Below, one piece after another: positions 1 through 64,000 of a stretch of DNA of 64,000 bases. Made by a program: the position numbers and the translations under genes. The first letter of the stretch is position 1. Every line of letters begins with the position of its first letter. The stretch is from Candidatus Phyllobacterium onerii (GTDB lineage Bacteria > Pseudomonadota > Alphaproteobacteria > Rhizobiales > Rhizobiaceae): positions 1 to 64,000 of the forward strand of contig NZ_JAQMHX010000007.1 in assembly GCF_028331445.1 (NCBI RefSeq). The letters run 5' to 3'. Below the pieces are notes generated by a model. That model was not told where the DNA came from, made no database searches, and saw nothing but the letters and a program-made list of their open reading frames with translations.

Positions 1-1150
1 CCGCAATGCCGATATTCTGAAGGCGATGGGTTTTGCCGGAAGAGCGGTCGATCGCTTCAATCAAGCCAATCAGGATCACCTCGAACTTCAAACACGCACA
101 AACGACATCAGCGGAACATTTGGAGCGATCTCTCGCGTACTTCGCATGATCCTGCAATCTGCAGTGCTTGGTCTGGGTGCGTGGCTCACGATCCAGGGTG
201 AGTTGTCCGCCGGCGCAATTATCGCCGCATCGGTTGCTTCAGCCCGTGCTCTCGCGCCCGTCGATCTCGCAATTGGTAACTGGAAGAGCGTCGTCGCTGC
301 GCGCACGGCATTTGGTAGACTCAAGGAAACCGTCGTAGCGTTGTCTTCTATTGAGGCACCGATGGATCTGCCAGCTCCTGTTGGATCGTTGAAGGTAGAA
401 AAAATCACGGTAGCCGCGCCAGGGTCCGGCCGAGTGCTTCTGAGCGATGTCAGCTTTGAGATCAATGCGGGTCAGGCGCTCGGCATTATCGGGCCGAGCG
501 GCGGTGGCAAGACGACACTTGCGCGTGCCCTGACCGGCATCTGGCCGACGTTACGCGGTAGCGTGCGACTGGATGATGCAGAACTGACGCAGTGGTCGGA
601 CAGCAAGCTCGGCCAATACATGGGCTATCTTCCGCAGGATGTGGCATTGCTGGATGCAACGGTCGAAGAGAATATCTCGCGGCTTGAGCCCAAGGTGGAC
701 GCACGGGCGATCGTCGAGGCGGCCCAGATCACCGGGATTCATGAGATGATCGTGCGCATGCCGGATGGCTATCGCACGGCGCTCGGTCCGCAGGGCGCCT
801 CACTTTCCGCTGGCCAACGCCAGCGCATCGGCTTGGCACGTGCCCTTTACCGTAACCCTTTCATCGTCGTGATGGACGAGCCGAATTCCAATCTCGATGG
901 TGAAGGCGAGATGGCACTAACCCAGACGATAAAGGCGATCCGCGAACGCGGCGGTATTGCCATCGTCATCGCTCACCGGCCAAGCGCTTTAGCCGCAGTG
1001 GACATGGTCGCCGTCATCCAGAATGGCAAGATGGTGGCTTTCGGACCAAAAGACGAAATTCTCAAATCGTCCGCACCCGCAGAAACAGTCAACCGACCCG
1101 CGCCTGCCGCACAAAATGCGCCGCGCGTCACATCGAGGGTTTCAGCATGA
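1..1150 (+). CDS. Type I secretion ABC exporter, PrtD-like (5' end missing)
   Basis: The reading frame is open from base 2, so the gene starts before the window. The visible part holds the last membrane helices of the permease half and a complete nucleotide-binding domain. The motifs are Walker A GPSGGGKTT (about 490-516), the ABC signature LSAGQRQR (about 803-826) and Walker B VVMDEP (about 868-885). This fused permease/ATPase is the inner-membrane motor of type I secretion. It overlaps the next gene by ATGA (1147-1150), and a HlyD adaptor gene follows, so the three form one operon. The likely cargo is the RTX protein encoded between them. No TolC-like outer-membrane gene is present downstream. 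The PrtD/TIGR01842 assignment is from sequence style only. Confidence 0.9.
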   Translation, partial: RNADILKAMGFAGRAVDRFNQANQDHLELQTRTNDISGTFGAISRVLRMILQSAVLGLGAWLTIQGELSAGAIIAASVASARALAPVDLAIGNWKSVVAARTAFGRLKETVVALSSIEAPMDLPAPVGSLKVEKITVAAPGSGRVLLSDVSFEINAGQALGIIGPSGGGKTTLARALTGIWPTLRGSVRLDDAELTQWSDSKLGQYMGYLPQDVALLDATVEENISRLEPKVDARAIVEAAQITGIHEMIVRMPDGYRTALGPQGASLSAGQRQRIGLARALYRNPFIVVMDEPNSNLDGEGEMALTQTIKAIRERGGIAIVIAHRPSALAAVDMVAVIQNGKMVAFGPKDEILKSSAPAETVNRPAPAAQNAPRVTSRVSA

Positions 1151-3819
1151 TGATCGATGTCAAAGGGACCAAAACCACGAAGCCGGAAACGGACGAGTCA
1201 CATGAACATTATGCCCTGAAGAACCAGGACAAACGCTCCAATGCACCGCTGTTCTTTACGGTGTTTCTCACCGGGCTTGCGCTTTACTTGAAAAGCGCAT
1301 TCCCGCGGCTGGGCAGTGATGAGCGGCAGGAAGAAGCCAAGTCTCAGGCGCCAGAGCAATCCGGATCGCCGGAAGTCGCTGCAGCTGGCGCTCCCGAAGT
1401 GATGACAGAGCTCGGAGAAGCAACAAGGGAGAAGTCCGGCTCGGGTGGCCGCTTGTTCGGTAGCGGAGACTGGCGCTATGAGCTTTCCGATTCCCCGATG
1501 ATCGAGTTCCAAAAGCTCAACCTTCCAAACTCGGCCCTTTTGAAGAATTTCGGTGGGGTTTCGTTCTCCTTCCATGCGGCAAACGACAATGCCTGGCGCG
1601 GTGGAAGGGTATCAAATATTGGCCACGGCGGTGGGGGTGGTATAAACGTTCAGGTTGCGCCCGTGCATGACGTCGATCCTCGCGAGGATACCGATGAAGA
1701 GGAGGATGACGATACGGATGAGGAGAAAGCCGTTAATCGTGCGCCACGAGTCAACGGCCCTGTTTATCTGGCCGATGTCTTTGGCTGTGCGGTCGCCCTG
1801 ATCGGGCTTTCCGATCTCCTGCGCGGTGCATCTGATCCGGACGGCGATGCGCTCCGCATCGAGAACGTTAGCGTATCGTCGGGGACACTGACGCAGACCG
1901 CAAGCGGCTGGTATTTCGATGCGGCGATGCTTGGTCCAGTCACCGTTACCTATCAGATCAGCGATGGCAAGGTGTCGATCCTGCAGACGGCCCAGTTCTC
2001 CGTGCTGAAGGCACCGCCGATCATTGGCACGCAAGGCGATGATATCCTCGTCGGAACAAGCTGCGCTGACGACATTGACGGTCGCGATGGCAATGACAAC
2101 ATCGACAGCCGGGGCGGCAACGACACGGTCAATGGCGGCAATGGCAATGACCATATCATCACCGGCAGTGGCGATGATCTCATCTTTGCGGGAGCTGGCG
2201 ACGACATCGTTCTCGCCGGCCTCGGCGACGATCAGGTCTTTGGCGGCAGCGGCAATGACCGTCTGTTCGGCGAGGAAGGTCGCGATACCATCTTCGGCGA
2301 AAGCGGCGATGATACAATCAGCGGCGGAGAGGATGACGACCTGCTGTTTGGTGGTGAGGGCAATGATAGCATTGCCGGTGATCTCGGCCGCGATACCATC
2401 CATGGCGACGCCGGCAATGACCGCCTGGATGGCGGCGGCGGCAGTGATGTCATTTTCGGCCAGGCCGGTGCCGATGTTCTCGATGGTGGCCTCGGCGATG
2501 ACTTTCTTAGTGGGGGCAGTGGCAAGGACGATGTGGACGGCGGCGCTGGCAAGGATACCATTGCCGCCGATACTGATCAGGCGGACGATGTTTATGACGG
2601 CGGCGCTGACGTCGATACGCTCGATTATACCGCAGTCCTCTATGGCAGCACGATCGATCTCGATCAAGGCACTGCAACCAGTGACGAGATCGGTCACGAC
2701 GCGATCTCGAACTTCGAGATCCTGCTGGCCGGGGCGGGGCAGGATGACATTCAAGGCAGCGATGCGGCCGAGGAGATCCATGGCAATGGCGGCGATGATG
2801 TGATCGATGGCGGGGGTGGCGCTGACATCGTGTCGGGCGGTGAGGGCAACGATCGTCTGGCTGATGGTTCGGGGCAAGACTCTTTAAGCGGCGGAGCCGG
2901 TAATGACACGGTCACAGCCGCCCTGGATATAGTCGATGATGCCTATGATGGCGGGGAAGGCATCGACACGCTCGATTATTCGTCCGCCTTGATGACCGTA
3001 GTCATCGATGTGGTTGCGGCCAACGCTAGCGGCGTGGAAATCGGTACGGACAGCATTACCAATTTTGAGGTGATCAATGCAGGTGCTGGGGCCGACGAAA
3101 TCAGCGGCGGTACCGCCGGCGAAAGTATCTTCGGGAACGCAGGCGACGATGTCATTTCCGGAGGAAGCGGCAATGACACTTTATCGGGCGGCGACGGCAA
3201 TGACGTGATTTCAGATGGCGCAGGAGCAGATTGCGTTTTGGCTGGTACCGGCGACGATATCGTGCTGGCGGCGGCTGATGGCAGCGACGACATTTACTCC
3301 GGTCAGGCTGGATCCGACACCCTCGACTATTCGCAGTCGGCGCAAGGCGTGCTTGTCGATTTGAACACGGGCGCAGCGACAGGTTTCGATATCGGGCACG
3401 ACGTGATTTCCGGCTTCGAACAGGTGGTTGGGAGCACCGGCAACGATCACATGAACATCGGTACGACTGCCATGGTGCTTGAGGGAGGCGGCGGTGCGGA
3501 CACTTTCGAATTCCATATTCCGGAGGGGAGTTCCAGTGCCGAGGTCATCCACCAGATCCTCGACTTCATGGTTGGTGACCGCATTGAGATGTCGAGGTAC
3601 GAGATCTTCGAAGATGTCATCGACAGTCTGGAAGATCGGTTCGAGGAGACCTACGGCGACGATGCCGACGCGCAACCGCTGCCGATCCGCGTTCGTCACG
3701 AAGGAACGGACGAACTGCAACAGACGCTGATCGAGGTCGATATGGACCGCGATGAACACTACGAAATGACTATCAATCTGACGGGTCATCACATGTTGAT
3801 GATCGTCGAAAACCCTTGA
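1147..3819 (+). CDS. RTX calcium-binding repeat protein, probable type I secretion substrate
   Basis: The protein has 890 residues. Residues about 170-190 form an acidic linker and 200-275 look like a cadherin-like or VCBS-like beta domain (ASDPDGDALRI, VTYQISDG). From about residue 293 on there are dense GGxGxDxLx nonapeptides, the calcium-binding beta roll of RTX proteins. Within the second half, a module of exactly 117 residues recurs, starting near residues 479, 596 and 713. The C-terminal 100 residues have no RTX repeats and could hold the secretion signal. Unusually for such cargo, residues 33-50 form a hydrophobic stretch that could span the membrane. The start at 1147 is supported by the ATGA overlap with the exporter gene. 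The specific role (adhesin, matrix protein, enzyme) cannot be read; no catalytic domain was recognised. Confidence 0.88.
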   Translation: MMIDVKGTKTTKPETDESHEHYALKNQDKRSNAPLFFTVFLTGLALYLKSAFPRLGSDERQEEAKSQAPEQSGSPEVAAAGAPEVMTELGEATREKSGSGGRLFGSGDWRYELSDSPMIEFQKLNLPNSALLKNFGGVSFSFHAANDNAWRGGRVSNIGHGGGGGINVQVAPVHDVDPREDTDEEEDDDTDEEKAVNRAPRVNGPVYLADVFGCAVALIGLSDLLRGASDPDGDALRIENVSVSSGTLTQTASGWYFDAAMLGPVTVTYQISDGKVSILQTAQFSVLKAPPIIGTQGDDILVGTSCADDIDGRDGNDNIDSRGGNDTVNGGNGNDHIITGSGDDLIFAGAGDDIVLAGLGDDQVFGGSGNDRLFGEEGRDTIFGESGDDTISGGEDDDLLFGGEGNDSIAGDLGRDTIHGDAGNDRLDGGGGSDVIFGQAGADVLDGGLGDDFLSGGSGKDDVDGGAGKDTIAADTDQADDVYDGGADVDTLDYTAVLYGSTIDLDQGTATSDEIGHDAISNFEILLAGAGQDDIQGSDAAEEIHGNGGDDVIDGGGGADIVSGGEGNDRLADGSGQDSLSGGAGNDTVTAALDIVDDAYDGGEGIDTLDYSSALMTVVIDVVAANASGVEIGTDSITNFEVINAGAGADEISGGTAGESIFGNAGDDVISGGSGNDTLSGGDGNDVISDGAGADCVLAGTGDDIVLAAADGSDDIYSGQAGSDTLDYSQSAQGVLVDLNTGAATGFDIGHDVISGFEQVVGSTGNDHMNIGTTAMVLEGGGGADTFEFHIPEGSSSAEVIHQILDFMVGDRIEMSRYEIFEDVIDSLEDRFEETYGDDADAQPLPIRVRHEGTDELQQTLIEVDMDRDEHYEMTINLTGHHMLMIVENP
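2584..3480 (+). repeat. Tandem 351-bp modules inside the RTX gene
   Basis: Three copies of a protein module begin near 2584, 2935 and 3286, each opening with DD(V/A/I)Y followed by a TLDY segment and an F-E strand. The spacing is exactly 351 bp (117 residues). The copies have diverged at the amino-acid level, so this is an old duplication, not an assembly artefact. The third copy runs into the C-terminal domain and is partial. Confidence 0.75.
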
Positions 3820-3855
3820 GTAAAGACGTCGTTGTGACGCGAGTAGGAGTGAAAT

Positions 3856-5193
3856 ATGTTCGGGCGACAAAAACAAAAAGACCTGGGCCTAGGACCTCAG
3901 ATCGATCCGGGAAACAGTTTCCCCGTGGGGCCCCGGGTCATCGCGGGTGTTACGCTTGGACTAATGCTTTTCGTCGGTGCGGGCGGCTGGGCGGCAACCG
4001 CACAGCTGACAGGGGCGATCATCGCACCGGGCATGGTCAAGGTCGATCAGAACCTGAAGTCGATCCAGCACCGCGACGGCGGCATCATCAGCGAGATTGC
4101 GGTCAGGGAAGGTGACTTTGTCACGAAGGGTCAGGTCATGCTGCGGCTGGATGACGCCGAAACGCGCGCGGAACTTTCGATTGTTCGCACTCAGCTGGTC
4201 GAACTGATGGCGAAACAGGCCCGTCTGATGGCCGAGCGCGATAATCTCGATTCCATCATGATGTCGTCGGAGCTCACTTCGCGGATCGAGGATTTCCCGC
4301 ATGTCTTCTTTGGCGAAAATCGCATGTTCGAGGGCAATCGCCAGAACCGCAAAAGCCAGAAGGAACAGCTGGTCCTTGGGATCGATCAGCTTGGCGAGGA
4401 AATCAAGGGGCTTGAGTCGCAGCGCGATGCCAAGATCGACGAGATTGCGCTGGTCAAGACCGAACACGGCAAGATCAAGGGCTTGACGGACAAGCGCCTG
4501 ATCGAAACCTCTCGCAAATATGTCATAGACCGCGAAATGGCCAAGCTGATGGGAGAGCGCGGAGAGGTCGAAGCCAATATCGCACGGGCCAAGGCCCGCA
4601 TGGGTGAAATTCGCCTGCAAATCATTGCCATAGACGAGACTGCCCGTACCGAAGCACAGCGGGAACTCTCCTCCATCGAACCCAAACTCTCCGAACTTCG
4701 GGAACGGCGAGTAGCCATGGAGGATCGGCTGGCGCGAGCCGATATTCGTGCGCCGCTGTCAGGTACCGTCAACGAACTCGCGGTCCACACCATCGGCGGC
4801 GTCATCACGCCAGCCGAGAAGCTGGTGACACTTGTCCCCGCAGATGCCGCGTTGAAGATAGAAGCGAAACTGTCACCGACCGACATCGACCAGGTTTTCG
4901 TTGGACAACCGGCAAAATTGCGCTTTTCGGCCTTCAACCAGCGTACCACGCCGGAACTGCATGGCCGTATCGCCTATGTTTCTGCGGCGACCAGCAGCGA
5001 CCCCTCGACGGGCCAGGTCTATTATCTGGCCGACGTCATCGTGCCATCGGACGAGCTCGAAAAGCTCGGCGACAGCAAGCTTTTGCCGGGTATGCCCGTG
5101 GAAGTCTTTGTTTCGACGGAAGAGCGCACAGCGATGTCCTTCCTGTCCAAGCCGCTCGCCGATCAGTTCAGCCGAGCCTTCCGTGAGCAGTAG
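3856..5193 (+). CDS. HlyD-family type I secretion membrane fusion protein
   Basis: The protein has 445 residues. A short cytoplasmic N-terminus is followed by one membrane helix at about 30-50 and a biotinyl/lipoyl-like half motif (VREGDFVTKGQVMLRLDD). A long coiled-coil hairpin spans about 100-290, and the second lipoyl half and beta-barrel follow (IRAPLSGTVNELAVHTIGG). This is the layout of PrtE/HlyD adaptors, which join the inner-membrane exporter to the outer-membrane channel. AGGAG at 3845-3849 supports the start at 3856. It follows the RTX gene by 36 bp and completes the cassette except for the TolC component. Confidence 0.92.
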   Translation: MFGRQKQKDLGLGPQIDPGNSFPVGPRVIAGVTLGLMLFVGAGGWAATAQLTGAIIAPGMVKVDQNLKSIQHRDGGIISEIAVREGDFVTKGQVMLRLDDAETRAELSIVRTQLVELMAKQARLMAERDNLDSIMMSSELTSRIEDFPHVFFGENRMFEGNRQNRKSQKEQLVLGIDQLGEEIKGLESQRDAKIDEIALVKTEHGKIKGLTDKRLIETSRKYVIDREMAKLMGERGEVEANIARAKARMGEIRLQIIAIDETARTEAQRELSSIEPKLSELRERRVAMEDRLARADIRAPLSGTVNELAVHTIGGVITPAEKLVTLVPADAALKIEAKLSPTDIDQVFVGQPAKLRFSAFNQRTTPELHGRIAYVSAATSSDPSTGQVYYLADVIVPSDELEKLGDSKLLPGMPVEVFVSTEERTAMSFLSKPLADQFSRAFREQ

Positions 5194-5213
5194 CGATACT
5201 GGGAATATAAGCG

Positions 5214-5252
5214 GCATTCGCGAGATTCGCTTCACGTCGCGAGTGCCTCTTG
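5214..5252 (+). terminator. Possible terminator of the secretion operon
   Basis: A 10-bp inverted repeat (5214-5223 with 5237-5246, one G-T wobble) lies just after the HlyD gene and is followed by CTCTTGTT. The loop is 13 nt and the T-run is imperfect, so the call is tentative. Confidence 0.4.
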
Positions 5253-5298
5253 TTAAGGGCATATTCGATTGCTAAACCCCTTCAAAAGGGGATTCGCT

Positions 5299-6225
5299 AT
5301 GCCACCAATCAACCTAGCAATTGTCGGCGTTGGTAAAATTGCCCGCGACCAGCACCTGCCTTCAATTGCGGGCAATCCAGACTTGCAGCTTGTCGCTGCG
5401 GCAAGCCGTAACGGCGCGGTCGAGGGCATTCCGAATTTTTTGACGATAGAGGCGATGCTCGACGCCGTCCCGTTCATTGACGCGGTATCCCTCTGCATGC
5501 CTCCTCAGTTCCGCTATGATGCTGCGTACAAAGCGATATGCGCGGGCAAGCATGTCTTTCTTGAGAAGCCACCTGGAGCAACGCTGAGCGAGGTCGCCGA
5601 CCTTGAAGCTCTTGCTATTGAGAATGGTGTCTCACTTTTCGCCAGCTGGCATTCCCGATATGCTGCTGCGGTTGAAGCTGCAAAGTCGTTTTTGGCATCA
5701 ACAAATATCCAAAGCGTTCACGTCGTCTGGAAAGAAGATGTTCGCCACTGGCATCCCAATCAGGATTGGATATGGCAAGCCGGCGGTCTCGGTGTCTTCG
5801 ACCCCGGCATAAATGCGCTATCGATTATAACGCACATCTTGCCGACCAGCATTTTTCTCAGGAATGCGACGCTGGAATTTCCGGAAAATAGACATGCTCC
5901 GATTGCAGCCGACCTTAATTTCACGAACAGTGACAATATTTCTGTTCACGCGGAATTCGATTGGCGGCAGATCGGGGAGCAAACGTGGGACATTATCGCC
6001 GAAACGTCTGCCGGAAAGATGGTTCTGGCTGAAGGCGGTTCAAAGCTCACCATTGACCACACGGTTGTTCCGGTTTCATCGGAGACGGAATACGCAGCTC
6101 TTTACCGTCAATTTGCCAGGCTGATCAAAAATGGGGAATCCGACGTCGATCTAGCGCCGCTACGGCATGTCGCCGACTCTTTCATGCTCGGCAAACGCGT
6201 CTTCGTTGCAGCCTTCCACGATTAG
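5299..6225 (+). CDS. Gfo/Idh/MocA oxidoreductase, probable D-galactose 1-dehydrogenase
   Basis: The protein has 308 residues. The N-terminal Rossmann fold is marked by AIVGVGKIARD (residues 7-17). The family EKP motif is at 89-91, with Lys the usual catalytic residue, and the C-terminal alpha/beta domain follows. Sequence style (the DQHLPSI segment and the DPGINALSI helix) matches rhizobial galactose dehydrogenases, which oxidise D-galactose to the lactone in the De Ley-Doudoroff route. That substrate is a judgement from memory, not proof. I chose ATG 5299 over an upstream TTG at 5269 because AAAAGGGGA (5284-5292) is well placed. No other galactose genes are adjacent, and it looks monocistronic. 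Confidence 0.75.
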   Translation: MPPINLAIVGVGKIARDQHLPSIAGNPDLQLVAAASRNGAVEGIPNFLTIEAMLDAVPFIDAVSLCMPPQFRYDAAYKAICAGKHVFLEKPPGATLSEVADLEALAIENGVSLFASWHSRYAAAVEAAKSFLASTNIQSVHVVWKEDVRHWHPNQDWIWQAGGLGVFDPGINALSIITHILPTSIFLRNATLEFPENRHAPIAADLNFTNSDNISVHAEFDWRQIGEQTWDIIAETSAGKMVLAEGGSKLTIDHTVVPVSSETEYAALYRQFARLIKNGESDVDLAPLRHVADSFMLGKRVFVAAFHD

Positions 6226-6449
6226 TATTAGACGCAATCTGTCCGATACCGCTGGAGCTGATCCTGCAGAAACCGATTTGCGTGTAGGAAATGCGGACGG
6301 CTTGGTGTGCCCGGTTAGGTCGCTCATATAGCGCGAACAAAATCAAACCATATTTCAGCGGGATTTTATCATTCAACCCATGAACATTTTCATGGTTAGC
6401 GCATTTCAATTCGTACCTGCCGAACAGGCGTCGAGCAAGGATTGCAACC

Positions 6450-7418
6450 ATGAAGAAGTTCGTTACCGCAGCCATCATCTGTGCCGCCTTTTCCAGCGCA
6501 GCATATGCCGTTGATGACAAAACGCGGGATGCCATTCAGGCGCTTAAATTTACGAAGGCGAGCGCCTATGCAAAAGCCATCGATCAGTATTGCTTTGCCG
6601 ATCATCCATTTGCCACTCAATCCCTTGCCGATGCCGCCACGCAAGAAGCGACATTCCGCCAGGAGATGGACGGGAACGAAGAAGCAACGGACATTATCGC
6701 AGACGCCGATCGTTCCGCAGCGGAACATTTGAAAGTCGATCAATCGGCCTGCGCGCCGGCCGCTACTTTCGTCGATGGTGTCGCAGCGACGATTGAGGAC
6801 TCAAAGCAGCACATGGCGGCCATCAAGCGGACGTTCGCCGATGCGAAGGCGGCCGAGGAAAAGGATGCTCAGGCCGAAAAGCGATCCGCTACCTGCCGCG
6901 ACCTGCAATCGGGCGTCGACTCTGCCGGCCTTGAGGACCTGGTTTCCAAACGCATGGCGCTCCTTGACTGTGCCGACGTGCTTGGTGTCGATAATATTGC
7001 CAAGGTTGACGCTCGAATCGAAAAGCTGCGCGCAGACCAAAAAACCGCTGACGATGTAAAGCAAAAGCAAGCCGCCGATGCAAAAGCATCGGCCGCGGCT
7101 GCCGATGCAAAGAGAGCCGCCGAAGTTGCAGCGAACATGGAAAAGCCCACCGTCAAGCCGGCGGTCAAACCTGCAGCCGAGATGACTTTCGTCGGCAGGT
7201 GGGATCAGATCGACGGTAGCTGCAGAGGCAGACTCTGGGATTTCAACACAAGGACCTATGACGGGACACCGATCAGGAATGTCGAACGAAATGGCAATAG
7301 CTACCGGGTAGAATTGAGCGATGGCTATGCTTTCGAGCTCCGGGATGTAACAAAAAGAAACCTGACCTGGTATTCGCTCGAGAGCGGCGACAGCTTCCGC
7401 TTGAAACGCTGCAGATAA
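6450..7418 (+). CDS. Secreted protein of unknown function, 322 aa
   Basis: I do not recognise the family. A signal peptide is clear (residues 1-20, cleavage after AAYA). The mature part has a helical Ala-rich N-terminal half, then a Lys/Ala-rich stretch at about 190-235 likely to be coiled or flexible, including a short KP repeat (KPTVKPAVKPA). A C-terminal beta-rich segment of about 80 residues follows (WDQIDGSCRGRLWDF...). Several single cysteines outside the signal could form disulfides in the periplasm. AAGGA at 6437-6441 supports the start. It stands alone between larger gaps. Confidence 0.7.
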   Translation: MKKFVTAAIICAAFSSAAYAVDDKTRDAIQALKFTKASAYAKAIDQYCFADHPFATQSLADAATQEATFRQEMDGNEEATDIIADADRSAAEHLKVDQSACAPAATFVDGVAATIEDSKQHMAAIKRTFADAKAAEEKDAQAEKRSATCRDLQSGVDSAGLEDLVSKRMALLDCADVLGVDNIAKVDARIEKLRADQKTADDVKQKQAADAKASAAAADAKRAAEVAANMEKPTVKPAVKPAAEMTFVGRWDQIDGSCRGRLWDFNTRTYDGTPIRNVERNGNSYRVELSDGYAFELRDVTKRNLTWYSLESGDSFRLKRCR

Positions 7419-7481
7419 GTCTGGCTAGCAATCACGCTTCGTATTTTGACTTAGGCGCAATCCAGCATTTTCCCAAAAGTT

Positions 7482-7506
7482 GGAACCCCGCCCCTTGATG
7501 AACGTT
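7482..7506 (+). promoter_or_regulatory. EcfG-type promoter of the 105-aa secreted protein gene
   Basis: GGAAC at 7482-7486 and CGTT at 7503-7506 are separated by 16 bp, an exact match to the alphaproteobacterial EcfG consensus. The element lies 50 bp before the start codon at 7556, correctly oriented. Confidence 0.75.
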
Positions 7507-7555
7507 AACCTTGTCAAATGGGCGGGATATTTGATTTGAAAGAAGGAAAATTGTT

Positions 7556-7873
7556 ATGTTGAAAAAAATCCTTATCGTCGGAGCAACGGCGTTAATCGCC
7601 ATAACATCGGCTCCCCAAGCCTTTGCTCAGTCCATTCAGATTGGCCCTGACGGTGTTCGGCTCCAAGAGCCGCGGCCGGAACGGGATTATCGCCGTGTAT
7701 CGGACATCAGTGAGCGCGAAGCGGTGCGTATCGCCAGAAGCGAGGGCCTTCGCGATGTCGACGACGTAAGGCGCACGAGGTCGAGGTTCGTCGTCGAGGG
7801 TATGGATCGCCGCGGCAATGATATGCGCGTCAGTGTGGATCGCCGTACTGGTGACGTCCTTTCCGTGCAATAA
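7556..7873 (+). CDS. Small secreted PepSY-like protein
   Basis: The protein has 105 residues. Residues 1-25 are a signal peptide (cleavage near AFAQ). The mature part has the PepSY-like helix-strand pattern: EREAVRIARSEGL, then FVVEGMDRRGNDMRVSVDRRTGDVLSV. PepSY modules are usually small periplasmic domains that restrain proteases or cell-envelope enzymes. AAGAAGGAAAA precedes the start. A perfect EcfG promoter upstream and a strong terminator downstream make it a monocistronic stress gene. The PepSY assignment is by pattern and is moderately sure. Confidence 0.75.
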   Translation: MLKKILIVGATALIAITSAPQAFAQSIQIGPDGVRLQEPRPERDYRRVSDISEREAVRIARSEGLRDVDDVRRTRSRFVVEGMDRRGNDMRVSVDRRTGDVLSVQ

Positions 7874-7888
7874 GCTCTGAAACTGACG

Positions 7889-7919
7889 AAAGCCCGTCGC
7901 CGCAAGTGGCGGGCTTTTC
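7889..7919 (+). terminator. Intrinsic terminator
   Basis: A 10-bp stem (7891-7900 with 7906-7915, two G-T wobbles), loop CGCAA and a TTTT run directly follow the 105-aa protein gene. Confidence 0.8.
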
Positions 7920-7938
7920 AACGCCGACAGTCCATAGC

Positions 7939-8235
7939 TTAGTAGGCTGATGTATCGCCATAGTCTTCGGTGAGATCATATAGACGCGACAGTTCGAGTT
8001 CGACGGCAGTGAAGAATGCGCCGACCTGCTCATCCTGCTCGTCCTCTGGAACGCCAATCCGCTCAAGGTGCCGAAATAGCGTATCGGCAATTTGGTTACG
8101 ATAGGCTTCCGCCTGCCGATCCGTAGCCTTTTCCATGAGTTTCACCGCCACGTCGCGAATCTTCGCCACACGCCTCGTCAGTGGGAACGCAATGATTTGG
8201 CATGGGATCGGGGATTCAGCTTCGAACATACTCAT
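7939..8235 (-). CDS. DUF6074 family protein
   Basis: The protein has 98 residues and no signal or membrane segment. The N-terminal PCQIIAFPL(T)RR stretch followed by helices with VELELSRL near the end is the pattern I associate with DUF6074, a small rhizobial family of unknown role. Such proteins are often found near mobile or poorly conserved genes. The gene converges on the preceding terminator. The start at 8235 is the first Met; a second Met two codons on is equally possible. Confidence 0.6.
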   Translation of the reverse strand: MSMFEAESPIPCQIIAFPLTRRVAKIRDVAVKLMEKATDRQAEAYRNQIADTLFRHLERIGVPEDEQDEQVGAFFTAVELELSRLYDLTEDYGDTSAY

Positions 8236-8350
8236 ACTCTTCCCAGTTCGGCAACGCCGCGCTTACAATTGATTCGCCCAACGATAAGGCGAAGGTTCCT
8301 AACAATGTGTTCAGCCATGCCCCGTCATGTCGCGTGGAACGCTATGATTG

Positions 8351-8372
8351 GTTACGTAACAAGTTATGTAAC
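8351..8372. promoter_or_regulatory. Paired GTTACGTAAC-type palindromes, possible operator
   Basis: A perfect 10-bp palindrome GTTACGTAAC (8351-8360) is followed two bases later by GTTATGTAAC (8363-8372), which differs at one position. Both lie in the gap between the divergent DUF6074 gene and the 140-aa gene. A second exact copy is at 9512-9521 and near copies at 9532-9541 and 8956-8963. This looks like a binding site for a dimeric regulator, but no regulator is identified. Confidence 0.4.
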
Positions 8373-8480
8373 AAGCCAGCGAACAGATTGTGTGTAACGA
8401 AATCACAATGTTGCCCGCTACGGCACGCATGCTTATTCAAGTTCGTGTAAAGTGATTCGCATTCGTTACGGCATTAACCC

Positions 8481-8903
8481 ATGGCACTCAGTAATGCAGA
8501 GAGGCAGAGACGGCACCGCGAGCGGCAGAAGCAAAAGCTTGCCGTGGCTGCACCGGATCTCTCTATGCAGTACGAGAATGTCGGTGCTGATCTGCGCGAC
8601 AAACTATATGCGCTTATCGACGCTGAAAATTCGCGGCGCGAACGTGCAGTAACACTTGTTGGACCGACGGATTTCCGCAGGGTTATTCTCGACATTGCTC
8701 TCAACGAAAATCGCTCGGGCATCGCCGATAGCGCGCGAATGGTCCTGCTCAAAGCTCTCAGCATGGGCGAAAGCTCGGAAAAGGAGATTCTCGACGCGCG
8801 CCGGCAGAAGGATGCCTTCGCCGAACGAAAGTCTGACTTACACGACTTGAAGGAACAAGTGACACCGCTTGCGCATTATTTGCGTGTTCCGAATTTCGGC
8901 TGA
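8481..8903 (+). CDS. Hypothetical protein with basic SNAERQRRHRERQ N-terminus
   Basis: I cannot name a function. The 140-residue protein opens with a strongly basic helix (residues 4-20) of a type often seen at the start of small phage- or plasmid-related proteins in rhizobia. The remainder is helical and charged, without signal peptide or membrane segments. It could bind nucleic acid through the basic end, which is inference only. It is flanked by gaps carrying the GTTACGTAAC-type palindromes and precedes an SDR gene by 78 bp. Confidence 0.55.
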   Translation: MALSNAERQRRHRERQKQKLAVAAPDLSMQYENVGADLRDKLYALIDAENSRRERAVTLVGPTDFRRVILDIALNENRSGIADSARMVLLKALSMGESSEKEILDARRQKDAFAERKSDLHDLKEQVTPLAHYLRVPNFG

Positions 8904-8981
8904 TCACACTGTTACACTTCTGTTCTCATCTTCCGTTAGCCCGCTGCGACAGCGCTACGTAACGGCATAAGGAGTAGTCCC

Positions 8982-9830
8982 ATGGCACATCCTGCCTTTT
9001 CACCTTCCCGTGTGGCCGTAGTCACAGGAGGCGCATCCGGTATCGGTCTTGCAGCTGCAAAACGCCTCACCTCCATGGGTTTAAAGGTCGCTATTGCTGA
9101 TCTTGCAGGTGAAAAACTCGACCGGGCTTATGCGGCGGTTTCTGAACTCGCCGGCACCGGTGATGATGTCATCGCTGTCGCCACAGACGTGACCAACATC
9201 GAAGATCTGCGCAAACTGCAGCAGACGGTCAATGACAGATTTGGCGGCGTTGCCGTTCTCATGAACAATGCAGGCATCCAGCCTGGCAGCAGCGTTTTCG
9301 ATCCAGATCACTGGGACAGGATCATCGCTGTAAACATGTTCGGCATAATCCGCGGCTGCCAGGTTTTTGGCCCAGACATGATCCGGCGAGGCAAGCCAGG
9401 CGTCATCATCAATACCGGCTCCAAGCAGGGCATAACCACTCCGCCTGGCGATCCTGCTTACAATGTCTCGAAATCGGGCGTGAAGACCTTCACTGAAGCC
9501 TTGCAGCATGAGTTACGTAACACGAAGGACTGTCACGTAACGGCTCATCTGTTCATTCCTGGTTTTGTCTATACGCCCTTGACTGCAGGAGATCGCACGG
9601 AAAAGCCAGCAGGCGCGTGGACGCCGGAACAAACGGTCGATTTTATGCTGGAGCGTGTATCAGCCGGTGATTTTTATATCCTTTGCCCGGACAACGATGT
9701 AACCCGCAGCCTCGATGAGCGCCGCATCCTCTGGGCAGCCAACGACATTATCAGGAATCGTCCGCCTTTGTCGCGCTGGCATCCGGAATATCAGAGCGAA
9801 TTCGCTGATTTCGTTAATCAGGACATCTGA
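8982..9830 (+). CDS. Short-chain dehydrogenase/reductase
   Basis: The protein has 282 residues and is a classical SDR: TGGASGIG (15-22) for NAD(P) binding, NNAG (95-98), and the catalytic set Ser147, Tyr160 and Lys164 (YNVSK). The substrate is not readable. Family length is usually near 250; the extra residues are at the C-terminus. AAGGAG at 8969-8974 supports the ATG at 8982. An exact GTTACGTAAC palindrome lies inside the gene (9512-9521). The next gene, an aminopeptidase, is 140 bp away and may be separate. Confidence 0.85.
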   Translation: MAHPAFSPSRVAVVTGGASGIGLAAAKRLTSMGLKVAIADLAGEKLDRAYAAVSELAGTGDDVIAVATDVTNIEDLRKLQQTVNDRFGGVAVLMNNAGIQPGSSVFDPDHWDRIIAVNMFGIIRGCQVFGPDMIRRGKPGVIINTGSKQGITTPPGDPAYNVSKSGVKTFTEALQHELRNTKDCHVTAHLFIPGFVYTPLTAGDRTEKPAGAWTPEQTVDFMLERVSAGDFYILCPDNDVTRSLDERRILWAANDIIRNRPPLSRWHPEYQSEFADFVNQDI

Positions 9831-9970
9831 CCTGCAAAATTCCGAGACACAATCTCGGACATTGTGAACCAATCAAATTGCGAGAGCGATTTCCGGATCA
9901 GTCGCTTGATACCGGGACTGATCCGGTTCTATGCTGAAGAAAGCCCTTCATTGACCAGGTTGGATTCATA

Positions 9971-11221
9971 ATGACCTCATCTCCCCAAATCCCCGCTGTG
10001 GATCCCGTCAAGCTTGATCGTCTGGCGGAAGTAGCCATCAAAATTGGCTTGCAGTTGCAGCCTGGACAGGATCTCCTGATCACTGCCCCGCTTGCCGCAG
10101 TGCCTCTGGTGCGGCGGATCACAGAACATGCCTACAGGGCAGGAGCGGGCCTCGTGACCTCGCTATACAGCGACGAAGAAGCCACTCTTATGCGCTATCG
10201 CAACGCGCCAGACGAAAGTTTCGATCGCGCCACGGGCTGGCTGTTTGAGGGCATGGCGAAAGCCTTTTCCGCCAATACAGCTCGGCTTGCAGTCGCCGGT
10301 GACAATCCGATGCTGCTCTCATCGGCGGACCCGGAGAAGGTGTCCCGTGCCAACCGGGCACAATCCCGCGCTTATCAGCCTGCGTTGGAAAAAATCACCA
10401 ATTTCGAAGTCAACTGGAACATCGTTTCGTATCCGAATCCATCCTGGGCGAAGCAGGTATTTCCCGATCAGGACCCTGAAGTCGCTATAACCATGCTCGC
10501 TGATGCAATATTTGCGGCATCGCGTGTTGATCTGAACGATCCTGTCAGCGCTTGGCGCGACCATAACGCCGCCTTGCACAAACGGACAAAATGGCTGAAC
10601 GAGCGCACTTTCTCGGCTTTGCATTTCAAGGGACCGGGCACCGACCTCACTGTCGGCCTGGCCGATGAACATGAATGGCACGGCGGTGCTTCGGTTGCGA
10701 AGAATGGCATTACCTGTAACCCGAATATTCCCACCGAAGAAGTTTTCACGACGCCCCACGCACTGCGGGTCGATGGCCGTGTTTCGAGCACCAAGCCACT
10801 TTCCCACCAGGGCACGCTCATCGAAAATATCCAGGTCCGCTTCGAGGGTGGCAGGATTGTCGAAGCCAAGGCGACGCGGGGCGAGGAAGTCTTCAACAAG
10901 GTGCTTGGCACTGACGAGGGCGCACGTCGTCTCGGCGAAGTGGCGCTGGTCCCAAATTCCTCGCCAATTTCGGCATCGGGCTTGTTGTTCTTCAACACGC
11001 TTTTCGATGAAAACGCTGCGAGCCACATCGCGCTCGGCCAATGCTATTCGAAATGCTTCGTCAATGGCGGCAACCTGACGCCCGAAGAAGTTACGGAGAG
11101 AGGTGGCAACAAGAGCCTCATTCACATCGACTGGATGATCGGCTCTGGCGAGATCGACGTGGACGGCATCAACAAGGACGGTTCCCCTGTCCCCGTGATG
11201 CGCAAGGGCGAATGGGTCTGA
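9971..11221 (+). CDS. M29 family (thermophilic-type) aminopeptidase
   Basis: The protein has 416 residues, the usual M29 length. The C-terminal domain carries the metal-binding segments of the family: NIPTEEVFTTPH near residue 250, FDENAASHIALGQCY near 340, and HIDWMIG near 380. These supply Glu, His, Tyr and Asp ligands or catalytic residues for a two-metal centre. These enzymes release N-terminal amino acids from peptides in the cytoplasm. No signal peptide is present. Neighbouring genes give no further hint of a dedicated substrate. Confidence 0.9.
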   Translation: MTSSPQIPAVDPVKLDRLAEVAIKIGLQLQPGQDLLITAPLAAVPLVRRITEHAYRAGAGLVTSLYSDEEATLMRYRNAPDESFDRATGWLFEGMAKAFSANTARLAVAGDNPMLLSSADPEKVSRANRAQSRAYQPALEKITNFEVNWNIVSYPNPSWAKQVFPDQDPEVAITMLADAIFAASRVDLNDPVSAWRDHNAALHKRTKWLNERTFSALHFKGPGTDLTVGLADEHEWHGGASVAKNGITCNPNIPTEEVFTTPHALRVDGRVSSTKPLSHQGTLIENIQVRFEGGRIVEAKATRGEEVFNKVLGTDEGARRLGEVALVPNSSPISASGLLFFNTLFDENAASHIALGQCYSKCFVNGGNLTPEEVTERGGNKSLIHIDWMIGSGEIDVDGINKDGSPVPVMRKGEWV

Positions 11222-11308
11222 TCGTTGAGATCGAATATGAAAATGGCCACAACAACCATGCTCATCCCCGATGGAGGACCTTCTGATCGGCAGGAAGGAG
11301 GATCCCTT

Positions 11309-12174
11309 CTAAGGGGGCAGATCAAATTTGGGCATACTCCCCACGATGAAATCTATCATGGCACGCAACCTTGCGAGCCTGCGAAGATCGCGGTGGTAGC
11401 CCAACCATGTGTCACGACCCGGCGGCGGGACAGCAACATCAACTCGGCGCAGGTCTTTGTTTCCGTCGCCCAATAGCCTTGGCATGACAGCCATTCCAAC
11501 TCCGCCCGCGCACATCCTGGCCTGGACGTCGCGGTTGTTGCTCCTGAAGACGATGCGGGCGTTGGGATAGTGCTCCTTGAGCCAAGCCACGTCGGGCATC
11601 CCGCCGAAGGCTTCGTCCATTGTGATGATCCCATGCGAGCGCCCGTCACCCTCGGTCGGATCGGCCGTGGCATGCGACACATATAGCCCGTAGGAGATAC
11701 GGACCAGCCTTTTGGACACCACTTGCGGATCAACGAATGGCCTGATGCGAAAAGCAAGATCCGCTTCCCTCCGCGCGAGGTTAAGAAGTCTGGAATCGGT
11801 GAGCAATTCCACGATGACATTCGGATGCAGCGCGGCAAACTGCGACAACAGCGGGCTGAGCACATGGATCCAAACCAATCGGAACAGGAAATCCGGAGAG
11901 GTCCGGAAAGGTCTCCCTCGGACCCGGCGATCCGACGCTCAAGTGCAATGGCTTCCTCTTCCATCCGCTCGGCGTGAAACAAGACGATCTGACCCTCGGA
12001 GGTTAAGACGAACCCGTCGCTGGTCCGCTGGAAGAGGCTGTGGCCAACCGCTTCCTCGAAGGCCTTGAGGCGGCGTCCCATGGTGGGTTGGGTAAGTCTC
12101 AGGGAGCGCGCGGCCGCGCCCAGTGTCCCGTCACGCGCTATCGCGAGAAACAGTCGAACATCACTCCATTCCAT
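11309..12174 (-). pseudogene. LysR-family regulator disrupted by a frameshift
   Basis: The frame from 12174 encodes a standard LysR winged-helix domain (MEWSDVRLFLAIARDGTLG..., with AARSLRLTQPTMGRRLKAFE). It continues to SDWFG near 11880 and then turns to nonsense. The next frame picks up at once with HVLSPLLSQFAALHPNVIVELL and reads a complete effector-binding domain to 11309. One base is missing near the GGATCC at about 11867-11872. Repaired, the protein would be about 288 residues, normal for LysR. Either the gene is broken in this strain or the sequence has a single-base error. It lies divergent to the quinone oxidoreductase-like gene and would be its regulator. Confidence 0.85.
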
Positions 12175-12182
12175 AGCGAACC

Positions 12183-12218
12183 CATACAAAAACGAATGAA
12201 CATTATGCGAATTGTATG
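12183..12218. promoter_or_regulatory. Inverted repeat, possible LysR operator
   Basis: CATACAA (12183-12189) and TTGTATG (12212-12218) are exact inverted repeats with 22 bp between them. They lie in the 98-bp gap between the divergent lysR pseudogene and the oxidoreductase gene, where LysR regulators bind. Confidence 0.45.
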
Positions 12219-12272
12219 ATTTCCAAACGAAAACCGCCAGCCTACGGTAACTCCACAAATGGAGTGTCGGAA

Positions 12273-13262
12273 ATGAGCACGATGAGAGCATTGCTACTTG
12301 AAAACCACGGTGACACATTTCGCCTCGCTGAGATTCCCCGCCCTGCCCCGGCTGAGGGCGAAGTCCTCGTCCGTATCGAGGCAAGCGGCGTCAACCCGCT
12401 CGACACGAAGATAAGGTCGGGCGACGCGGCCCACGCGCGGCATCTGCTCCCGGCAGTCCTCGGTATCGATATGGCCGGTGTCGTCGAGGCAGTGGGAGCG
12501 GGCGTCAACAACTTGCGCCAGGGCGAGGAAGTCTATGGCATGACGGGTGGCGTTGGTGGCGTCCAGGGTTCCTTGGCGCAGTTTGCATCGGTCGATGCCC
12601 GGCTTCTTGCCCGCAAACCCACTCATCTGTCGATGCGGCAAGCGGCGGGACTGCCATTGGCCTTCATCACGGCATGGGAAGGCCTGGTCGATCGCGCTGG
12701 CATCTGCGCAGGCCAGAAGGTGCTCGTTCTAGGTGGCGCCGGCGGCGTCGGCCACGTTGCGGTTCAGGTCGCAAAGTCTTTTGACGCCGACGTCTACGCA
12801 GTCGATGGAGCCCGCAAGGCCGACTACATCAGGAGCATTGGCGCAACGCCGATCGACTATGCATCCGAGATCGTCGAGGACTATGTCAAAAGCTACACGG
12901 ACGGGAAGGGCTTCGACCTCGTGTACGACACGATCGGCGGTCCCGGCCTCGACACCGCCTTCAAGGCAGTCAAGCGGTTTGGGCATGTGGTGAGCTGCCT
13001 CGGATGGGGCACCCATGCTCTCGCGCCGCTATCTTTCAAGGCGGCAACGTACTCGGGCGTCTTTACGTTGATTCCGCTGCTGACCGGCGAAGGTCGCGAA
13101 CATCACGGAGAGATCATGGACGAAGCGACCAAACTCGCAAATGCTGGCAAGCTCGCGCCTCGTCTCGATAGCCGCGTCTTTACGCTCGACACGGTGATGG
13201 ATGCCCACGAACTCGTCCAGCGGGGGAGCGCGGACGGAAAGCTCATCATCGATATCGACTGA
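12273..13262 (+). CDS. Zinc-independent quinone oxidoreductase-like MDR protein
   Basis: The protein has 329 residues of the medium-chain dehydrogenase/reductase superfamily. The catalytic domain is N-terminal and the nucleotide-binding motif GGAGGVG is at 154-160. The zinc-binding cysteines of alcohol dehydrogenases are absent, which points to the quinone oxidoreductase (QOR) branch using NADPH. The true substrate is unknown. I chose ATG 12273, with GGAG at 12261 upstream; the longer reading from 12216 would overlap the inverted repeat and lacks family similarity. Control by the adjacent, now frameshifted LysR is likely. Confidence 0.85.
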   Translation: MSTMRALLLENHGDTFRLAEIPRPAPAEGEVLVRIEASGVNPLDTKIRSGDAAHARHLLPAVLGIDMAGVVEAVGAGVNNLRQGEEVYGMTGGVGGVQGSLAQFASVDARLLARKPTHLSMRQAAGLPLAFITAWEGLVDRAGICAGQKVLVLGGAGGVGHVAVQVAKSFDADVYAVDGARKADYIRSIGATPIDYASEIVEDYVKSYTDGKGFDLVYDTIGGPGLDTAFKAVKRFGHVVSCLGWGTHALAPLSFKAATYSGVFTLIPLLTGEGREHHGEIMDEATKLANAGKLAPRLDSRVFTLDTVMDAHELVQRGSADGKLIIDID

Positions 13263-13416
13263 TGACGTCTGACGCACCGCAAGCGTTTTGCGATGCACCA
13301 TTATACAACCAGTCTCTGTCGCTTCGGTTCAATCCTTATCGCTCCGGCCGTTTCGTCGGAGCAGAGATCGCCGTCGGTCAGGAATGAAAGCTGGATACTT
13401 TTTGTTTCTGGCTGGG

Positions 13417-14520
13417 TTAGGCAACCAGCCGCCCAGCTGATTCCGCTTGCGCATAGGCCTTGCCGAAACGATTGGCGAGGAACGCGTCAAGCGCAATATC
13501 TTCCTGCTTGAGAAAACCCTGCTGTGGCAAGGCGCCGTTCGCGAGCATGTCAAGCACGGCACAAATGGCCGATGCTGTCGTGATTTGGATCCCGCTATAA
13601 AGCTGCGATCCGATATGGCCGCTGTAGACCTTGTTGGCATATGTTTCCTGAAGAAGACGGCCCTTCTTGCGGCCGCTGACCGTAACGAAGATCACGACGA
13701 CATCTTGCAAGGTAGATGGCAAGGCGTTTTCGAGAATATCCTTGAACACATCGCGGCGATCCCGCAGTCCAAGGTCGTTGAGCAGCGCCTTCATGATGGC
13801 CGCGTGCCCCGGATAGCGGATGGTGCGATAGTTAAGTGTACGCACCTTGCCGAGGAGCGTTTCGCACAATGTGCCAAGGCCGCCTGACGTATTGAACGCC
13901 TCATAGGTCACCCCGTCGAGCGAGAATTCCTCGCGCTCTTCAAGCGGCGGCACCTCCGTCAACTCGCCATCGACGATCGCTTCACAGGGCTCGCAATATT
14001 CGTTGATGACCCCGTCCGTGCTCCATGTCAGATTGTAGTTCAGAGCGTTTGACGGATATTGCGGCAGTGCACCGACTCGCATGCGCACGCTTTCCAGCGT
14101 ATCGAAACGCTTGGCCAGATCATTGGCTACAATTGAGATGAAACCCGGAGCAAGGCCGCATTGGGGAATGAAAGCAGTCATGGCAGTCGCTGCCAGTTGC
14201 TTGACGATGCGCGTGCTGGCCACGTCTTCTGTCAGATCGAGATAATGCACGCCTGATTTGGCGGCAGCTTCAGCTATGCGCGTGGTCAGATGGAACGGCG
14301 CGGCACTCAGCACGGCGAATTTGCCATTGAGAACGCTTTCAAGCGCCCCGACTTCGGAAATCTCGATGCAGGCGGTTTCAACGAGCGGCGATACGTCCAA
14401 AGCATCAAGCTGGGCTTGTGCCCGGTCAACGACCGTTACGCGATAATCTCCGGTACCAGCCAGAAGATTAGCGATGGTCCCGCCGATTTTCCCTGCTCCA
14501 ACGACAACGATCTCTTTCAT
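13417..14520 (-). CDS. Saccharopine dehydrogenase-family protein, probable L-lysine 6-dehydrogenase
   Basis: The protein has 367 residues. The N-terminal Rossmann motif is VVVGAGKIGG (5-14), followed by a saccharopine reductase-like catalytic domain with YLDLTED and CGLAPGF segments. The length and style fit the lysine 6-dehydrogenases (LysDH) of Agrobacterium-type bacteria, which oxidise lysine to allysine. A related role on another amino acid cannot be excluded. GAGGGGAAA precedes the ATG at 14520. It is divergent from an Lrp/AsnC regulator, the usual controller of amino-acid catabolism, with a shared 120-bp gap. Confidence 0.75.
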   Translation of the reverse strand: MKEIVVVGAGKIGGTIANLLAGTGDYRVTVVDRAQAQLDALDVSPLVETACIEISEVGALESVLNGKFAVLSAAPFHLTTRIAEAAAKSGVHYLDLTEDVASTRIVKQLAATAMTAFIPQCGLAPGFISIVANDLAKRFDTLESVRMRVGALPQYPSNALNYNLTWSTDGVINEYCEPCEAIVDGELTEVPPLEEREEFSLDGVTYEAFNTSGGLGTLCETLLGKVRTLNYRTIRYPGHAAIMKALLNDLGLRDRRDVFKDILENALPSTLQDVVVIFVTVSGRKKGRLLQETYANKVYSGHIGSQLYSGIQITTASAICAVLDMLANGALPQQGFLKQEDIALDAFLANRFGKAYAQAESAGRLVA

Positions 14521-14534
14521 GTGTTTCCCCTCGG

Positions 14535-14551
14535 ATATAAAAACTTTATAT
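14535..14551. promoter_or_regulatory. Inverted repeat, possible Lrp/AsnC operator
   Basis: ATATAAA-AAC-TTTATAT is a perfect 7-bp inverted repeat with a 3-bp spacer. It lies just upstream of the lysine dehydrogenase-like gene, in the gap shared with the Lrp/AsnC gene. AT-rich dyads of this kind suit Lrp-type regulators. Confidence 0.45.
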
Positions 14552-14640
14552 GAATTTCGCATATTGCTCGGCGAAATGAAGTCTATAAACTGACGAAACA
14601 ACACCATAATTTTGTCGATATGCCGATAGGATTCGTCATT

Positions 14641-15069
14641 ATGCTGTCAGAAGCCGATCATGCCCTGCTTTCATTGCTACGCGAGAATGCGAGGGCCTCC
14701 ACAGCCGAGCTTGCCCGCAAGCTGCGCGTATCACGCACCACTGTGCAAAGCCGCATAGAACGGCTGGAAAAGCGCGGTATGATAAGGGGATATAGCGTTC
14801 AGCTTTCCCCTGAATATGAACAAAACCTGGTGAGGGCACATGTGCTGGTGACGGCCTTGCCGAAACTGGCAATGAAGGTTGAGACTGCCTTGCGGAAAAT
14901 CGCCTGGGTCAGAACGCTTCATTCCGTTAGCGGTCAATTCGATATGATCGTTATCGTTGAAGCACCTTCTATACAGGAACTGGATAAATTGCTCGACGAA
15001 ATCGGCGCTCTTGAAGGTGTCGAACGCACCATGTCGTCGATTATTCTCTCCACCCGTATCGATCGATAA
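14641..15069 (+). CDS. Lrp/AsnC family transcriptional regulator
   Basis: The protein has 142 residues. The N-terminal helix-turn-helix spans about 20-45 (STAELARKLRVSRTTVQSRI). The C-terminal RAM/ligand domain includes VRTLHSVSGQFDMIVIVEAP. These regulators form octamers or dimers and sense amino acids. AGGA about 10 bp upstream supports ATG 14641; an in-frame Met at 14620 is less well placed. It probably activates the divergent lysine dehydrogenase-like gene in response to its substrate. Confidence 0.9.
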   Translation: MLSEADHALLSLLRENARASTAELARKLRVSRTTVQSRIERLEKRGMIRGYSVQLSPEYEQNLVRAHVLVTALPKLAMKVETALRKIAWVRTLHSVSGQFDMIVIVEAPSIQELDKLLDEIGALEGVERTMSSIILSTRIDR

Positions 15070-15130
15070 TGGCGCCTCCAACAACCTGATACATGCCGCT
15101 TGACTCTTGCTGTCATCGGATTCCATAATA

Positions 15131-15145
15131 GAACATATCATGAAC
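15131..15145 (+). promoter_or_regulatory. SOS (LexA) box of the imu operon
   Basis: GAAC-N7-GAAC (15131-15134 and 15142-15145) is an exact match to the alphaproteobacterial direct-repeat LexA box. It lies 18 bp before the imuA start. Confidence 0.85.
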
Positions 15146-15162
15146 ATTGAAAGGCTACTGTA

Positions 15163-15948
15163 GTGACAACCGTCGATCTTGCGGCGTTGAGACGCGACAT
15201 TGCATCTCTTGGAGAGAGGAATGCACGTACTGCGCAGGGCTCCGCCTTTGACTTCGGCGACAATGATATCGACCGCGTCTTCCGCGAGGGGATGCAGCGT
15301 GGCGCCGTGCATGAAATCTTCGCAGAAGAAGCAGGCGACGCAGGTGCGGCAACCGGTTTCGTCATTGCCCTTGTCCTTCGCGCTTCCCCGGACCAAAGCC
15401 CTGTTCTATGGTTGGAAGAAGATTTTGCAGCGCAGGAAAATGGCTTTCCATATGCTCCCGGCTTGCAAAATATCGGGCTTGATCCGCAACGCCTCATCAT
15501 CGTGCGATGCGCCTCACCGCAGGATGTTTTGAAAGCTGCTTCGGACAGTCTCGGTATTCGTGGCGCGGGCGCCGTCATCATCGCGCCGTGGAGCAACCCG
15601 AAGTGTCTGGACCTGACCGCCTCGCGCAAATTGCTGCTGACGGCGCAACAAACCGATGTGCCTGCTTTTCTCCTGCGATTGGGAGCGTATCCCAGCGAGA
15701 ATGCCGCCGTCACGCGCTGGTTGATCCGAGCCGCACCTTCGCAATCGAGTGGCGCCAATGCACCCGGACATCCAGTTTTCGACGCCACTCTCATACGCAA
15801 CAGACAGGGAATGACAGGCCATTGGATCCTGCAATGGGAAAGTGATGATCATGTTTTCAGACAGATCGAGCCGTTTTCTGGCACTATGGTTTCCGCACCT
15901 TCCTACCGACCGCCTCAAACGCGAAAATCTGGGACGCGCCCATACTGA
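15163..15948 (+). CDS. imuA: ImuA, accessory protein of SOS mutagenesis
   Basis: The protein has 261 residues. It is a RecA-like fold protein without a good Walker A. The family hallmarks are the N-terminal LAALRRDIASL helix and GAVHEIFAEEAGD, and the gene order imuA-imuB-dnaE2 supports the call. ImuA works with ImuB and DnaE2 in translesion synthesis and induced mutagenesis. The start is GTG at 15163, directly downstream of the LexA box. Its 3' end overlaps imuB by about 107 bp, an unusually long but credible overlap because conserved ImuB residues already lie within it. Confidence 0.9.
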   Translation: MTTVDLAALRRDIASLGERNARTAQGSAFDFGDNDIDRVFREGMQRGAVHEIFAEEAGDAGAATGFVIALVLRASPDQSPVLWLEEDFAAQENGFPYAPGLQNIGLDPQRLIIVRCASPQDVLKAASDSLGIRGAGAVIIAPWSNPKCLDLTASRKLLLTAQQTDVPAFLLRLGAYPSENAAVTRWLIRAAPSQSSGANAPGHPVFDATLIRNRQGMTGHWILQWESDDHVFRQIEPFSGTMVSAPSYRPPQTRKSGTRPY

Positions 15949-17407
15949 TCTACACCTGATAGTGGTGGACAAAATTGCCAATGCCTTGCGGCTGACTGCT
16001 GTCGATGAAAAGGCAGCCAAGGCAGGGCTCTATAAGGGCATGGCTCTGACAGATGCACGTGCGCAATTTGAAAAGCTGGATATTGCTTTCGCCTCACCGC
16101 GCAAGGATGCTGTGCTGCTCGAAAAGCTGGCCGATTGGGGTGACCGCTATACACCGCTTGTGGCACTTGATGAGCCTCACGGCCTCATTCTCGACCTGAC
16201 CGGCTGCATTCATCTTTTTGGCGATGAAAGCCAACTTATTGAAGATATTCATAAACGCCTTCATCGCTATGGCATGATCGCCCGAACTGCGCTTGCAAGC
16301 AATCCCGCTGCAGCACGTGCCCTTGCTCGACACTCGCCCGGTGGCATCATCGATTGGAATGACGAGACGCGTAGACTATACGCCTTGCCGCTTATCAGTC
16401 TCGATATCGAAGAGAACCATCTCGCCGGTCTCAAGCGGGCAGGATTACGCAGCGTTGGTGATATCGACGTTTTGCCCCGAGCTGCACTCACGGCGCGTTT
16501 TGGCACAAATCTTGTTAACCGCCTCGATGCATTGTTCGGCCGTCAGGATGCGCCCATTACCCCTCGCCGTACCGTCCCTGTCTGCATGGTTGAGCGGCGT
16601 ATGGCAGAACCGCTCATCGCCATGGAATCCGTGGAACACGTTCTTATTTCCTTGAGCGACGAACTTTTCCGTCGCCTGCAACAAAGAGTTGAGGGCGCCC
16701 GCGAGATCGAAGCCAGCTTCTATCGCGCCGATGGCAATGTACGTCGCATCAACATTCAGACCGGACGTCCCGTTACCGAAACAAAACCCATGTTTCGACT
16801 ATTGAAAGAGCGGCTTTCCACACTTAGCGATCCGCTCGATGTCGGTTATGGTTTTGATATCATCCGGCTTGCCGCTATTCGTGTGGAGCAGAGCCAGGCG
16901 ATCCAGAAAAGCCTCGATGACAGGGCACAAGAGACAGAGGAGATCAATGCGCTTGTCGACCGGCTTTCCATTCGTCTTGGCAATTCCCGTGTGCTGCGCC
17001 CGCTGTCTGTCGATACGCATATTCCCGAACGCGCAGTTTCACTGGTACCTGCCGCCTCAGCAAGACAGGATATGGTGTTTGAACGGACGCCAGAACATAA
17101 TCCGGGCAATCCTCCGGAGCGACCGATCCGATTGTTTCAGCCTCCCGAGCGGATTGATGCAACGTTTGAAGTCCCGGATGCCGCCCCTGCACGATTCACC
17201 TGGCGCCGGGTTCAGCATATTATCACCTTGGCAGAGGGACCTGAACGCATCGCCCCCGAGTGGTGGCGCGAACATGCCGGTGCGCTGACGCGGGATTATT
17301 ACCGCCTTGAAGACAATAGAGGCCGTCGTTTCTGGGTGTTTCGCGAAGGCTTGTACGAGCGCGGCGATCCCACACCGCGCTGGTTTCTGCACGGGATTTT
17401 CGCCTGA
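15842..17407 (+). CDS. imuB: ImuB, catalytically inactive Y-family polymerase homologue
   Basis: The protein has 521 residues. The N-terminus RFLALWFPHLPTDRL is typical of ImuB. In the palm region, where active Y-family polymerases have Ser-x-Asp-Glu, this protein has LDLTGCIHLFGDE and so lacks the catalytic carboxylates. ImuB is a hub that links ImuA, DnaE2 and the sliding clamp. The C-terminal 150 residues (RLFQPPERIDATFE, then ARFTWRR) are the conserved ImuB tail. The start could be GTG 15842, ATG 15845 or ATG 15851. Its stop overlaps the dnaE2 start by one base (TGATG). Confidence 0.92.
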   Translation: MMIMFSDRSSRFLALWFPHLPTDRLKRENLGRAHTDLHLIVVDKIANALRLTAVDEKAAKAGLYKGMALTDARAQFEKLDIAFASPRKDAVLLEKLADWGDRYTPLVALDEPHGLILDLTGCIHLFGDESQLIEDIHKRLHRYGMIARTALASNPAAARALARHSPGGIIDWNDETRRLYALPLISLDIEENHLAGLKRAGLRSVGDIDVLPRAALTARFGTNLVNRLDALFGRQDAPITPRRTVPVCMVERRMAEPLIAMESVEHVLISLSDELFRRLQQRVEGAREIEASFYRADGNVRRINIQTGRPVTETKPMFRLLKERLSTLSDPLDVGYGFDIIRLAAIRVEQSQAIQKSLDDRAQETEEINALVDRLSIRLGNSRVLRPLSVDTHIPERAVSLVPAASARQDMVFERTPEHNPGNPPERPIRLFQPPERIDATFEVPDAAPARFTWRRVQHIITLAEGPERIAPEWWREHAGALTRDYYRLEDNRGRRFWVFREGLYERGDPTPRWFLHGIFA

Positions 17408-20400
17408 TGCAACCTTACACGGAACTTGCAGTTTCCAGTAATTTTTCCTTTCTTGAAGGCGCCTCGCAACCGCATGAACTGGTGCAGGCTGCAGCCATAC
17501 TCGGGCTCGATGGTATAGGCATCGCTGACCGCAACACACTCGCGGGTGTGGTGCGGGCCTATAAGGCTCATAATGAGCTTAAGGAAAAAGCGGGAATACG
17601 ACTGAAGCTCTTTATCGGATGCAGGTTGGTCTTTATTGACGACACGCCAGATCTGATCATCTACCCACGCGACCGTACAGCCTATGGTCAGCTCTGCCGT
17701 CTTTTGAGCGAAGGCAAGGATCGGGCGAAAATCAAAGGTGAGTGCCACCTCCTTTTCGAAGATTTTCTTTTTCGAGCAAAAGATTTTCAGATCGCGGTCG
17801 TTCCGCCGTTACGGGCAGATAAAATCTTAACTGCGTTTCTGAGAAAACTTGTCATTGCTGCACCGGGCTCTGTCTGGCTTGCCTTGGCAATGCCGCATCA
17901 GGGTGCAGACCGGCGGTACTGCGAGAAGCTGGCGCGTATTGCAACTGAGGCCAACGTTCCCTTGCTGGCTATCAACAATGTGCTTTATCACACCGCTGCG
18001 CGGCGACCGTTGCAGGATGTGCTGACCTGCATTCGCGAACATGTCACGATCGATACGGCCGGACGCAAGCTGGAAAAGAATGCAGAACGGCATTTGAAAT
18101 CGCCGGATGAAATGCAGCGACTTTTCCGGCATTTGCCCGCAGCGCTTCAGGAAACACAGCGTTTCGTTGAGCCGATCGGCTTTTGCCTCGATCAGCTGAA
18201 GTATGACTATCCCGACGAACCTGTGCCACCGGGTAAGACACCGCAACAATATCTATCCGAGGAAACGTGGAAAGGTGCGGCACAACGCTATCCTGAAGGC
18301 ATTCCGGAAAAGGTATGTGCGATTTTGCGGAAGGAGCTGGCGATAATCGAAGGGCTTGAATATGCACCCTACTTCCTCACGGTTTATGACATCGTCAAAT
18401 ATGCCCGCTCGCAGAATATTCTTTGCCAGGGCCGCGGCTCCGCTGCCAATTCCGCGGTCTGTTATTGTCTTGCTATCACAGCAGTTGATCCAAAACACAC
18501 GGATGTCTTGTTCGAACGGTTCCTCTCGGCGGAGCGGAAGGAACCACCGGATATCGATGTCGATTTCGAGCATGAACGCCGCGAAGAAGTGATGCAATGG
18601 GTCTATGAGCGTTATGGTCGCAATCGAGCGGCCATCGTGGCCACTGTCATCAGCTACCGCCCGCGCAGCGCTATCCGTGATGTGGGCAAGGCTTTGGGAC
18701 TGACCGAAGACGTTACTGCTGCGCTGGCCAATATGGTCTGGGGCAGCTGGGGCACAGCGGTTGAGAAGAACGAGGTTCGGCAAGCCGGACTGGATCCCGA
18801 TAATGTCATGATACGGCGCGCTGTCCGGCTCGCGACCGAATTGATTGGTTTTCCACGCCACCTTTCCCAGCATGTGGGTGGATTTGTACTGACGCAGGAG
18901 CGCTTGGACGAAACCGTCCCTGTCGGCCCTGCGGCTATGAAAGACCGTACCTTCATAGAGTGGGATAAGGATGACATCGACGAACTCAACATCATGAAGG
19001 TGGATGTGCTGTCACTTGGTATGCTGACCTGCATTCGCAAGGCTTTTGATCTCATTCATCTGCATGGGGGCAACCGTTACGAACTGGCAACGATTCCCCA
19101 AGAAGACCCCGCGGTTTACGACATGCTCTGCAATGCCGATTCCCTCGGCGTGTTCCAGGTGGAAAGCCGCGCACAAATGAACATGCTGCCGCGTCTTCGA
19201 CCAAGAAAATTCTATGATCTGGTGATCGAGGTTGCCATCGTTCGTCCCGGTCCAATCCAGGGCGATATGGTTCATCCCTATCTGCGTCGGCGCAATAAAA
19301 TAGAGAAAGTCCACTATCCGTCTCCGTCTCCTAAACATGGTGACAAGGACGAACTGAGAAATGTTCTCGGCAGGACCCTTGGTGTACCTCTATTCCAGGA
19401 ACAAGCCATGCGCATTGCCATCGAGGCAGCAAAATTTACTCCCGACGAAGCCAATAAATTGCGCCGTTCCATGGCCACATTCCGCAATGTCGGCACAATC
19501 AACGAAATGGAAGGGAAAATGGTGGAGGGGATGGTCCGCCGTGGTTATGAGCGGAGCTTTGCCGAAAACTGCTTCAACCAGATCAAGGGCTTTGGTGAGT
19601 ATGGTTTCCCGGAAAGCCACGCGGCGAGTTTTGCAATCCTCGTCTATATTTCCTCCTGGATCAAATGCCATCATCCGGCGACATTCGCGGCGGCACTTTT
19701 GAATTCACAACCGATGGGTTTTTATGCCCCTGCCCAAATCATCCGCGATGCACGCGAGCATGGCGTCGAGGTACGTCCTGTAGATATCAACTTCAGCAAA
19801 TGGGACAACACGCTGGAACGCATCGACAAGAATAATCTTGCCCTGCGTCTAGGTTTTCGACAGGTCGAAGGCTTTTCGGAATCTTGGGCGGACGAAATAT
19901 GCGCAGAACGAAAGCGCCACTATAGTGACATCGAAGAACTGCGTCGCCTGACGCGGCTGGAAAGACGAGCCTTTATTCTCCTCGCTGATGCCGATGCGTT
20001 CCGTTCGCTGGAAATTGATCGCCGCGAAGCACTCTGGGCGGTCCGTCGTTTCCCCAACAATGAAACCCTGCCACTATTCCAGGCTGCTGAAACGAATGAA
20101 TTGGCAAGGGAAGCCGAGACTAGGCTACCGCAGATGAAAATGTCCGAGCACGTCATTGCCGACTATGAATCGACGCGGCTCTCGCTCAAAGGCCATCCTA
20201 TGCAGTTCCTGCGTGAAGTGTTGGCGGCTGAAAATATTGTAACCTGCAAGCAGGCAAACAGTCTGAGCAACAATCGACGAGTCAAACTTGCCGGCGTTAT
20301 TACAGTCCGGCAAAGGCCCGGCAATGGCAAAGTTGTCTTTATGACAATTGAGGATGAAACTGGCATCGCCAATATCGTTGTTTGGGCAAAACTACTGGAA

Positions 20401-20652
20401 AAATATCGCAAGGAAGTCATGGGATCACGCCTGATCCTGATCGAAGGCATGGTTCAAAGCGCCGACAATGTCGTGCACATTGTTGCCCGAAAACTGTTTG
20501 ATCGTACCGGAGATCTCAACCGTCTCTCCGAGCAACGGACCATCATACCTTTATCTCATAGCGACGAAGTGATACATCCGGTCCCGGATCGACCACGGGC
20601 CAGTCATCCACGCAAGGTGCGTATTTTGCCAAAATCGAGAGATTTTCACTGA
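17407..20652 (+). CDS. dnaE2: DnaE2 (ImuC), error-prone DNA polymerase III alpha homologue
   Basis: The protein has 1081 residues, normal for DnaE2. An N-terminal PHP domain (residues about 1-250) precedes the C-family polymerase core. The catalytic aspartates are in PPDIDVDFE near residue 381, and PGPIQGDMVHPY and FGEYGFPESHAASFA are strong family segments. A C-terminal OB fold follows (VKLAGVITVRQRPG). It carries out translesion synthesis and drives DNA-damage-induced mutation with ImuA/ImuB. It is translationally coupled to imuB and under the LexA box at 15131. Confidence 0.95.
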   Translation: MQPYTELAVSSNFSFLEGASQPHELVQAAAILGLDGIGIADRNTLAGVVRAYKAHNELKEKAGIRLKLFIGCRLVFIDDTPDLIIYPRDRTAYGQLCRLLSEGKDRAKIKGECHLLFEDFLFRAKDFQIAVVPPLRADKILTAFLRKLVIAAPGSVWLALAMPHQGADRRYCEKLARIATEANVPLLAINNVLYHTAARRPLQDVLTCIREHVTIDTAGRKLEKNAERHLKSPDEMQRLFRHLPAALQETQRFVEPIGFCLDQLKYDYPDEPVPPGKTPQQYLSEETWKGAAQRYPEGIPEKVCAILRKELAIIEGLEYAPYFLTVYDIVKYARSQNILCQGRGSAANSAVCYCLAITAVDPKHTDVLFERFLSAERKEPPDIDVDFEHERREEVMQWVYERYGRNRAAIVATVISYRPRSAIRDVGKALGLTEDVTAALANMVWGSWGTAVEKNEVRQAGLDPDNVMIRRAVRLATELIGFPRHLSQHVGGFVLTQERLDETVPVGPAAMKDRTFIEWDKDDIDELNIMKVDVLSLGMLTCIRKAFDLIHLHGGNRYELATIPQEDPAVYDMLCNADSLGVFQVESRAQMNMLPRLRPRKFYDLVIEVAIVRPGPIQGDMVHPYLRRRNKIEKVHYPSPSPKHGDKDELRNVLGRTLGVPLFQEQAMRIAIEAAKFTPDEANKLRRSMATFRNVGTINEMEGKMVEGMVRRGYERSFAENCFNQIKGFGEYGFPESHAASFAILVYISSWIKCHHPATFAAALLNSQPMGFYAPAQIIRDAREHGVEVRPVDINFSKWDNTLERIDKNNLALRLGFRQVEGFSESWADEICAERKRHYSDIEELRRLTRLERRAFILLADADAFRSLEIDRREALWAVRRFPNNETLPLFQAAETNELAREAETRLPQMKMSEHVIADYESTRLSLKGHPMQFLREVLAAENIVTCKQANSLSNNRRVKLAGVITVRQRPGNGKVVFMTIEDETGIANIVVWAKLLEKYRKEVMGSRLILIEGMVQSADNVVHIVARKLFDRTGDLNRLSEQRTIIPLSHSDEVIHPVPDRPRASHPRKVRILPKSRDFH

Positions 20653-20656
20653 CCGT

Positions 20657-20899
20657 TCAAGCCTGCTTGCTCTCCTTGGCCAATGCTGCCCGGTCTATAG
20701 CAGTGATCATGCAAATTTCCAGATCACCCAGACCATCCTTGATCTCCGATTCGGAAATACCGGCAGCCTCCGCATCTGCAGCACATTTTGCAGCAAGTTG
20801 TTTTGGCCGACGATCATGATGTGCCATATCCGCCGGTTTGTTGGCATCGACATTCATGTCGATCCAATTATTAACGAAGTCGATCGCTCTTTGGCTCAT
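20657..20899 (-). CDS. DUF768 family protein
   Basis: The protein has 80 residues. MSQRAIDFVNNWI at the start, followed by a basic and acidic helical body, is the DUF768 pattern common in Mesorhizobium and relatives; function is unknown. AAGGAGG just before ATG 20899 is strong, so I reject the longer upstream start. It converges on dnaE2 with only 4 bp between stop codons. Confidence 0.75.
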   Translation of the reverse strand: MSQRAIDFVNNWIDMNVDANKPADMAHHDRRPKQLAAKCAADAEAAGISESEIKDGLGDLEICMITAIDRAALAKESKQA

Positions 20900-20974
20900 A
20901 CATTTTCCTCCTTGGCATTGCCAATCTCCGGACAAAACTGCCGGAAGCGCAGAAGGTTGCGAAAAAACACGCGG

Positions 20975-21781
20975 TCAAACAGCCTCGCTTGCCCAAACCT
21001 TGAATTTTGTCAGCACATTAGGCCCGAATATATTCGTCAGGGGTACGTCCGCAGCGTCGCGCCCATGCGCCACCTTAATTCGGCCTATTCGGGGCTGATT
21101 GTTACGGGGATCAAAAGCGTGCCACTTCCCCCCAAGGTAAACCTCCATCCACGCACAAAAGTCCATTTCCGCATGTGGCAATGGTATGCCGATATCAGTG
21201 ATATAACCAGTGCAATAGCGCGTCGGAATGTTCAGACAGCGGGAAAAAGTTACTGCAAGATGCGTGAAGTCACGGCACACTCCACGGCCTTCGAAATATC
21301 CCGAAGACGCTGTGCGAGTAGGGTTTGAATGCTCATATCCAAACACAATGTGGTTGTGGACGAAATCACACACCGCCTGAACGCGCTGCCAGCCTTCCGG
21401 TACGTGGCCGAACAGGCGCCATGCCTCCTCGCTCAACAAATCGGTCTCGCAATAGCGGCTGCCCATAAGATAGACCAGCGTTTCATCCGGAAGATCCTGC
21501 ACCCGGTGCTGAACAGCATCGAGAACCACCGAATCCGGCATGCCGCTGTCGTTGACGATGGCATTTGTGGAGCAAAAAAATGCGCCCGGTGCCGCGAGAA
21601 TGCGATTGCACCAGTTGCCGAACTGGTCGTGATAGCCATCGACACTGGCGCCGAATGTAGTCTGGAAAGTCTCGATGCCTTCCAGATCGGCAAAACGCGA
21701 ATGATGCACGTTCAAAATGGCAATCAGAGGCGTTTCCTGCGTAAACTCGAACGTCAGTTCACACCCCACATTAATCCTCAT
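20975..21781 (-). CDS. Transglutaminase-like protein
   Basis: The protein has 268 residues. The N-terminal beta-rich domain and a transglutaminase core are clear: Cys169 in GRGVCRDF, then DFCAWMEVYLGGKW and the FDPRN Asp (224). In classical members the motif before WxEVY is HAW and supplies the catalytic His. Here it is CAW (Cys209), so the triad seems altered. Bacterial members are often cysteine peptidases or assembly factors; the substrate is unknown. The first Met (21781) matches the family start. No partner gene is adjacent. Confidence 0.8.
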   Translation of the reverse strand: MRINVGCELTFEFTQETPLIAILNVHHSRFADLEGIETFQTTFGASVDGYHDQFGNWCNRILAAPGAFFCSTNAIVNDSGMPDSVVLDAVQHRVQDLPDETLVYLMGSRYCETDLLSEEAWRLFGHVPEGWQRVQAVCDFVHNHIVFGYEHSNPTRTASSGYFEGRGVCRDFTHLAVTFSRCLNIPTRYCTGYITDIGIPLPHAEMDFCAWMEVYLGGKWHAFDPRNNQPRIGRIKVAHGRDAADVPLTNIFGPNVLTKFKVWASEAV

Positions 21782-21843
21782 TAGTTGTTCCTTTAAAACA
21801 AAAAATCTGATTTCGATAAAAAAGACAGCACGACAGACTCTCG

Positions 21844-21876
21844 CACAAAAAGCAACCGGCCCGACAAGGGACCGGC
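21844..21876 (-). terminator. Terminator after the CsbD gene
   Basis: On the minus strand, CCGG(T)CCC pairs with GGGCCGG (plus coordinates 21856-21862 and 21868-21875) and is followed by a run of five T (plus 21847-21851). It lies 25 bp past the csbD stop. Confidence 0.65.
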
Positions 21877-21900
21877 TGAATTCGGCGGCGTTAAAGGCGA

Positions 21901-22092
21901 TCAGGCTTTATCGACAACCTTTTTCACAGCATCCTTGGCTCTACCCTTGGCTTGCTGTGCTTCGCCCTTCATTTCCTGCATTTTGCCCTTCGCCTGCATT
22001 TCTTTCGATCCGGTCGCCTTGCCGGCGGCCTGCCTCAAATTACCAGCCGCCTTGTTGGCTGCGCCGGAAAGTTTGTCGCTGGTACTACCCAT
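21901..22092 (-). CDS. CsbD family stress protein
   Basis: The protein has 63 residues. It is highly charged with the CsbD repeats of the form DKLSGAANKAAGNLRQAAGK and MQAKGKMQEMKGEAQQAKG. CsbD proteins are abundant stress-induced soluble proteins of unknown mechanism. GGAGTTCC precedes the start. A perfect EcfG promoter 36 bp upstream and a terminator downstream mark it as a monocistronic general-stress gene. Confidence 0.88.
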   Translation of the reverse strand: MGSTSDKLSGAANKAAGNLRQAAGKATGSKEMQAKGKMQEMKGEAQQAKGRAKDAVKKVVDKA

Positions 22093-22127
22093 CGGGAACT
22101 CCTTAAAGCATTCATCTACACCAAATA

Positions 22128-22152
22128 AACGGTGGGGCTTTGCGTTTGTTCC
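22128..22152 (-). promoter_or_regulatory. EcfG-type promoter of the CsbD gene
   Basis: On the minus strand GGAAC (plus 22148-22152) and CGTT (plus 22128-22131) are 16 bp apart, exactly the EcfG consensus. The -10 element ends 36 bp before the csbD start. Confidence 0.8.
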
Positions 22153-22213
22153 GTTGGTTCACAAGTTCACAAGCATTTGAAAATTCAGCGTGTTTTTACA
22201 AAAGCAGCAAACG

Positions 22214-22245
22214 ACCCGGCGCCCACGGGGGAACAGGCACCGGGT
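22214..22245 (-). terminator. Possible terminator of the AI-2E transporter gene
   Basis: An inverted repeat (22214-22223 with 22236-22245, one mismatch) lies about 100 bp past the transporter stop on the minus strand. The T-run after it is weak, so it is tentative. Confidence 0.35.
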
Positions 22246-22346
22246 CTCCAGTTACCGATCGAAGCTCGATCAGCTGGGTGGAAACGTAGCCAGCTGGCTC
22301 TTGGTTCCGCGAAAATTAAGATCGGTGAAAAATCTCGGGGAGCGGC

Positions 22347-24314
22347 TCACTCGCAAAGCTCTTGAACCACCGCTTCTAGCGACGATACAAAAAAACAGTT
22401 GCGTGTTGATCCAACGATCTTCTCGCCATCAACTTCGCTTCCATCTTCCGCCCAGAACCCGATGATAATCTTTACGCGTGCGTTCCGCCGTCTTATGCGG
22501 CGGACAAGATAACGTGCATGAGCGACCGAGGAGGTGTTGAGATAGCAAATGCAGATGGCACTCACGCCAGTAAGATCAAGCTTGCCGATATTGACCGCTT
22601 CTAGCTCGTCATGAGAAATATCGCGAACGTCAAAATCCTTGCGCTCTAGGATATCACCAAAAACAACGGCTGCGGCATCGTCGAGATCACCGCGTCCGCC
22701 TGCGGACGCGATTGTTCTCGGCTTCTCTGGTTTTACCTTCTCTTTACCGGCAACAGCTTTCTTGGAGCCCCCTTCAGGTTCGGCTCCCTCTTCTTCTTCG
22801 TCTTCAATGTCGTGATATTCCGACAGGTTCTCGATGAGAAGGATCATGCTTTGCGCCACACGATTGCGCCTAGGCTCGTCAAGCACGCCCCGGCCTCTGT
22901 CGTGTTCGGCGAGCAGCAATGCGGGAATAGCCACCGAAGCGTAATAATCCATGATGGTTGCCGATTGCAGATACTCCTCGGCCTTTTCTGTTGCTTCGTC
23001 CGGATCGCCGGATAACAGCCGTTGATATAGCTGCTGCGGCGGAAGGAGCACCGGCTCATTGCCAAGAAGAACATCTAAAAATTCGAACTTTGGCACGTGT
23101 CTTCCGAGAACGACCAAGCACACGGTGAGCGGTGTTGAAAGGATCAATCCAATCGGCCCCCAAATCCAGGTCCAGACAATGGCAGCCATTAGAATCGCAA
23201 CGGGGGACAACCCGGTCTTGGAACCGTAGAGAAGCGGCTCCATAATATTGCTACTGATGAGTTCGAGCACGATGAACAGAGCAGCCGTCCAGACGAGCAC
23301 CATCCAACCCGGATCGACTGCCAGCGACAGAATGAGCGGAAACGCAGCTGCAATAATTGGTCCGATATAGGGCACAAAACGGAGAACGATCGCCAGCATT
23401 CCCCACAGCATCGGATTGGGAATACCAATGAACCATAGCCCGATCCCGATAGGCACGCCGAAGCTGATATTGATGATCAACTGCATCAGCAAATATTGGC
23501 CGACGCGCTTGCCGGCATCATGCAGGGCAGTCGTCGTTCGGTGAATATCGCTGGCTCCCACCAGCTTTATGAAACGGTCGCGCAAATCTTCACGCCGCAT
23601 CAGCATGAAAATTACCACCACGATGACAATGCCGATTGTCGCCAGGGGCTGGATCAACGGTCCGGCAAAGGTCTGCAGCAAACTTAAGGGGTCTAGCGGT
23701 GGATTGCGGATTTCCACGGGTACGGGTTTGTTGGGATCTGTTCCGCGCAAGGGTGGTAGAGGGGCAGGCGGTGCAACATTTTGGGGAGGTTGTCGCGCCG
23801 GCTCTGGTTTGGTCGCTGGTCGGTTGTCGCTTTCAAAGCGTTCCACTTCGTCCGACCGACCAATTTCCTCGCTAAAGCGTTTGAACATGCGCGCGCCACG
23901 ATCAAAAATGCTGTTCCCCGACTGCGCATCCTTGATCGCGCGGATCTTCGTTTCGATATTGTACTGATAGCTTGGCAGATTCTGCGCCAACACAGTAAGC
24001 TGGCTCGCGACAATGCTGACGAAAATGAAGATCACAAGAAAGGCCGTTGTCACAACACTTAGTACGGCAATGCCTTTCGGGACACCCGAGCGGTGCAAGC
24101 GGGTGACCAACGGCGACAGCGCGAAGGTCAAAAGCAGAGCCAGCGCCAATGGCACGAAAACTTCGCGGGCGAAATAAAGCGCCGCTACTACGGCTATCGC
24201 GACAATTATTGGTGGGAACTGGTTCGCCGCATTGGCCGAAACAGGCGTATAGATCGATCGTTGGGTTACCCGTTCGACGGCACGCGACGCCCTTCCGGCT
24301 TCCTCAGAAGGCAT
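22347..24314 (-). CDS. AI-2E family transporter with long cytoplasmic C-terminal region
   Basis: The protein has 655 residues; simple AI-2E (PerM/YdiK-type) proteins have about 350. Membrane helices are seen near 33-70, 75-105, 215-240 and 285-400. The family core includes LRFVPYIGPIIAAAFP and SSNIMEPLLYG. A proline-rich loop (about 160-210) interrupts the first half. From about 410 on the protein is soluble. It has an acidic stretch (EDEEEEGAEPE), a Lys-rich linker and a final alpha/beta domain (ICICYLNTSSVAHARYLVRRI, then VKIIIGFWAED) that could bind a ligand or partner. The transported substrate is not known for this type. It lies among stress genes, but no EcfG promoter was found for it. 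Confidence 0.8.
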   Translation of the reverse strand: MPSEEAGRASRAVERVTQRSIYTPVSANAANQFPPIIVAIAVVAALYFAREVFVPLALALLLTFALSPLVTRLHRSGVPKGIAVLSVVTTAFLVIFIFVSIVASQLTVLAQNLPSYQYNIETKIRAIKDAQSGNSIFDRGARMFKRFSEEIGRSDEVERFESDNRPATKPEPARQPPQNVAPPAPLPPLRGTDPNKPVPVEIRNPPLDPLSLLQTFAGPLIQPLATIGIVIVVVIFMLMRREDLRDRFIKLVGASDIHRTTTALHDAGKRVGQYLLMQLIINISFGVPIGIGLWFIGIPNPMLWGMLAIVLRFVPYIGPIIAAAFPLILSLAVDPGWMVLVWTAALFIVLELISSNIMEPLLYGSKTGLSPVAILMAAIVWTWIWGPIGLILSTPLTVCLVVLGRHVPKFEFLDVLLGNEPVLLPPQQLYQRLLSGDPDEATEKAEEYLQSATIMDYYASVAIPALLLAEHDRGRGVLDEPRRNRVAQSMILLIENLSEYHDIEDEEEEGAEPEGGSKKAVAGKEKVKPEKPRTIASAGGRGDLDDAAAVVFGDILERKDFDVRDISHDELEAVNIGKLDLTGVSAICICYLNTSSVAHARYLVRRIRRRNARVKIIIGFWAEDGSEVDGEKIVGSTRNCFFVSSLEAVVQELCE

Positions 24315-24434
24315 GAAAACCTACCGGCATGACAACCATAAAAACCCATCTCCATTGAAACCCCGCGACAGGAACGAAGTCGGCTCAATTTGGTTGCATT
24401 TCACTTCTGGCACTTGGCTCGAGCCTGTTGCGTG

Positions 24435-24459
24435 GGAACCAAATCCTGGTTCGGGTGTT
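24435..24459 (+). promoter_or_regulatory. EcfG-type promoter of the DUF3309 gene
   Basis: GGAAC (24435-24439) and TGTT (24456-24459) are 16 bp apart. The first base of the -10 element departs from CGTT. It lies 37 bp before the start at 24497. Confidence 0.6.
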
Positions 24460-24496
24460 TCCGAGCTGTAAAGTTTCCCAGGAGAGGGAGGAACGA

Positions 24497-24655
24497 ATGC
24501 CACTAACGACAATTCTCATCATCATTCTCATCTTGGCGCTTATCGGGGTGTTTCCAACTTGGCCTCACGCCAGGAATTGGGGCTATGGCCCCTCTGGACT
24601 CGTGGGAATAATCTTGGTCGTTCTGTTGATTTTGCTTCTGATGGGCAGAATTTAA
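24497..24655 (+). CDS. DUF3309-like small membrane protein
   Basis: The protein has 52 residues. Two hydrophobic stretches (residues 4-20 and 35-50) flank a WPHARNWGYGPSG loop, the pattern of DUF3309. Members are tiny inner-membrane proteins common in proteobacteria and often stress-induced; mechanism is unknown. GAGGGAGGAAC just before ATG 24497 decides the start against a longer frame from 24428. It is probably transcribed from the EcfG-type promoter 37 bp upstream. Confidence 0.8.
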   Translation: MPLTTILIIILILALIGVFPTWPHARNWGYGPSGLVGIILVVLLILLLMGRI

Positions 24656-24714
24656 CGCGCTTCTTAGACCTTTATTACGAACGATCATCTGACATAGCTG
24701 AAAGGAATTTTGAA

Positions 24715-24798
24715 ATGTTACGAGGTGTTTTGCTTTGGCTCATCGGTCTGCCGCTTCCGATCATTCTCATTTTGTGGTTGATGGGCTATCTTTCATAA
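24715..24798 (+). CDS. 27-residue hydrophobic peptide
   Basis: A tiny open frame reads MLRGVLLWLIGLPLPIILIL followed by WLMGYLS, a single membrane helix. AAAGGAA at 24700-24706 is well placed. It stands in a run of small membrane and stress genes, 59 bp after the DUF3309 gene. No function can be named. I judge it real because of the ribosome site and because peptides like it recur in rhizobial genomes as far as I recall. Confidence 0.55.
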   Translation: MLRGVLLWLIGLPLPIILILWLMGYLS

Positions 24799-24848
24799 GC
24801 TTTGGGAACGGAAGGCCGCTAGTAGACTTGCAGCGGCCCCCAATGCGT

Positions 24849-24874
24849 GGAACAAATACTGCAGACCAAACGTT
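24849..24874 (+). promoter_or_regulatory. EcfG-type promoter of the DUF883 gene
   Basis: GGAAC (24849-24853) and CGTT (24871-24874) are 17 bp apart. The element ends 38 bp before the start codon at 24913. Confidence 0.75.
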
Positions 24875-24912
24875 CTGGACCGATATCCACCTGTTTTCTC
24901 AAGGAGTTTTCT

Positions 24913-25251
24913 ATGGCTACGGTTTCTTCAAAAATTCGCAAAGCGGTTGACGACGCGACCGATAGCAATCCTGATTTGCAAGCCCAGGTCGCAGCACTAA
25001 AGGACGACATCGCGAATATTGCAGCAACCCTTGCCAAGATAGGAAAGAGTTCTGCCAAGGACGCCACACGCAACGCAGCAAGTTCCTATGAAACCGCAAA
25101 AGTCCGCGGTGAGGAAACGTTGGACGATCTTCGCCTGCAGGCTCGTGAGCTTGAAGACCAGCTCACTGAAACTGTTCGCGAACACCCCTTGACCACGATT
25201 GCCGTCGCCGCCGGTGTCGGTTTTCTTCTTGCCCTGATTGCCCGCCGCTGA
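24913..25251 (+). CDS. DUF883 (ElaB/YqjD-like) protein
   Basis: The protein has 112 residues. A charged helical body is followed by a glycine-containing hydrophobic tail (TTIAVAAGVGFLLALIARR), the hallmark of ElaB/YqjD proteins. In E. coli these are C-tail-anchored membrane proteins that bind ribosomes in stationary phase; whether this one does is unknown. AAGGAG precedes the ATG at 24913. An EcfG promoter lies upstream, and the next gene starts 1 bp after its stop, so the two form a stress operon. Confidence 0.85.
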   Translation: MATVSSKIRKAVDDATDSNPDLQAQVAALKDDIANIAATLAKIGKSSAKDATRNAASSYETAKVRGEETLDDLRLQARELEDQLTETVREHPLTTIAVAAGVGFLLALIARR

Positions 25252-25252
25252 C

Positions 25253-25729
25253 ATGCTCAAACTGTTAGCTCCACTTTTAACCAGCGTCGCCGCGGGTGAA
25301 GTTGGCCTCGTGATAAACAGATTGAAGCGCAGCGCGGTCTTCGCTGGCATCATCGCTGTGCTAGCAATTATCGGCGTGATTTTCCTGGTTGTGGCTGCCT
25401 ATATCGCCCTTGCCGAGCGCTACGGCGAAATGCATGCGTCGTTGATCCTTGCCGGTAGCGCGTTCGGCTTGGCTATCATCACTTACATAGTCATGAATAT
25501 CGTCGAACGCGCCGCGCGAAATCGCCAGCGCGAACGTACAAAGGTTGATACATCCGCTCTTCTTACAGTTGCAGCTCTTGCTGCAGCACCGGTTGTCCTG
25601 CGATCACGTGCACTCATGATGCTTGCAGTTCCTCTCGTGGCTTTTGGAGGCCTTTCGCTCCTGACAAAACCAAAGAGGAAGAAACGGCGGCGTCCTGAAG
25701 ACACCTCATCTATGGGCCAGGATATTTGA
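25253..25729 (+). CDS. Small membrane protein, phage holin/YqjE-like
   Basis: The protein has 158 residues. Two hydrophobic helices at about 30-55 and 65-90 are followed by a basic stretch, a third hydrophobic region near 105-140 and a Lys/Arg-rich tail (KPKRKKRRR). In E. coli the YqjD gene is followed by yqjE, a similar small membrane protein, so this is probably its counterpart, though sequence similarity is weak by eye. It starts 1 bp after the DUF883 stop (TGACATG), implying coupled translation under the same EcfG promoter. Confidence 0.65.
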   Translation: MLKLLAPLLTSVAAGEVGLVINRLKRSAVFAGIIAVLAIIGVIFLVVAAYIALAERYGEMHASLILAGSAFGLAIITYIVMNIVERAARNRQRERTKVDTSALLTVAALAAAPVVLRSRALMMLAVPLVAFGGLSLLTKPKRKKRRRPEDTSSMGQDI

Positions 25730-27232
25730 GTGATCGCGGATGGGCATGGAAATCAAAGCCTCCATACCTGTTTCCGGATAACTCAATCTGACACTGCTTG
25801 ACAGAACCTTGTCCAGGCTGCGCTCGATCAATCTTTCACCGAGCCCTCGCGCTTCCGGCGGCAGCACCTTCGGACCGTTGGATTCTACCCAGTGGATGGT
25901 AACGCGGGATTCATCGAGGCCGGGTTCTATTTGCCATGACACCCGCACGCGACCGCCGGCGACGGACAGGGCGCCATGTCTAGCTGCATTGGTAGCGAGC
26001 TCGTGCAGCGCAATGCCAAGCCCGAGTGCGTGATCCGGCGGTAAAACCATGTCCTCCCCTGCGAGCTCGATCTGCCGAGGATCAAAACCCGCATAGGGCT
26101 CCACTTGTTTTGCAATCAAATCGATCAGGCTGATGCCGCTCCATTCTCGATCGGAAAGCAATGTATGTGCCTCCGAAATGGCCCGAAGACGTCCTGAAAA
26201 CGCCTCCATGAACTCCGCTGGATCGGATGTTCGATTGAGCGTCTGCCGTGCCAGTGATTGCAACATCGCCAAGGTGTTTTTGACGCGGTGATTGAGCTCA
26301 CGCAGCAGGAGCCGCGTTTTTTCGGCAGCTTTCTTTGTGTCCGTAATATCAATATTGACACCAACCGCCACCACGGGCCTCCCCTGGGCATCGCGTTCGA
26401 AAATACGACCGCGTCCTAGAAGCCATTGACCCGATGACGCAGCGCGGAATTCTCCGACATAATCCTGATTGCTGACCAGCGCACGTGTGAAGGCTGATTT
26501 CATGATTGGAAAATCGTCGGGGTGCATTGCCCGGAAGACGTCTTCGCCGCTGACAGGTTGATCGGGACTAAGACCAAGCATGGAATAGGCCATCCTGTTG
26601 CCACTGAACTTGCCCGTGCGCAGATCCCATACCCAGCTGCCGACATTGCCGACCTCAAGTGCCATGGAATTACGATCTTCATCCTGACGCAACTTCGCCA
26701 TAGCGTCGGTTTCCGTGCGGGATTCACGTTTGAGCGAGATAAACGAACCGGCAAGTCTTGCCAGAAGCATGAGTTGCTTCTGCTGGATTAAAGCGAATTC
26801 CGTTCGGGGCTCGTCGGACAGGACGCTGAGAGCTCCAATACACTCGTTTGAGACGCAGATCGGTGCAACGGCCAGGAACCGCAGATTCGGCCCATGGGTC
26901 ACCGCATCGATTTCGGAATAGCGAACATCCTCCGCGGCGTTCAGAATGATCAGGCAACTCTTGTCAGGTGCCGCCAGTGAACTGGCTTCAATAGCCCAGA
27001 TATTGGCTATCCCAAGACGGCCTGCATGGGACAAGATACGGCTTCGTTTCTCATCCACAAGCGTGATCTGTGCGCCGCTGCTGTTGGACATCGCCAATGC
27101 GAGTTCCGCCAAACAATGGAATTCGTTGTCATGCTCGCGAATTTCAAGCGTCTTCAAACTCGAAAGAACATCACGACGCGACGACCCCGACAGAAATTCT
27201 AACGTGCTTTCTGAAATGTTTTCCGATCTCAT
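25706..27232 (-). CDS. HWE sensor histidine kinase with GAF and PAS domains
   Basis: The protein has 508 residues. A GAF-like sensor domain spans about 25-180 and a PAS/PAC domain about 195-310 (GNVGSWVWDL, MHPDDFP). The HWE kinase H-box is ELNHRVKNTLAMLQSLARQ, and the ATPase domain has an N-box HELATNAARHGA. No membrane helix is seen, so it senses in the cytoplasm. HWE kinases are the usual input to PhyR in alphaproteobacteria, and this one is itself behind a perfect EcfG promoter, which suggests feedback. I prefer ATG 27232 to TTG 27238. Its 3' end overlaps the convergent membrane protein gene by 24 bp. Confidence 0.88.
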   Translation of the reverse strand: MRSENISESTLEFLSGSSRRDVLSSLKTLEIREHDNEFHCLAELALAMSNSSGAQITLVDEKRSRILSHAGRLGIANIWAIEASSLAAPDKSCLIILNAAEDVRYSEIDAVTHGPNLRFLAVAPICVSNECIGALSVLSDEPRTEFALIQQKQLMLLARLAGSFISLKRESRTETDAMAKLRQDEDRNSMALEVGNVGSWVWDLRTGKFSGNRMAYSMLGLSPDQPVSGEDVFRAMHPDDFPIMKSAFTRALVSNQDYVGEFRAASSGQWLLGRGRIFERDAQGRPVVAVGVNIDITDTKKAAEKTRLLLRELNHRVKNTLAMLQSLARQTLNRTSDPAEFMEAFSGRLRAISEAHTLLSDREWSGISLIDLIAKQVEPYAGFDPRQIELAGEDMVLPPDHALGLGIALHELATNAARHGALSVAGGRVRVSWQIEPGLDESRVTIHWVESNGPKVLPPEARGLGERLIERSLDKVLSSSVRLSYPETGMEALISMPIRDHSNILAHR

Positions 27233-27290
27233 ATCCAAATGATGGCTCGCATCGCCACCCTACTCATACCATCGATACAGCTCCCTCAAG

Positions 27291-27315
27291 AACGCAACCC
27301 TTTGTGCTTTGTTCC
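27291..27315 (-). promoter_or_regulatory. EcfG-type promoter of the GAF-PAS kinase gene
   Basis: On the minus strand GGAAC (plus 27311-27315) and CGTT (plus 27291-27294) are separated by 16 bp, an exact consensus match. It is head to head with the plus-strand EcfG promoter at 27322; six bases separate the two -35 elements. Confidence 0.82.
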
Positions 27316-27321
27316 TTAATG

Positions 27322-27346
27322 GGAACATTTATCCAGCACCTTCGTT
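27322..27346 (+). promoter_or_regulatory. EcfG-type promoter of the 73-aa protein gene
   Basis: GGAAC (27322-27326) and CGTT (27343-27346) are separated by 16 bp. The start codon at 27375 is 28 bp further on. Confidence 0.82.
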
Positions 27347-27374
27347 TTCGTTAGACTACCGAAGGAGGCCGAAA

Positions 27375-27596
27375 ATGCTTGAAGCGAATGACATTCTTTC
27401 TGACGAAAGCCTGAGCAGGGTCCAGAAGATTGCCAAACTGGAAGAACTGTTGAGCGAAGCTCGGGGACTACAGCGAGCGGCCACAGAAAGTGGTATGGAT
27501 CCTGATGATGGTGTAACACGAAATTTGCGGGACATCGAACTTGCCCTTGGTCATCTGAACGCCGAAAAACCGGAAACAGGTGCGGCGACGCTGTGA
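27375..27596 (+). CDS. Small protein of unknown function, EcfG-controlled
   Basis: The protein has 73 residues and I do not recognise it. It is soluble, acidic and helical (SRVQKIAKLEELLSEARGLQ), with no signal or membrane segment. GAAGGAGG (27361-27368) is an excellent ribosome site for ATG 27375. The perfect EcfG promoter immediately upstream makes it a general-stress gene. It converges on the CHASE3 kinase gene. It could be a stress-induced adaptor or regulator, but nothing in the sequence shows this. Confidence 0.75.
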   Translation: MLEANDILSDESLSRVQKIAKLEELLSEARGLQRAATESGMDPDDGVTRNLRDIELALGHLNAEKPETGAATL

Positions 27597-27605
27597 GGAA
27601 AGCGA

Positions 27606-28994
27606 TCATTCATCCTTTTCAGTGGCCTGCTCTGACTGTATCTCCATGAGGCCAGGCAACGCCACCTTCACTGAGGTGCCCCCACCCGGACTGGCAGAGT
27701 AGACAACGGATCCATCGAATTGCTGGCAAAGCTGATTGACGATGAGCGACCCAAGTCCAGAGGAGCGTTTCTTCGATGTCTTCTGCATGCCGACGCCGGT
27801 ATCGGCAATCTCCAGTCTCAGAACATCACCTTCACCGCGCGCGAGATCGATTCTTATCTCTCCCGGCTTGTTGTCCGGAAAAGCGTGTTTTATGGCGTTC
27901 ATCGTCAACTCGCCGATGATTATTCCGAGCGTCGTCGCATCGCGGGAGCTCAGGTTTATCGGGGCAAGCTCTGCGACAATCCTGATATCTCGGTCATGGG
28001 CAGTCGACTGCTTGATATCAGCGATAACGTCCGGCAAATATTCATCCGCACGAACAGTCTCATGATCCTTTCCAAGCCGCAGACGTCTGTGGGCCGACGA
28101 AATGGTTTGAATTCTGTCGCGGGCTGCCCCGAGTGCGGCGCGTATTTCCTCCGACGATACGTCCCGCATCTGAATACCGAGTAGCGACGAGACTGTCGCA
28201 AGCGAATTTCCTATGCGATGGTCGGAATCCTGCAGCAGCGTTTCCACGCGAGCCCGCTCCCGTTTTGCCAAGAGCATGGCTTTTTCAAGTTCCGCCGTCC
28301 TGTTTTGGACCATACTTTCCAGAATTGTTTTTTCTGAAAGAAGCAATGTTTGTCCCTCTGTCAGCTTGCGTACATAACGTCTGGTTCGGTTCGCAAGAAT
28401 GACTGCCAGAATGAGAGCACCCCCGAGGGAAGAGAGCGCGGCTATTGTTAGCCAGCTTCTCATTTGATCCACAGCAATGTTTCGTTCAATCAGCCTTCGA
28501 TCCTCTTCTGCGAGAAAGCCGTCGACCGTCTTATTGATTTCATCGAGTTGACCAACGCCGAAATTTGGTCCGAGGGACTCACGCGCTTCCGTACTCATCC
28601 CCGCAACCGCCTGGGCAATCGCCGCATCCACGTTTCTCTGTTTTGCTTTCGCCAGATCGCGGATTCGCGTTGCCGTAGCCTGCTGCCGCGGATTTCCCTT
28701 GGTCATTTCCGTAAGCGTATTGAGGCTCTCGTCGAGCCGGGCTGTCACGTTCCGATAATGATCAAGTAACGGGGTACTGTTCGTCAAGATGAACCCGCGC
28801 TGACTGTTGTGAGCCTCGGTCATCAATGACAGCGAACCATACGCCTGTTCACGCACCTTATATGTGGCGAGGATATCGTCGATCTGATTGTTGACGCTGC
28901 GCGCAAGGATAATCGTGGAGCCGGCTGAACCAATAATCATGCCGAGCGAAAGTACGATCGCCAAGCCTCTTAGCGGCCTCCGTGAAAAGCTCAT
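27606..28994 (-). CDS. Membrane sensor histidine kinase, CHASE3 and HisKA_2 domains
   Basis: The protein has 462 residues. Helix 1 is at about 10-35, and a periplasmic CHASE3 domain with the RGFILT motif follows. Helix 2 is at about 185-205. A linker coiled coil leads to the HisKA_2 box (DHRIGNSLATVSSLLGIQ) and an ATPase domain with ELTMNAIKHAF and DTGVGM. This is the layout of PhyK-type kinases that phosphorylate PhyR, and its place 2 kb from phyR supports that role. I chose ATG 28994 because translation upstream of it has no family likeness and the first helix follows directly. Confidence 0.88.
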   Translation of the reverse strand: MSFSRRPLRGLAIVLSLGMIIGSAGSTIILARSVNNQIDDILATYKVREQAYGSLSLMTEAHNSQRGFILTNSTPLLDHYRNVTARLDESLNTLTEMTKGNPRQQATATRIRDLAKAKQRNVDAAIAQAVAGMSTEARESLGPNFGVGQLDEINKTVDGFLAEEDRRLIERNIAVDQMRSWLTIAALSSLGGALILAVILANRTRRYVRKLTEGQTLLLSEKTILESMVQNRTAELEKAMLLAKRERARVETLLQDSDHRIGNSLATVSSLLGIQMRDVSSEEIRAALGAARDRIQTISSAHRRLRLGKDHETVRADEYLPDVIADIKQSTAHDRDIRIVAELAPINLSSRDATTLGIIIGELTMNAIKHAFPDNKPGEIRIDLARGEGDVLRLEIADTGVGMQKTSKKRSSGLGSLIVNQLCQQFDGSVVYSASPGGGTSVKVALPGLMEIQSEQATEKDE

Positions 28995-29040
28995 GACAAT
29001 TCTGCGCCACCACAACAAATGATGTGCCCTCCATGGAATT

Positions 29041-29796
29041 CTAGATATATGGTCGAAGCGTGCCCGGCAAACCCTGCCAACCCGATATGTCCAGGAGCAC
29101 GTCCTCCTCAAGGATCTCGCACCCGCGATCAAGCCAACGAAGGGCGTTACGAGCAGCGAGCTTCTTCAACGTCTTGTTAGTGTGAACAATCGATAGGCCT
29201 AGCGTATCAGCCACATGTTGCTGCGTCAGCGGCACCATCAGCTTGTTGCTCCTGACCATCCCTACTGATTTGGCACGCTGGAACACGAAGGCAAAAAGAT
29301 AGGCTGCCCTCTCCAAGGCAGTGCGCCGTCCCACGCTTAGCAGGATTTCGTCGAGCATTTGTTCCTCGCGGGAAGCAATCCAGGTTATGTCATAGGCAAG
29401 TTCGGGATAATTGCGGAAGAGGTTTGCAAGTTTATCGCGCTGAAATACACAAAGTATCATCGGCGACAAAGCCTCGATCGAATGCTGCATCTCGTGCATC
29501 ACAGACCCTTGCAGACCGATCAAATCACCGGGAAGTACATAGTTCAGGATCTGCCGACGACCGTCTTCCAATGTTTTGTAGCGGAAGCCCCAACCAGAGA
29601 GCACGGTGAAGAGGTGCGCACTATTGGCACCTTCCACAAGGACAGTCGTACCGGCATCGGCAACCAGCTCGCCCGTTTTGAAGTTCGTGAGAAACGATAT
29701 TTCTTCTTTGGTATGCCGTTGAAAATGCGGAAATTCCTGCAATGGACATTTGTCACAGGGATATTGCCTGGCAGCCGAAGCTTTAATGGTTCTCAT
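29041..29796 (-). CDS. Crp/Fnr family transcriptional regulator
   Basis: The protein has 251 residues. The cyclic-nucleotide-binding-like beta barrel spans about 30-150 and a Crp-type helix-turn-helix lies at about 185-215 (LTQQHVADTLGLSIVHTNKTLKKL). An N-terminal CDKCPL gives one CxxC, but the four-cysteine iron-sulfur set of Fnr is not present, so oxygen sensing by a cluster is unlikely. It sits between the CHASE3 kinase and the receiver gene in the PhyR district, as such regulators often do in rhizobia. The effector is unknown. Confidence 0.88.
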   Translation of the reverse strand: MRTIKASAARQYPCDKCPLQEFPHFQRHTKEEISFLTNFKTGELVADAGTTVLVEGANSAHLFTVLSGWGFRYKTLEDGRRQILNYVLPGDLIGLQGSVMHEMQHSIEALSPMILCVFQRDKLANLFRNYPELAYDITWIASREEQMLDEILLSVGRRTALERAAYLFAFVFQRAKSVGMVRSNKLMVPLTQQHVADTLGLSIVHTNKTLKKLAARNALRWLDRGCEILEEDVLLDISGWQGLPGTLRPYI

Positions 29797-29938
29797 TGTG
29801 GCCGTTCAGTTGATGTCGGGTTACAAGTTATCATGCCCTCTGTGAATTGCTTAACATTTCTTCGCAATCCGCATGTCTTAGTTAAATGACATTGCGATTC
29901 CGTCCTGTGCATAAGAAGTCCCCACAGGAGCATCTTAA

Positions 29939-30346
29939 ATGGAATTGAAAGGCATGCGACTTCTGGTCCTCGAAGATGAATATCTGATTGGACTAGAGCT
30001 GGCGCGCATCGCGGAAGAGTGCCAGGTGCAATCCGTCGATCTGGTTTCGAATGTTAATGAACTACTTGCCTGGATCGAAAGCGACGCCGAATGCGACATT
30101 GCAATCATCGAGGTCGAAGCGCACGGTGTTTCTTCATTGCAGGCGGCCACCCTATTGCAATCGCGAGGCGTGCCGCTGGTTTTCACCACTGCGTATGATG
30201 TGGAAGCAGGTGGCATAGATGGCTTTGTAGGAGTTACCGTTGTCGGCAAACCCTACGGCAAAAGCCAAATTATCAAAGCTGTCGCCGCCTTATCTCCGTC
30301 GAAAAAGCGATTCAACGAAACCGGCTCCTCAGGCGAACTTGTTTGA
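29939..30346 (+). CDS. Stand-alone receiver protein with Glu at the phosphorylation site
   Basis: The protein has 135 residues, one receiver domain and a short tail. The acidic pocket (VLEDEYL, residues about 11-17), the switch Thr (FTTAYD) and the conserved Lys (GKPYG) are all present. At the end of strand 3, where the phospho-accepting Asp belongs, it has Glu58 (IAIIEVEAHG). Glu can mimic phospho-Asp, so the protein may be locked in an active-like state or act as a phosphorylation-independent partner. CAGGAG supports ATG 29939. It overlaps the convergent ecfG gene by 18 bp. Confidence 0.85.
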   Translation: MELKGMRLLVLEDEYLIGLELARIAEECQVQSVDLVSNVNELLAWIESDAECDIAIIEVEAHGVSSLQAATLLQSRGVPLVFTTAYDVEAGGIDGFVGVTVVGKPYGKSQIIKAVAALSPSKKRFNETGSSGELV

Positions 30347-30880
30347 CGTGACCTGCGTTGCGATTGAATCAGGGCCGTAGTCTACCTCCCCCTGAATCTC
30401 GAGCAATTCCTGCAGACGTGTTCTGGCACGGCTCACACGGCTTTTGATCGTTCCAACGGCGCACTCGCAGATTTCAGCAGCCTCTTCATAAGAAAAGCCC
30501 GACGCGCCGACAAGTATGATCGCTTCACGCTGATCGTCGGGCAGCTTTTCGAGCGCTTTGCGAAAATCCTGCAAATCCAGCGAGCCATATTGTGCCGGAT
30601 GAACGGACAACTGCTCGGTGAATATCCCATCGGAATCCTGAACCTCGCGCCCGCGCTTGCGCATCTGGCTGTAGAATTCGTTGCGCAAGATCGTAAACAG
30701 CCAAGCCTTGATATTGGTGCCGGGCTCGAACGAATCCTGTTTGGCCCACGCCTTCATGATCGTATCCTGCACAAGGTCATCTGCCCTGTCCGGATTACCG
30801 ATCAGCGACACTGCAAATGCTCGCAGTTTCGGCAAGGCAGCAATCAAATCTCTCTTGAAGTCGGCAGATTCATGTACCAT
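30329..30880 (-). CDS. ecfG: EcfG general stress sigma factor
   Basis: The protein has 183 residues. Region 2 is DLVQDTIMKAWAKQDSFEPG plus NIKAWLFTILRNEFYSQ, and region 4 is EKLPDDQREAIILVGASGFSYEEAAEICECAVGTIKSRVSRAR. These are typical of ECF15 (EcfG/RpoE2). It directs RNA polymerase to GGAAC-N16/17-CGTT promoters and is held by NepR until PhyR-P binds NepR. The gene starts 11 bp after the nepR stop, as in other GSR loci. No C-terminal extra domain is present. Confidence 0.95.
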   Translation of the reverse strand: MVHESADFKRDLIAALPKLRAFAVSLIGNPDRADDLVQDTIMKAWAKQDSFEPGTNIKAWLFTILRNEFYSQMRKRGREVQDSDGIFTEQLSVHPAQYGSLDLQDFRKALEKLPDDQREAIILVGASGFSYEEAAEICECAVGTIKSRVSRARTRLQELLEIQGEVDYGPDSIATQVTSNKFA

Positions 30881-30891
30881 TCAACAGCCTG

Positions 30892-31095
30892 TTATTTGGT
30901 TGATTGCGTATGATTGCGTTCAGCCTCATCAAGCTTTTCAAGAAGATCGAGAAAACGAGCTGGTATTTCTTCCTCCTGCACCGATGCGTAAAGCGCGCGT
31001 AACTTCAGACCAATTTCCGTTTCAGCGTTCTTAATGTCGCGGCGGCGAACTCGCACCTTTTCAGGAGCGTCAATAGAATTCTTTTTGGCGTTCAT
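30892..31095 (-). CDS. nepR: NepR anti-sigma factor
   Basis: The protein has 67 residues. The conserved helix IGLKLRALYASVQEEEIPARFLDLLEKL is the EcfG/PhyR-binding region of NepR. It binds EcfG in unstressed cells and switches to phosphorylated PhyR under stress. I chose ATG 31095 because the upstream reading has no family likeness. It is co-transcribed with ecfG and divergent to phyR, the classical arrangement. Its own promoter should lie near 31169-31193, where GGAAC is present on the minus strand but the -10 is poor. Confidence 0.93.
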   Translation of the reverse strand: MNAKKNSIDAPEKVRVRRRDIKNAETEIGLKLRALYASVQEEEIPARFLDLLEKLDEAERNHTQSTK

Positions 31096-31199
31096 TGTCT
31101 GATCTTTGCTGGTGGTTCGTCGCTGTAGTATGAATAGAGCCTGTACCCAAGGCACATTAATGATGATAATTCCTGACAAAGAAGAAAGTTCCGTTACAG

Positions 31200-31224
31200 G
31201 GAACTTTTTTTTTGCGAAAGTGTT
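31200..31224 (+). promoter_or_regulatory. EcfG-type promoter of phyR
   Basis: GGAAC (31200-31204) and TGTT (31221-31224) are 16 bp apart. A GGAAC in the opposite direction (plus 31189-31193) lies 6 bp away, head to head. That arm has no CGTT at 16 or 17 bp (only TT at 18 bp), so autoregulation of nepR-ecfG from it is less certain. Confidence 0.7.
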
Positions 31225-31280
31225 TCAGGAAGGAACTCACCACGCCTCAGTACCCCACCCGAAACAGGGAAATCACTATA

Positions 31281-32075
31281 ATGTCATTGTCCACCCGGAT
31301 AGCCCCTCATCTTCCATATCTTCGCCGTTTCGCTCGCGCTATCACCGGCTCGCAATCTTCCGGCGATGCCTACGTTGCGGCGACGCTTGAAATTCTCATC
31401 ACCGACGTTTCCCTTTTCCCTCAAGCAGGATCCGATCGTGCAAGCCTCTACAAGCTGCTGATCAAACATTTCAACTCCGTCAATGTCCGCCCTCTCGAAC
31501 TGAAATCCGAGTTCGGCTGGGAGAGACATGCAGCGGCCAACCTCACTGCAATCGCGCCGAAAGCCCGTCAGGCCTTCCTGCTGATCAGCCTTGAAGGTTT
31601 CAGCCAGGCTGAGACGATGGAAATTCTCGAAGTCACGGAAGGCGAACTTTACGGGCTGTTGGACGAGGCATCCGTCGGCATTTCGAAACAGATCGCAACC
31701 GACATTCTGATTATTGAGGACGAACCTTTGATCGCCATGGATATTGAGCACATGGTCCAAACCCTCGGGCACCGCGTGGTTGGCATTGCACGCACGCGCG
31801 ACGAGGCGCTCAAGATTTACTCCGCCACCCATCCGAGCATGATACTGGCAGATATCCAGCTTGCGGACGGAAGCTCCGGTATCGACGCAGTGAACAACAT
31901 TCTCAGTCAGGATGCGGTTCCTGTTATTTTCATCACCGCCTTTCCCGAAAGATTGCTGACAGGAGAACGGCCGGAACCGACCTTCCTCGTTACCAAACCG
32001 TTCAATCCCGATATGGTCAAGGCATTAATCACCCAGGCCCTGTTCTTTAAAGAGAGCAGCAAAGCCAAGGCGTAG
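31281..32075 (+). CDS. phyR: PhyR, general stress response regulator
   Basis: The protein has 264 residues. The N-terminal part (about 1-130) is sigma-factor-like and mimics EcfG for NepR binding. The C-terminal receiver has the acidic pocket IIEDEPLIAMD, phospho-acceptor Asp191 (ILADIQL), and the ITAFPERLLTGERPEPTFLVTKPF class signature split over strands 4 and 5. On phosphorylation it captures NepR and frees EcfG. ATG 31281 matches the family start (MSLSTRIAPHLP). Its gene is divergent to nepR-ecfG and behind an EcfG-like promoter. Confidence 0.95.
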   Translation: MSLSTRIAPHLPYLRRFARAITGSQSSGDAYVAATLEILITDVSLFPQAGSDRASLYKLLIKHFNSVNVRPLELKSEFGWERHAAANLTAIAPKARQAFLLISLEGFSQAETMEILEVTEGELYGLLDEASVGISKQIATDILIIEDEPLIAMDIEHMVQTLGHRVVGIARTRDEALKIYSATHPSMILADIQLADGSSGIDAVNNILSQDAVPVIFITAFPERLLTGERPEPTFLVTKPFNPDMVKALITQALFFKESSKAKA

Positions 32076-32097
32076 AGCGCTTTGCCCTCCTGCCTCG

Positions 32098-32122
32098 GGA
32101 ACAAAACAGCGTCTTGCTCGTT
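32098..32122 (+). promoter_or_regulatory. EcfG-type promoter of the DUF1328 gene
   Basis: GGAAC (32098-32102) and CGTT (32119-32122) are separated by exactly 16 bp. The start codon at 32152 is 29 bp further on. Confidence 0.8.
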
Positions 32123-32151
32123 TTGAATCCGACAAGACAGGGAGATGATAA

Positions 32152-32316
32152 ATGCTTTATTATGCTGTAATTTTTCTGATCATAGCACTTGTGGCAGGCG
32201 CGTTAGGATTTGGTGGTATTGCCGGTGCCTCGGCGGGTATCGCCCAGATCATTTTCTACGTGTTCCTGGCGCTGCTGCTGATCTCATTGATCGCCAGCAT
32301 CATACGTCGCGCTTAA
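32152..32316 (+). CDS. DUF1328 small membrane protein
   Basis: The protein has 54 residues with two hydrophobic helices: [19 protein letters not shown], then [20 protein letters not shown]. This is the DUF1328 (YtjA-like) pattern, a tiny stress-related membrane family of unknown mechanism. AGGGAGAT is placed 5 bp before the ATG. It lies between a perfect EcfG promoter and a strong terminator, so it is a monocistronic stress gene following phyR. Confidence 0.85.
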
Positions 32317-32330
32317 CCGCAGCAAATCAC

Positions 32331-32361
32331 AAAAACCGCCGGTCTCGTACCGGCGGTTTTT
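32331..32361. terminator. Strong bidirectional terminator
   Basis: A perfect 12-bp inverted repeat AAAAACCGCCGG / CCGGCGGTTTTT (32331-32342, 32350-32361) with a 7-nt loop provides an A-run before and a T-run after the GC stem. Confidence 0.9.
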
Positions 32362-32445
32362 GTGTATCTTTAAGAAGTCCTGTCCGGGATTGCGGCAAAC
32401 TCAATTTTTGTAGTAGTCACGCTGAATGAAGCGTGGGAGCCAAAG

Positions 32446-33933
32446 GTGTTCTGGCGAAAATTCAGCATGGCCTCACTTGATGGCCCACCAATCAATTGGT
32501 CAAAACTTGCACGCCTCGCCCCGCGTGCAATCGTTCTGTACATCCTTGCCATCTTAGTACTGCGCCTCTTTCTTTCGCGGTTTATGGAAATCGATGAGGC
32601 GCAATTCGTTGGCGAAGTTGCATTCGCTTGGAACTATGGCAACTCGCATCCGCCAATGTACAATTGGCTGGTGCGACTCGCGCTTGAACTGACTGGTTGG
32701 AACTGGGTTCTTGCTGTCGCTCTGGTGCGCCTTTCCCTGCTTGGGCTCTATCACTGGCTTAGTTTCGATACTGCGCGCCGACTGGGTGGTGACCGCGCAG
32801 GCGTACTAGCGTTAACTGCGTCGGCGTTTCTGCCGCAGATAGTCTGGATGTCCATCCAGACTACAGCACATACTATTCTCGTTATTTCCGCATCAATCGG
32901 CATCGTTCATGCCTTTGCGCTGTTGCGTGAGGGGAAGGGTACGCGTGCATACATCTGGTTTGGCATCTGGGCGGCAATCGGGGCCTTGGCCAAATATAAC
33001 TTCTTCATTTTTCTGGTCAGCTTCCTCATCGCTGCGGTGATAACGCCAACCATTCGCCGTCAATTGTTCCAGCGGCGGATCTGGATCTCGATTGCTATTT
33101 TCATTGCTGCTTTTACACCCGTCATTGTCGCCTCCCTCAATGCACCCTTGGCGGCGACAGCCGGCAGAATGCATAAGCTTGCGCAGGCGATCGGCTATCT
33201 GGAATCATTCGATCTTCCGCGGGTAGGGATCGACGGGCTAGCCAGTCTCCTGATTTCAACCTTCCTGTGGGCCGGCCCTGCCCTCATAATCTTCTGGATT
33301 GGTCGGACTCGAGATCATCCACGCCCCCCGCCGGATGGCGCCGAGGATGTCCGCAAGCTCCTGCTTCGCACAATACTGATCGGCCTTGGCGCCTTCGCCG
33401 TATTGGTTTTCATTGCCGATTACCATTCCGTCGCAGAGCGCTATATGGCCCCGATCCTGGCACCGACTGCGATCCTTTTGGCGCTCTCTTTGCCGCAGGT
33501 ACTCGGCGCGCGCAATGTGCTCGTCATCTCAGGCGCCATGTACATCCTTGCCCCGCTGGCAGTCGCAATGATTGCGCTGTTTGGCACCCCTCGATTCAAT
33601 TTTCCCTTCGACGGCGTAGCCGATGCGATCCGCGCACAGAATCCCACGCCTGCGAGAATCGCGTCAAACCGTCAGGATGATGCGGGCAATGTAGCAGCGC
33701 TCTTGCATTGGCCACCTGAACGGGGCGAAGCCTCGGATATTGTTCTGGTCTGGCAGGGCAATGACGACCCTGGCGAAGAAGCATTAGCGCGGTTACCGGT
33801 TGACGCACAGCCCATCGGACCGGTTACACGGGTGACCGCGCGAGTGCGAAACTTCAATGGGGAACTGCGAACCTTTAGCTTCCAGCGTTATTCATCTCGG
33901 TTACCGATGCCGGATCAGAATAGCGGCGGATGA
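32446..33933 (+). CDS. GT-C glycosyltransferase, ArnT/PMT-2 family
   Basis: The protein has 495 residues with about ten membrane helices. The first periplasmic loop has the acidic MEIDEAQF motif; Asp there is the usual catalytic base of GT83/GT39 enzymes. Such proteins move a sugar from a polyprenyl-phosphate carrier to lipid A or another envelope acceptor on the periplasmic face. GTG 32446 (GGGAGCCAAAG upstream) or ATG 32467 are both possible starts. The convergent neighbour is a polyprenyl-phosphate glycosyltransferase-like gene, which could make its donor. The two coding ends overlap by 59 bp. Confidence 0.82.
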   Translation: MFWRKFSMASLDGPPINWSKLARLAPRAIVLYILAILVLRLFLSRFMEIDEAQFVGEVAFAWNYGNSHPPMYNWLVRLALELTGWNWVLAVALVRLSLLGLYHWLSFDTARRLGGDRAGVLALTASAFLPQIVWMSIQTTAHTILVISASIGIVHAFALLREGKGTRAYIWFGIWAAIGALAKYNFFIFLVSFLIAAVITPTIRRQLFQRRIWISIAIFIAAFTPVIVASLNAPLAATAGRMHKLAQAIGYLESFDLPRVGIDGLASLLISTFLWAGPALIIFWIGRTRDHPRPPPDGAEDVRKLLLRTILIGLGAFAVLVFIADYHSVAERYMAPILAPTAILLALSLPQVLGARNVLVISGAMYILAPLAVAMIALFGTPRFNFPFDGVADAIRAQNPTPARIASNRQDDAGNVAALLHWPPERGEASDIVLVWQGNDDPGEEALARLPVDAQPIGPVTRVTARVRNFNGELRTFSFQRYSSRLPMPDQNSGG

Positions 33934-34672
33934 GCCAGAAAACACCGACCGTATCAAGAAATGCCACCGCGGCACGGTCAAAAAAACCATACTTCGATAC
34001 GCCGGCCAGTCTTGGCCGGTCCTCGACGTCGACCTCGATTACTGGCAGCCCGGCCCTTCGCGACAAAGCCGGAATAAACCGATGCATGTTGTCGAAATAG
34101 GGCAGACTTTGCGCTACTACAGCCGGAAGAATCTTGAAACCGCAGCCCGCATCCCGGCAATCATCCTTCAGCAGCCGTTTACGCACGAAATTGGCGGATC
34201 TTGAAGTTAACAGTTTGACGATACCATCGTTACGCCGTTTCCTTACACCCGCGAAAAGCGCTGGAGATGCGCGCTCAAGGCGAGGCCACAATCGCGCAAT
34301 ATCCATCGGGTCATTCTGGCCATCGCCATCCAGCGTCGCAATCCACCGGCCTTGGGCCGCCCGAAAGCCGCTGATCAAGGCGCGTGATTTGCCAGTGCGT
34401 TTTTTGTGGCGCAGCACACGGGTGTGGTCGCCGGCGGCTGCGGCTTCCTCCGCCGATCCATCAGCGGACCCATCATCGACCACAATGATCTCATAGGATG
34501 GGCCGGATAAGAGCGCTGTATTGATTTCCCTCACCAGGTTTCCGATGTTGCCGGACTCGTTGTAACATGGGATTACGATCGTCAAATCGGTCATATTGAG
34601 AACCATTGGTGAAGGGGATGCCACATCCGGATGCCCAAGATCACTGAGTGATTTTGCAGATGCAGCCATCAC
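33875..34672 (-). CDS. GT2 glycosyltransferase, polyprenyl/dolichyl-phosphate sugar transferase-like
   Basis: The protein has 265 residues. The GT-A fold is marked by TIVIPCYNESGN, VVDDGSADGS and LDGDGQNDP. It is of the dolichol-phosphate mannosyltransferase type and lacks long C-terminal membrane helices. It probably transfers a sugar from a nucleotide donor to undecaprenyl phosphate on the cytoplasmic face. The start is uncertain: GTG 34672 (AGGTG nearby), ATG 34669, or internal Met codons nearer the TIVIP motif. Together with the convergent ArnT-like gene it suggests an envelope-sugar modification pair. Confidence 0.8.
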   Translation of the reverse strand: MMAASAKSLSDLGHPDVASPSPMVLNMTDLTIVIPCYNESGNIGNLVREINTALLSGPSYEIIVVDDGSADGSAEEAAAAGDHTRVLRHKKRTGKSRALISGFRAAQGRWIATLDGDGQNDPMDIARLWPRLERASPALFAGVRKRRNDGIVKLLTSRSANFVRKRLLKDDCRDAGCGFKILPAVVAQSLPYFDNMHRFIPALSRRAGLPVIEVDVEDRPRLAGVSKYGFFDRAAVAFLDTVGVFWLIRRYSDPASVTEMNNAGS

Positions 34673-34893
34673 CTAAATATAGACATGTTGGAGCGAATTC
34701 CATCCCCCTGGACGGTATCCGCGTCAAGAAGCATCGACCAAAGTTCAATGCGGTGATCGGAGCGCCGCAATTCCGCCACGTCAATCAATGCTAAATCATC
34801 AGACTTTCGACGTGGCTGGTTTATGGTTAATACTTCATTAATCGAAGTCTCCCTAAAGTCGGGATCAAACCATCTCTCTAGTCCGGTCCGGCA

Positions 34894-36264
34894 ATGAAAT
34901 TTGAGGCACTAAAGGCAACACTGAAAGGCAAACGCACATTCTCACATGTCGTTTTCCTGATGATAGCCTTGGCCGGCATGTCAGCCTTTCCATCGTTCGT
35001 TCAAGCGCAAGAACCGAGCTTGCAACCGGCTCCGGAACCTTTGGATACAAAGCGCGCACAAACTGCCAAGGAACTTGAAGACCTGACCGGGCAGATATCG
35101 ATGTCCTCGGAACGTGTCACGGCGCTGGACAATGAAATCGCGTCGCTGAAAAAGGATCAAACCACGATAACCGCCGCACTCATCCAGTCGGCCAAGACCG
35201 AGAAAAAGTTGAGTGAAGATATCACCGGCTTTAGCGACAAGCTCGCCGGTCTGCGTGAGCGAGAAGACAGTATAAAGGCGTCGCTGAAATCCCGGCGTGG
35301 AGCGCTCGCCGAAGTGCTTGCGGCCTTGCAGCGCATGGGCCTCAACCCACCGCCGGCAATTCTCGTTCGTCCTGATGATGCCCTCGCATCCGTGCGAAGC
35401 GCGGTTCTTCTCGGCGCTGTTGTTCCCGAAATGCGTCAGCAAACCGAAACCCTGATCGCAGATCTCAAGGATCTGACCCGCGTCAAGACCTCGATTGCCG
35501 AGGAACGGAGCCGCCTGACCGCTGCACTTTCAGGGCAGGCGGAGGAGAAGGCTCGGCTCGACCTGCTGCTTGCCGAGAAGCAAAAAATGCAGACCACCTC
35601 TGAAGAAACGCGCCTCGCTGAGCAACAGCGCGCCGAGGACCTCGCCAAGCGAGCCACGTCGCTGCGCGATCTGATTGCCTCCATGGAAAAGGATATGCAG
35701 GAGGTCAAGAAGGCCGCCGATGCTGCAAGCGCGCAGGAGCAACAGAAGATGGCCGCAAGCCAGCAACGTGCCGATGATTTCGCGTCCAACCAGAGCCGTC
35801 TTTCGGCACAGGTTAATTTTGCGTCGCTGAAAGGCCATCTTTCCATGCCAGCAGCAGGTAAGCTTGTGAAGCATTTCGGCGACGATGATGGCGTAGGCGG
35901 CACGGTTCAGGGCGATACGCTCACGACTGCCCCTGGCGCCACGATTACTTCACCGGTCGACGCGGTAGTCCTTTATGCGGGCGCATTCAGGTCATACGGT
36001 CAACTCTTGATACTTGACGCGGGCAATGGATATCATGTTGTCTTGGCGGGAATGAATAAAATCAACGTCTCCCAGAACCAGTTTGTGCTGGCTGGAGAAC
36101 CGGTCGGTGTGATGAACAAGCAACTTATCGCGAGTACCGCACCTGTTCCGATGGGAAATGGAGCTCCAATGCTTTACATTGAGTTCCGGAAGGATACAAA
36201 ACCTGTTAATCCCGCTCCCTGGTGGGCGGAAAGGCTTGCTGGAAGGACCGCAAATGATACGTAG
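34894..36264 (+). CDS. EnvC-like murein hydrolase activator (M23 domain)
   Basis: The protein has 456 residues. A signal peptide (about 1-39, cleavage near VQAQ) is followed by a long coiled coil (about 50-130 and 185-310) and a C-terminal LytM/M23 domain (about 330-456). The domain has GKLVKHFGDDDG, DAVVLYAGAFRSYGQLLILDAGNGYHVVLAGM and YIEFRKDTKPVNPAPW. Some zinc ligands of active M23 enzymes are missing, as in EnvC, which activates amidases at the septum. It overlaps ctpA by 11 bp, a conserved arrangement in Hyphomicrobiales. Confidence 0.88.
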   Translation: MKFEALKATLKGKRTFSHVVFLMIALAGMSAFPSFVQAQEPSLQPAPEPLDTKRAQTAKELEDLTGQISMSSERVTALDNEIASLKKDQTTITAALIQSAKTEKKLSEDITGFSDKLAGLREREDSIKASLKSRRGALAEVLAALQRMGLNPPPAILVRPDDALASVRSAVLLGAVVPEMRQQTETLIADLKDLTRVKTSIAEERSRLTAALSGQAEEKARLDLLLAEKQKMQTTSEETRLAEQQRAEDLAKRATSLRDLIASMEKDMQEVKKAADAASAQEQQKMAASQQRADDFASNQSRLSAQVNFASLKGHLSMPAAGKLVKHFGDDDGVGGTVQGDTLTTAPGATITSPVDAVVLYAGAFRSYGQLLILDAGNGYHVVLAGMNKINVSQNQFVLAGEPVGVMNKQLIASTAPVPMGNGAPMLYIEFRKDTKPVNPAPWWAERLAGRTANDT

Positions 36265-37579
36265 GCTAACGCTTCTCATGGCCGGAGCCCTGTTGGGTGC
36301 GACGGCAATGGTCGTTGTGCAGGGAGCTCTGCCCACAACCGCTGCAGAAGCTGCGGGCACCGATACCTATAAACAGCTATCAATTTTTGGTGATATATTC
36401 GAGCGCGTCCGCGCCCAATATGTTACGCCACCCGACGACAAAAAGCTGGTCGAGAGCGCCATCAACGGCATGCTGACTTCGCTCGACCCACACTCATCCT
36501 ACATGAATGCCGAACAGGCGCAGGACATGCGAGTTCAGACCAAGGGTGAGTTCGGCGGCCTCGGTATCGAAGTCACCATGGAAAACGAACTTGTGAAGGT
36601 TATCGCTCCGATCGAAGACACGCCGGCCTCGAAGGCTGGCGTTTTGGCGGGCGACTATATTTCGCAAATCGATGGCACGGAGGTGCGTGGCATGACGCTG
36701 ACCGATGCCGTCGACAAGATGCGCGGCGAGGTGAACACGCCCATCGAACTGACGCTCATTCGTCAGGGTGCCGACAAGCCGATCAAGCTCACCATTGTCC
36801 GCGATGTGGTCAAGGTCAAAGCTGTCCGCTCACGGGTTGATAACGATGTTGGTTATGTCCGCGTCATTTCTTTCACCGAACAGACCTTCGAGGACCTGCA
36901 GAAGGCAATCAAGGATATCCAGAGCAAGGTTCCGGACGACAAGCTCAAGGGCTTTGTGCTCGATCTGCGCTTGAATCCCGGTGGTCTGCTGGATCAGGCC
37001 GTCGCCGTCTCCGATGCTTTCCTCGACAAGGGCGAGGTTGTCTCGACACGTGGCCGCGATCCGCAGGATATCACCCGGTTTGACGCAAGGCCCGGCGATC
37101 TGACCAACGGCAAGCCGCTGATCGTCCTGATCAACGGCGGCTCGGCCAGTGCTTCGGAAATCGTCGCCGGTGCGTTGCAGGACCATCGCCGCGGAACGAT
37201 CCTCGGAACGCGCTCGTTCGGCAAAGGTTCGGTACAGACAATCATACCGCTCGGTGAAAGCGGCGCATTGCGTCTGACGACGGCGCTTTACTACACACCT
37301 GCTGGAAAATCCATCCAGGGCAAGGGTATTGTCCCGGACATCGCTGTCGACCAGCCGCTTCCCGCCGACCTTCAGGGCAAGGCAGAGCCAATGAGTGAAT
37401 CCAGCCTGAAGGGTCACATCAAAGGCGTGCAAGAAGATGCTGAGGGTTCCGGATCGATCGCCTATGTGCCGCCAGATCCGAAAGACGACCTCCAGCTCAT
37501 CCAGGCGCTGAAGCTTCTGCGCGGCGAACAGGCCAATGCAGCCTTTCCGGCCGATCCCAAGAAGGGCGTGCCTAACTGA
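36254..37579 (+). CDS. ctpA: CtpA, C-terminal processing peptidase (S41)
   Basis: The protein has 441 residues. A signal or anchor segment (residues 1-35) is followed by a PDZ domain (about 90-170: GGLGIEVTMENELVKVIAP) and the S41 protease domain. The catalytic Ser is in GGSASASEIVAGALQDH, and the Lys follows in GTRSFGKGSVQT. It cleaves periplasmic proteins, often those that handle peptidoglycan, which fits its coupling to the envC-like gene. ATG 36254 with GGAAGGA (36241-36247) is a better start than the longer frame from 36158. Confidence 0.93.
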   Translation: MIRRLTLLMAGALLGATAMVVVQGALPTTAAEAAGTDTYKQLSIFGDIFERVRAQYVTPPDDKKLVESAINGMLTSLDPHSSYMNAEQAQDMRVQTKGEFGGLGIEVTMENELVKVIAPIEDTPASKAGVLAGDYISQIDGTEVRGMTLTDAVDKMRGEVNTPIELTLIRQGADKPIKLTIVRDVVKVKAVRSRVDNDVGYVRVISFTEQTFEDLQKAIKDIQSKVPDDKLKGFVLDLRLNPGGLLDQAVAVSDAFLDKGEVVSTRGRDPQDITRFDARPGDLTNGKPLIVLINGGSASASEIVAGALQDHRRGTILGTRSFGKGSVQTIIPLGESGALRLTTALYYTPAGKSIQGKGIVPDIAVDQPLPADLQGKAEPMSESSLKGHIKGVQEDAEGSGSIAYVPPDPKDDLQLIQALKLLRGEQANAAFPADPKKGVPN

Positions 37580-37587
37580 CATGAAAA

Positions 37588-37621
37588 TGGGGACCGGACT
37601 TCTCTGCTATAGTCTGGTCCC
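37588..37621 (+). terminator. Large inverted repeat after ctpA, possible terminator or attenuator
   Basis: GGGGACCGGACT (37588-37599) pairs with AGTCTGGTCCCC (37610-37621), a 12-bp stem with one G-T wobble and a 10-nt loop. CATTTTCC follows at some distance and is not a clean T-run. It could end ctpA transcripts or partly attenuate the next gene. Confidence 0.45.
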
Positions 37622-37678
37622 CATGGTTCATTTTCCCAACCATGTTTCCTTCCCTGATATCTGCTGCGGCCAAAACGC

Positions 37679-38815
37679 GTGAACTCCGATCTCGACCGGC
37701 CGCTGGGACAAAACGGCAAACGGCCAGACCCAAAATCTGACAAGACACCCGCCATCCGCTGGCTATTGCCATCGGCTGCGATTGTCTGTGTCCTTGGTCT
37801 TGCCTCGCTCGTCACTTATACCAGCCATCAAGGCTTCCGCAGGCCAGTCCCTGAACCGCCAAAGCCGCAGATTGCGGAAACCCCGACCGCTATCCCGCCA
37901 CCAGTTCCAGCACATGACAATAAAAGCCAGCCAGGCAACATCGTCACAGCGCCTGAAGGCGGCCCCAAGGTAATCGTTGTTGGCGATCCTACGCGGCGCG
38001 CCCAGGACCCCCGCACTGCCCATATCCCCGAACCCGATATGCTGGAGCAAAGCCCGCAGGGGCCATTGCCCATAATTGCGCCCGATGGCCGTCGCCCGCT
38101 TGATATCTATGCTCGGCCATGGTCAGGCGCGCGCGGTGCTCGCGTCGCCATTGTCATCGGGGGATTGGGCCTGTCGCAAACCGGGTCGCAACAGGCAATC
38201 CAGACGCTGCCTCCCGAAGTGACACTGGCCTTCTCGCCGGAAGGCAACAGCCTCCTCCGCTGGATGCAGGCAGCACGTCAGGATGGCCATGAAGTCCTGA
38301 TGCAGATCCCGCTCGAACCCTATGACTATCCGCGAGTCAACCCGGGACGCAACACATTGACCGTGGATGCATCGCCCGCGGGAACTTTGGAAAACCTGCA
38401 CCGAACAATGGGCCGTATCACTAACTACACAGGCGTCATGAACTATATGGGTGCCCGCTTCACCGCTGAACCCGAGGCAATGACCACTTTTATCCAGGAT
38501 ATCGCCAAGCGTGGTCTGCTCTACCTGGACGATGGCACATCGGCGCGCAGCAAGGCCGATAGCGTTGCCGCGCAACAGGGCGCGCCTTTCGCCGCAGCCG
38601 ACCTGTTGATTGACGCTTCGCAGGATCGCGGCGCGATTCTGAAGAAGCTTGATGAACTGGAGCGCATTGCCCGTGCCAAGGGTACCGCCATCGCCACTGG
38701 CTCCGCCTTCGACGTGACAGTGGAGGCGGTCACATCATGGGCCAATGAGGCTAAGGCGCGCGGCATAGAGATCGTTCCTGTCTCCGCCCTTGTCCGCGAT
38801 CCGCAAAAAGGTTAG
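37679..38815 (+). CDS. Divergent polysaccharide deacetylase (YibQ-like)
   Basis: The protein has 378 residues. One N-terminal membrane helix lies at about 27-45, then a long proline-rich stretch (about 50-140), then the deacetylase-like TIM-barrel domain (VAIVIGGLGLSQTGSQQ, LPPEVTLAFSPEG, LYLDDGTSARS). Family members are periplasmic and linked to the envelope genes envC-ctpA; the enzymatic activity is unproven in most. The start is GTG 37679; no ATG fits. It is followed closely by rppH. Confidence 0.87.
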   Translation: MNSDLDRPLGQNGKRPDPKSDKTPAIRWLLPSAAIVCVLGLASLVTYTSHQGFRRPVPEPPKPQIAETPTAIPPPVPAHDNKSQPGNIVTAPEGGPKVIVVGDPTRRAQDPRTAHIPEPDMLEQSPQGPLPIIAPDGRRPLDIYARPWSGARGARVAIVIGGLGLSQTGSQQAIQTLPPEVTLAFSPEGNSLLRWMQAARQDGHEVLMQIPLEPYDYPRVNPGRNTLTVDASPAGTLENLHRTMGRITNYTGVMNYMGARFTAEPEAMTTFIQDIAKRGLLYLDDGTSARSKADSVAAQQGAPFAAADLLIDASQDRGAILKKLDELERIARAKGTAIATGSAFDVTVEAVTSWANEAKARGIEIVPVSALVRDPQKG

Positions 38816-38841
38816 CAACCCGGTGACCCGGAGTATTTTGC

Positions 38842-39366
38842 ATGAGCAAGAACAAGAAACCTGTCGATCCCGAATCCCTGCCCTACCGGCCATGCGTTGG
38901 TATCATGGTGCTCAACCGGCAAGGTCTGGTCTGGGCCGGGCACCGCATTGTCACTGCCAATGACGAAATGGATGGTGCAACGCAGCTCTGGCAAATGCCG
39001 CAAGGCGGCATCGATCCGGGAGAGGACCCCGAACCGGCAGCCTTGCGCGAACTCTACGAGGAGACAGGTATGAAATCCGTATCGCTCCTCGCCGAAGCAC
39101 CCAATTGGATCAACTACGATTTGCCTCCTCATCTTGTTGGCGTTGCCCTGAAAGGCAAGTATCGCGGCCAGACGCAAAAATGGTTCGCCTATCGCTTCGA
39201 GGGCAACGAAACCGAAATTGCGATCAATCCTCCTCCCGGCGGTCACACGGCCGAATTCGATGAATGGGCTTGGAAGCCTCTGACCCAATTGCCCGACCTC
39301 ATCGTTCCCTTCAAGCGCAAGGTCTATGAAGAAGTGGTCGCAGCGTTCAGGCATTTAGTGGACTAA
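38842..39366 (+). CDS. rppH: RNA pyrophosphohydrolase (Nudix)
   Basis: The protein has 174 residues. The Nudix box begins [10 protein letters not shown] at about residue 55 and continues [11 protein letters not shown], matching G-x5-E-x7-REU-x-EE-x-GU. The family-specific [22 protein letters not shown]-terminus is split by a strand turn. RppH removes pyrophosphate from the 5' triphosphate of mRNA and starts RNase E-dependent decay. It is 26 bp after the deacetylase gene, probably in the same operon. Confidence 0.92.
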
Positions 39367-39397
39367 ATTTAATCTCGTACCTGCCGGATCTTACCGA

Positions 39398-40258
39398 TTA
39401 GCGCGTATTCTTTTTACTCGTTGTGTGCCCGACCAACGCCTCGAGCATTGTGTTCCAGTCCTTGGGATGCAGTTCATGACCGCCTCCGTCAACCTCGACC
39501 AACTTCGACCCCGGAACGATCTTGATGAATTCGCGACCATGCTCGATAGGAAAGATGGGATCAGACGTGCCGTGGATAACAAGCAGCGGTGCTTGAAGGC
39601 GAGGGAGTTTACCCTTCCATTGATCTCCGCTGGAAAGCACGAAATGGTTGGTTGCGCTTTCAAAACGTTGCGCCCGGTCGTAATCCGTTTCGATGAAGTC
39701 TCGCGCATGTTGCTCGTCGAACGGGCGTCTCGTACTGGAAATCGCGCGGACGTCAGCAAACATGAACTCGACGACCTGCATGCGATCTGACCAATCGAGA
39801 TCGGCGTAGCTGGCGGAATGCTCTGTGTAGGCGGTAGTCATTCCTGGCAGATGAGCGGTATCAACGCCGACAGGTGACGTGCTTATCAGTGTCAGCGTTC
39901 GCGATCGCTCCGGATATTTCAATGCCACAAGTTGTGCGATCATGCCGCCCATGGACATCCCAACAATATGCGCCGACGAAATACCGTAGCCATCGAGCAC
40001 ACGAATTGCATCATCGGCCATGTCGTCGAAGGTGTATTCAGGTTTGCCAACCGGATAGTTTGTCGAAAGCCCCGTATCACGATTGTCGTAGCGGATTACG
40101 TAGCGGCCATTGTCTGCAAGACGCTGGCAGAACTCTTTCGGCCACCACAGCATCGAGGCCATGGCGCCCATGATCAGCAGGATTGCCGGATCATTCGGAT
40201 TACCGAACGCTTCGCTGGCCAGCTCGACTCCGCCTGTCTTGACTAGTTTCGTTTGCAT
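39398..40258 (-). CDS. Alpha/beta hydrolase
   Basis: The protein has 286 residues. The fold is typical: LLIMGAMASMLWWP oxyanion segment, nucleophile elbow GMSMGG (Ser), acid Asp in HGTSDPIFP and a late His in GGGHELHPKDW. The substrate is unknown; members include esterases and haloperoxidase-like enzymes. AAGGTGA before ATG 40258 decides the start. It lies 38 bp downstream of the FGGY kinase and may be the last gene of the sugar operon, or separate. Confidence 0.85.
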   Translation of the reverse strand: MQTKLVKTGGVELASEAFGNPNDPAILLIMGAMASMLWWPKEFCQRLADNGRYVIRYDNRDTGLSTNYPVGKPEYTFDDMADDAIRVLDGYGISSAHIVGMSMGGMIAQLVALKYPERSRTLTLISTSPVGVDTAHLPGMTTAYTEHSASYADLDWSDRMQVVEFMFADVRAISSTRRPFDEQHARDFIETDYDRAQRFESATNHFVLSSGDQWKGKLPRLQAPLLVIHGTSDPIFPIEHGREFIKIVPGSKLVEVDGGGHELHPKDWNTMLEALVGHTTSKKNTR

Positions 40259-40295
40259 GCCGTCACCTTGCCTCTCCGCATTCACCCGGTAAACG

Positions 40296-41798
40296 TCACT
40301 GGGGCAAGCGGTCCAAGTCGTCGTAAAGCGCTTGACTGTGTTTATAAAGTTTCTCAAAGAATACCTGCATCGGCGCGTACGTTTCCGACCAACGCGGGTC
40401 CGGCATTATTTCATCGACATAGGAAACATGGTCGTCCACGGCCGCTACCAAATTGGCAAAGCGCCCGGTCGCGGTTGCAGCCATGATTGCGCAGCCGACA
40501 GTGCCGCATTCAGCTTCAGCGGGCACCAGAATCGGTATGTTGTAGACGCTGGCCTTGATCCTCATCCAGAGCTTCGTCTTCGCGCCGCCACCCGAAGCGA
40601 TTATCCGTTCAAGGGGTACTCCGGAAATGGCATCGAGAACATTGATGTGACGCTTCACCGCGAAGGCAACACCTTCAAGAATTGCACGGTGCATGTGCGC
40701 AAGGCCATGCGATGCGCCTATCCCGAAATATTGCGCACGCGCATTGCGATATTCGCCAAGCCGTTCGCCTGCAAGATACGGCATGAAGAACAGCCTTTCC
40801 GATCCTGGCGGGGCTTCTTCAGCCTTTCCGACAATATCGGAATATGACAGCTGCTTTTCGTGAAAGGCCCGGCGCGCCCACCGCATCGCGTCTCCGCCCG
40901 ATTCCAGCAGCATGAAGGCGCCCCAATTGCCTTCCACCGTTCCGACATTGCAGACGGCTGCGTCAAGCAGCGGCTGTTCCGCGACGGCAGTTATGATCGC
41001 GGAAGTACCCATGACTTCCGATCCGACGCTCGGACGGCATACGCCCGATCCAAGGAGCGCAGCCGGATAGTCCCCCGCCCCGACAAGGACCGGCGTCCCC
41101 TCGCGCAACCCGGTTTCGATCGCTGCTTTCGCCGTAACGTGACCAAGAATCTCTACCGGAGTTCGCAATGGTGCCAGCTTGGCCCTGTCGAGGCCGAGAA
41201 GCTCGATCATCGTTTCCGACCATTCCCTGGTCCTCGGATCCATGAGGAAGCTCGCACCGCCATCGGTGCGATCCATGGCGATCTCTCCGGTCAGCCGCAG
41301 ATTGATATAGTCCTTTGGCATAAGGACTGCCGCTGTCCGTTGGTAGGCATCAGGGTCATTGTCGCGCAACCACTGCAGCTTGAAACCCGGCCAGGCGGGC
41401 GTCGCCGGATTGGCAGAGTCAGCGAGATAGCTTTCTGGCCGATGCAACTTTTCGAAAGCCGCGACGTAGCCGACTGTGCGTTTGTCGTTCCACAGCGGCA
41501 CGGTATCGCGTACCAGTTTGCCGGCATCGTCCACGAGCACGGTACCGTGCATCTGGCCACAAGCAGCAATGGCATCGATATTGGAGCGCGCCTGTGGAAC
41601 CTTGTCGAGCACCTCACGGATTGTCGCGACAACGCCCTGCCACCAATCGTCGGGCCGCTGCTCCGACCAGCCGAATTGCGGCACGATCTGCTCGTGTTCC
41701 CGCGCGGCGATCACAAGGATCTTGCCCTTGGAATCCACCAGCGCGCTTCGCACGCTTCCCGTGCCTACATCGATTGCAAGCGTGAGCTTACCTGCCAA
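40296..41798 (-). CDS. FGGY family carbohydrate kinase
   Basis: The protein has 500 residues. LAIDVGTGSVRSALVD begins the phosphate-binding loop, GQMHG follows, and the catalytic Asp is in VLVGAGDYPAALLG. ASGGGAKTKLW marks the adenosine site. FGGY kinases phosphorylate sugars or polyols; this one is xylulokinase-like in length but the substrate cannot be read. It overlaps the upstream ABC ATPase gene by 11 bp, so transport and phosphorylation are coupled. It belongs to the operon that starts at 46391. Confidence 0.9.
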   Translation of the reverse strand: MAGKLTLAIDVGTGSVRSALVDSKGKILVIAAREHEQIVPQFGWSEQRPDDWWQGVVATIREVLDKVPQARSNIDAIAACGQMHGTVLVDDAGKLVRDTVPLWNDKRTVGYVAAFEKLHRPESYLADSANPATPAWPGFKLQWLRDNDPDAYQRTAAVLMPKDYINLRLTGEIAMDRTDGGASFLMDPRTREWSETMIELLGLDRAKLAPLRTPVEILGHVTAKAAIETGLREGTPVLVGAGDYPAALLGSGVCRPSVGSEVMGTSAIITAVAEQPLLDAAVCNVGTVEGNWGAFMLLESGGDAMRWARRAFHEKQLSYSDIVGKAEEAPPGSERLFFMPYLAGERLGEYRNARAQYFGIGASHGLAHMHRAILEGVAFAVKRHINVLDAISGVPLERIIASGGGAKTKLWMRIKASVYNIPILVPAEAECGTVGCAIMAATATGRFANLVAAVDDHVSYVDEIMPDPRWSETYAPMQVFFEKLYKHSQALYDDLDRLPQ

Positions 41799-42879
41799 GT
41801 GCTTCGCCTGTACTCTTCAAGAACAGATGCATCCTTTCGACATCGATCGGAATGTTGACGATGTCATCGGGACGGATCGGCGAGCCCGCGGCAACCTGTG
41901 CCGTGAATGGCGCAGTTCCTGTCTTGCCAATGGCAAGCGTGTGTGGTCCGAGCGGCTCGATATCCGCCACCTTCAGCGGCACCGTTGGAAACGATCCCGT
42001 CGCAATCATGGTGTGTTCAGGCCGGATGCCGAGCACGACCTCTTCGCCGGCCGCGCTCGTCAGCGCTTGCGTTCGCTTAGCCGGTATTGGCACCCTCACA
42101 TCATTTCCCGCCCGAAAGCTGAGACCGCCGTTATCCCGCTCTAGCCGGCCTTCGATGAAGTTCATGCTCGGAGCCCCGATGAAAGCGGCGACGAACAGAT
42201 TCTTCGGCGACTCATAAAGTGTGATCGGGTCCGCCGCCTGTTCGATACGTCCCTGGTTCATCACAACCACGCGATCAGCCATCGTCATCGCCTCTACCTG
42301 ATCGTGAGTCACATAGACGATGGTGGTTTTCAGGCGGCGGTGCAGAAGCTTGATCTCGGTTCGCATTTCAATACGCAGCTTGGCATCGAGATTGGAAAGA
42401 GGCTCGTCGAACAGGAAAACTTCCGGCTGGCGCACAATGGCGCGGCCAATGGCGACGCGCTGGCGTTGTCCACCCGAGAGCGCGCTCGGTTTGCGTTGCA
42501 GATAAGCGCCGAGGTTGAGAATGCGCGCCGCATTTGCGACCGAGGTTTCAATATCGGCCTTGGATGTGCCGCGCACTTTCATGCCATAGCCAATATTCTC
42601 GGCGACCGTCATGTGGGGGTAAAGCGCATAGTTCTGGAACACCATCGAACAGTTGCGCAAACCAGGGCGGAGATTGGTGACATCGCGGTCACCAATGCGG
42701 ATTTCTCCGGACGTCGCCTGCTCCAGGCCGGCGATCATGCGCAGGGTTGTCGTCTTCCCGCAACCGGAAGGCCCGACAAGCACAACGAATTCCTTATCAG
42801 CGATCACCAGATCGAGTGGTGGAATAACCTCGACCTTGCCGAACGATTTGGTGACCTGTTGCAAACGCACTAGGGACAT
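41788..42879 (-). CDS. Sugar ABC importer ATPase, UgpC/MalK type
   Basis: The protein has 363 residues. Walker A is GPSGCGKTTT, the signature [14 protein letters not shown], Walker B VFLFDEPLSNLD, and a C-terminal TOBE domain spans about 240-363. This is the CUT1 family ATPase that energises uptake of oligosaccharides, polyols or sugar phosphates. I chose ATG 42879 because conservation starts at MSLVRLQQV. It follows the binding-protein gene after a 113-bp gap holding a strong hairpin, which probably limits its expression relative to the binding protein. Confidence 0.93.
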   Translation of the reverse strand: MSLVRLQQVTKSFGKVEVIPPLDLVIADKEFVVLVGPSGCGKTTTLRMIAGLEQATSGEIRIGDRDVTNLRPGLRNCSMVFQNYALYPHMTVAENIGYGMKVRGTSKADIETSVANAARILNLGAYLQRKPSALSGGQRQRVAIGRAIVRQPEVFLFDEPLSNLDAKLRIEMRTEIKLLHRRLKTTIVYVTHDQVEAMTMADRVVVMNQGRIEQAADPITLYESPKNLFVAAFIGAPSMNFIEGRLERDNGGLSFRAGNDVRVPIPAKRTQALTSAAGEEVVLGIRPEHTMIATGSFPTVPLKVADIEPLGPHTLAIGKTGTAPFTAQVAAGSPIRPDDIVNIPIDVERMHLFLKSTGEALGR

Positions 42880-42949
42880 GCTGTGCCTTTTCATACGAAC
42901 TCCGTCGCGCTGTTACAGCGGCGACGGACGCTTCATTTCCCGTCTCGAA

Positions 42950-42982
42950 CTATCCCGCCCGCACTTGCGGCGGGCGGGATAG
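42950..42982 (-). other. 13-bp perfect hairpin between binding-protein and ATPase genes
   Basis: CTATCCCGCCCGC (42950-42962) and its exact reverse complement (42970-42982) enclose a 7-nt loop just after the binding-protein stop codon. No T-run follows on the minus strand, so it is less likely a full terminator. Such hairpins typically protect the upstream binding-protein mRNA from 3' decay and raise its level over the downstream genes. Confidence 0.7.
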
Positions 42983-42992
42983 TGACTTGTCA

Positions 42993-44447
42993 TTATTTTG
43001 CCGGCAGGCCCATTGACGAACGATAGGCCGCAAGCTGCTTGTCTCGGCCAAAATCGTCGGTCAGCTTGTTCCATCCCTGCGCCACCGTATCAAGCGCCTG
43101 CTGGGGCGTCACCTCGCCAGCCAATGCTTTCGACAGCTCGATCTCCAGGATTTCCGTGTAGGAGAAATAACCCGGCAAGCGCATGTCGAGCGCGGTGTTC
43201 TTGGCAGTTACGGCATCCTTCTGGGCACCGAGATATTCCTTGGCCTCACGTGGCGAGAATATCTTCGACCAAAGATCGGCGTTGGTCGTATGCGAGATGC
43301 GATACGGGTTGACACCGGTACCACCGGTGATCGCCGCCTGTCCTGACACAGCGGGACTGGTCAGGAACTTGATATAATCCCAAGCCGCATCCTGATTTTT
43401 GGATGAAGCGGGAACCGCCGCCTGCCACCCGCCGAACGCCATGAACGATGTCTGGATAACGTGGTCGAACTTGTCCCACTTCTTGGTCTTGTAGTTCCAG
43501 ATTTCGTCCGATCCAGGCAGCGACGCCGAGCCGACATTGCCCGCAACCTTGGATTGCTTGGGATCGGCGCCAATAACACCGGTATCACCCCAGCCGATCG
43601 ACTCTGCGACCTGACCGCCGGCAAACGCTGCATTCACTTCGCCGAACGAGAAATTCAGCGCATTTGGCGGTGCGACCTTCGACGCCTTTATATATTCTTC
43701 CAGCCCGCGGACCCAGCCAGGATTATTAACCTGGGCATCCATCGTGTCGGGATCAAAGAACATGGCGCCCGGATTGTCCGGATGGCTTGTATATCCGGCA
43801 ACATGGCTGAAGAGGAACCAGAATTGCTGTCCGCCGCGGCGGAAAGCCTCTGCCGTACCCCACAGTCCGTTCGCCGGCTGCTGGAAGAATTCAGCGATAT
43901 CGAGATACTGTTTCCAGGTTTTTGGCGGCGCCAGATCGTAGCCATATTTGGCCTTGAATGCCGTCTGGTTTTCCGGCTTCTCAAACAGATCGATACGGTA
44001 GGTGTAGGTGTGCGCATCGCCGTCCATCGTCTGCGACAGAACCCTGCCATTCCAGACCATCAGCTGTTCACGATAGACGGGAGCGATATCCTCCCAGTCT
44101 GGGCCGGACTGCATAGCCTTGGGCATTTCCGACAGATAGTCCGTAAAATCCGGCGCCCAGGCCGGCGCGAAGGCAATCACGTCGAATGTGTCTTCGCCCG
44201 ATGTCAGCGATGTTACGATCTTTGGATAGAGCTCTGACCACGGAAATTCGACGACATTCACCTTGCCGCAGGTTTTCTCCGTCCAGCCCTTGGCGGCCAG
44301 CTGCAGCGCGGAAGCGATATATGGTCCGGTCTGCGTCGTCGCAGTCAGGGTAATGCCGGTATAGTCGGGATCGCAGGCAAGCGCCGATGACGCGCCCGCC
44401 ATAGCCAGCAGACCTGCAGCCGTAGTACTCAATAGCAATCTTCTCAT
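42993..44447 (-). CDS. Sugar ABC importer substrate-binding protein (family 1)
   Basis: The protein has 484 residues. A signal peptide (residues 1-24, cleavage near ALAC) is followed by a cluster B-type binding fold: DVIAFAPAWAPDFTDYL, GWGDTGVIG and FGGWQAAVPASSKN. The first mature residue region has Cys25, but a consensus lipobox is poor. It captures the substrate in the periplasm and delivers it to the two permeases upstream in the operon. At 484 residues it is longer than most in its family. The ligand is unknown. Confidence 0.9.
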   Translation of the reverse strand: MRRLLLSTTAAGLLAMAGASSALACDPDYTGITLTATTQTGPYIASALQLAAKGWTEKTCGKVNVVEFPWSELYPKIVTSLTSGEDTFDVIAFAPAWAPDFTDYLSEMPKAMQSGPDWEDIAPVYREQLMVWNGRVLSQTMDGDAHTYTYRIDLFEKPENQTAFKAKYGYDLAPPKTWKQYLDIAEFFQQPANGLWGTAEAFRRGGQQFWFLFSHVAGYTSHPDNPGAMFFDPDTMDAQVNNPGWVRGLEEYIKASKVAPPNALNFSFGEVNAAFAGGQVAESIGWGDTGVIGADPKQSKVAGNVGSASLPGSDEIWNYKTKKWDKFDHVIQTSFMAFGGWQAAVPASSKNQDAAWDYIKFLTSPAVSGQAAITGGTGVNPYRISHTTNADLWSKIFSPREAKEYLGAQKDAVTAKNTALDMRLPGYFSYTEILEIELSKALAGEVTPQQALDTVAQGWNKLTDDFGRDKQLAAYRSSMGLPAK

Positions 44448-44490
44448 GTTTTCCTCCCTGGAATTTACGATGATCGGTTATTGTAAATGC

Positions 44491-45519
44491 TTATTTTATT
44501 GCGCCCAGAAGCAGGCCGGATCGCATCAGCCTGCTTAGAATTCCAGCCATGATAACCATGGGTATGATGGCAACCAAGGCGGCCGCAGAAATCGACCACC
44601 ATTCGTCACCGCGCTGACTGTTTTGACCCGCGACGAGAATTGGAAGCGTCTGCCATCTGGAGTTCGTTAGAAACAGCGCAAACAAAAATTCGTTCCAGAC
44701 GAACGCCAACGTGATCATGAACGTCGCTATCAATCCTGGCTTCGACATTGGCACCACGATGCCAAAGAATATTCTCCACGAGGGAACATTATCCACCATC
44801 GCCGCTTCCTCCACTTCGATGGGCAATGCGGCAAAGAAATCGCGCATGAGCCAGATCACGATCGGTAGTGAAAAAGCCACATAGGCGAAGGTCAGGCCGG
44901 TATAGGTATCAACGAGCTTGAATCCGAGCTTTCCCATTTCTGTATACATCAGAAACAACGCGAATGCCGCGACGATCGGCGGAAACATGCGCTGGCTGAC
45001 GAACCAGAAGACAATGTCGTCATTGCCCAAAATGGGACCAGGAAGCCGTATCCAGCTGGAGCCAATCGCGAGCGCGAGAGCCGCGATGAAGGCATAAATG
45101 AGCGACGTTGCTTGTCCGAAACCCGCAACGTGTCGTCCGAGCAAATATCCACCGAAAGCCACTACGACAAATATTAAACCCGTCAGAAGTTTGACCTCGA
45201 AAGTGAACCTCACGAGGGCATAGGCTGCCATCGAACCGACCGCTGTGGCGATGACCGAAGCCGAAAGCCCGATAATCGTCGATGCCATGAAGGTGTTGTA
45301 GAACTGTCCGCGCTGGCCCGACAAAAGTTCGCGCCAGGCGGTCAGTGTCGGTTCAAAATCGACAAACGGCAGGTATGTCGGCCCGCCGACAACGCCCAAT
45401 GGCGACTTGAACGACGTTATTGCCACCCAATAGAGCGGGAAGAAGGTAAACGCCAGCCAAAGCAGGCAGCCCGCAAGCGCCCACCAGCGTCCATTTCCCT
45501 TCAGATTCCTCACACTCAT
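44491..45519 (-). CDS. Sugar ABC importer permease, MalG type, with two-helix insertion
   Basis: The protein has 342 residues; MalG-type permeases usually have about 280. Helix 1 is at 11-35 and helix 2 at 75-103. The normal QRMFPPIVAAFALFLMY segment only follows at about 176. Residues about 111-167 are an insertion with two further hydrophobic helices (LLTGLIFVVVAFGGYLL and LIYAFIAALALAIG). The EAA loop is intact (VEEAAMVDNVPSWRIFFGIVVP). ATG 45519 overlaps the stop of the upstream permease (ATGA), which rules out the longer upstream frame from 45807. Confidence 0.9.
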   Translation of the reverse strand: MSVRNLKGNGRWWALAGCLLWLAFTFFPLYWVAITSFKSPLGVVGGPTYLPFVDFEPTLTAWRELLSGQRGQFYNTFMASTIIGLSASVIATAVGSMAAYALVRFTFEVKLLTGLIFVVVAFGGYLLGRHVAGFGQATSLIYAFIAALALAIGSSWIRLPGPILGNDDIVFWFVSQRMFPPIVAAFALFLMYTEMGKLGFKLVDTYTGLTFAYVAFSLPIVIWLMRDFFAALPIEVEEAAMVDNVPSWRIFFGIVVPMSKPGLIATFMITLAFVWNEFLFALFLTNSRWQTLPILVAGQNSQRGDEWWSISAAALVAIIPMVIMAGILSRLMRSGLLLGAIK

Positions 45520-46391
45520 TTGTGCTTCTCCAGATAGGGCTTCAGGATCGCGAGATAGACGAGGCCAATGACTGTGATGACAATCAGGAACAGGAAGGAC
45601 AGCGCCGACGTGTAACCAAGATTGAACTTCTTGAAACCTTCCTGGTAGGCGAACAGCGTCAGGGTTTCGGTTGAAATCCCCGGACCTCCACCGGTCATGA
45701 CAAACACTGTATCGATGATCTTGTAGCTCTCGATCAGCCGGATAAACACCACCGCCACCGAAATTGGCAGCATCATTGGGAAGGTGATCCCCCAGAACTG
45801 CTGCCATGAGCTGGCATTCTCCAGCGCTGCCGCTTCATAGACATCATCTGGCAAGGTCTGCAGCCCTGCAAGCAACATCAGCACGACGAAGGGCGTCCAC
45901 TGCCAAACCTCAACGGAAATGATCGCCCCGATAGCCCATCTCGTCTGTGTCAGGAAAGGCAGGTTGGGAAAGCCGAAGAATGTCATCAGTTCATTGAGCG
46001 GACCCATGGTCGGGTTGAGGATCTGCCGCGCGATCAAAGCAACCGCGACCGGCGCAACGAGCATCGGCAGCAAGAAACTGACGCGGAACAGACCCTCGCC
46101 CGGAACATTTCGGTTGAGCGCGAGCGCTACGGAAAAACCGATGACATATTGCAGAGCCACGGAGATGAAGGAGATAATCGTCGTTGTCCATGCGACGTGC
46201 CAGAACCGTGGATTCTGCAGGAGTTCAGCATAATTGCCGAATCCAACGAATCGTGGCGGAATTGGCGGAACGAGCCGTAAGCTCATGAAGCTGGTCGTCA
46301 GAGAATAGATCAGCGGAAATATGGAAATCACCAGGACGATGAGCAGCGCCGGCCAGATAAAGAAATGCTTGACCGGATCATTTCGAGTCAT
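45516..46391 (-). CDS. Sugar ABC importer permease, MalF type
   Basis: The protein has 291 residues with six membrane helices. The EAA loop is YEAAALENASSWQQFWGITFPM and the family N-terminus is VKHFFIWPALLIVLVISIFP. It pairs with the MalG-type permease, whose start overlaps its stop by ATGA. It is the first gene of the minus-strand operon (permease-permease-binding protein-ATPase-kinase). ATG 46391 (MTRNDPVKHFF) is preferred over the upstream frame from 46412. Its promoter lies in the 258-bp divergent region. Confidence 0.92.
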   Translation of the reverse strand: MTRNDPVKHFFIWPALLIVLVISIFPLIYSLTTSFMSLRLVPPIPPRFVGFGNYAELLQNPRFWHVAWTTTIISFISVALQYVIGFSVALALNRNVPGEGLFRVSFLLPMLVAPVAVALIARQILNPTMGPLNELMTFFGFPNLPFLTQTRWAIGAIISVEVWQWTPFVVLMLLAGLQTLPDDVYEAAALENASSWQQFWGITFPMMLPISVAVVFIRLIESYKIIDTVFVMTGGGPGISTETLTLFAYQEGFKKFNLGYTSALSFLFLIVITVIGLVYLAILKPYLEKHK

Positions 46392-46505
46392 GCCGCACCG
46401 CTGACGCAACAAACTGCGATCCGGAAGCAGGACACCTTAAAAGCCGACATAGATCTCCTCCCACCAAGGACCTGACCTCGATGAATTCCCCCATTTCCGT
46501 TGGTA

Positions 46506-46517
46506 GCGTAATTACGC
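46506..46517. promoter_or_regulatory. 12-bp palindrome in the divergent sugar-locus promoter region
   Basis: GCGTAATTACGC is a perfect palindrome about 115 bp before the permease operon start. It could be an operator for control of that arm. It does not match the 15-bp site nearer the isomerase gene. Confidence 0.4.
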
Positions 46518-46616
46518 AATTTTTTTCAGTCAACACAATTCTACCCCGAATGATGGCAAACGAGTGCTTCGCTCGCATTGCAAATATTCGCTTGCGCGCG
46601 CACTTTTGTGGTTTTA

Positions 46617-46631
46617 TGTAATTTTACTACA
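46617..46631 (+). promoter_or_regulatory. HexR-like operator before the isomerase operon
   Basis: TGTAATTTTACTACA is an interrupted dyad (TGTART-N3-AYTACA) that matches the published HexR-type (RpiR family) consensus as I recall it. It ends 18 bp before the isomerase GTG, just upstream of its ribosome site, so binding should block transcription. The likely ligand protein is the RpiR regulator at the end of the same operon. Confidence 0.65.
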
Positions 46632-46649
46632 AAACGGAGATCGACTATT

Positions 46650-47267
46650 GTGCGCGAACCAGTCGCCAACCTTGTAGACCCTTATGCCGGCGGGATGAGC
46701 GGACACACCGGTCGTTATGAAAAGCGCTTGAGCGACCTCGCCGGGGTCTATGAGAACGCAGATGCACATGCGGCGCTCGTCAAAAGCCTGAATGATCCGG
46801 TCGTCTACAGTGTCGAAGATTTTCGACCCGGGGCGCATGCCGGTGATCTTAATTACGGCGTCACCCGCATGAATCCGGGGTGTGTCGACAGGGAGTTTTT
46901 CCTCACGCGCGGCCACATTCATGCGAAGGCAGATCGACCCGAGATCTACTATGGTCAAAGCGGGCATGGTCTCATGCAATTGGAATCGCCGGAGGGCGAG
47001 ACACGGATTGTCGAAATCACCGCGCAGACTATCTGCTATGTTCCGCCATACTGGATCCACCGTTCCATCAACATCGGTGAAACGGACCTTGTGATGGTCT
47101 TCGCTTACCCTTCCGATAGCGGGCAGGACTACAGCCTCATCGAGAAATCAAACGGCATGCGCCATCGTGTGATGAGCAGTGGCAACGGGTGGGAATTGGT
47201 GGACAACGCCTGTTACAATCCGCGAACAGGCGAACAGGTCGCTGCACTCATGAAAAATAATCCTTGA
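46650..47267 (+). CDS. Cupin-type glucose-6-phosphate isomerase
   Basis: The protein has 205 residues. It belongs to the cupin GPI family (archaeal type, Pfam GPI). RGHIHAKADRPEIYYG supplies His/His/Glu metal ligands, and YVPPYWIHRSINIG supplies the last His. It interconverts aldose- and ketose-6-phosphates. Here it may act on the phosphorylated product of the local kinase and not on glucose-6-phosphate. The start is GTG 46650 with GGAGA at 46636-46640. The first gene of the plus-strand operon, it lies 18 bp after the HexR-like site. Confidence 0.85.
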   Translation: MREPVANLVDPYAGGMSGHTGRYEKRLSDLAGVYENADAHAALVKSLNDPVVYSVEDFRPGAHAGDLNYGVTRMNPGCVDREFFLTRGHIHAKADRPEIYYGQSGHGLMQLESPEGETRIVEITAQTICYVPPYWIHRSINIGETDLVMVFAYPSDSGQDYSLIEKSNGMRHRVMSSGNGWELVDNACYNPRTGEQVAALMKNNP

Positions 47268-47296
47268 TTAGAAGCCCCTCATCTGGAGAATTGTAA

Positions 47297-48250
47297 GTGA
47301 TTTCTTACACACCTGCGACGCTGCCCACACTTTACTTCATCGGTGTCACAACCGGCAAAAGCTCCATCATGAAGGTGTTTCCCGCATGGGCCAAGTATCT
47401 CGGGCTTGAAACCGCTGTCATCAACGGCATCGATTTTAAACTCCATGACGATCCTGCCGCCTATCGCGAAGCTGTGGCGTTCATCCGGGACGATCCCCTT
47501 TCTCTCGGCGCACTGGTGACGACTCACAAGATTGATCTCTTTCACGCTTGCCGCGGTATGTTGGACACTATCGATCCGCTCGCACAATTGATGGGTGAAA
47601 CCAGCTGCATTTCCAAACGCGACGGCAAGCTGATCTGTCATGCGAAGGATCCCATTTCGTCCGGCCTTGCCATAGATGGTTTTCTCGGCGAGCAGTATTT
47701 TTCCGGTCGTGAAGCTGACCTCTTCTGCATGGGCGCAGGCGGCTCTACGATTGCAATCACTTGGCACCTGATGCGCCGCTCGCGCGGCGAGGACGTCCCC
47801 GGGAGGATACTCGTGTCTGATCGCAGCCAGGAACGGCTGGATGAAATCCGTCGCATTCATGGGCAGATCGAAAGCGTCGTCCCCATAGAGTACGTCCTGA
47901 CCCCTGGGACTGGAGCCAACGACGACGTGTTGCGCACTCTCAAGCCGGGCTCTCTCGTCATCAATGCCACGGGCCTCGGCAAAGATGCACCTGGCTCGCC
48001 CTTGTCCAACGCCTGCCAGTTTCCCGAGCGTTCTGTGGTATGGGATCTGAACTATCGAGGCGATCTGATTTTTCTCGACCAGGCACGCAACCAGCAGCGG
48101 AGCCGCAATCTGCAGGTTGTGGATGGCTGGACCTACTTCCTGCACGGCTGGACGCAGGTAATCGCCGAAGTCTTCAATATTGAAATCCCTGTGGCGGGGC
48201 CGTCATTCGATCGGATTTCCGCAATCGCTCTCGAAGCATCGGAGCGATAG
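47297..48250 (+). CDS. Shikimate dehydrogenase-like oxidoreductase in a sugar operon
   Basis: The protein has 317 residues; AroE is near 275. The N-terminal domain keeps the catalytic-Lys motif (LVTTHK) and the C-terminal Rossmann domain has MGAGGSTIAITWHL. The VINATGLG segment is also AroE-like. It lies between a sugar-phosphate isomerase and an RpiR regulator with no aromatic-pathway neighbours, so a sugar-derived or cyclitol-like substrate is more likely than shikimate. The start is GTG 47297 after CTGGAGA. It is 29 bp downstream of the isomerase gene. Confidence 0.75.
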   Translation: MISYTPATLPTLYFIGVTTGKSSIMKVFPAWAKYLGLETAVINGIDFKLHDDPAAYREAVAFIRDDPLSLGALVTTHKIDLFHACRGMLDTIDPLAQLMGETSCISKRDGKLICHAKDPISSGLAIDGFLGEQYFSGREADLFCMGAGGSTIAITWHLMRRSRGEDVPGRILVSDRSQERLDEIRRIHGQIESVVPIEYVLTPGTGANDDVLRTLKPGSLVINATGLGKDAPGSPLSNACQFPERSVVWDLNYRGDLIFLDQARNQQRSRNLQVVDGWTYFLHGWTQVIAEVFNIEIPVAGPSFDRISAIALEASER

Positions 48251-48252
48251 CG

Positions 48253-49146
48253 ATGCACGGAGAAGCGGACGATAACGAAAGGGAGACACGCTCAGGTCGG
48301 AACATGATAGAAATTATCCGCACAATGCGGGCCGAGCTGCGCAAATCGGATCGTAAGGTCGCGGATGTGGTTCTGAAGGACCCCCAGCGAATCCTGAACG
48401 CGACAGTGGGTGAGACAGCGACGCTTGCCGAGGTCAGTCAGCCTACGGTTCTGCGTTTTGCCATGGCAATCGGGTGCAGAGGTTTCCAGGATTTCAAGAT
48501 ACGGCTCGCGCAAAGCCTGGCTTTCGGTACACCGGCGACCCATTCAGTCCTGCTCGACACCGATGATCCGGAGACCGTGGCTGAGAAGATCTTCGAGTAC
48601 ACCATGACCAGTCTCGATTGGGCGAGATCACACCTTGATAGGGCCGCGCTGCGCAAAGCCATCGACATTCTCGCGCAAGCGCGGACCATCGAATTCTTTG
48701 GCTTTGGCGCGTCGGGCATTGTTGCGCGAGACGCCCAGCAGAAATTTCCACTCTTTGGTGTTCCTTGCGGTGCACAGCTCGATTCACATCAGCAAATCAT
48801 GATCGCTTCGATGATGAAGCAGGGCGATGTTGCCTTTGTGATTTCCAATACCGGAACAACGCGCTCCATCATCGAGATTGCCCGTGTTGCTCGCGCCAAC
48901 GGCGCCGCCGTTATTTGTCTGACGGGTTCGGACTCGCCACTCGCCAGTTACTCAGACGTGGCATTGATCGTCGAGACTCTCGAGAACACCAATATGTATA
49001 CGCCGACGATCTCGCGCATCGCCGCGCTCGTCGTGATCGATATTCTGTCGACCAGCGTCGCGATGCGCCGTCCCCTCGAAGATCAAGCGCGGATTCACAA
49101 TATGAAGCGGCAACTGAGTGATATACGCAAAGTCCAACCGATTTGA
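48253..49146 (+). CDS. RpiR family regulator (HexR-like)
   Basis: The protein has 297 residues. An N-terminal HTH_6 domain (LRKSDRKVADVVLKDP, then TLAEVSQPTVLRFAMAIGC) is followed by a SIS sugar-phosphate-binding domain (IEFFGFGASGIVARDAQQKF and ISNTGTTRSIIEIARVA). RpiR/HexR proteins repress sugar genes and release DNA when they bind a phosphorylated sugar. It starts 2 bp after the dehydrogenase-like stop, so it is the third gene of the plus-strand operon. A later Met at 48304 is an alternative start nearer the family N-terminus. It probably binds the dyad at 46617-46631. Confidence 0.9.
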   Translation: MHGEADDNERETRSGRNMIEIIRTMRAELRKSDRKVADVVLKDPQRILNATVGETATLAEVSQPTVLRFAMAIGCRGFQDFKIRLAQSLAFGTPATHSVLLDTDDPETVAEKIFEYTMTSLDWARSHLDRAALRKAIDILAQARTIEFFGFGASGIVARDAQQKFPLFGVPCGAQLDSHQQIMIASMMKQGDVAFVISNTGTTRSIIEIARVARANGAAVICLTGSDSPLASYSDVALIVETLENTNMYTPTISRIAALVVIDILSTSVAMRRPLEDQARIHNMKRQLSDIRKVQPI

Positions 49147-49147
49147 G

Positions 49148-49900
49148 CTACGAGGCCAATTCGTAGACGATGCGATCACGCCCCTGGTTCTTGGCCCGGT
49201 AGAGGCATTCATCCGCGGCATTGACCAGTTGTTCTAGTGTTTGCCCGGGCTCATGAAACGCAACACCGATGCTGACCGTCAATGACAATTCGCTCCGGGC
49301 GACCTTCCTCGATATGCCTCGAACATCGAGCAATATTCCATGCGCCACCCACGATGCCTTGCCATAGTCCGCATCAGCGAGGAAAACTGCAAATTCTTCG
49401 CCCCCAAAGCGCGCGCCGACATCGCGTCGGCCTAACCGCTTTCCAATGAGGGTTCCTATCTCTTGCAGGGCATCATCTCCAGCAGCGTGGCCAAACCGAT
49501 CGTTGACCGACTTGAAGTGATCGGCATCTATATAGAGCACGGCCCCGGCACTGAGAGCAGGATTGTTGCCAAGGATCATCTGCTCGACCCGTAAATAAAA
49601 CTCATGACGCGTTGACAGTCCTGTCATCCCGTCTTTGCGGAACGCGATGTCGAGCTCGTGCGCCATGACCTTCAGGCGATAGTTCAATCCGACCAGAAAT
49701 GCTCCAAGCGGCCCTCCGACAACGATAACGATCAGTGTTGTCACAAGGATCGTCTTGTCGAGACTATCGTAACCACCGAGCTTGAAGAAGAGGGCGGCCA
49801 GGACATTTGCGAGGACACCGCCGAGACCGAGCACCAGCAATATCTGCCTGACGGGCGACAACGCCTCGAACATCGTCATCCAACGATTGAAAGTGTTCAT
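49148..49900 (-). CDS. GGDEF diguanylate cyclase
   Basis: The protein has 250 residues. Two membrane helices (about 15-40 and 47-68) lead to a GGDEF domain with the active-site motif GGEEF (RFGGEEFAVFLAD) and DADHFKSVNDRFGHAAGDDAL. It should make cyclic di-GMP. Five residues before the active site there is GRRD where RxxD would form the product-inhibition site, so feedback inhibition may be absent. ATG 49900 is preferred over the longer frame from 49990. No sensory domain beyond the helices is visible. Confidence 0.87.
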   Translation of the reverse strand: MNTFNRWMTMFEALSPVRQILLVLGLGGVLANVLAALFFKLGGYDSLDKTILVTTLIVIVVGGPLGAFLVGLNYRLKVMAHELDIAFRKDGMTGLSTRHEFYLRVEQMILGNNPALSAGAVLYIDADHFKSVNDRFGHAAGDDALQEIGTLIGKRLGRRDVGARFGGEEFAVFLADADYGKASWVAHGILLDVRGISRKVARSELSLTVSIGVAFHEPGQTLEQLVNAADECLYRAKNQGRDRIVYELAS

Positions 49901-50001
49901 CGATGCCTTCCAGAGATGCGGTCGTCTTCTTATAGGCTCGAAAAATGAAAGATGCGGTAAAGACAGCGCACTACCCCGTATCAGACCCAATCGTAGCCGG
50001 C

Positions 50002-50787
50002 CTAATTGCCCAACGCATCCTTGATTGTCATCCAGGCATTGTCCTTGGCTTGAATGAGCGGCGGAGAGGCCAGTATTTCGGGGGGCTGGCTCCGGCGTTG
50101 CCCGTCATGGACCAAGGTCAGCATGCGAATTTCGCCATCGGTAAAATACGGGCTGCCCTCGCCATTGCGGCCATTCAGCGTCGGCCCGACACCCGAGACC
50201 TGATAGATCGTCTCCACCATGCCCGCCTGCGTAAGACTATTGGCAAAATAGTCACGCTCGGCATCGATATCCGGTGCGATGTCATGCGTTACTTGACCGG
50301 TATACTCGCTGAATCCCACGCGTTGATCGAAGGTTGCGGAACCGAGCCACACGGGCCGTTGTTCTACGCCCGTGTCGAGCACCTTCCACAAACGAACATG
50401 ATGTCGCTGCTTTGCGCTGCTACCAACGGGCATTTCGTAAGCGAGGTCCTCGCGGCGGCCGTCATAAAACAGCGGGCTGACCGGAGCCTTGTCGTAAGGC
50501 CGGTCGAGTATCACGCTTCCAATGATATCGATGCTGGAACGCAAGGTGACAGGATCGGCAGGATACCAGGCACCGGCATGCATGGCACGGATGATGTCCT
50601 GACGATCGCCTATAAGTCCGACATTGAGCGGGTCACCCGGAATACCGCGTGCAGTCTTCGTCACCATGGGATGATTAGCGAGGCCTGGCTGTCGTTCATA
50701 GTGAGTCCAGACTGTAGGAAGGGCCACATATGCCAGTAACAGGTAGACGGCAACGATGATTACAGCACCGACAAACAGACGCCTCAT
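50002..50787 (-). CDS. LssY_C domain protein
   Basis: The protein has 261 residues. One N-terminal membrane helix (about 5-22) anchors a domain with PGDPLNVGLIGDRQDIIRAM and GWYPADPVT-like segments (here GAWYPADPVT), followed by RREDLAYEMPVG. These are the marks of the LssY C-terminal domain. Its function is unknown; in LssY it is joined to a PAP2 phosphatase, which is absent here. It is separated from atpC by 172 bp. Confidence 0.75.
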   Translation of the reverse strand: MRRLFVGAVIIVAVYLLLAYVALPTVWTHYERQPGLANHPMVTKTARGIPGDPLNVGLIGDRQDIIRAMHAGAWYPADPVTLRSSIDIIGSVILDRPYDKAPVSPLFYDGRREDLAYEMPVGSSAKQRHHVRLWKVLDTGVEQRPVWLGSATFDQRVGFSEYTGQVTHDIAPDIDAERDYFANSLTQAGMVETIYQVSGVGPTLNGRNGEGSPYFTDGEIRMLTLVHDGQRRSQPPEILASPPLIQAKDNAWMTIKDALGN

Positions 50788-50907
50788 TTTTCTCTCTGCC
50801 CCCGCCTATACTCTCGCCAACGAGCTTACCGCGATAACGTGGGAAAGAATATAATCCGTTCGACCGGACTTAACGGTCGATGCGGCCATTGCAGGGAGCC
50901 TGCCGTA

Positions 50908-50930
50908 AACAAAAACGGGCCGAAGCCCGC
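50908..50930 (-). terminator. Terminator of the atp operon
   Basis: On the minus strand CGGGC-TTCG-GCCCG (plus 50916-50929) forms a stable tetraloop hairpin followed by a run of five T. It lies about 30 bp past the atpC stop. Confidence 0.9.
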
Positions 50931-50959
50931 TTGATTTATCATCGATCGGTTTGGCCCAA

Positions 50960-51367
50960 TCACGCAGCCTTGATGGCTTCCTCGAGTGTCTTCAGTTGGC
51001 CGAGAAGGTCTTCAGCCTTGGCCCGATCTTCGCGGGTTGTCGCGTCTTCGAAGTCTTCCTGAGCGTCCTTTATGCGGTTCTGCAACTCATCAGCCCTTAT
51101 ATCGGCGACGTGTACCGCCGATTCAGCAAGGAGCGTGCAGCCGTCAGGCGTAATGTCAACGAAGCCGCCGAAAACAACATAGCTGTCCAGCTTACCGTCC
51201 GGTGTCTTCACGGCGACCACGCCCGGCTTCACTGTTGCCATCAATGGCGCATGGTGCGCCATGACCGTCATGTAGCCCTCTGTACCTGGAACGACGACCT
51301 CAATGATCTGCTCCGAAAGAAGCAGACGCTCTGGTGAGACGAGTTCGAACTGAAAGGCTTCTGCCAT
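50960..51367 (-). CDS. atpC: ATP synthase F1 epsilon subunit
   Basis: The protein has 135 residues. The N-terminal beta-sandwich (FELVSPERLLLSEQIIEVVVPG, MTVMAHHAPLMATVKPG) and a C-terminal helical hairpin of ATP-synthase epsilon are complete. It links rotor rotation to F1 and can inhibit ATP hydrolysis. ATG 51367 (MAEAFQFE) is preferred over a GTG three codons upstream. It is the last gene of the atpHAGDC operon and is followed by a terminator. Confidence 0.95.
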   Translation of the reverse strand: MAEAFQFELVSPERLLLSEQIIEVVVPGTEGYMTVMAHHAPLMATVKPGVVAVKTPDGKLDSYVVFGGFVDITPDGCTLLAESAVHVADIRADELQNRIKDAQEDFEDATTREDRAKAEDLLGQLKTLEEAIKAA

Positions 51368-51426
51368 GATATTCACTCAAATCCTGTGGGCGAAAAGGCG
51401 GGCCGCGGCCCGCCATCAGTCATGCG

Positions 51427-53064
<1,638 letters not shown>

Positions 53065-53076
53065 TTACCTTCGCGA

Positions 53077-53955
53077 TTAGAGCGCTTCTGCGCCCGAAAT
53101 AATTTCAATCAGTTCTTTGGTGATCTGGGCTTGACGCTGGCGGTTGTACGACATTGTCAGCTTGTTGATCATGTCACCGGCATTGCGGGTTGCATTGTCC
53201 ATGGCGGACATACGTGCACCCTGCTCCGATGCCGCGTTTTCAAGAAGAGCGCGGAAAACCTGGACGGAAATATTACGCGGGATCAGATCGCCGAGAATGG
53301 CGGCCGGATCCGGCTCATATTCATAAACTGCATCGCCTGCGCTCTCCGGCTCGACATCGCCGATGGCACTGGCTGGAATCAACTGCTGGGCAGTCGGTAT
53401 CTGTGCGATCACCGATTTGAATTCCGAATAGAACAGCGTGGCAACGTCGAACGCGCCCTCATTGAAGAGCGTGATGATCTTGTGACCGATTTCGTCAGCG
53501 TTGACAAAACCAAGCGTTTTGACTTCGCGCAGATTGACGTGATCGATAATGTTCTTGCCGAGATCACGGCGCAGGATATCTGCGCCTTTCTTGCCAACAG
53601 TAATGATCTTGACCGTCTTGCCATCGGCGAGAAGCCGGCGGGTGTGGTCACGGGCCAGGCGCGCGATTTGCGCGTTGAAACCGCCGCAAAGGCCACGTTC
53701 GGACGTGCAGACGACAAGCAGATGCACATCGTCCTTGCCTGTCCCGCTCATTAGCACGGGCGCATCATCGCCATCGACATTGGAAGCGATGTTCGCCAGC
53801 ACAGCAGCCATGCGCTGCGAATAGGGGCGAGCGGCTTCCGCAGCCTCCTGCGCACGACGCAGCTTCGCCGCGGCGACCATTTGCATCGCCTTGGTGATTT
53901 TCTGCGTCGCCTTGACCGAGGCGATCCGGTTTCTCAGATCCTTTAACGAAGGCAT
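53077..53955 (-). CDS. atpG: ATP synthase F1 gamma subunit
   Basis: The protein has 292 residues. The N-terminal helix ([33 protein letters not shown]) and the C-terminal helix ([31 protein letters not shown]) form the central stalk that turns inside the alpha3beta3 ring. Both are typical and complete. It lies 21 bp after atpA and is followed by atpD. Confidence 0.96.
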
Positions 53956-53976
53956 CCGTTCATCCCGTCCGTAATG

Positions 53977-56066
<2,090 letters not shown>

Positions 56067-56311
56067 GAACGACAAGCTCTCTGCGTTGGAGCCAAAAATC
56101 TGGAAACCGGAAAGGATTTTCGGTCAAATCTTTGGCATTATTGATTTTTTTACCGCCGAAGGCACAACCCGAGAGCCGTATCCGACGAGATTTGAATGCC
56201 GTCTAGCATAGGAACTCAGGACTCGCAACACGCGAATCCCCTAAAAAGGCCGTCCCAATCGCCGCAGCTCTGGATAATTATGAGCAACTGATTCAACTAA
56301 TGCTGTCATGT

Positions 56312-56701
56312 TTATGCAATGAAGCCGAAGGCGAAGAGCAAGGGGCCCGTTGCCAACGCAATTTCGACAAGCACCGATATCCAGTTGTAAACCGTATTGC
56401 CTCGATCCGACATCATGGAGATCAGGCGGCCAAAGACCGTAAAGCCCCACGAAACGCCAAGCGCGATCCAGAGAAAGGGCTGGGAGAAAACCAGGGCGCT
56501 TAGCCCAAGTCCGAGATAAAATCCGGCAAACGTGGCGCGCACTTCAGATATGGCTTCAGGCCGCTCGGGTTTGGTCTGCAGGCGCATGATTTTCAGTGCG
56601 ACGCGAGGAGCAAAAAACAAGATCAATCCGAAGATGACTGTGATTGCCGCTGACAGCCAAGCCAGCCATTCGCCTGTAGTCGCCGGCCAATAAAGTTCCA
56701 T
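56312..56701 (-). CDS. Four-helix membrane protein, DUF4345-like
   Basis: The protein has 129 residues with hydrophobic helices at about 12-32, 58-78, 80-98 and 106-127. The SEVRATFAGFYLGLGLSALVF stretch resembles DUF4345, but the match is by eye only. Function is unknown. It lies alone between the repeat element and the atp promoter region, on the same strand as both. Confidence 0.6.
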   Translation of the reverse strand: MELYWPATTGEWLAWLSAAITVIFGLILFFAPRVALKIMRLQTKPERPEAISEVRATFAGFYLGLGLSALVFSQPFLWIALGVSWGFTVFGRLISMMSDRGNTVYNWISVLVEIALATGPLLFAFGFIA

Positions 56702-56788
56702 TTCTTATCCCTTCCCCAAACTACCTGTATTCCTGCTTTCATAGCGCCGACCCAAACTCGTCATGGAGTGGCGAAAATGGTGATTTTC

Positions 56789-56880
56789 GAGCACCGGAGC
56801 GGAGCGTACTTTTCGGTACGTGAGCACCGGAGCAAAGAAAAGCGCCATTTGCAGCCCGCCGTGGCGAGTTTTATAAGAAG
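56789..56880. repeat. Intergenic repeat with GAGCACCGGAGC direct repeats
   Basis: GAGCACCGGAGC occurs twice (56789-56800, 56822-56833), 33 bp apart. CGTAC...GTACG (56805-56809, 56816-56820) lies between them as a small hairpin. The flanks, down to the priA end, are part of a block I recall as dispersed in intergenic regions of Brucella relatives. It would encode a frame starting MALFFAPVLTYRKVRS, which I treat as a by-product, not a gene. Only one copy is in this window. Confidence 0.5.
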
Positions 56881-59054
56881 CTTTGCGGATCAATATCAAC
56901 CTGCACGCGCACCGATCCCCGTTCTTTTGGCCCTGCCGCCAGCATGGCGCGGATAAAGCCCTGAATATCCGCCTTGCGGGTGCCATGGATCAGGAGCCGG
57001 AAGCGGTGGCGGCCCCGAACAAGCGCGAGTGGCGCTTCCGCCGGACCGAGCACGCTGATCTGCGGTGAGGCAGGCGCTGCACGCCGTAAAGCCCGGGCAT
57101 GATTTTCTGCCTCTGGCCGAGTTGCTGCAGAGACAATCAATGCTGCCAGGCGGCCGAACGGCGGCAGCCCGGAGCGTTCTCGCTCCTCTATCTCGCGCTC
57201 ATAAAAGGCCTGTGCATCGCCGGAAACGATAGCGCGCATGACGGGATGTTCCGGTTGATAGGTCTGCAACAGTCCGAGGCTCTTTTTGCCAGTGCGTCCC
57301 GCCCGCCCCGTTACCTGGTTGAGCAACTGAAACGTGCGTTCGGCAGCGCGCGGATCGCCATTGGCAAGCCCGAGATCCGCATCTACAACCCCGACGAGCG
57401 TCATGTTAGGGAAATTATGCCCCTTGGCGACGAGCTGCGTACCGATGATGATATCCGCCTCTCCGCGCGCGATGGCATCGAGTTCCAGCCGCAGACGCTT
57501 CACACCCATGAGGTCGGACGACAGGACGATGATGCGCGCATCGGGAAATGTCTTCTCCGTTTCCTCGGCGATGCGCTCGACACCCGGGCCGCAAGCGACC
57601 AGATGGTCGAGCGTGCCACAGGATGGACAGGCCTCGGGCCTGGCCTCGCGGTGCCCGCATTGATGACAGACGAGCTGACCACGAAAACGATGCTCCACGA
57701 GCCAGCTTGAACAGTCCGGGCACTGAAACCGATGACCGCATACCCGGCATAGAGTCAGCGGCGCATAGCCACGCCGATTGAGAAACAGCAGCGATTGCTC
57801 TTTGCGTTGTAAAGTCTGGTTGATGGCCTCAACCAGCGCTGGTGAAAGGAAGCCACCCGGTCGCGGCGGTGATTTGCGCATGTCGATCGATTTGAGATCG
57901 GGCATCGCCGCTTCCGCATAGCGGCCCGGCAGGCGAACGCGTGTATAGCGTCCTTGGCTGGCATTCACCTGGCTTTCGATCGATGGCGTTGCCGACGCCA
58001 GGACCACTGGAAAATTGCCGATGTGCCCGCGCACCACGGCCATGTCGCGCGCATTGTAAAAAACGCGATCTTCCTGCTTGTAGGCCGGATCATGCTCTTC
58101 ATCGACAATGATCAATCCCAGATCCTTGAACGGCAAGAACAATGCCGAGCGCGCGCCTGCGACGACTCTGACCTGCCCCTCCATCACTTGCCGCCACACC
58201 CGCTCACGCGATCTTGGTGCAAGGTCCGAATGCCACTCCGCAGGTTTCGAACCGAACCGATCGTGGAACCGATCGAGAAATTGCTGAGTCAGCGCAATCT
58301 CCGGCAGCAGGATCAACACCTGTTTGCCTCGTTCGATAGCTTTGGCCACCGCCTCGAAATAGACTTCGGTCTTGCCCGAACCTGTGACGCCATCAAGCAA
58401 GGATACCGAAAAGCCATTCGTCGATACCGCTTCGACCAATTGATCTGCAGCTTGCGTTTGATCGGGAGACAAGGCTGCTTTCGCGTAATCCGGATCGGGA
58501 GCAGCTACGATTGGCCGCGCCGGGATCATCACCTGTTCGAATACACCCTGGGCGGCGAGACCATCGATGACACTCGCTGACACGCCGGCCGCATGAGCAA
58601 GTCCGGTTCGGGTCCACGCCATTCCGTCTTCCGCAAGTTCCAATACGCGGGCACGGGCGCCCGTCATCCTGTCGGGCTCGCGGCCCGAGAATCGCAGACC
58701 CGGAACCGGCGGCTCCGGGTCGAAGGCCGCAGGCACCCGCAATACCATCCGCGCCACCATGCCAGGCGGCGATATCGTATAATCAGCAGCCCAGCGCATG
58801 AACCGCATCATGCCATCGTCGACTGGAGGACAGTCAAAGAGTTCTGAAATCGGCCGCAGCTTTTTCGCATCGATCGAGTCTGTCGAGCCCTCCGTAACAA
58901 TGCCCGCGACCTCGCGCGGTCCTAGTGGCACCCGAACGATTGAACCGGCCTGTACCTCCATGCCATCCGGCACGGCATAGCTATAGGGTCGCTCGGCCGG
59001 CATCGGCACAAGCACGGGAACAATTTTTTGCGGGATGAACGAATCCTGGCTCAT
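56871..59054 (-). CDS. priA: Primosomal protein N' (replication restart helicase)
   Basis: The protein has 727 residues. An N-terminal DNA-binding domain is followed by helicase Walker [10 protein letters not shown] (222-230), Walker B DEEHD and motif [11 protein letters not shown]. Eight cysteines form two zinc sites ([13 protein letters not shown], then CHQCG and CPSCG). The C-terminal half holds motifs V and VI ([34 protein letters not shown]). PriA reloads the replisome at stalled forks. It is divergent to fsa, 90 bp apart. Confidence 0.96.
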
Positions 59055-59144
59055 ATGGGCGTGACCTTGCCGCGGCTTTGGGCTAAAGAAAAGCCACTTT
59101 CCGGGAGAAATATCCCATCTATCATTTTTGGAAGGACTGCTCCG

Positions 59145-59798
59145 ATGAAATTCTTTGCTGATACCGCCGATGTAAAGGAAATCCGCGAACTCAACGATCT
59201 TGGATTGCTTGATGGCGTGACAACCAACCCTTCATTGATTCTCAAATCCGGCGGCAGCATCTTCGAGGTCACCAAGGAAATCTGCAGCATCGTCAAGGGA
59301 CCTGTTTCGGCCGAAGTGACCGCGGTGGAATATGAGCAGATGATGAAAGAGGCGGCGGTACTTGCCAAGATCGCCGACAATATCTGCATCAAGGTACCGC
59401 TTACTCTTGACGGCCTGAGGGCCTGCAAGGCGCTTCGCTCCGACGGACACCTCGTCAATGTCACACTTTGCTTCTCCGCCAATCAGGCGCTGCTGGCCGC
59501 TAAAGCGGGCGCAACATTCATCTCGCCTTTCATCGGCCGCATCGACGACATCGGCATCAATGGCCTCGAGTTGATTTCCGAAATTCGCACGATCTACGAC
59601 AATTACGACTATCCAACGGAAATCCTTGCGGCCTCGATCCGTACCGTAAACCATGTGAAGGAAGCCGCACTCATCGGCGCGGACGTCGTAACCGCACCGC
59701 CAGCAACGCTGAAGGCGCTCGTCAAGCATCCGCTGACCGACAAGGGTCTCGAGACTTTCCTCGCTGACTGGGCAAAGACCGGCCAGAAGATCGCCTGA
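59145..59798 (+). CDS. fsa: Transaldolase / fructose-6-phosphate aldolase-like protein
   Basis: The protein has 217 residues. [31 protein letters not shown] is the small (FSA/TalC) subfamily N-terminus, NICIKVPLT contains the Schiff-base Lys, and [12 protein letters not shown] completes the barrel. It should transfer or cleave dihydroxyacetone units in the pentose phosphate pathway. Whether it acts as transaldolase or FSA cannot be told from sequence. GGAAGGA supports ATG 59145. A terminator follows. Confidence 0.92.
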
Positions 59799-59821
59799 TC
59801 TGAGTATTACTATCTGAATTC

Positions 59822-59852
59822 AACACCCGCTGACATCGTCGGCGGGTGTTTC
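59822..59852 (+). terminator. Terminator after fsa
   Basis: AACACCCGC (59822-59830) pairs with GCGGGTGTT (59842-59850), followed by TCTTAT. It sits between the fsa stop and the convergent ssuB stop and may serve both. Confidence 0.8.
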
Positions 59853-60647
59853 TTATCGATTATACAACTGATCCAATATCTGCCGTTCAAAAAACGCTAG
59901 TTCGGGCGAAGCATGACGGCGCGGGCGTTCTACCGGGATCGCCAGGTCGAGTGCAATGCGTCCGCTATCGATGACGACGACCCTGTCGGCAAGCGAAACG
60001 GCCTCGGCGACATCATGTGTCACCAGAACCGCGGTGAATTTCTTCGCCAGCCAAATTCGTTCCAGCAGTTGTTGCATCTCGATCCGCGTCAGCGCATCCA
60101 ATGCGCCCAGCGGCTCGTCGAGTGCCAATATGGATGGGTGCCCCACCAGCGCCCGCGCAAGTGCAACGCGCTGCCGCTGCCCGCCTGAAAGCACGGACGG
60201 CCACTCGCCGCCACGATCCGCCAGACCGACTTCAGCCAGAATCTCCAGGCTTTTCTTGCGCGCAGTCTCGCCTTTCTCGATACCCGTCAGCCCTACACCG
60301 ACATTGGCGGCAACCCGCGCCCAAGGCAGGAGTCGCGGCTCCTGAAACATGATGCGGGTACGTTTCTGATCATCCTCTAGGACGCCTGTAACAATCTCGC
60401 CAGACGTCGGCTTGTCGAGTCCGGCTAGCAATCGCAATAGGGTACTCTTGCCGCAGCCGCTCTTGCCGATAACCGCAACGAATTGTCCCTCGTAGACATC
60501 AAGGTTGATGCCTTGCAGCACGGCCTTGCCGCCAAACTGCTTGGCAACATTGCGAAACGAGAACGAGACCTTGCCTTGGGGTGCCGGCGTATAGGCTGGC
60601 GCCGTCGTGGAGTAGGATTTGCGGGCTGTTACGGTCGCTGCGGTCAT
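59853..60647 (-). CDS. ssuB: Aliphatic sulfonate ABC importer ATPase
   Basis: The protein has 264 residues. Walker [17 protein letters not shown], signature [14 protein letters not shown] and Walker [13 protein letters not shown] are intact. The [20 protein letters not shown] stretch is typical of taurine/nitrate/sulfonate ATPases. It lies 9 bp after ssuC as the last gene of ssuADCB. These genes are usually derepressed when sulfate is scarce. Confidence 0.92.
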
Positions 60648-60656
60648 CTTGGTTCC

Positions 60657-61436
60657 TCAAACAGTCTGGAAGGCAGGGTGCCATTGCAGTGATATCCGCT
60701 CGAGAAACCGCGCCAGCGAATCTGCCAGCTTGCCAAGGAGCGCATAGATCAAAATCGATAGAACAACGACGTCGATCAGTAGGAATTCGCGCGCCTGCAT
60801 CGCCATGTAGCCAAGACCCGAGGACGCGGAAATCGTTTCGGCGACGATCAATGTCAGCCACATGATACCAAGCGCATAGCGCAACCCGACAAAGATCGAG
60901 GGCAGCGCACCCGGCAGGATCACACGCACGAACAGCTGTGTGCGTGACATGCCATAGATGCGCCCCATCTCCACCAGCTGCGGATCGACACCCTGAATGC
61001 CAAGCAGTGTATTGACGTAGATTGGAAAGAACACGCCGAGCGCAACGAGAAACAGTTTCGCTTCCTCGTCTATCCCGAACCACAGGATTACCAGCGGGAT
61101 CAGCGCGAGATGTGGAATGTTCCGGATCATCTGCAGCGTCGTGTCGGTTAGTTCGCGGCTAAGCGCCGATAGTCCATTGGCAAGGCCAAGCGCGAAACCG
61201 ATGCTACCGCCGACAAGAAAGCCGCTGAGAGCGCGCAATGTCGAAATGCGGATGTTCTCGATGAGTTCACCCGACAGGAGCAATTTCCAGAACGCCTCTC
61301 CGACAGCGGACGGTGCTGGCAAGACGTTGGCCGGTATAAGCCCGGCTCGCGACGCGCCTTCCCATCCCGCAAGCAGCAAGGCAGGCAAAAGCCAGCCCAG
61401 CGTGCTGCGACCGATAGAACGGAGCGCCCTGCTCAT
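60657..61436 (-). CDS. ssuC: Aliphatic sulfonate ABC importer permease
   Basis: The protein has 259 residues with six hydrophobic helices. The EAA-like loop reads [37 protein letters not shown], typical of the SsuC/TauC group. ATG 61436 overlaps the ssuD stop by ATGA; the longer upstream frame lies inside ssuD and is rejected. It forms the membrane channel for ssuA-bound alkanesulfonates. Confidence 0.92.
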
Positions 61437-62596
61437 GAGGCGGCCTGCAGGCGCTTGTCGCCATAAAAGCCAACGCCAAACTCGTTCTCGATCGAACGAC
61501 GCGGGGCACGCGCTTTTGCGCCAAGACCAAGTTCCGGAAACAGAAGTTCCGCAACACGGTAGGCTTCTTCCAGATGCGGATAGCCCGAACCGATCACGGT
61601 ATCGATGCCAACCGCCTGATATTCGCGAATCCGCGCCGCGATGCTTTGCGGCGATCCGACAAGGGCGGTACCTGCACCGCCACGTACGAGGCCAACGCCC
61701 GCCCAAAGGTTGGGACCGACAACGAGTTTGTCGCGGCGTCCGCCATGCAGTTCCGCCATGCGGCGCTGTCCGACAGAATCCATTTCCTTGAGGAACCGCG
61801 CCTGTGCGACTTCAATCTGCTCATCGGTGATCCTGCTGACCAGCCGGTCCGCCGCCGCCCAGGCTTCATCTTCAGTTTCGCGAACGATGAAATGCAGGCG
61901 AATGCCAAAGCGCAGCTTGCGGCCTTTGCGAGCCGCCTTTGCGCGGGCACGCTCGATCTTTTCGGCTACCTGCGCCACCGGCTCGCCCCACGTCAGGTAC
62001 ATGTCGACCTGTTCCGCCGCAAGATCCTGTCCCGCATCGGATGAACCACCGAAATAGAGCGGCGCGCGTTCCTGTACCGGCAGGAGGTCAAGCCTGCCCC
62101 CTTCTACCCGATAATGTTTGCCGTCAAAGTCGACCGTTTTGCCGGAGACAAGATCGCGCCAGATCTTCAGGAATTCCGCAGCCTGTTCATAGCGCTGGTC
62201 ATGAGGCAGGAAGACGCCGTCGCCTGCAAGTTCCTTGGGATTGCCGCCAACGACCACGTTCAGCAGCAGGCGCCCGTTGCTCAGGCGGTCAAGTGCTGCC
62301 GTCTGCCGCGCAGCGAAAACCGGCGACGTCACACCCGGGCGCAGTGCCACCAAAAACTTCAACCGCTCCGTATGTGCGGCGAGCCCCGCTGCTGTGATCC
62401 AGGAATCTTCGCAACTCTGCCCCGTTGGAAGTAACACACCCGGGAAACCCAGCCGATCGACCGCCTGCGCGATCTCACGGAGATAGTCGTGCTCCGGCGG
62501 CCGTTGCTGTCGCTCCGAACCAAGATAACTGCCATCGCCGTGTGTCGGGATGAACCAGAAGAAATCAAGCGGGGTGTTATTTACTGGCTGCGTCAT
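61433..62596 (-). CDS. ssuD: FMNH2-dependent alkanesulfonate monooxygenase
   Basis: The protein has 387 residues. It is a luciferase-fold enzyme: [17 protein letters not shown] at the start, [34 protein letters not shown] and [17 protein letters not shown] are hallmarks of SsuD. It splits C-S bonds of alkanesulfonates to sulfite and aldehydes, with reduced flavin supplied by an SsuE-type reductase, not present here. ATG 62596 (MTQPVNN) has a good GGAG upstream and is preferred over earlier Met codons. Confidence 0.95.
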
Positions 62597-62616
62597 ATCG
62601 CGACTCCGGTCCATAG

Positions 62617-63573
62617 TCAGTTGGTTGGGGCCGCCCAAACGGCATCGGAAACCTTGATGGCATTGGGGATGAGCTTAAGCTTGAAGAAACGGTCTGCGGT
62701 TTCCTGCTGATGCGCAATTATTGCCGGTGTAATCGGTTCGACGCTGAAAACAGAGCGGTTCGCGGCAAGGGTCTGCGCGTCGAGAGGCACGCCGGTCACT
62801 TCGTGCAGGGCTTCGGCCACCTTGTCCTTGTTGGCGTTGGCCCAATCGGCCGCGACCTTCAGCGCGCCGATTGTCTCCGTCACGACTTCCGGATGTGCCT
62901 TGGCAAAATCGCGATTGGCAATGAGATAGGTGTTGACGTTGAGAACATCGCTTGTGCGGACTAAAATGCGCGGATTGTAGCGCGTCTCGGCAATAGCGAA
63001 GAATGGATCCCAGATTGCCCAGGCATCGATTTTATCGCTGGCAAACGCCGCGGCGGCATCGGCCGGACTCAGGAAAACCGGCGTGATCTCATCGTAGCCC
63101 ACCTTGGCTTTCGCCAATGCCGCGATGAGAAGATTGTGCGCGCTTGTTCCTTTGCCAACGCCCACTTTCTTGCCCTTGAGGTCGGCAAGCGACTGGATGG
63201 ACGAACCGGGCTTGACGATGATGGCCTCGCCTTTGCCATTGGGCGCAAGAGCAGCGGCATAGGCAATCGCGGAACCTGCGGATTGTCCGAAAATCGGCGG
63301 CGCATCGCCGACCCAGCCGACATCGACGCTGCCGACATTCAGAGCTTCGACGAGCGGTGGACCTGCGGTGAACTCAACCCATTTAACCGCAATACCCTTC
63401 GGCTCAAGTGCTTTTTCGATCACCTGCTGCTGGCGGGCGATTACAGGCAGACCTGTTTTCTGATACCCGATTTTCAGCTCTTTTAGAGGCTCAGCGGCCT
63501 GGGCGAATGTGGTGGCAAATACAGCCGCAGCCAAAAGGGCCGCACCAAATGCTTTACGTGTCAATCTGGACAT
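62617..63573 (-). CDS. ssuA: Aliphatic sulfonate-binding periplasmic protein
   Basis: The protein has 318 residues. A signal peptide (1-27, cleavage after AQA) precedes an NMT1/SsuA-type fold ([58 protein letters not shown]). It binds alkanesulfonates and delivers them to SsuBC. GAGGGA precedes ATG 63573; the longer frame from 63657 is rejected. First gene of the operon, 20 bp before ssuD. Confidence 0.94.
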
Positions 63574-63747
63574 TGGTCCCTCTTGGATGCGGGCTTTATT
63601 GACAAAAAGCCTTCCCGCCCGACCGGGAATTGATCCAATGCTAGTTAACTCGACCAATCTAATAGAGAAAAGAAATTCTGTAGAATGTGGCGCGATGGGA
63701 TTAGTTTTCTGGTAAGTTCGAGAGAGCGCGCAAAGGCGAGAGCATTA

Positions 63748-64000
63748 TCATAATAGATCGTCATCGCCGAAATGGCCGTCTAGCCTCAATCCCTCGATGG
63801 ATGTTGCGCCGTCCTGGCGGACTACGGTCATGGCACGCACACCGGTCCGGGCAGAAATTTCATCCGCCAGCGCGCGCGAATGGGTGACAATCCACAACTG
63901 CGTGCGCTCCGCCGCCTGGCTGATCATGTCGGCAAGAGCCGGCAGCATCGACGGATGCAGGCTGGTCTCCGGCTCATTCAGCGCAATCAGCCGCGGCAGC
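63748..64000 (-). CDS. C-terminal end of an AAA-type ATPase (cut by window edge)
   Basis: The frame is open to the window edge (64000), so only the last 83 or so residues are seen. LPRLIALNEPETSLHPSM is a Walker B/D-loop region of an SMC/RecF-like AAA ATPase (AAA_21 type), and LWIVTHSRALADEI is the H-loop region. The ATPase core must lie outside. Proteins of this class often act in DNA repair, OLD-type nucleases or uncharacterised defence; nothing here tells which. Confidence 0.8.
   Translation of the reverse strand, partial: LPRLIALNEPETSLHPSMLPALADMISQAAERTQLWIVTHSRALADEISARTGVRAMTVVRQDGATSIEGLRLDGHFGDDDLL

Follow-up and report, generated by a model that had tools for sequence, protein, structure and literature searches.

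The general stress response locus

The window (the whole stretch of 64,000 nucleotides of Candidatus Phyllobacterium onerii DNA that was analysed) contains a complete general stress response (GSR) locus at about 21-36 kb. This locus includes ecfG, nepR, phyR, a CHASE3-HisKA_2 kinase, a Crp/FNR regulator, a lone receiver, the histidine kinase gene kinA, a DUF883 gene, and a gene for a holin-like protein (Table 1). Two promoter-like elements lie between kinA and a divergent gene for a 73-aa protein, here named P73. An Rfam scan of positions 21000-36000 found no family at gathering score.

Table 1. Features of the GSR locus, in window positions.
Feature	Position	Strand	Basis and remarks
DUF883 (YqjD-like) ORF as listed	24847..25251	+	PF19029 over cut-off; profile match to E. 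coli YqjD
Membrane protein resembling Phage_holin_3_6	25238..25729	+	25.0 bits against a cut-off of 28.4 here; over cut-off in 2/3 orthologues scanned
kinA, GAF-PAS HWE histidine kinase, 508 aa, HRVKN motif	25706..27232	-	Domain scan, motif alignment; start ATG 27232
Probable sigma-EcfG promoter toward kinA	27291..27315	-	Exact motif; kept in 14/14 loci
Gap separating the two -35 boxes	27316..27321		6 bp in 13/14 loci, 5 bp in L007
Probable sigma-EcfG promoter toward P73	27322..27346	+	Exact motif; kept in 14/14 loci; own exact element in 50/52 close relatives
P73, 73-aa protein (predicted helical hairpin) without a named family; C-terminus GAATL	27375..27596	+	ORF translation, structure prediction, alignment
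CHASE3-HisKA_2 kinase, HRIGN motif, convergent with P73	27606..29132	-	Listed ORF; its TTG start probably lies upstream of the true one
ecfG sigma factor	30329..30880	-	NF009169 over cut-off
nepR anti-sigma factor	30892..31179	-	PF18557 over cut-off; gene probably starts inside the listed ORF
Imperfect back-to-back pair at nepR/phyR	31188..31224		GTTCC, 7 bp, GGAAC-N16-TGTT; -10 boxes degenerate
phyR	31212..32075	+	Domain match; ORF as listed, start probably about 31281

The sequence-only reading had described the kinA product as a GAF-PAS HWE kinase, and the domain scan agreed: GAF, PAS, and HWE domains were all matched. The HRVKN sequence, which represents the HRXXN motif of GSR kinases, is also present in kinA of 13 Phyllobacterium-type relatives, and kinA adjoins P73 at the GSR locus in all 13. 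The CHASE3 kinase was not found in three of these relatives (L004, L005, and L007). A kinA orthologue with 43% identity was identified in another family (L122); it too is transcribed away from P73 and is preceded by an exact EcfG element, and the P73 gene there lacks an upstream one. Further matches to the EcfG motif occur within the locus. One of them (24849-24874, N17) overlaps the first part of the listed DUF883 ORF, and the real start is therefore probably about 24913. The imperfect pair between nepR and phyR showed no CGTT at N16-17 on its nepR side. An exact element at 32098-32122 (+) follows phyR; behind it lies a 54-codon ORF for a membrane protein (32152-32316, +), which the listed ORF 32145-32429 misses and which we take to be DUF1328-like.

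The lone receiver (29939-30346, +) carries Glu at the expected phospho-accepting Asp (AIIEVEAHG). This Glu is kept in 12 of the 13 Phyllobacterium-type relatives, the other one (L003) having no receiver match, and three relatives of another family have Asp. The protein is possibly a locked, phosphate-mimicking regulator.

Probable divergent promoters between kinA and P73

The two elements, read from the window, are GGAACAAAGCACAAAGGGTTGCGTT on the minus strand (27315-27291) and GGAACATTTATCCAGCACCTTCGTT on the plus strand (27322-27346). Both are exact matches to GGAAC-N16-CGTT. They face apart, with 6 bp (TTAATG) between their -35 boxes, so that positions and letters match what the earlier reading had claimed. 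GAAGGAGG precedes the 73-aa frame (27375-27593 plus stop). The excerpted text of PMC3892343 gives GGAAC-N16-CGTT as the EcfG1 motif of R. etli. The assignment of both elements to sigma-EcfG, also proposed from the letters, gained support from their conservation in relatives and from the ecfG, nepR, and phyR genes about 3-4 kb away.

Alignment of the 14 Phyllobacterium-type loci (13 relatives and the window) showed that both elements are kept in every locus. Within the intergenic region, conservation runs longest in the two -35 and the two -10 boxes. The gap letters vary, and the spacers drift, except at isolated positions and at a TA just behind the P73 -35 box.

Such matches might arise by chance without any function. 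A 64-kb stretch is expected to contain about two exact matches (N15-18), and single exact matches (N16-17) are not enriched across the 6.0 Mb genome (150, versus 190 for the backward pattern); exactness alone is therefore little proof. However, the window has 8 exact matches (N15-18) against 2.15 expected, and none of 100 shuffles reached 8. The conserved elements and spacing leave a footprint that also speaks against chance. The paired arrangement is more telling than single matches. The source genome has one head-to-head pair against none in the control. Head-to-head exact pairs (N16, gap 0-20 bp) were found in 55 of 199 genomes of the family and in 0 of 199 with the backward control; the convergent arrangement occurred in 1/199, as did its own backward control. 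The family in these counts is group f1 of the database used, presumably Rhizobiaceae in GTDB. A chance origin is thus highly improbable. The pair very probably represents sigma-EcfG promoters for the sensor kinase gene and the P73 gene, and dependence of both promoters on EcfG is suggested by motif, conservation, and gene neighbourhood.

Recurrence of the back-to-back arrangement

A total of 60 head-to-head sites were found, and 57 were classified by their flanks, the three Phyllobacterium sites being left out. Most of them lie beside phyR (43 sites) or nepR-ecfG (1 site); 7 lie beside AI-2E-type transporter or DUF883 genes, and the remaining 6 have no tested gene beside them. Gaps of 5-10 bp occur at 46 of the 57 sites (binomial 5e-16 against a uniform gap of 0-20 bp, for related genomes whose sites are not independent). 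All 46 flank phyR, nepR, or AI-2E/DUF883 genes. The six unplaced sites, with gaps of 2, 11, 15, 16, 16, and 19 bp, are probably chance.

Back-to-back EcfG promoters are known in kind, because the sections seen of two papers describe nepR-ecfG and phyR as divergent units, both EcfG-dependent, with an HRXXN kinase nearby (PMC4814048, PMC8103513). The kinA/P73 pair is a further site of this recurrent, partly known design, which the sequence-only reading had not recognised. In the open-access literature searched, no paper was found that describes paired EcfG promoters with a kinase gene on one side and a small-protein gene on the other.

The narrow gap raises the question of whether both promoters can be used. 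Two holoenzymes can hardly sit together on -35 boxes 6 bp apart. The promoters might therefore be mutually exclusive, or only one might work, with the fixed spacing encoding a competition between kinase and P73 output. The narrow gaps at 46 of the 57 sites outside Phyllobacterium suggest a selected geometry, in line with such competition. However, occlusion is argued from general knowledge of polymerase footprints, the sites come from related genomes and are not independent, and both elements are equally conserved in the 14 loci. From this equal conservation, both promoters are probably used, and we regard exclusive use or encoded competition as quite unlikely. Narrow-gap back-to-back EcfG promoters form a repeated design beyond nepR/phyR, and competition or cooperation of paired ECF promoters could therefore be tested at many natural sites.

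The P73 protein family

The sequence-only reading did not recognise the family of the 73-aa protein and suggested a protein search. No Pfam, NCBIfam, or PADLOC model matched P73; the lack of a PADLOC match also gave no reason to place it in anti-phage defence. A search for solved relatives by sequence returned one match at E 1.7. AlphaFold2 modelling with 23 sequences predicted helices at residues 4-9, 15-39, and 47-63, followed by a loose tail (mean pLDDT 79.7, pTM 0.63). P73 has no hydrophobic segment, the best 19-residue mean being -0.09. No convincing paralogue was found in its own genome (second match E 1.2).

The gene is under purifying selection, with dN/dS of 0.04-0.11 in the 9 orthologue pairs with estimable dS (16 tried). 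At its closest loci, in P. trifolii and Phyllobacterium sp. KW56, P73 is 99% identical. Two wider searches showed that the family is broad and stands behind DUF883 in some genera, which the first reading had not seen. A search for gene relatives across the order (397 genomes) found P73 matches at E 0.001 in 23 genomes, and in 17 of these the match reached 1.2e-11 or better. Within the 199 family genomes, 40 had a match at E 1e-5, spread over 27 of 109 genera. Two of these 40, the window's own genome (G000) and a genome with a short match containing a stop (G534), are not among the 38 wider loci considered below.

The sequence EARGLQRAA is a hallmark of P73 in close relatives and becomes looser further out. 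The C-terminal [TS]L, usually within GAATL or GAASL, is present in 32 of the 38 wider loci. It is absent in L184, L186, L190, L197, L203, and L205, three of which are among the four weakest matches of the 199-genome search. EARGLQRA was not found in the open-access literature searched, and Phyllobacterium was not mentioned among the literature matches listed.

Candidate identities of P73

Profile comparisons of P73 with NepR, EcfG, PhyR, DUF883, DUF2630, and uL29 were all negative. The reading of P73 as a NepR mimic was rejected: P73 does not match PF18557, which in its own genome is matched by the nepR gene only, and hhalign gave probabilities of 0.20 and 0.12. EcfG scored best of the set (hhalign probability 5.2 and 3.9; E 0.0075 over 17 columns) and was not counted as a match. 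Pfam DUF2630 resembles P73 as a short helical protein, with weak hmmscan matches in 8 of 23 P73 members (best E 0.0055). However, P73 itself is unmatched at E 1, and the profile comparison, with only two DUF2630 proteins, was negative. No paper on DUF2630 was found in the open-access literature searched.

P73 might also be a ribosome-associated hairpin resembling ribosomal protein uL29. A Foldseek search of the model against the PDB gave 169 matches; among the best 50, which contain none at E 0.001 or better, several are ribosome entries. The matched chains are presumably uL29/eL35. However, no E value in those 50 falls below 0.6, and helix pairs of Dps reach a higher match probability (up to 0.90, at E 1.5 or worse). 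The fold match is therefore unspecific. Against 28 L29 sequences, hhalign gave a probability of 0.35, and the best hmmsearch match had E 0.014 and 6.6 bits. In the text available of PMC10746276, E. coli YqjD is described as tethering ribosomes, which would lend a ribosomal role some appeal. We consider such a role very unlikely.

P73 as a probable member of the general stress regulon

The P73 promoter is strongly conserved. The close-relative search gave 54 loci; the counts omit L053 and L054, in which the match lies inside a longer unrelated protein. An exact EcfG element lies at most 110 bp upstream of the P73 match in 50 of the remaining 52, with 0.009 expected per region and 0/52 in the backward control. 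The two misses are L051, with an exact element 172 bp upstream, and L020, with a near match only.

Among the 38 wider loci, 19 have their own exact element within 150 bp. In 15, ecfG, nepR, or phyR lies within the 4-16 kb stretch; four of these 15 lack the [TS]L tail. Ten loci have P73 behind a co-oriented DUF883 gene without an intervening kinA, and in 9 of these 10 (L179, L181, L189, L198, L201, L204, L112, L113, and L114; the exception is L175) an exact element lies within 350 bp before the DUF883 match. The DUF883 relative of L189, the one relative scanned with domain models, matched no DUF883 model at E 0.01 and was called from tblastn only. In 13 of the 38 loci, 6 of which are without the [TS]L tail, no exact element was found either before P73 itself or before an upstream DUF883, and P73 relatives outside the window's family mostly lack an EcfG element upstream. 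The order search yielded 12 stretches (eleven outside the family, and G396). The GSR core stands beside P73 in five of them, from three families (L112-L114, L121, and L122), and is missing there in seven. In Mesorhizobium, P73 lies away from the GSR locus and retains its promoter.

The earlier view of the 73-aa gene as a stress factor is thereby strengthened: its own element in close relatives, its linkage to GSR genes at wider loci, and the element before DUF883 make P73 very probably a member of the general stress regulon.

Three observations from the surroundings of related elements and genes may be added. Elsewhere in the source genome (L244, G000:C6:156116-156140), an exact EcfG element agrees with the P73 promoter at 13 of 16 spacer positions; a 163-codon ORF begins 100 bp on, and its product looks like a YciF/DUF892 stress protein. 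On two Aminobacter plasmids (L065 and L066, about 5968-6671), a NUDIX hydrolase gene begins 2 bp after the P73 relative, with PRC-barrel and trehalose genes around. In Mesorhizobium ciceri (L015, 6705-11402), a large multi-PAS hybrid kinase follows the P73 relative by about 500 bp.

Proposed role of the promoter pair and of P73

The GSR aids stress survival in alphaproteobacteria, including plant symbionts, and many proteins of its regulon have no assigned role. Comparison among genomes supports the promoter pair, its conservation, the P73 family, and its linkage to GSR genes. On this basis, the 56-bp element would act as a bidirectional sigma-EcfG promoter. Under stress, phosphorylated PhyR would cause NepR to release EcfG. 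The EcfG holoenzyme would then fire leftward to produce the HRXXN/HWE kinase, which may adjust PhyR phosphorylation, and rightward to produce P73. Since EcfG control of a GSR kinase implies feedback, it is plausible that kinA belongs to a feedback loop, as the sequence-only reading had proposed; the loop would act on PhyR phosphorylation, in one direction or the other. P73 would be a small cytosolic helical hairpin in the general-stress regulon of many Hyphomicrobiales, perhaps working with DUF883 (YqjD-like) and holin-like membrane proteins. The EcfG dependence, the kinase target, and the function and partners of P73 are what we infer from these arrangements.

P73 might instead be a feedback regulator of the GSR switch, made under EcfG and binding KinA, PhyR, NepR, or EcfG, to shut off or boost the response. 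Such a role is consistent with the presence of P73 at the GSR locus, seen in Phyllobacterium and also in several further genera and families, and with its back-to-back arrangement with the kinase in Phyllobacterium and L122. A precedent is NepR2 of Sphingomonas melonis, a small feedback regulator under EcfG control according to the excerpt of PMC6599016. However, P73 has no profile similarity to NepR or PhyR, and the Mesorhizobium gene kept its promoter away from the GSR genes, as effectors do. A regulatory role is therefore possible but less than probable.

An effector or accessory role is judged likelier than that of a pathway regulator, on two grounds. The promoter persists even where P73 is no longer linked to the switch genes, and in five loci from three genera (L113, L114, L189, L201, and L204) P73 is the last gene of a DUF883 - holin-like - P73 row preceded by an exact EcfG element. 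In Phyllobacterium, kinA separates P73 from DUF883, and in Mesorhizobium the two are unlinked; profile comparison showed no sequence link between P73 and any partner. The whole explanation, a bidirectional EcfG promoter serving a PhyR-adjusting kinase together with P73 as an effector or accessory rather than a switch component, has in our judgement a little better than an even chance of being correct.

A bolder and unlikely extension is that P73 founds a new family of general-stress adaptors. The hairpin would dock its partner, and the conserved C-terminal tail (usually GAATL or GAASL) would serve as a short linear motif recognised by a protease, by a chaperone, or by the DUF883/holin-like membrane proteins. 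The adaptor would be made together with the kinase, and the 5-6 bp spacing would balance the two outputs. Whatever its role, P73 represents a small conserved family that is connected to the GSR regulon through its promoter and, in several bacterial families, also through its position, and its single short tail offers a target for mutation.

Comparison with known systems

The DUF883 and holin-like genes recall the E. coli yqjC-yqjD-yqjE-yqjK operon, which is RpoS-dependent, and PA3040-3042 of P. aeruginosa. The DUF883 set of the window matches E. coli YqjD (hhalign 94%, E 1e-7), and the gamma operons, as far as the sources at hand describe them, also contain a third protein. The available portion of PMC10746276 describes yqjD as an RpoS-dependent gene whose product recruits ribosomes to the membrane. 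The part consulted of PMC11302039 reports that the third, domain-less protein of PA3040-3042 gave single-gene phenotypes in one clinical isolate and not in PAO1. However, the sigma factor and the bacterial class are different. P73 does not match YqjK (hhalign 0.05, hmmsearch -0.3 bits), whose best 19-residue hydrophobic mean is 1.35 against -0.09 in P73, and direct profile comparison of the holin-like set with YqjE gave no match. These two differences weaken the operon analogy, and the likeness is one of position only. No report of EcfG together with DUF883 was found in the open-access literature searched.

NepR2, as presented in the excerpt cited above, and P73 are alike in being small proteins made under EcfG, which for P73 is a prediction. 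P73 differs in having neither a NepR domain nor NepR profile similarity.

The closest parallel is the divergent promoter region of nepR-ecfG and phyR, where 44 of the 57 classified head-to-head sites fall. Both arrangements have two sigma-EcfG elements facing apart across a small gap, with GSR genes in both directions. The window pair is different in its targets: instead of the switch proteins, it would drive a sensor kinase and a small protein without a named family. Judged by sequence comparison, the kinA/P73 pair adds a new site to a partly known design, and P73 is a well-supported candidate member of the regulon.
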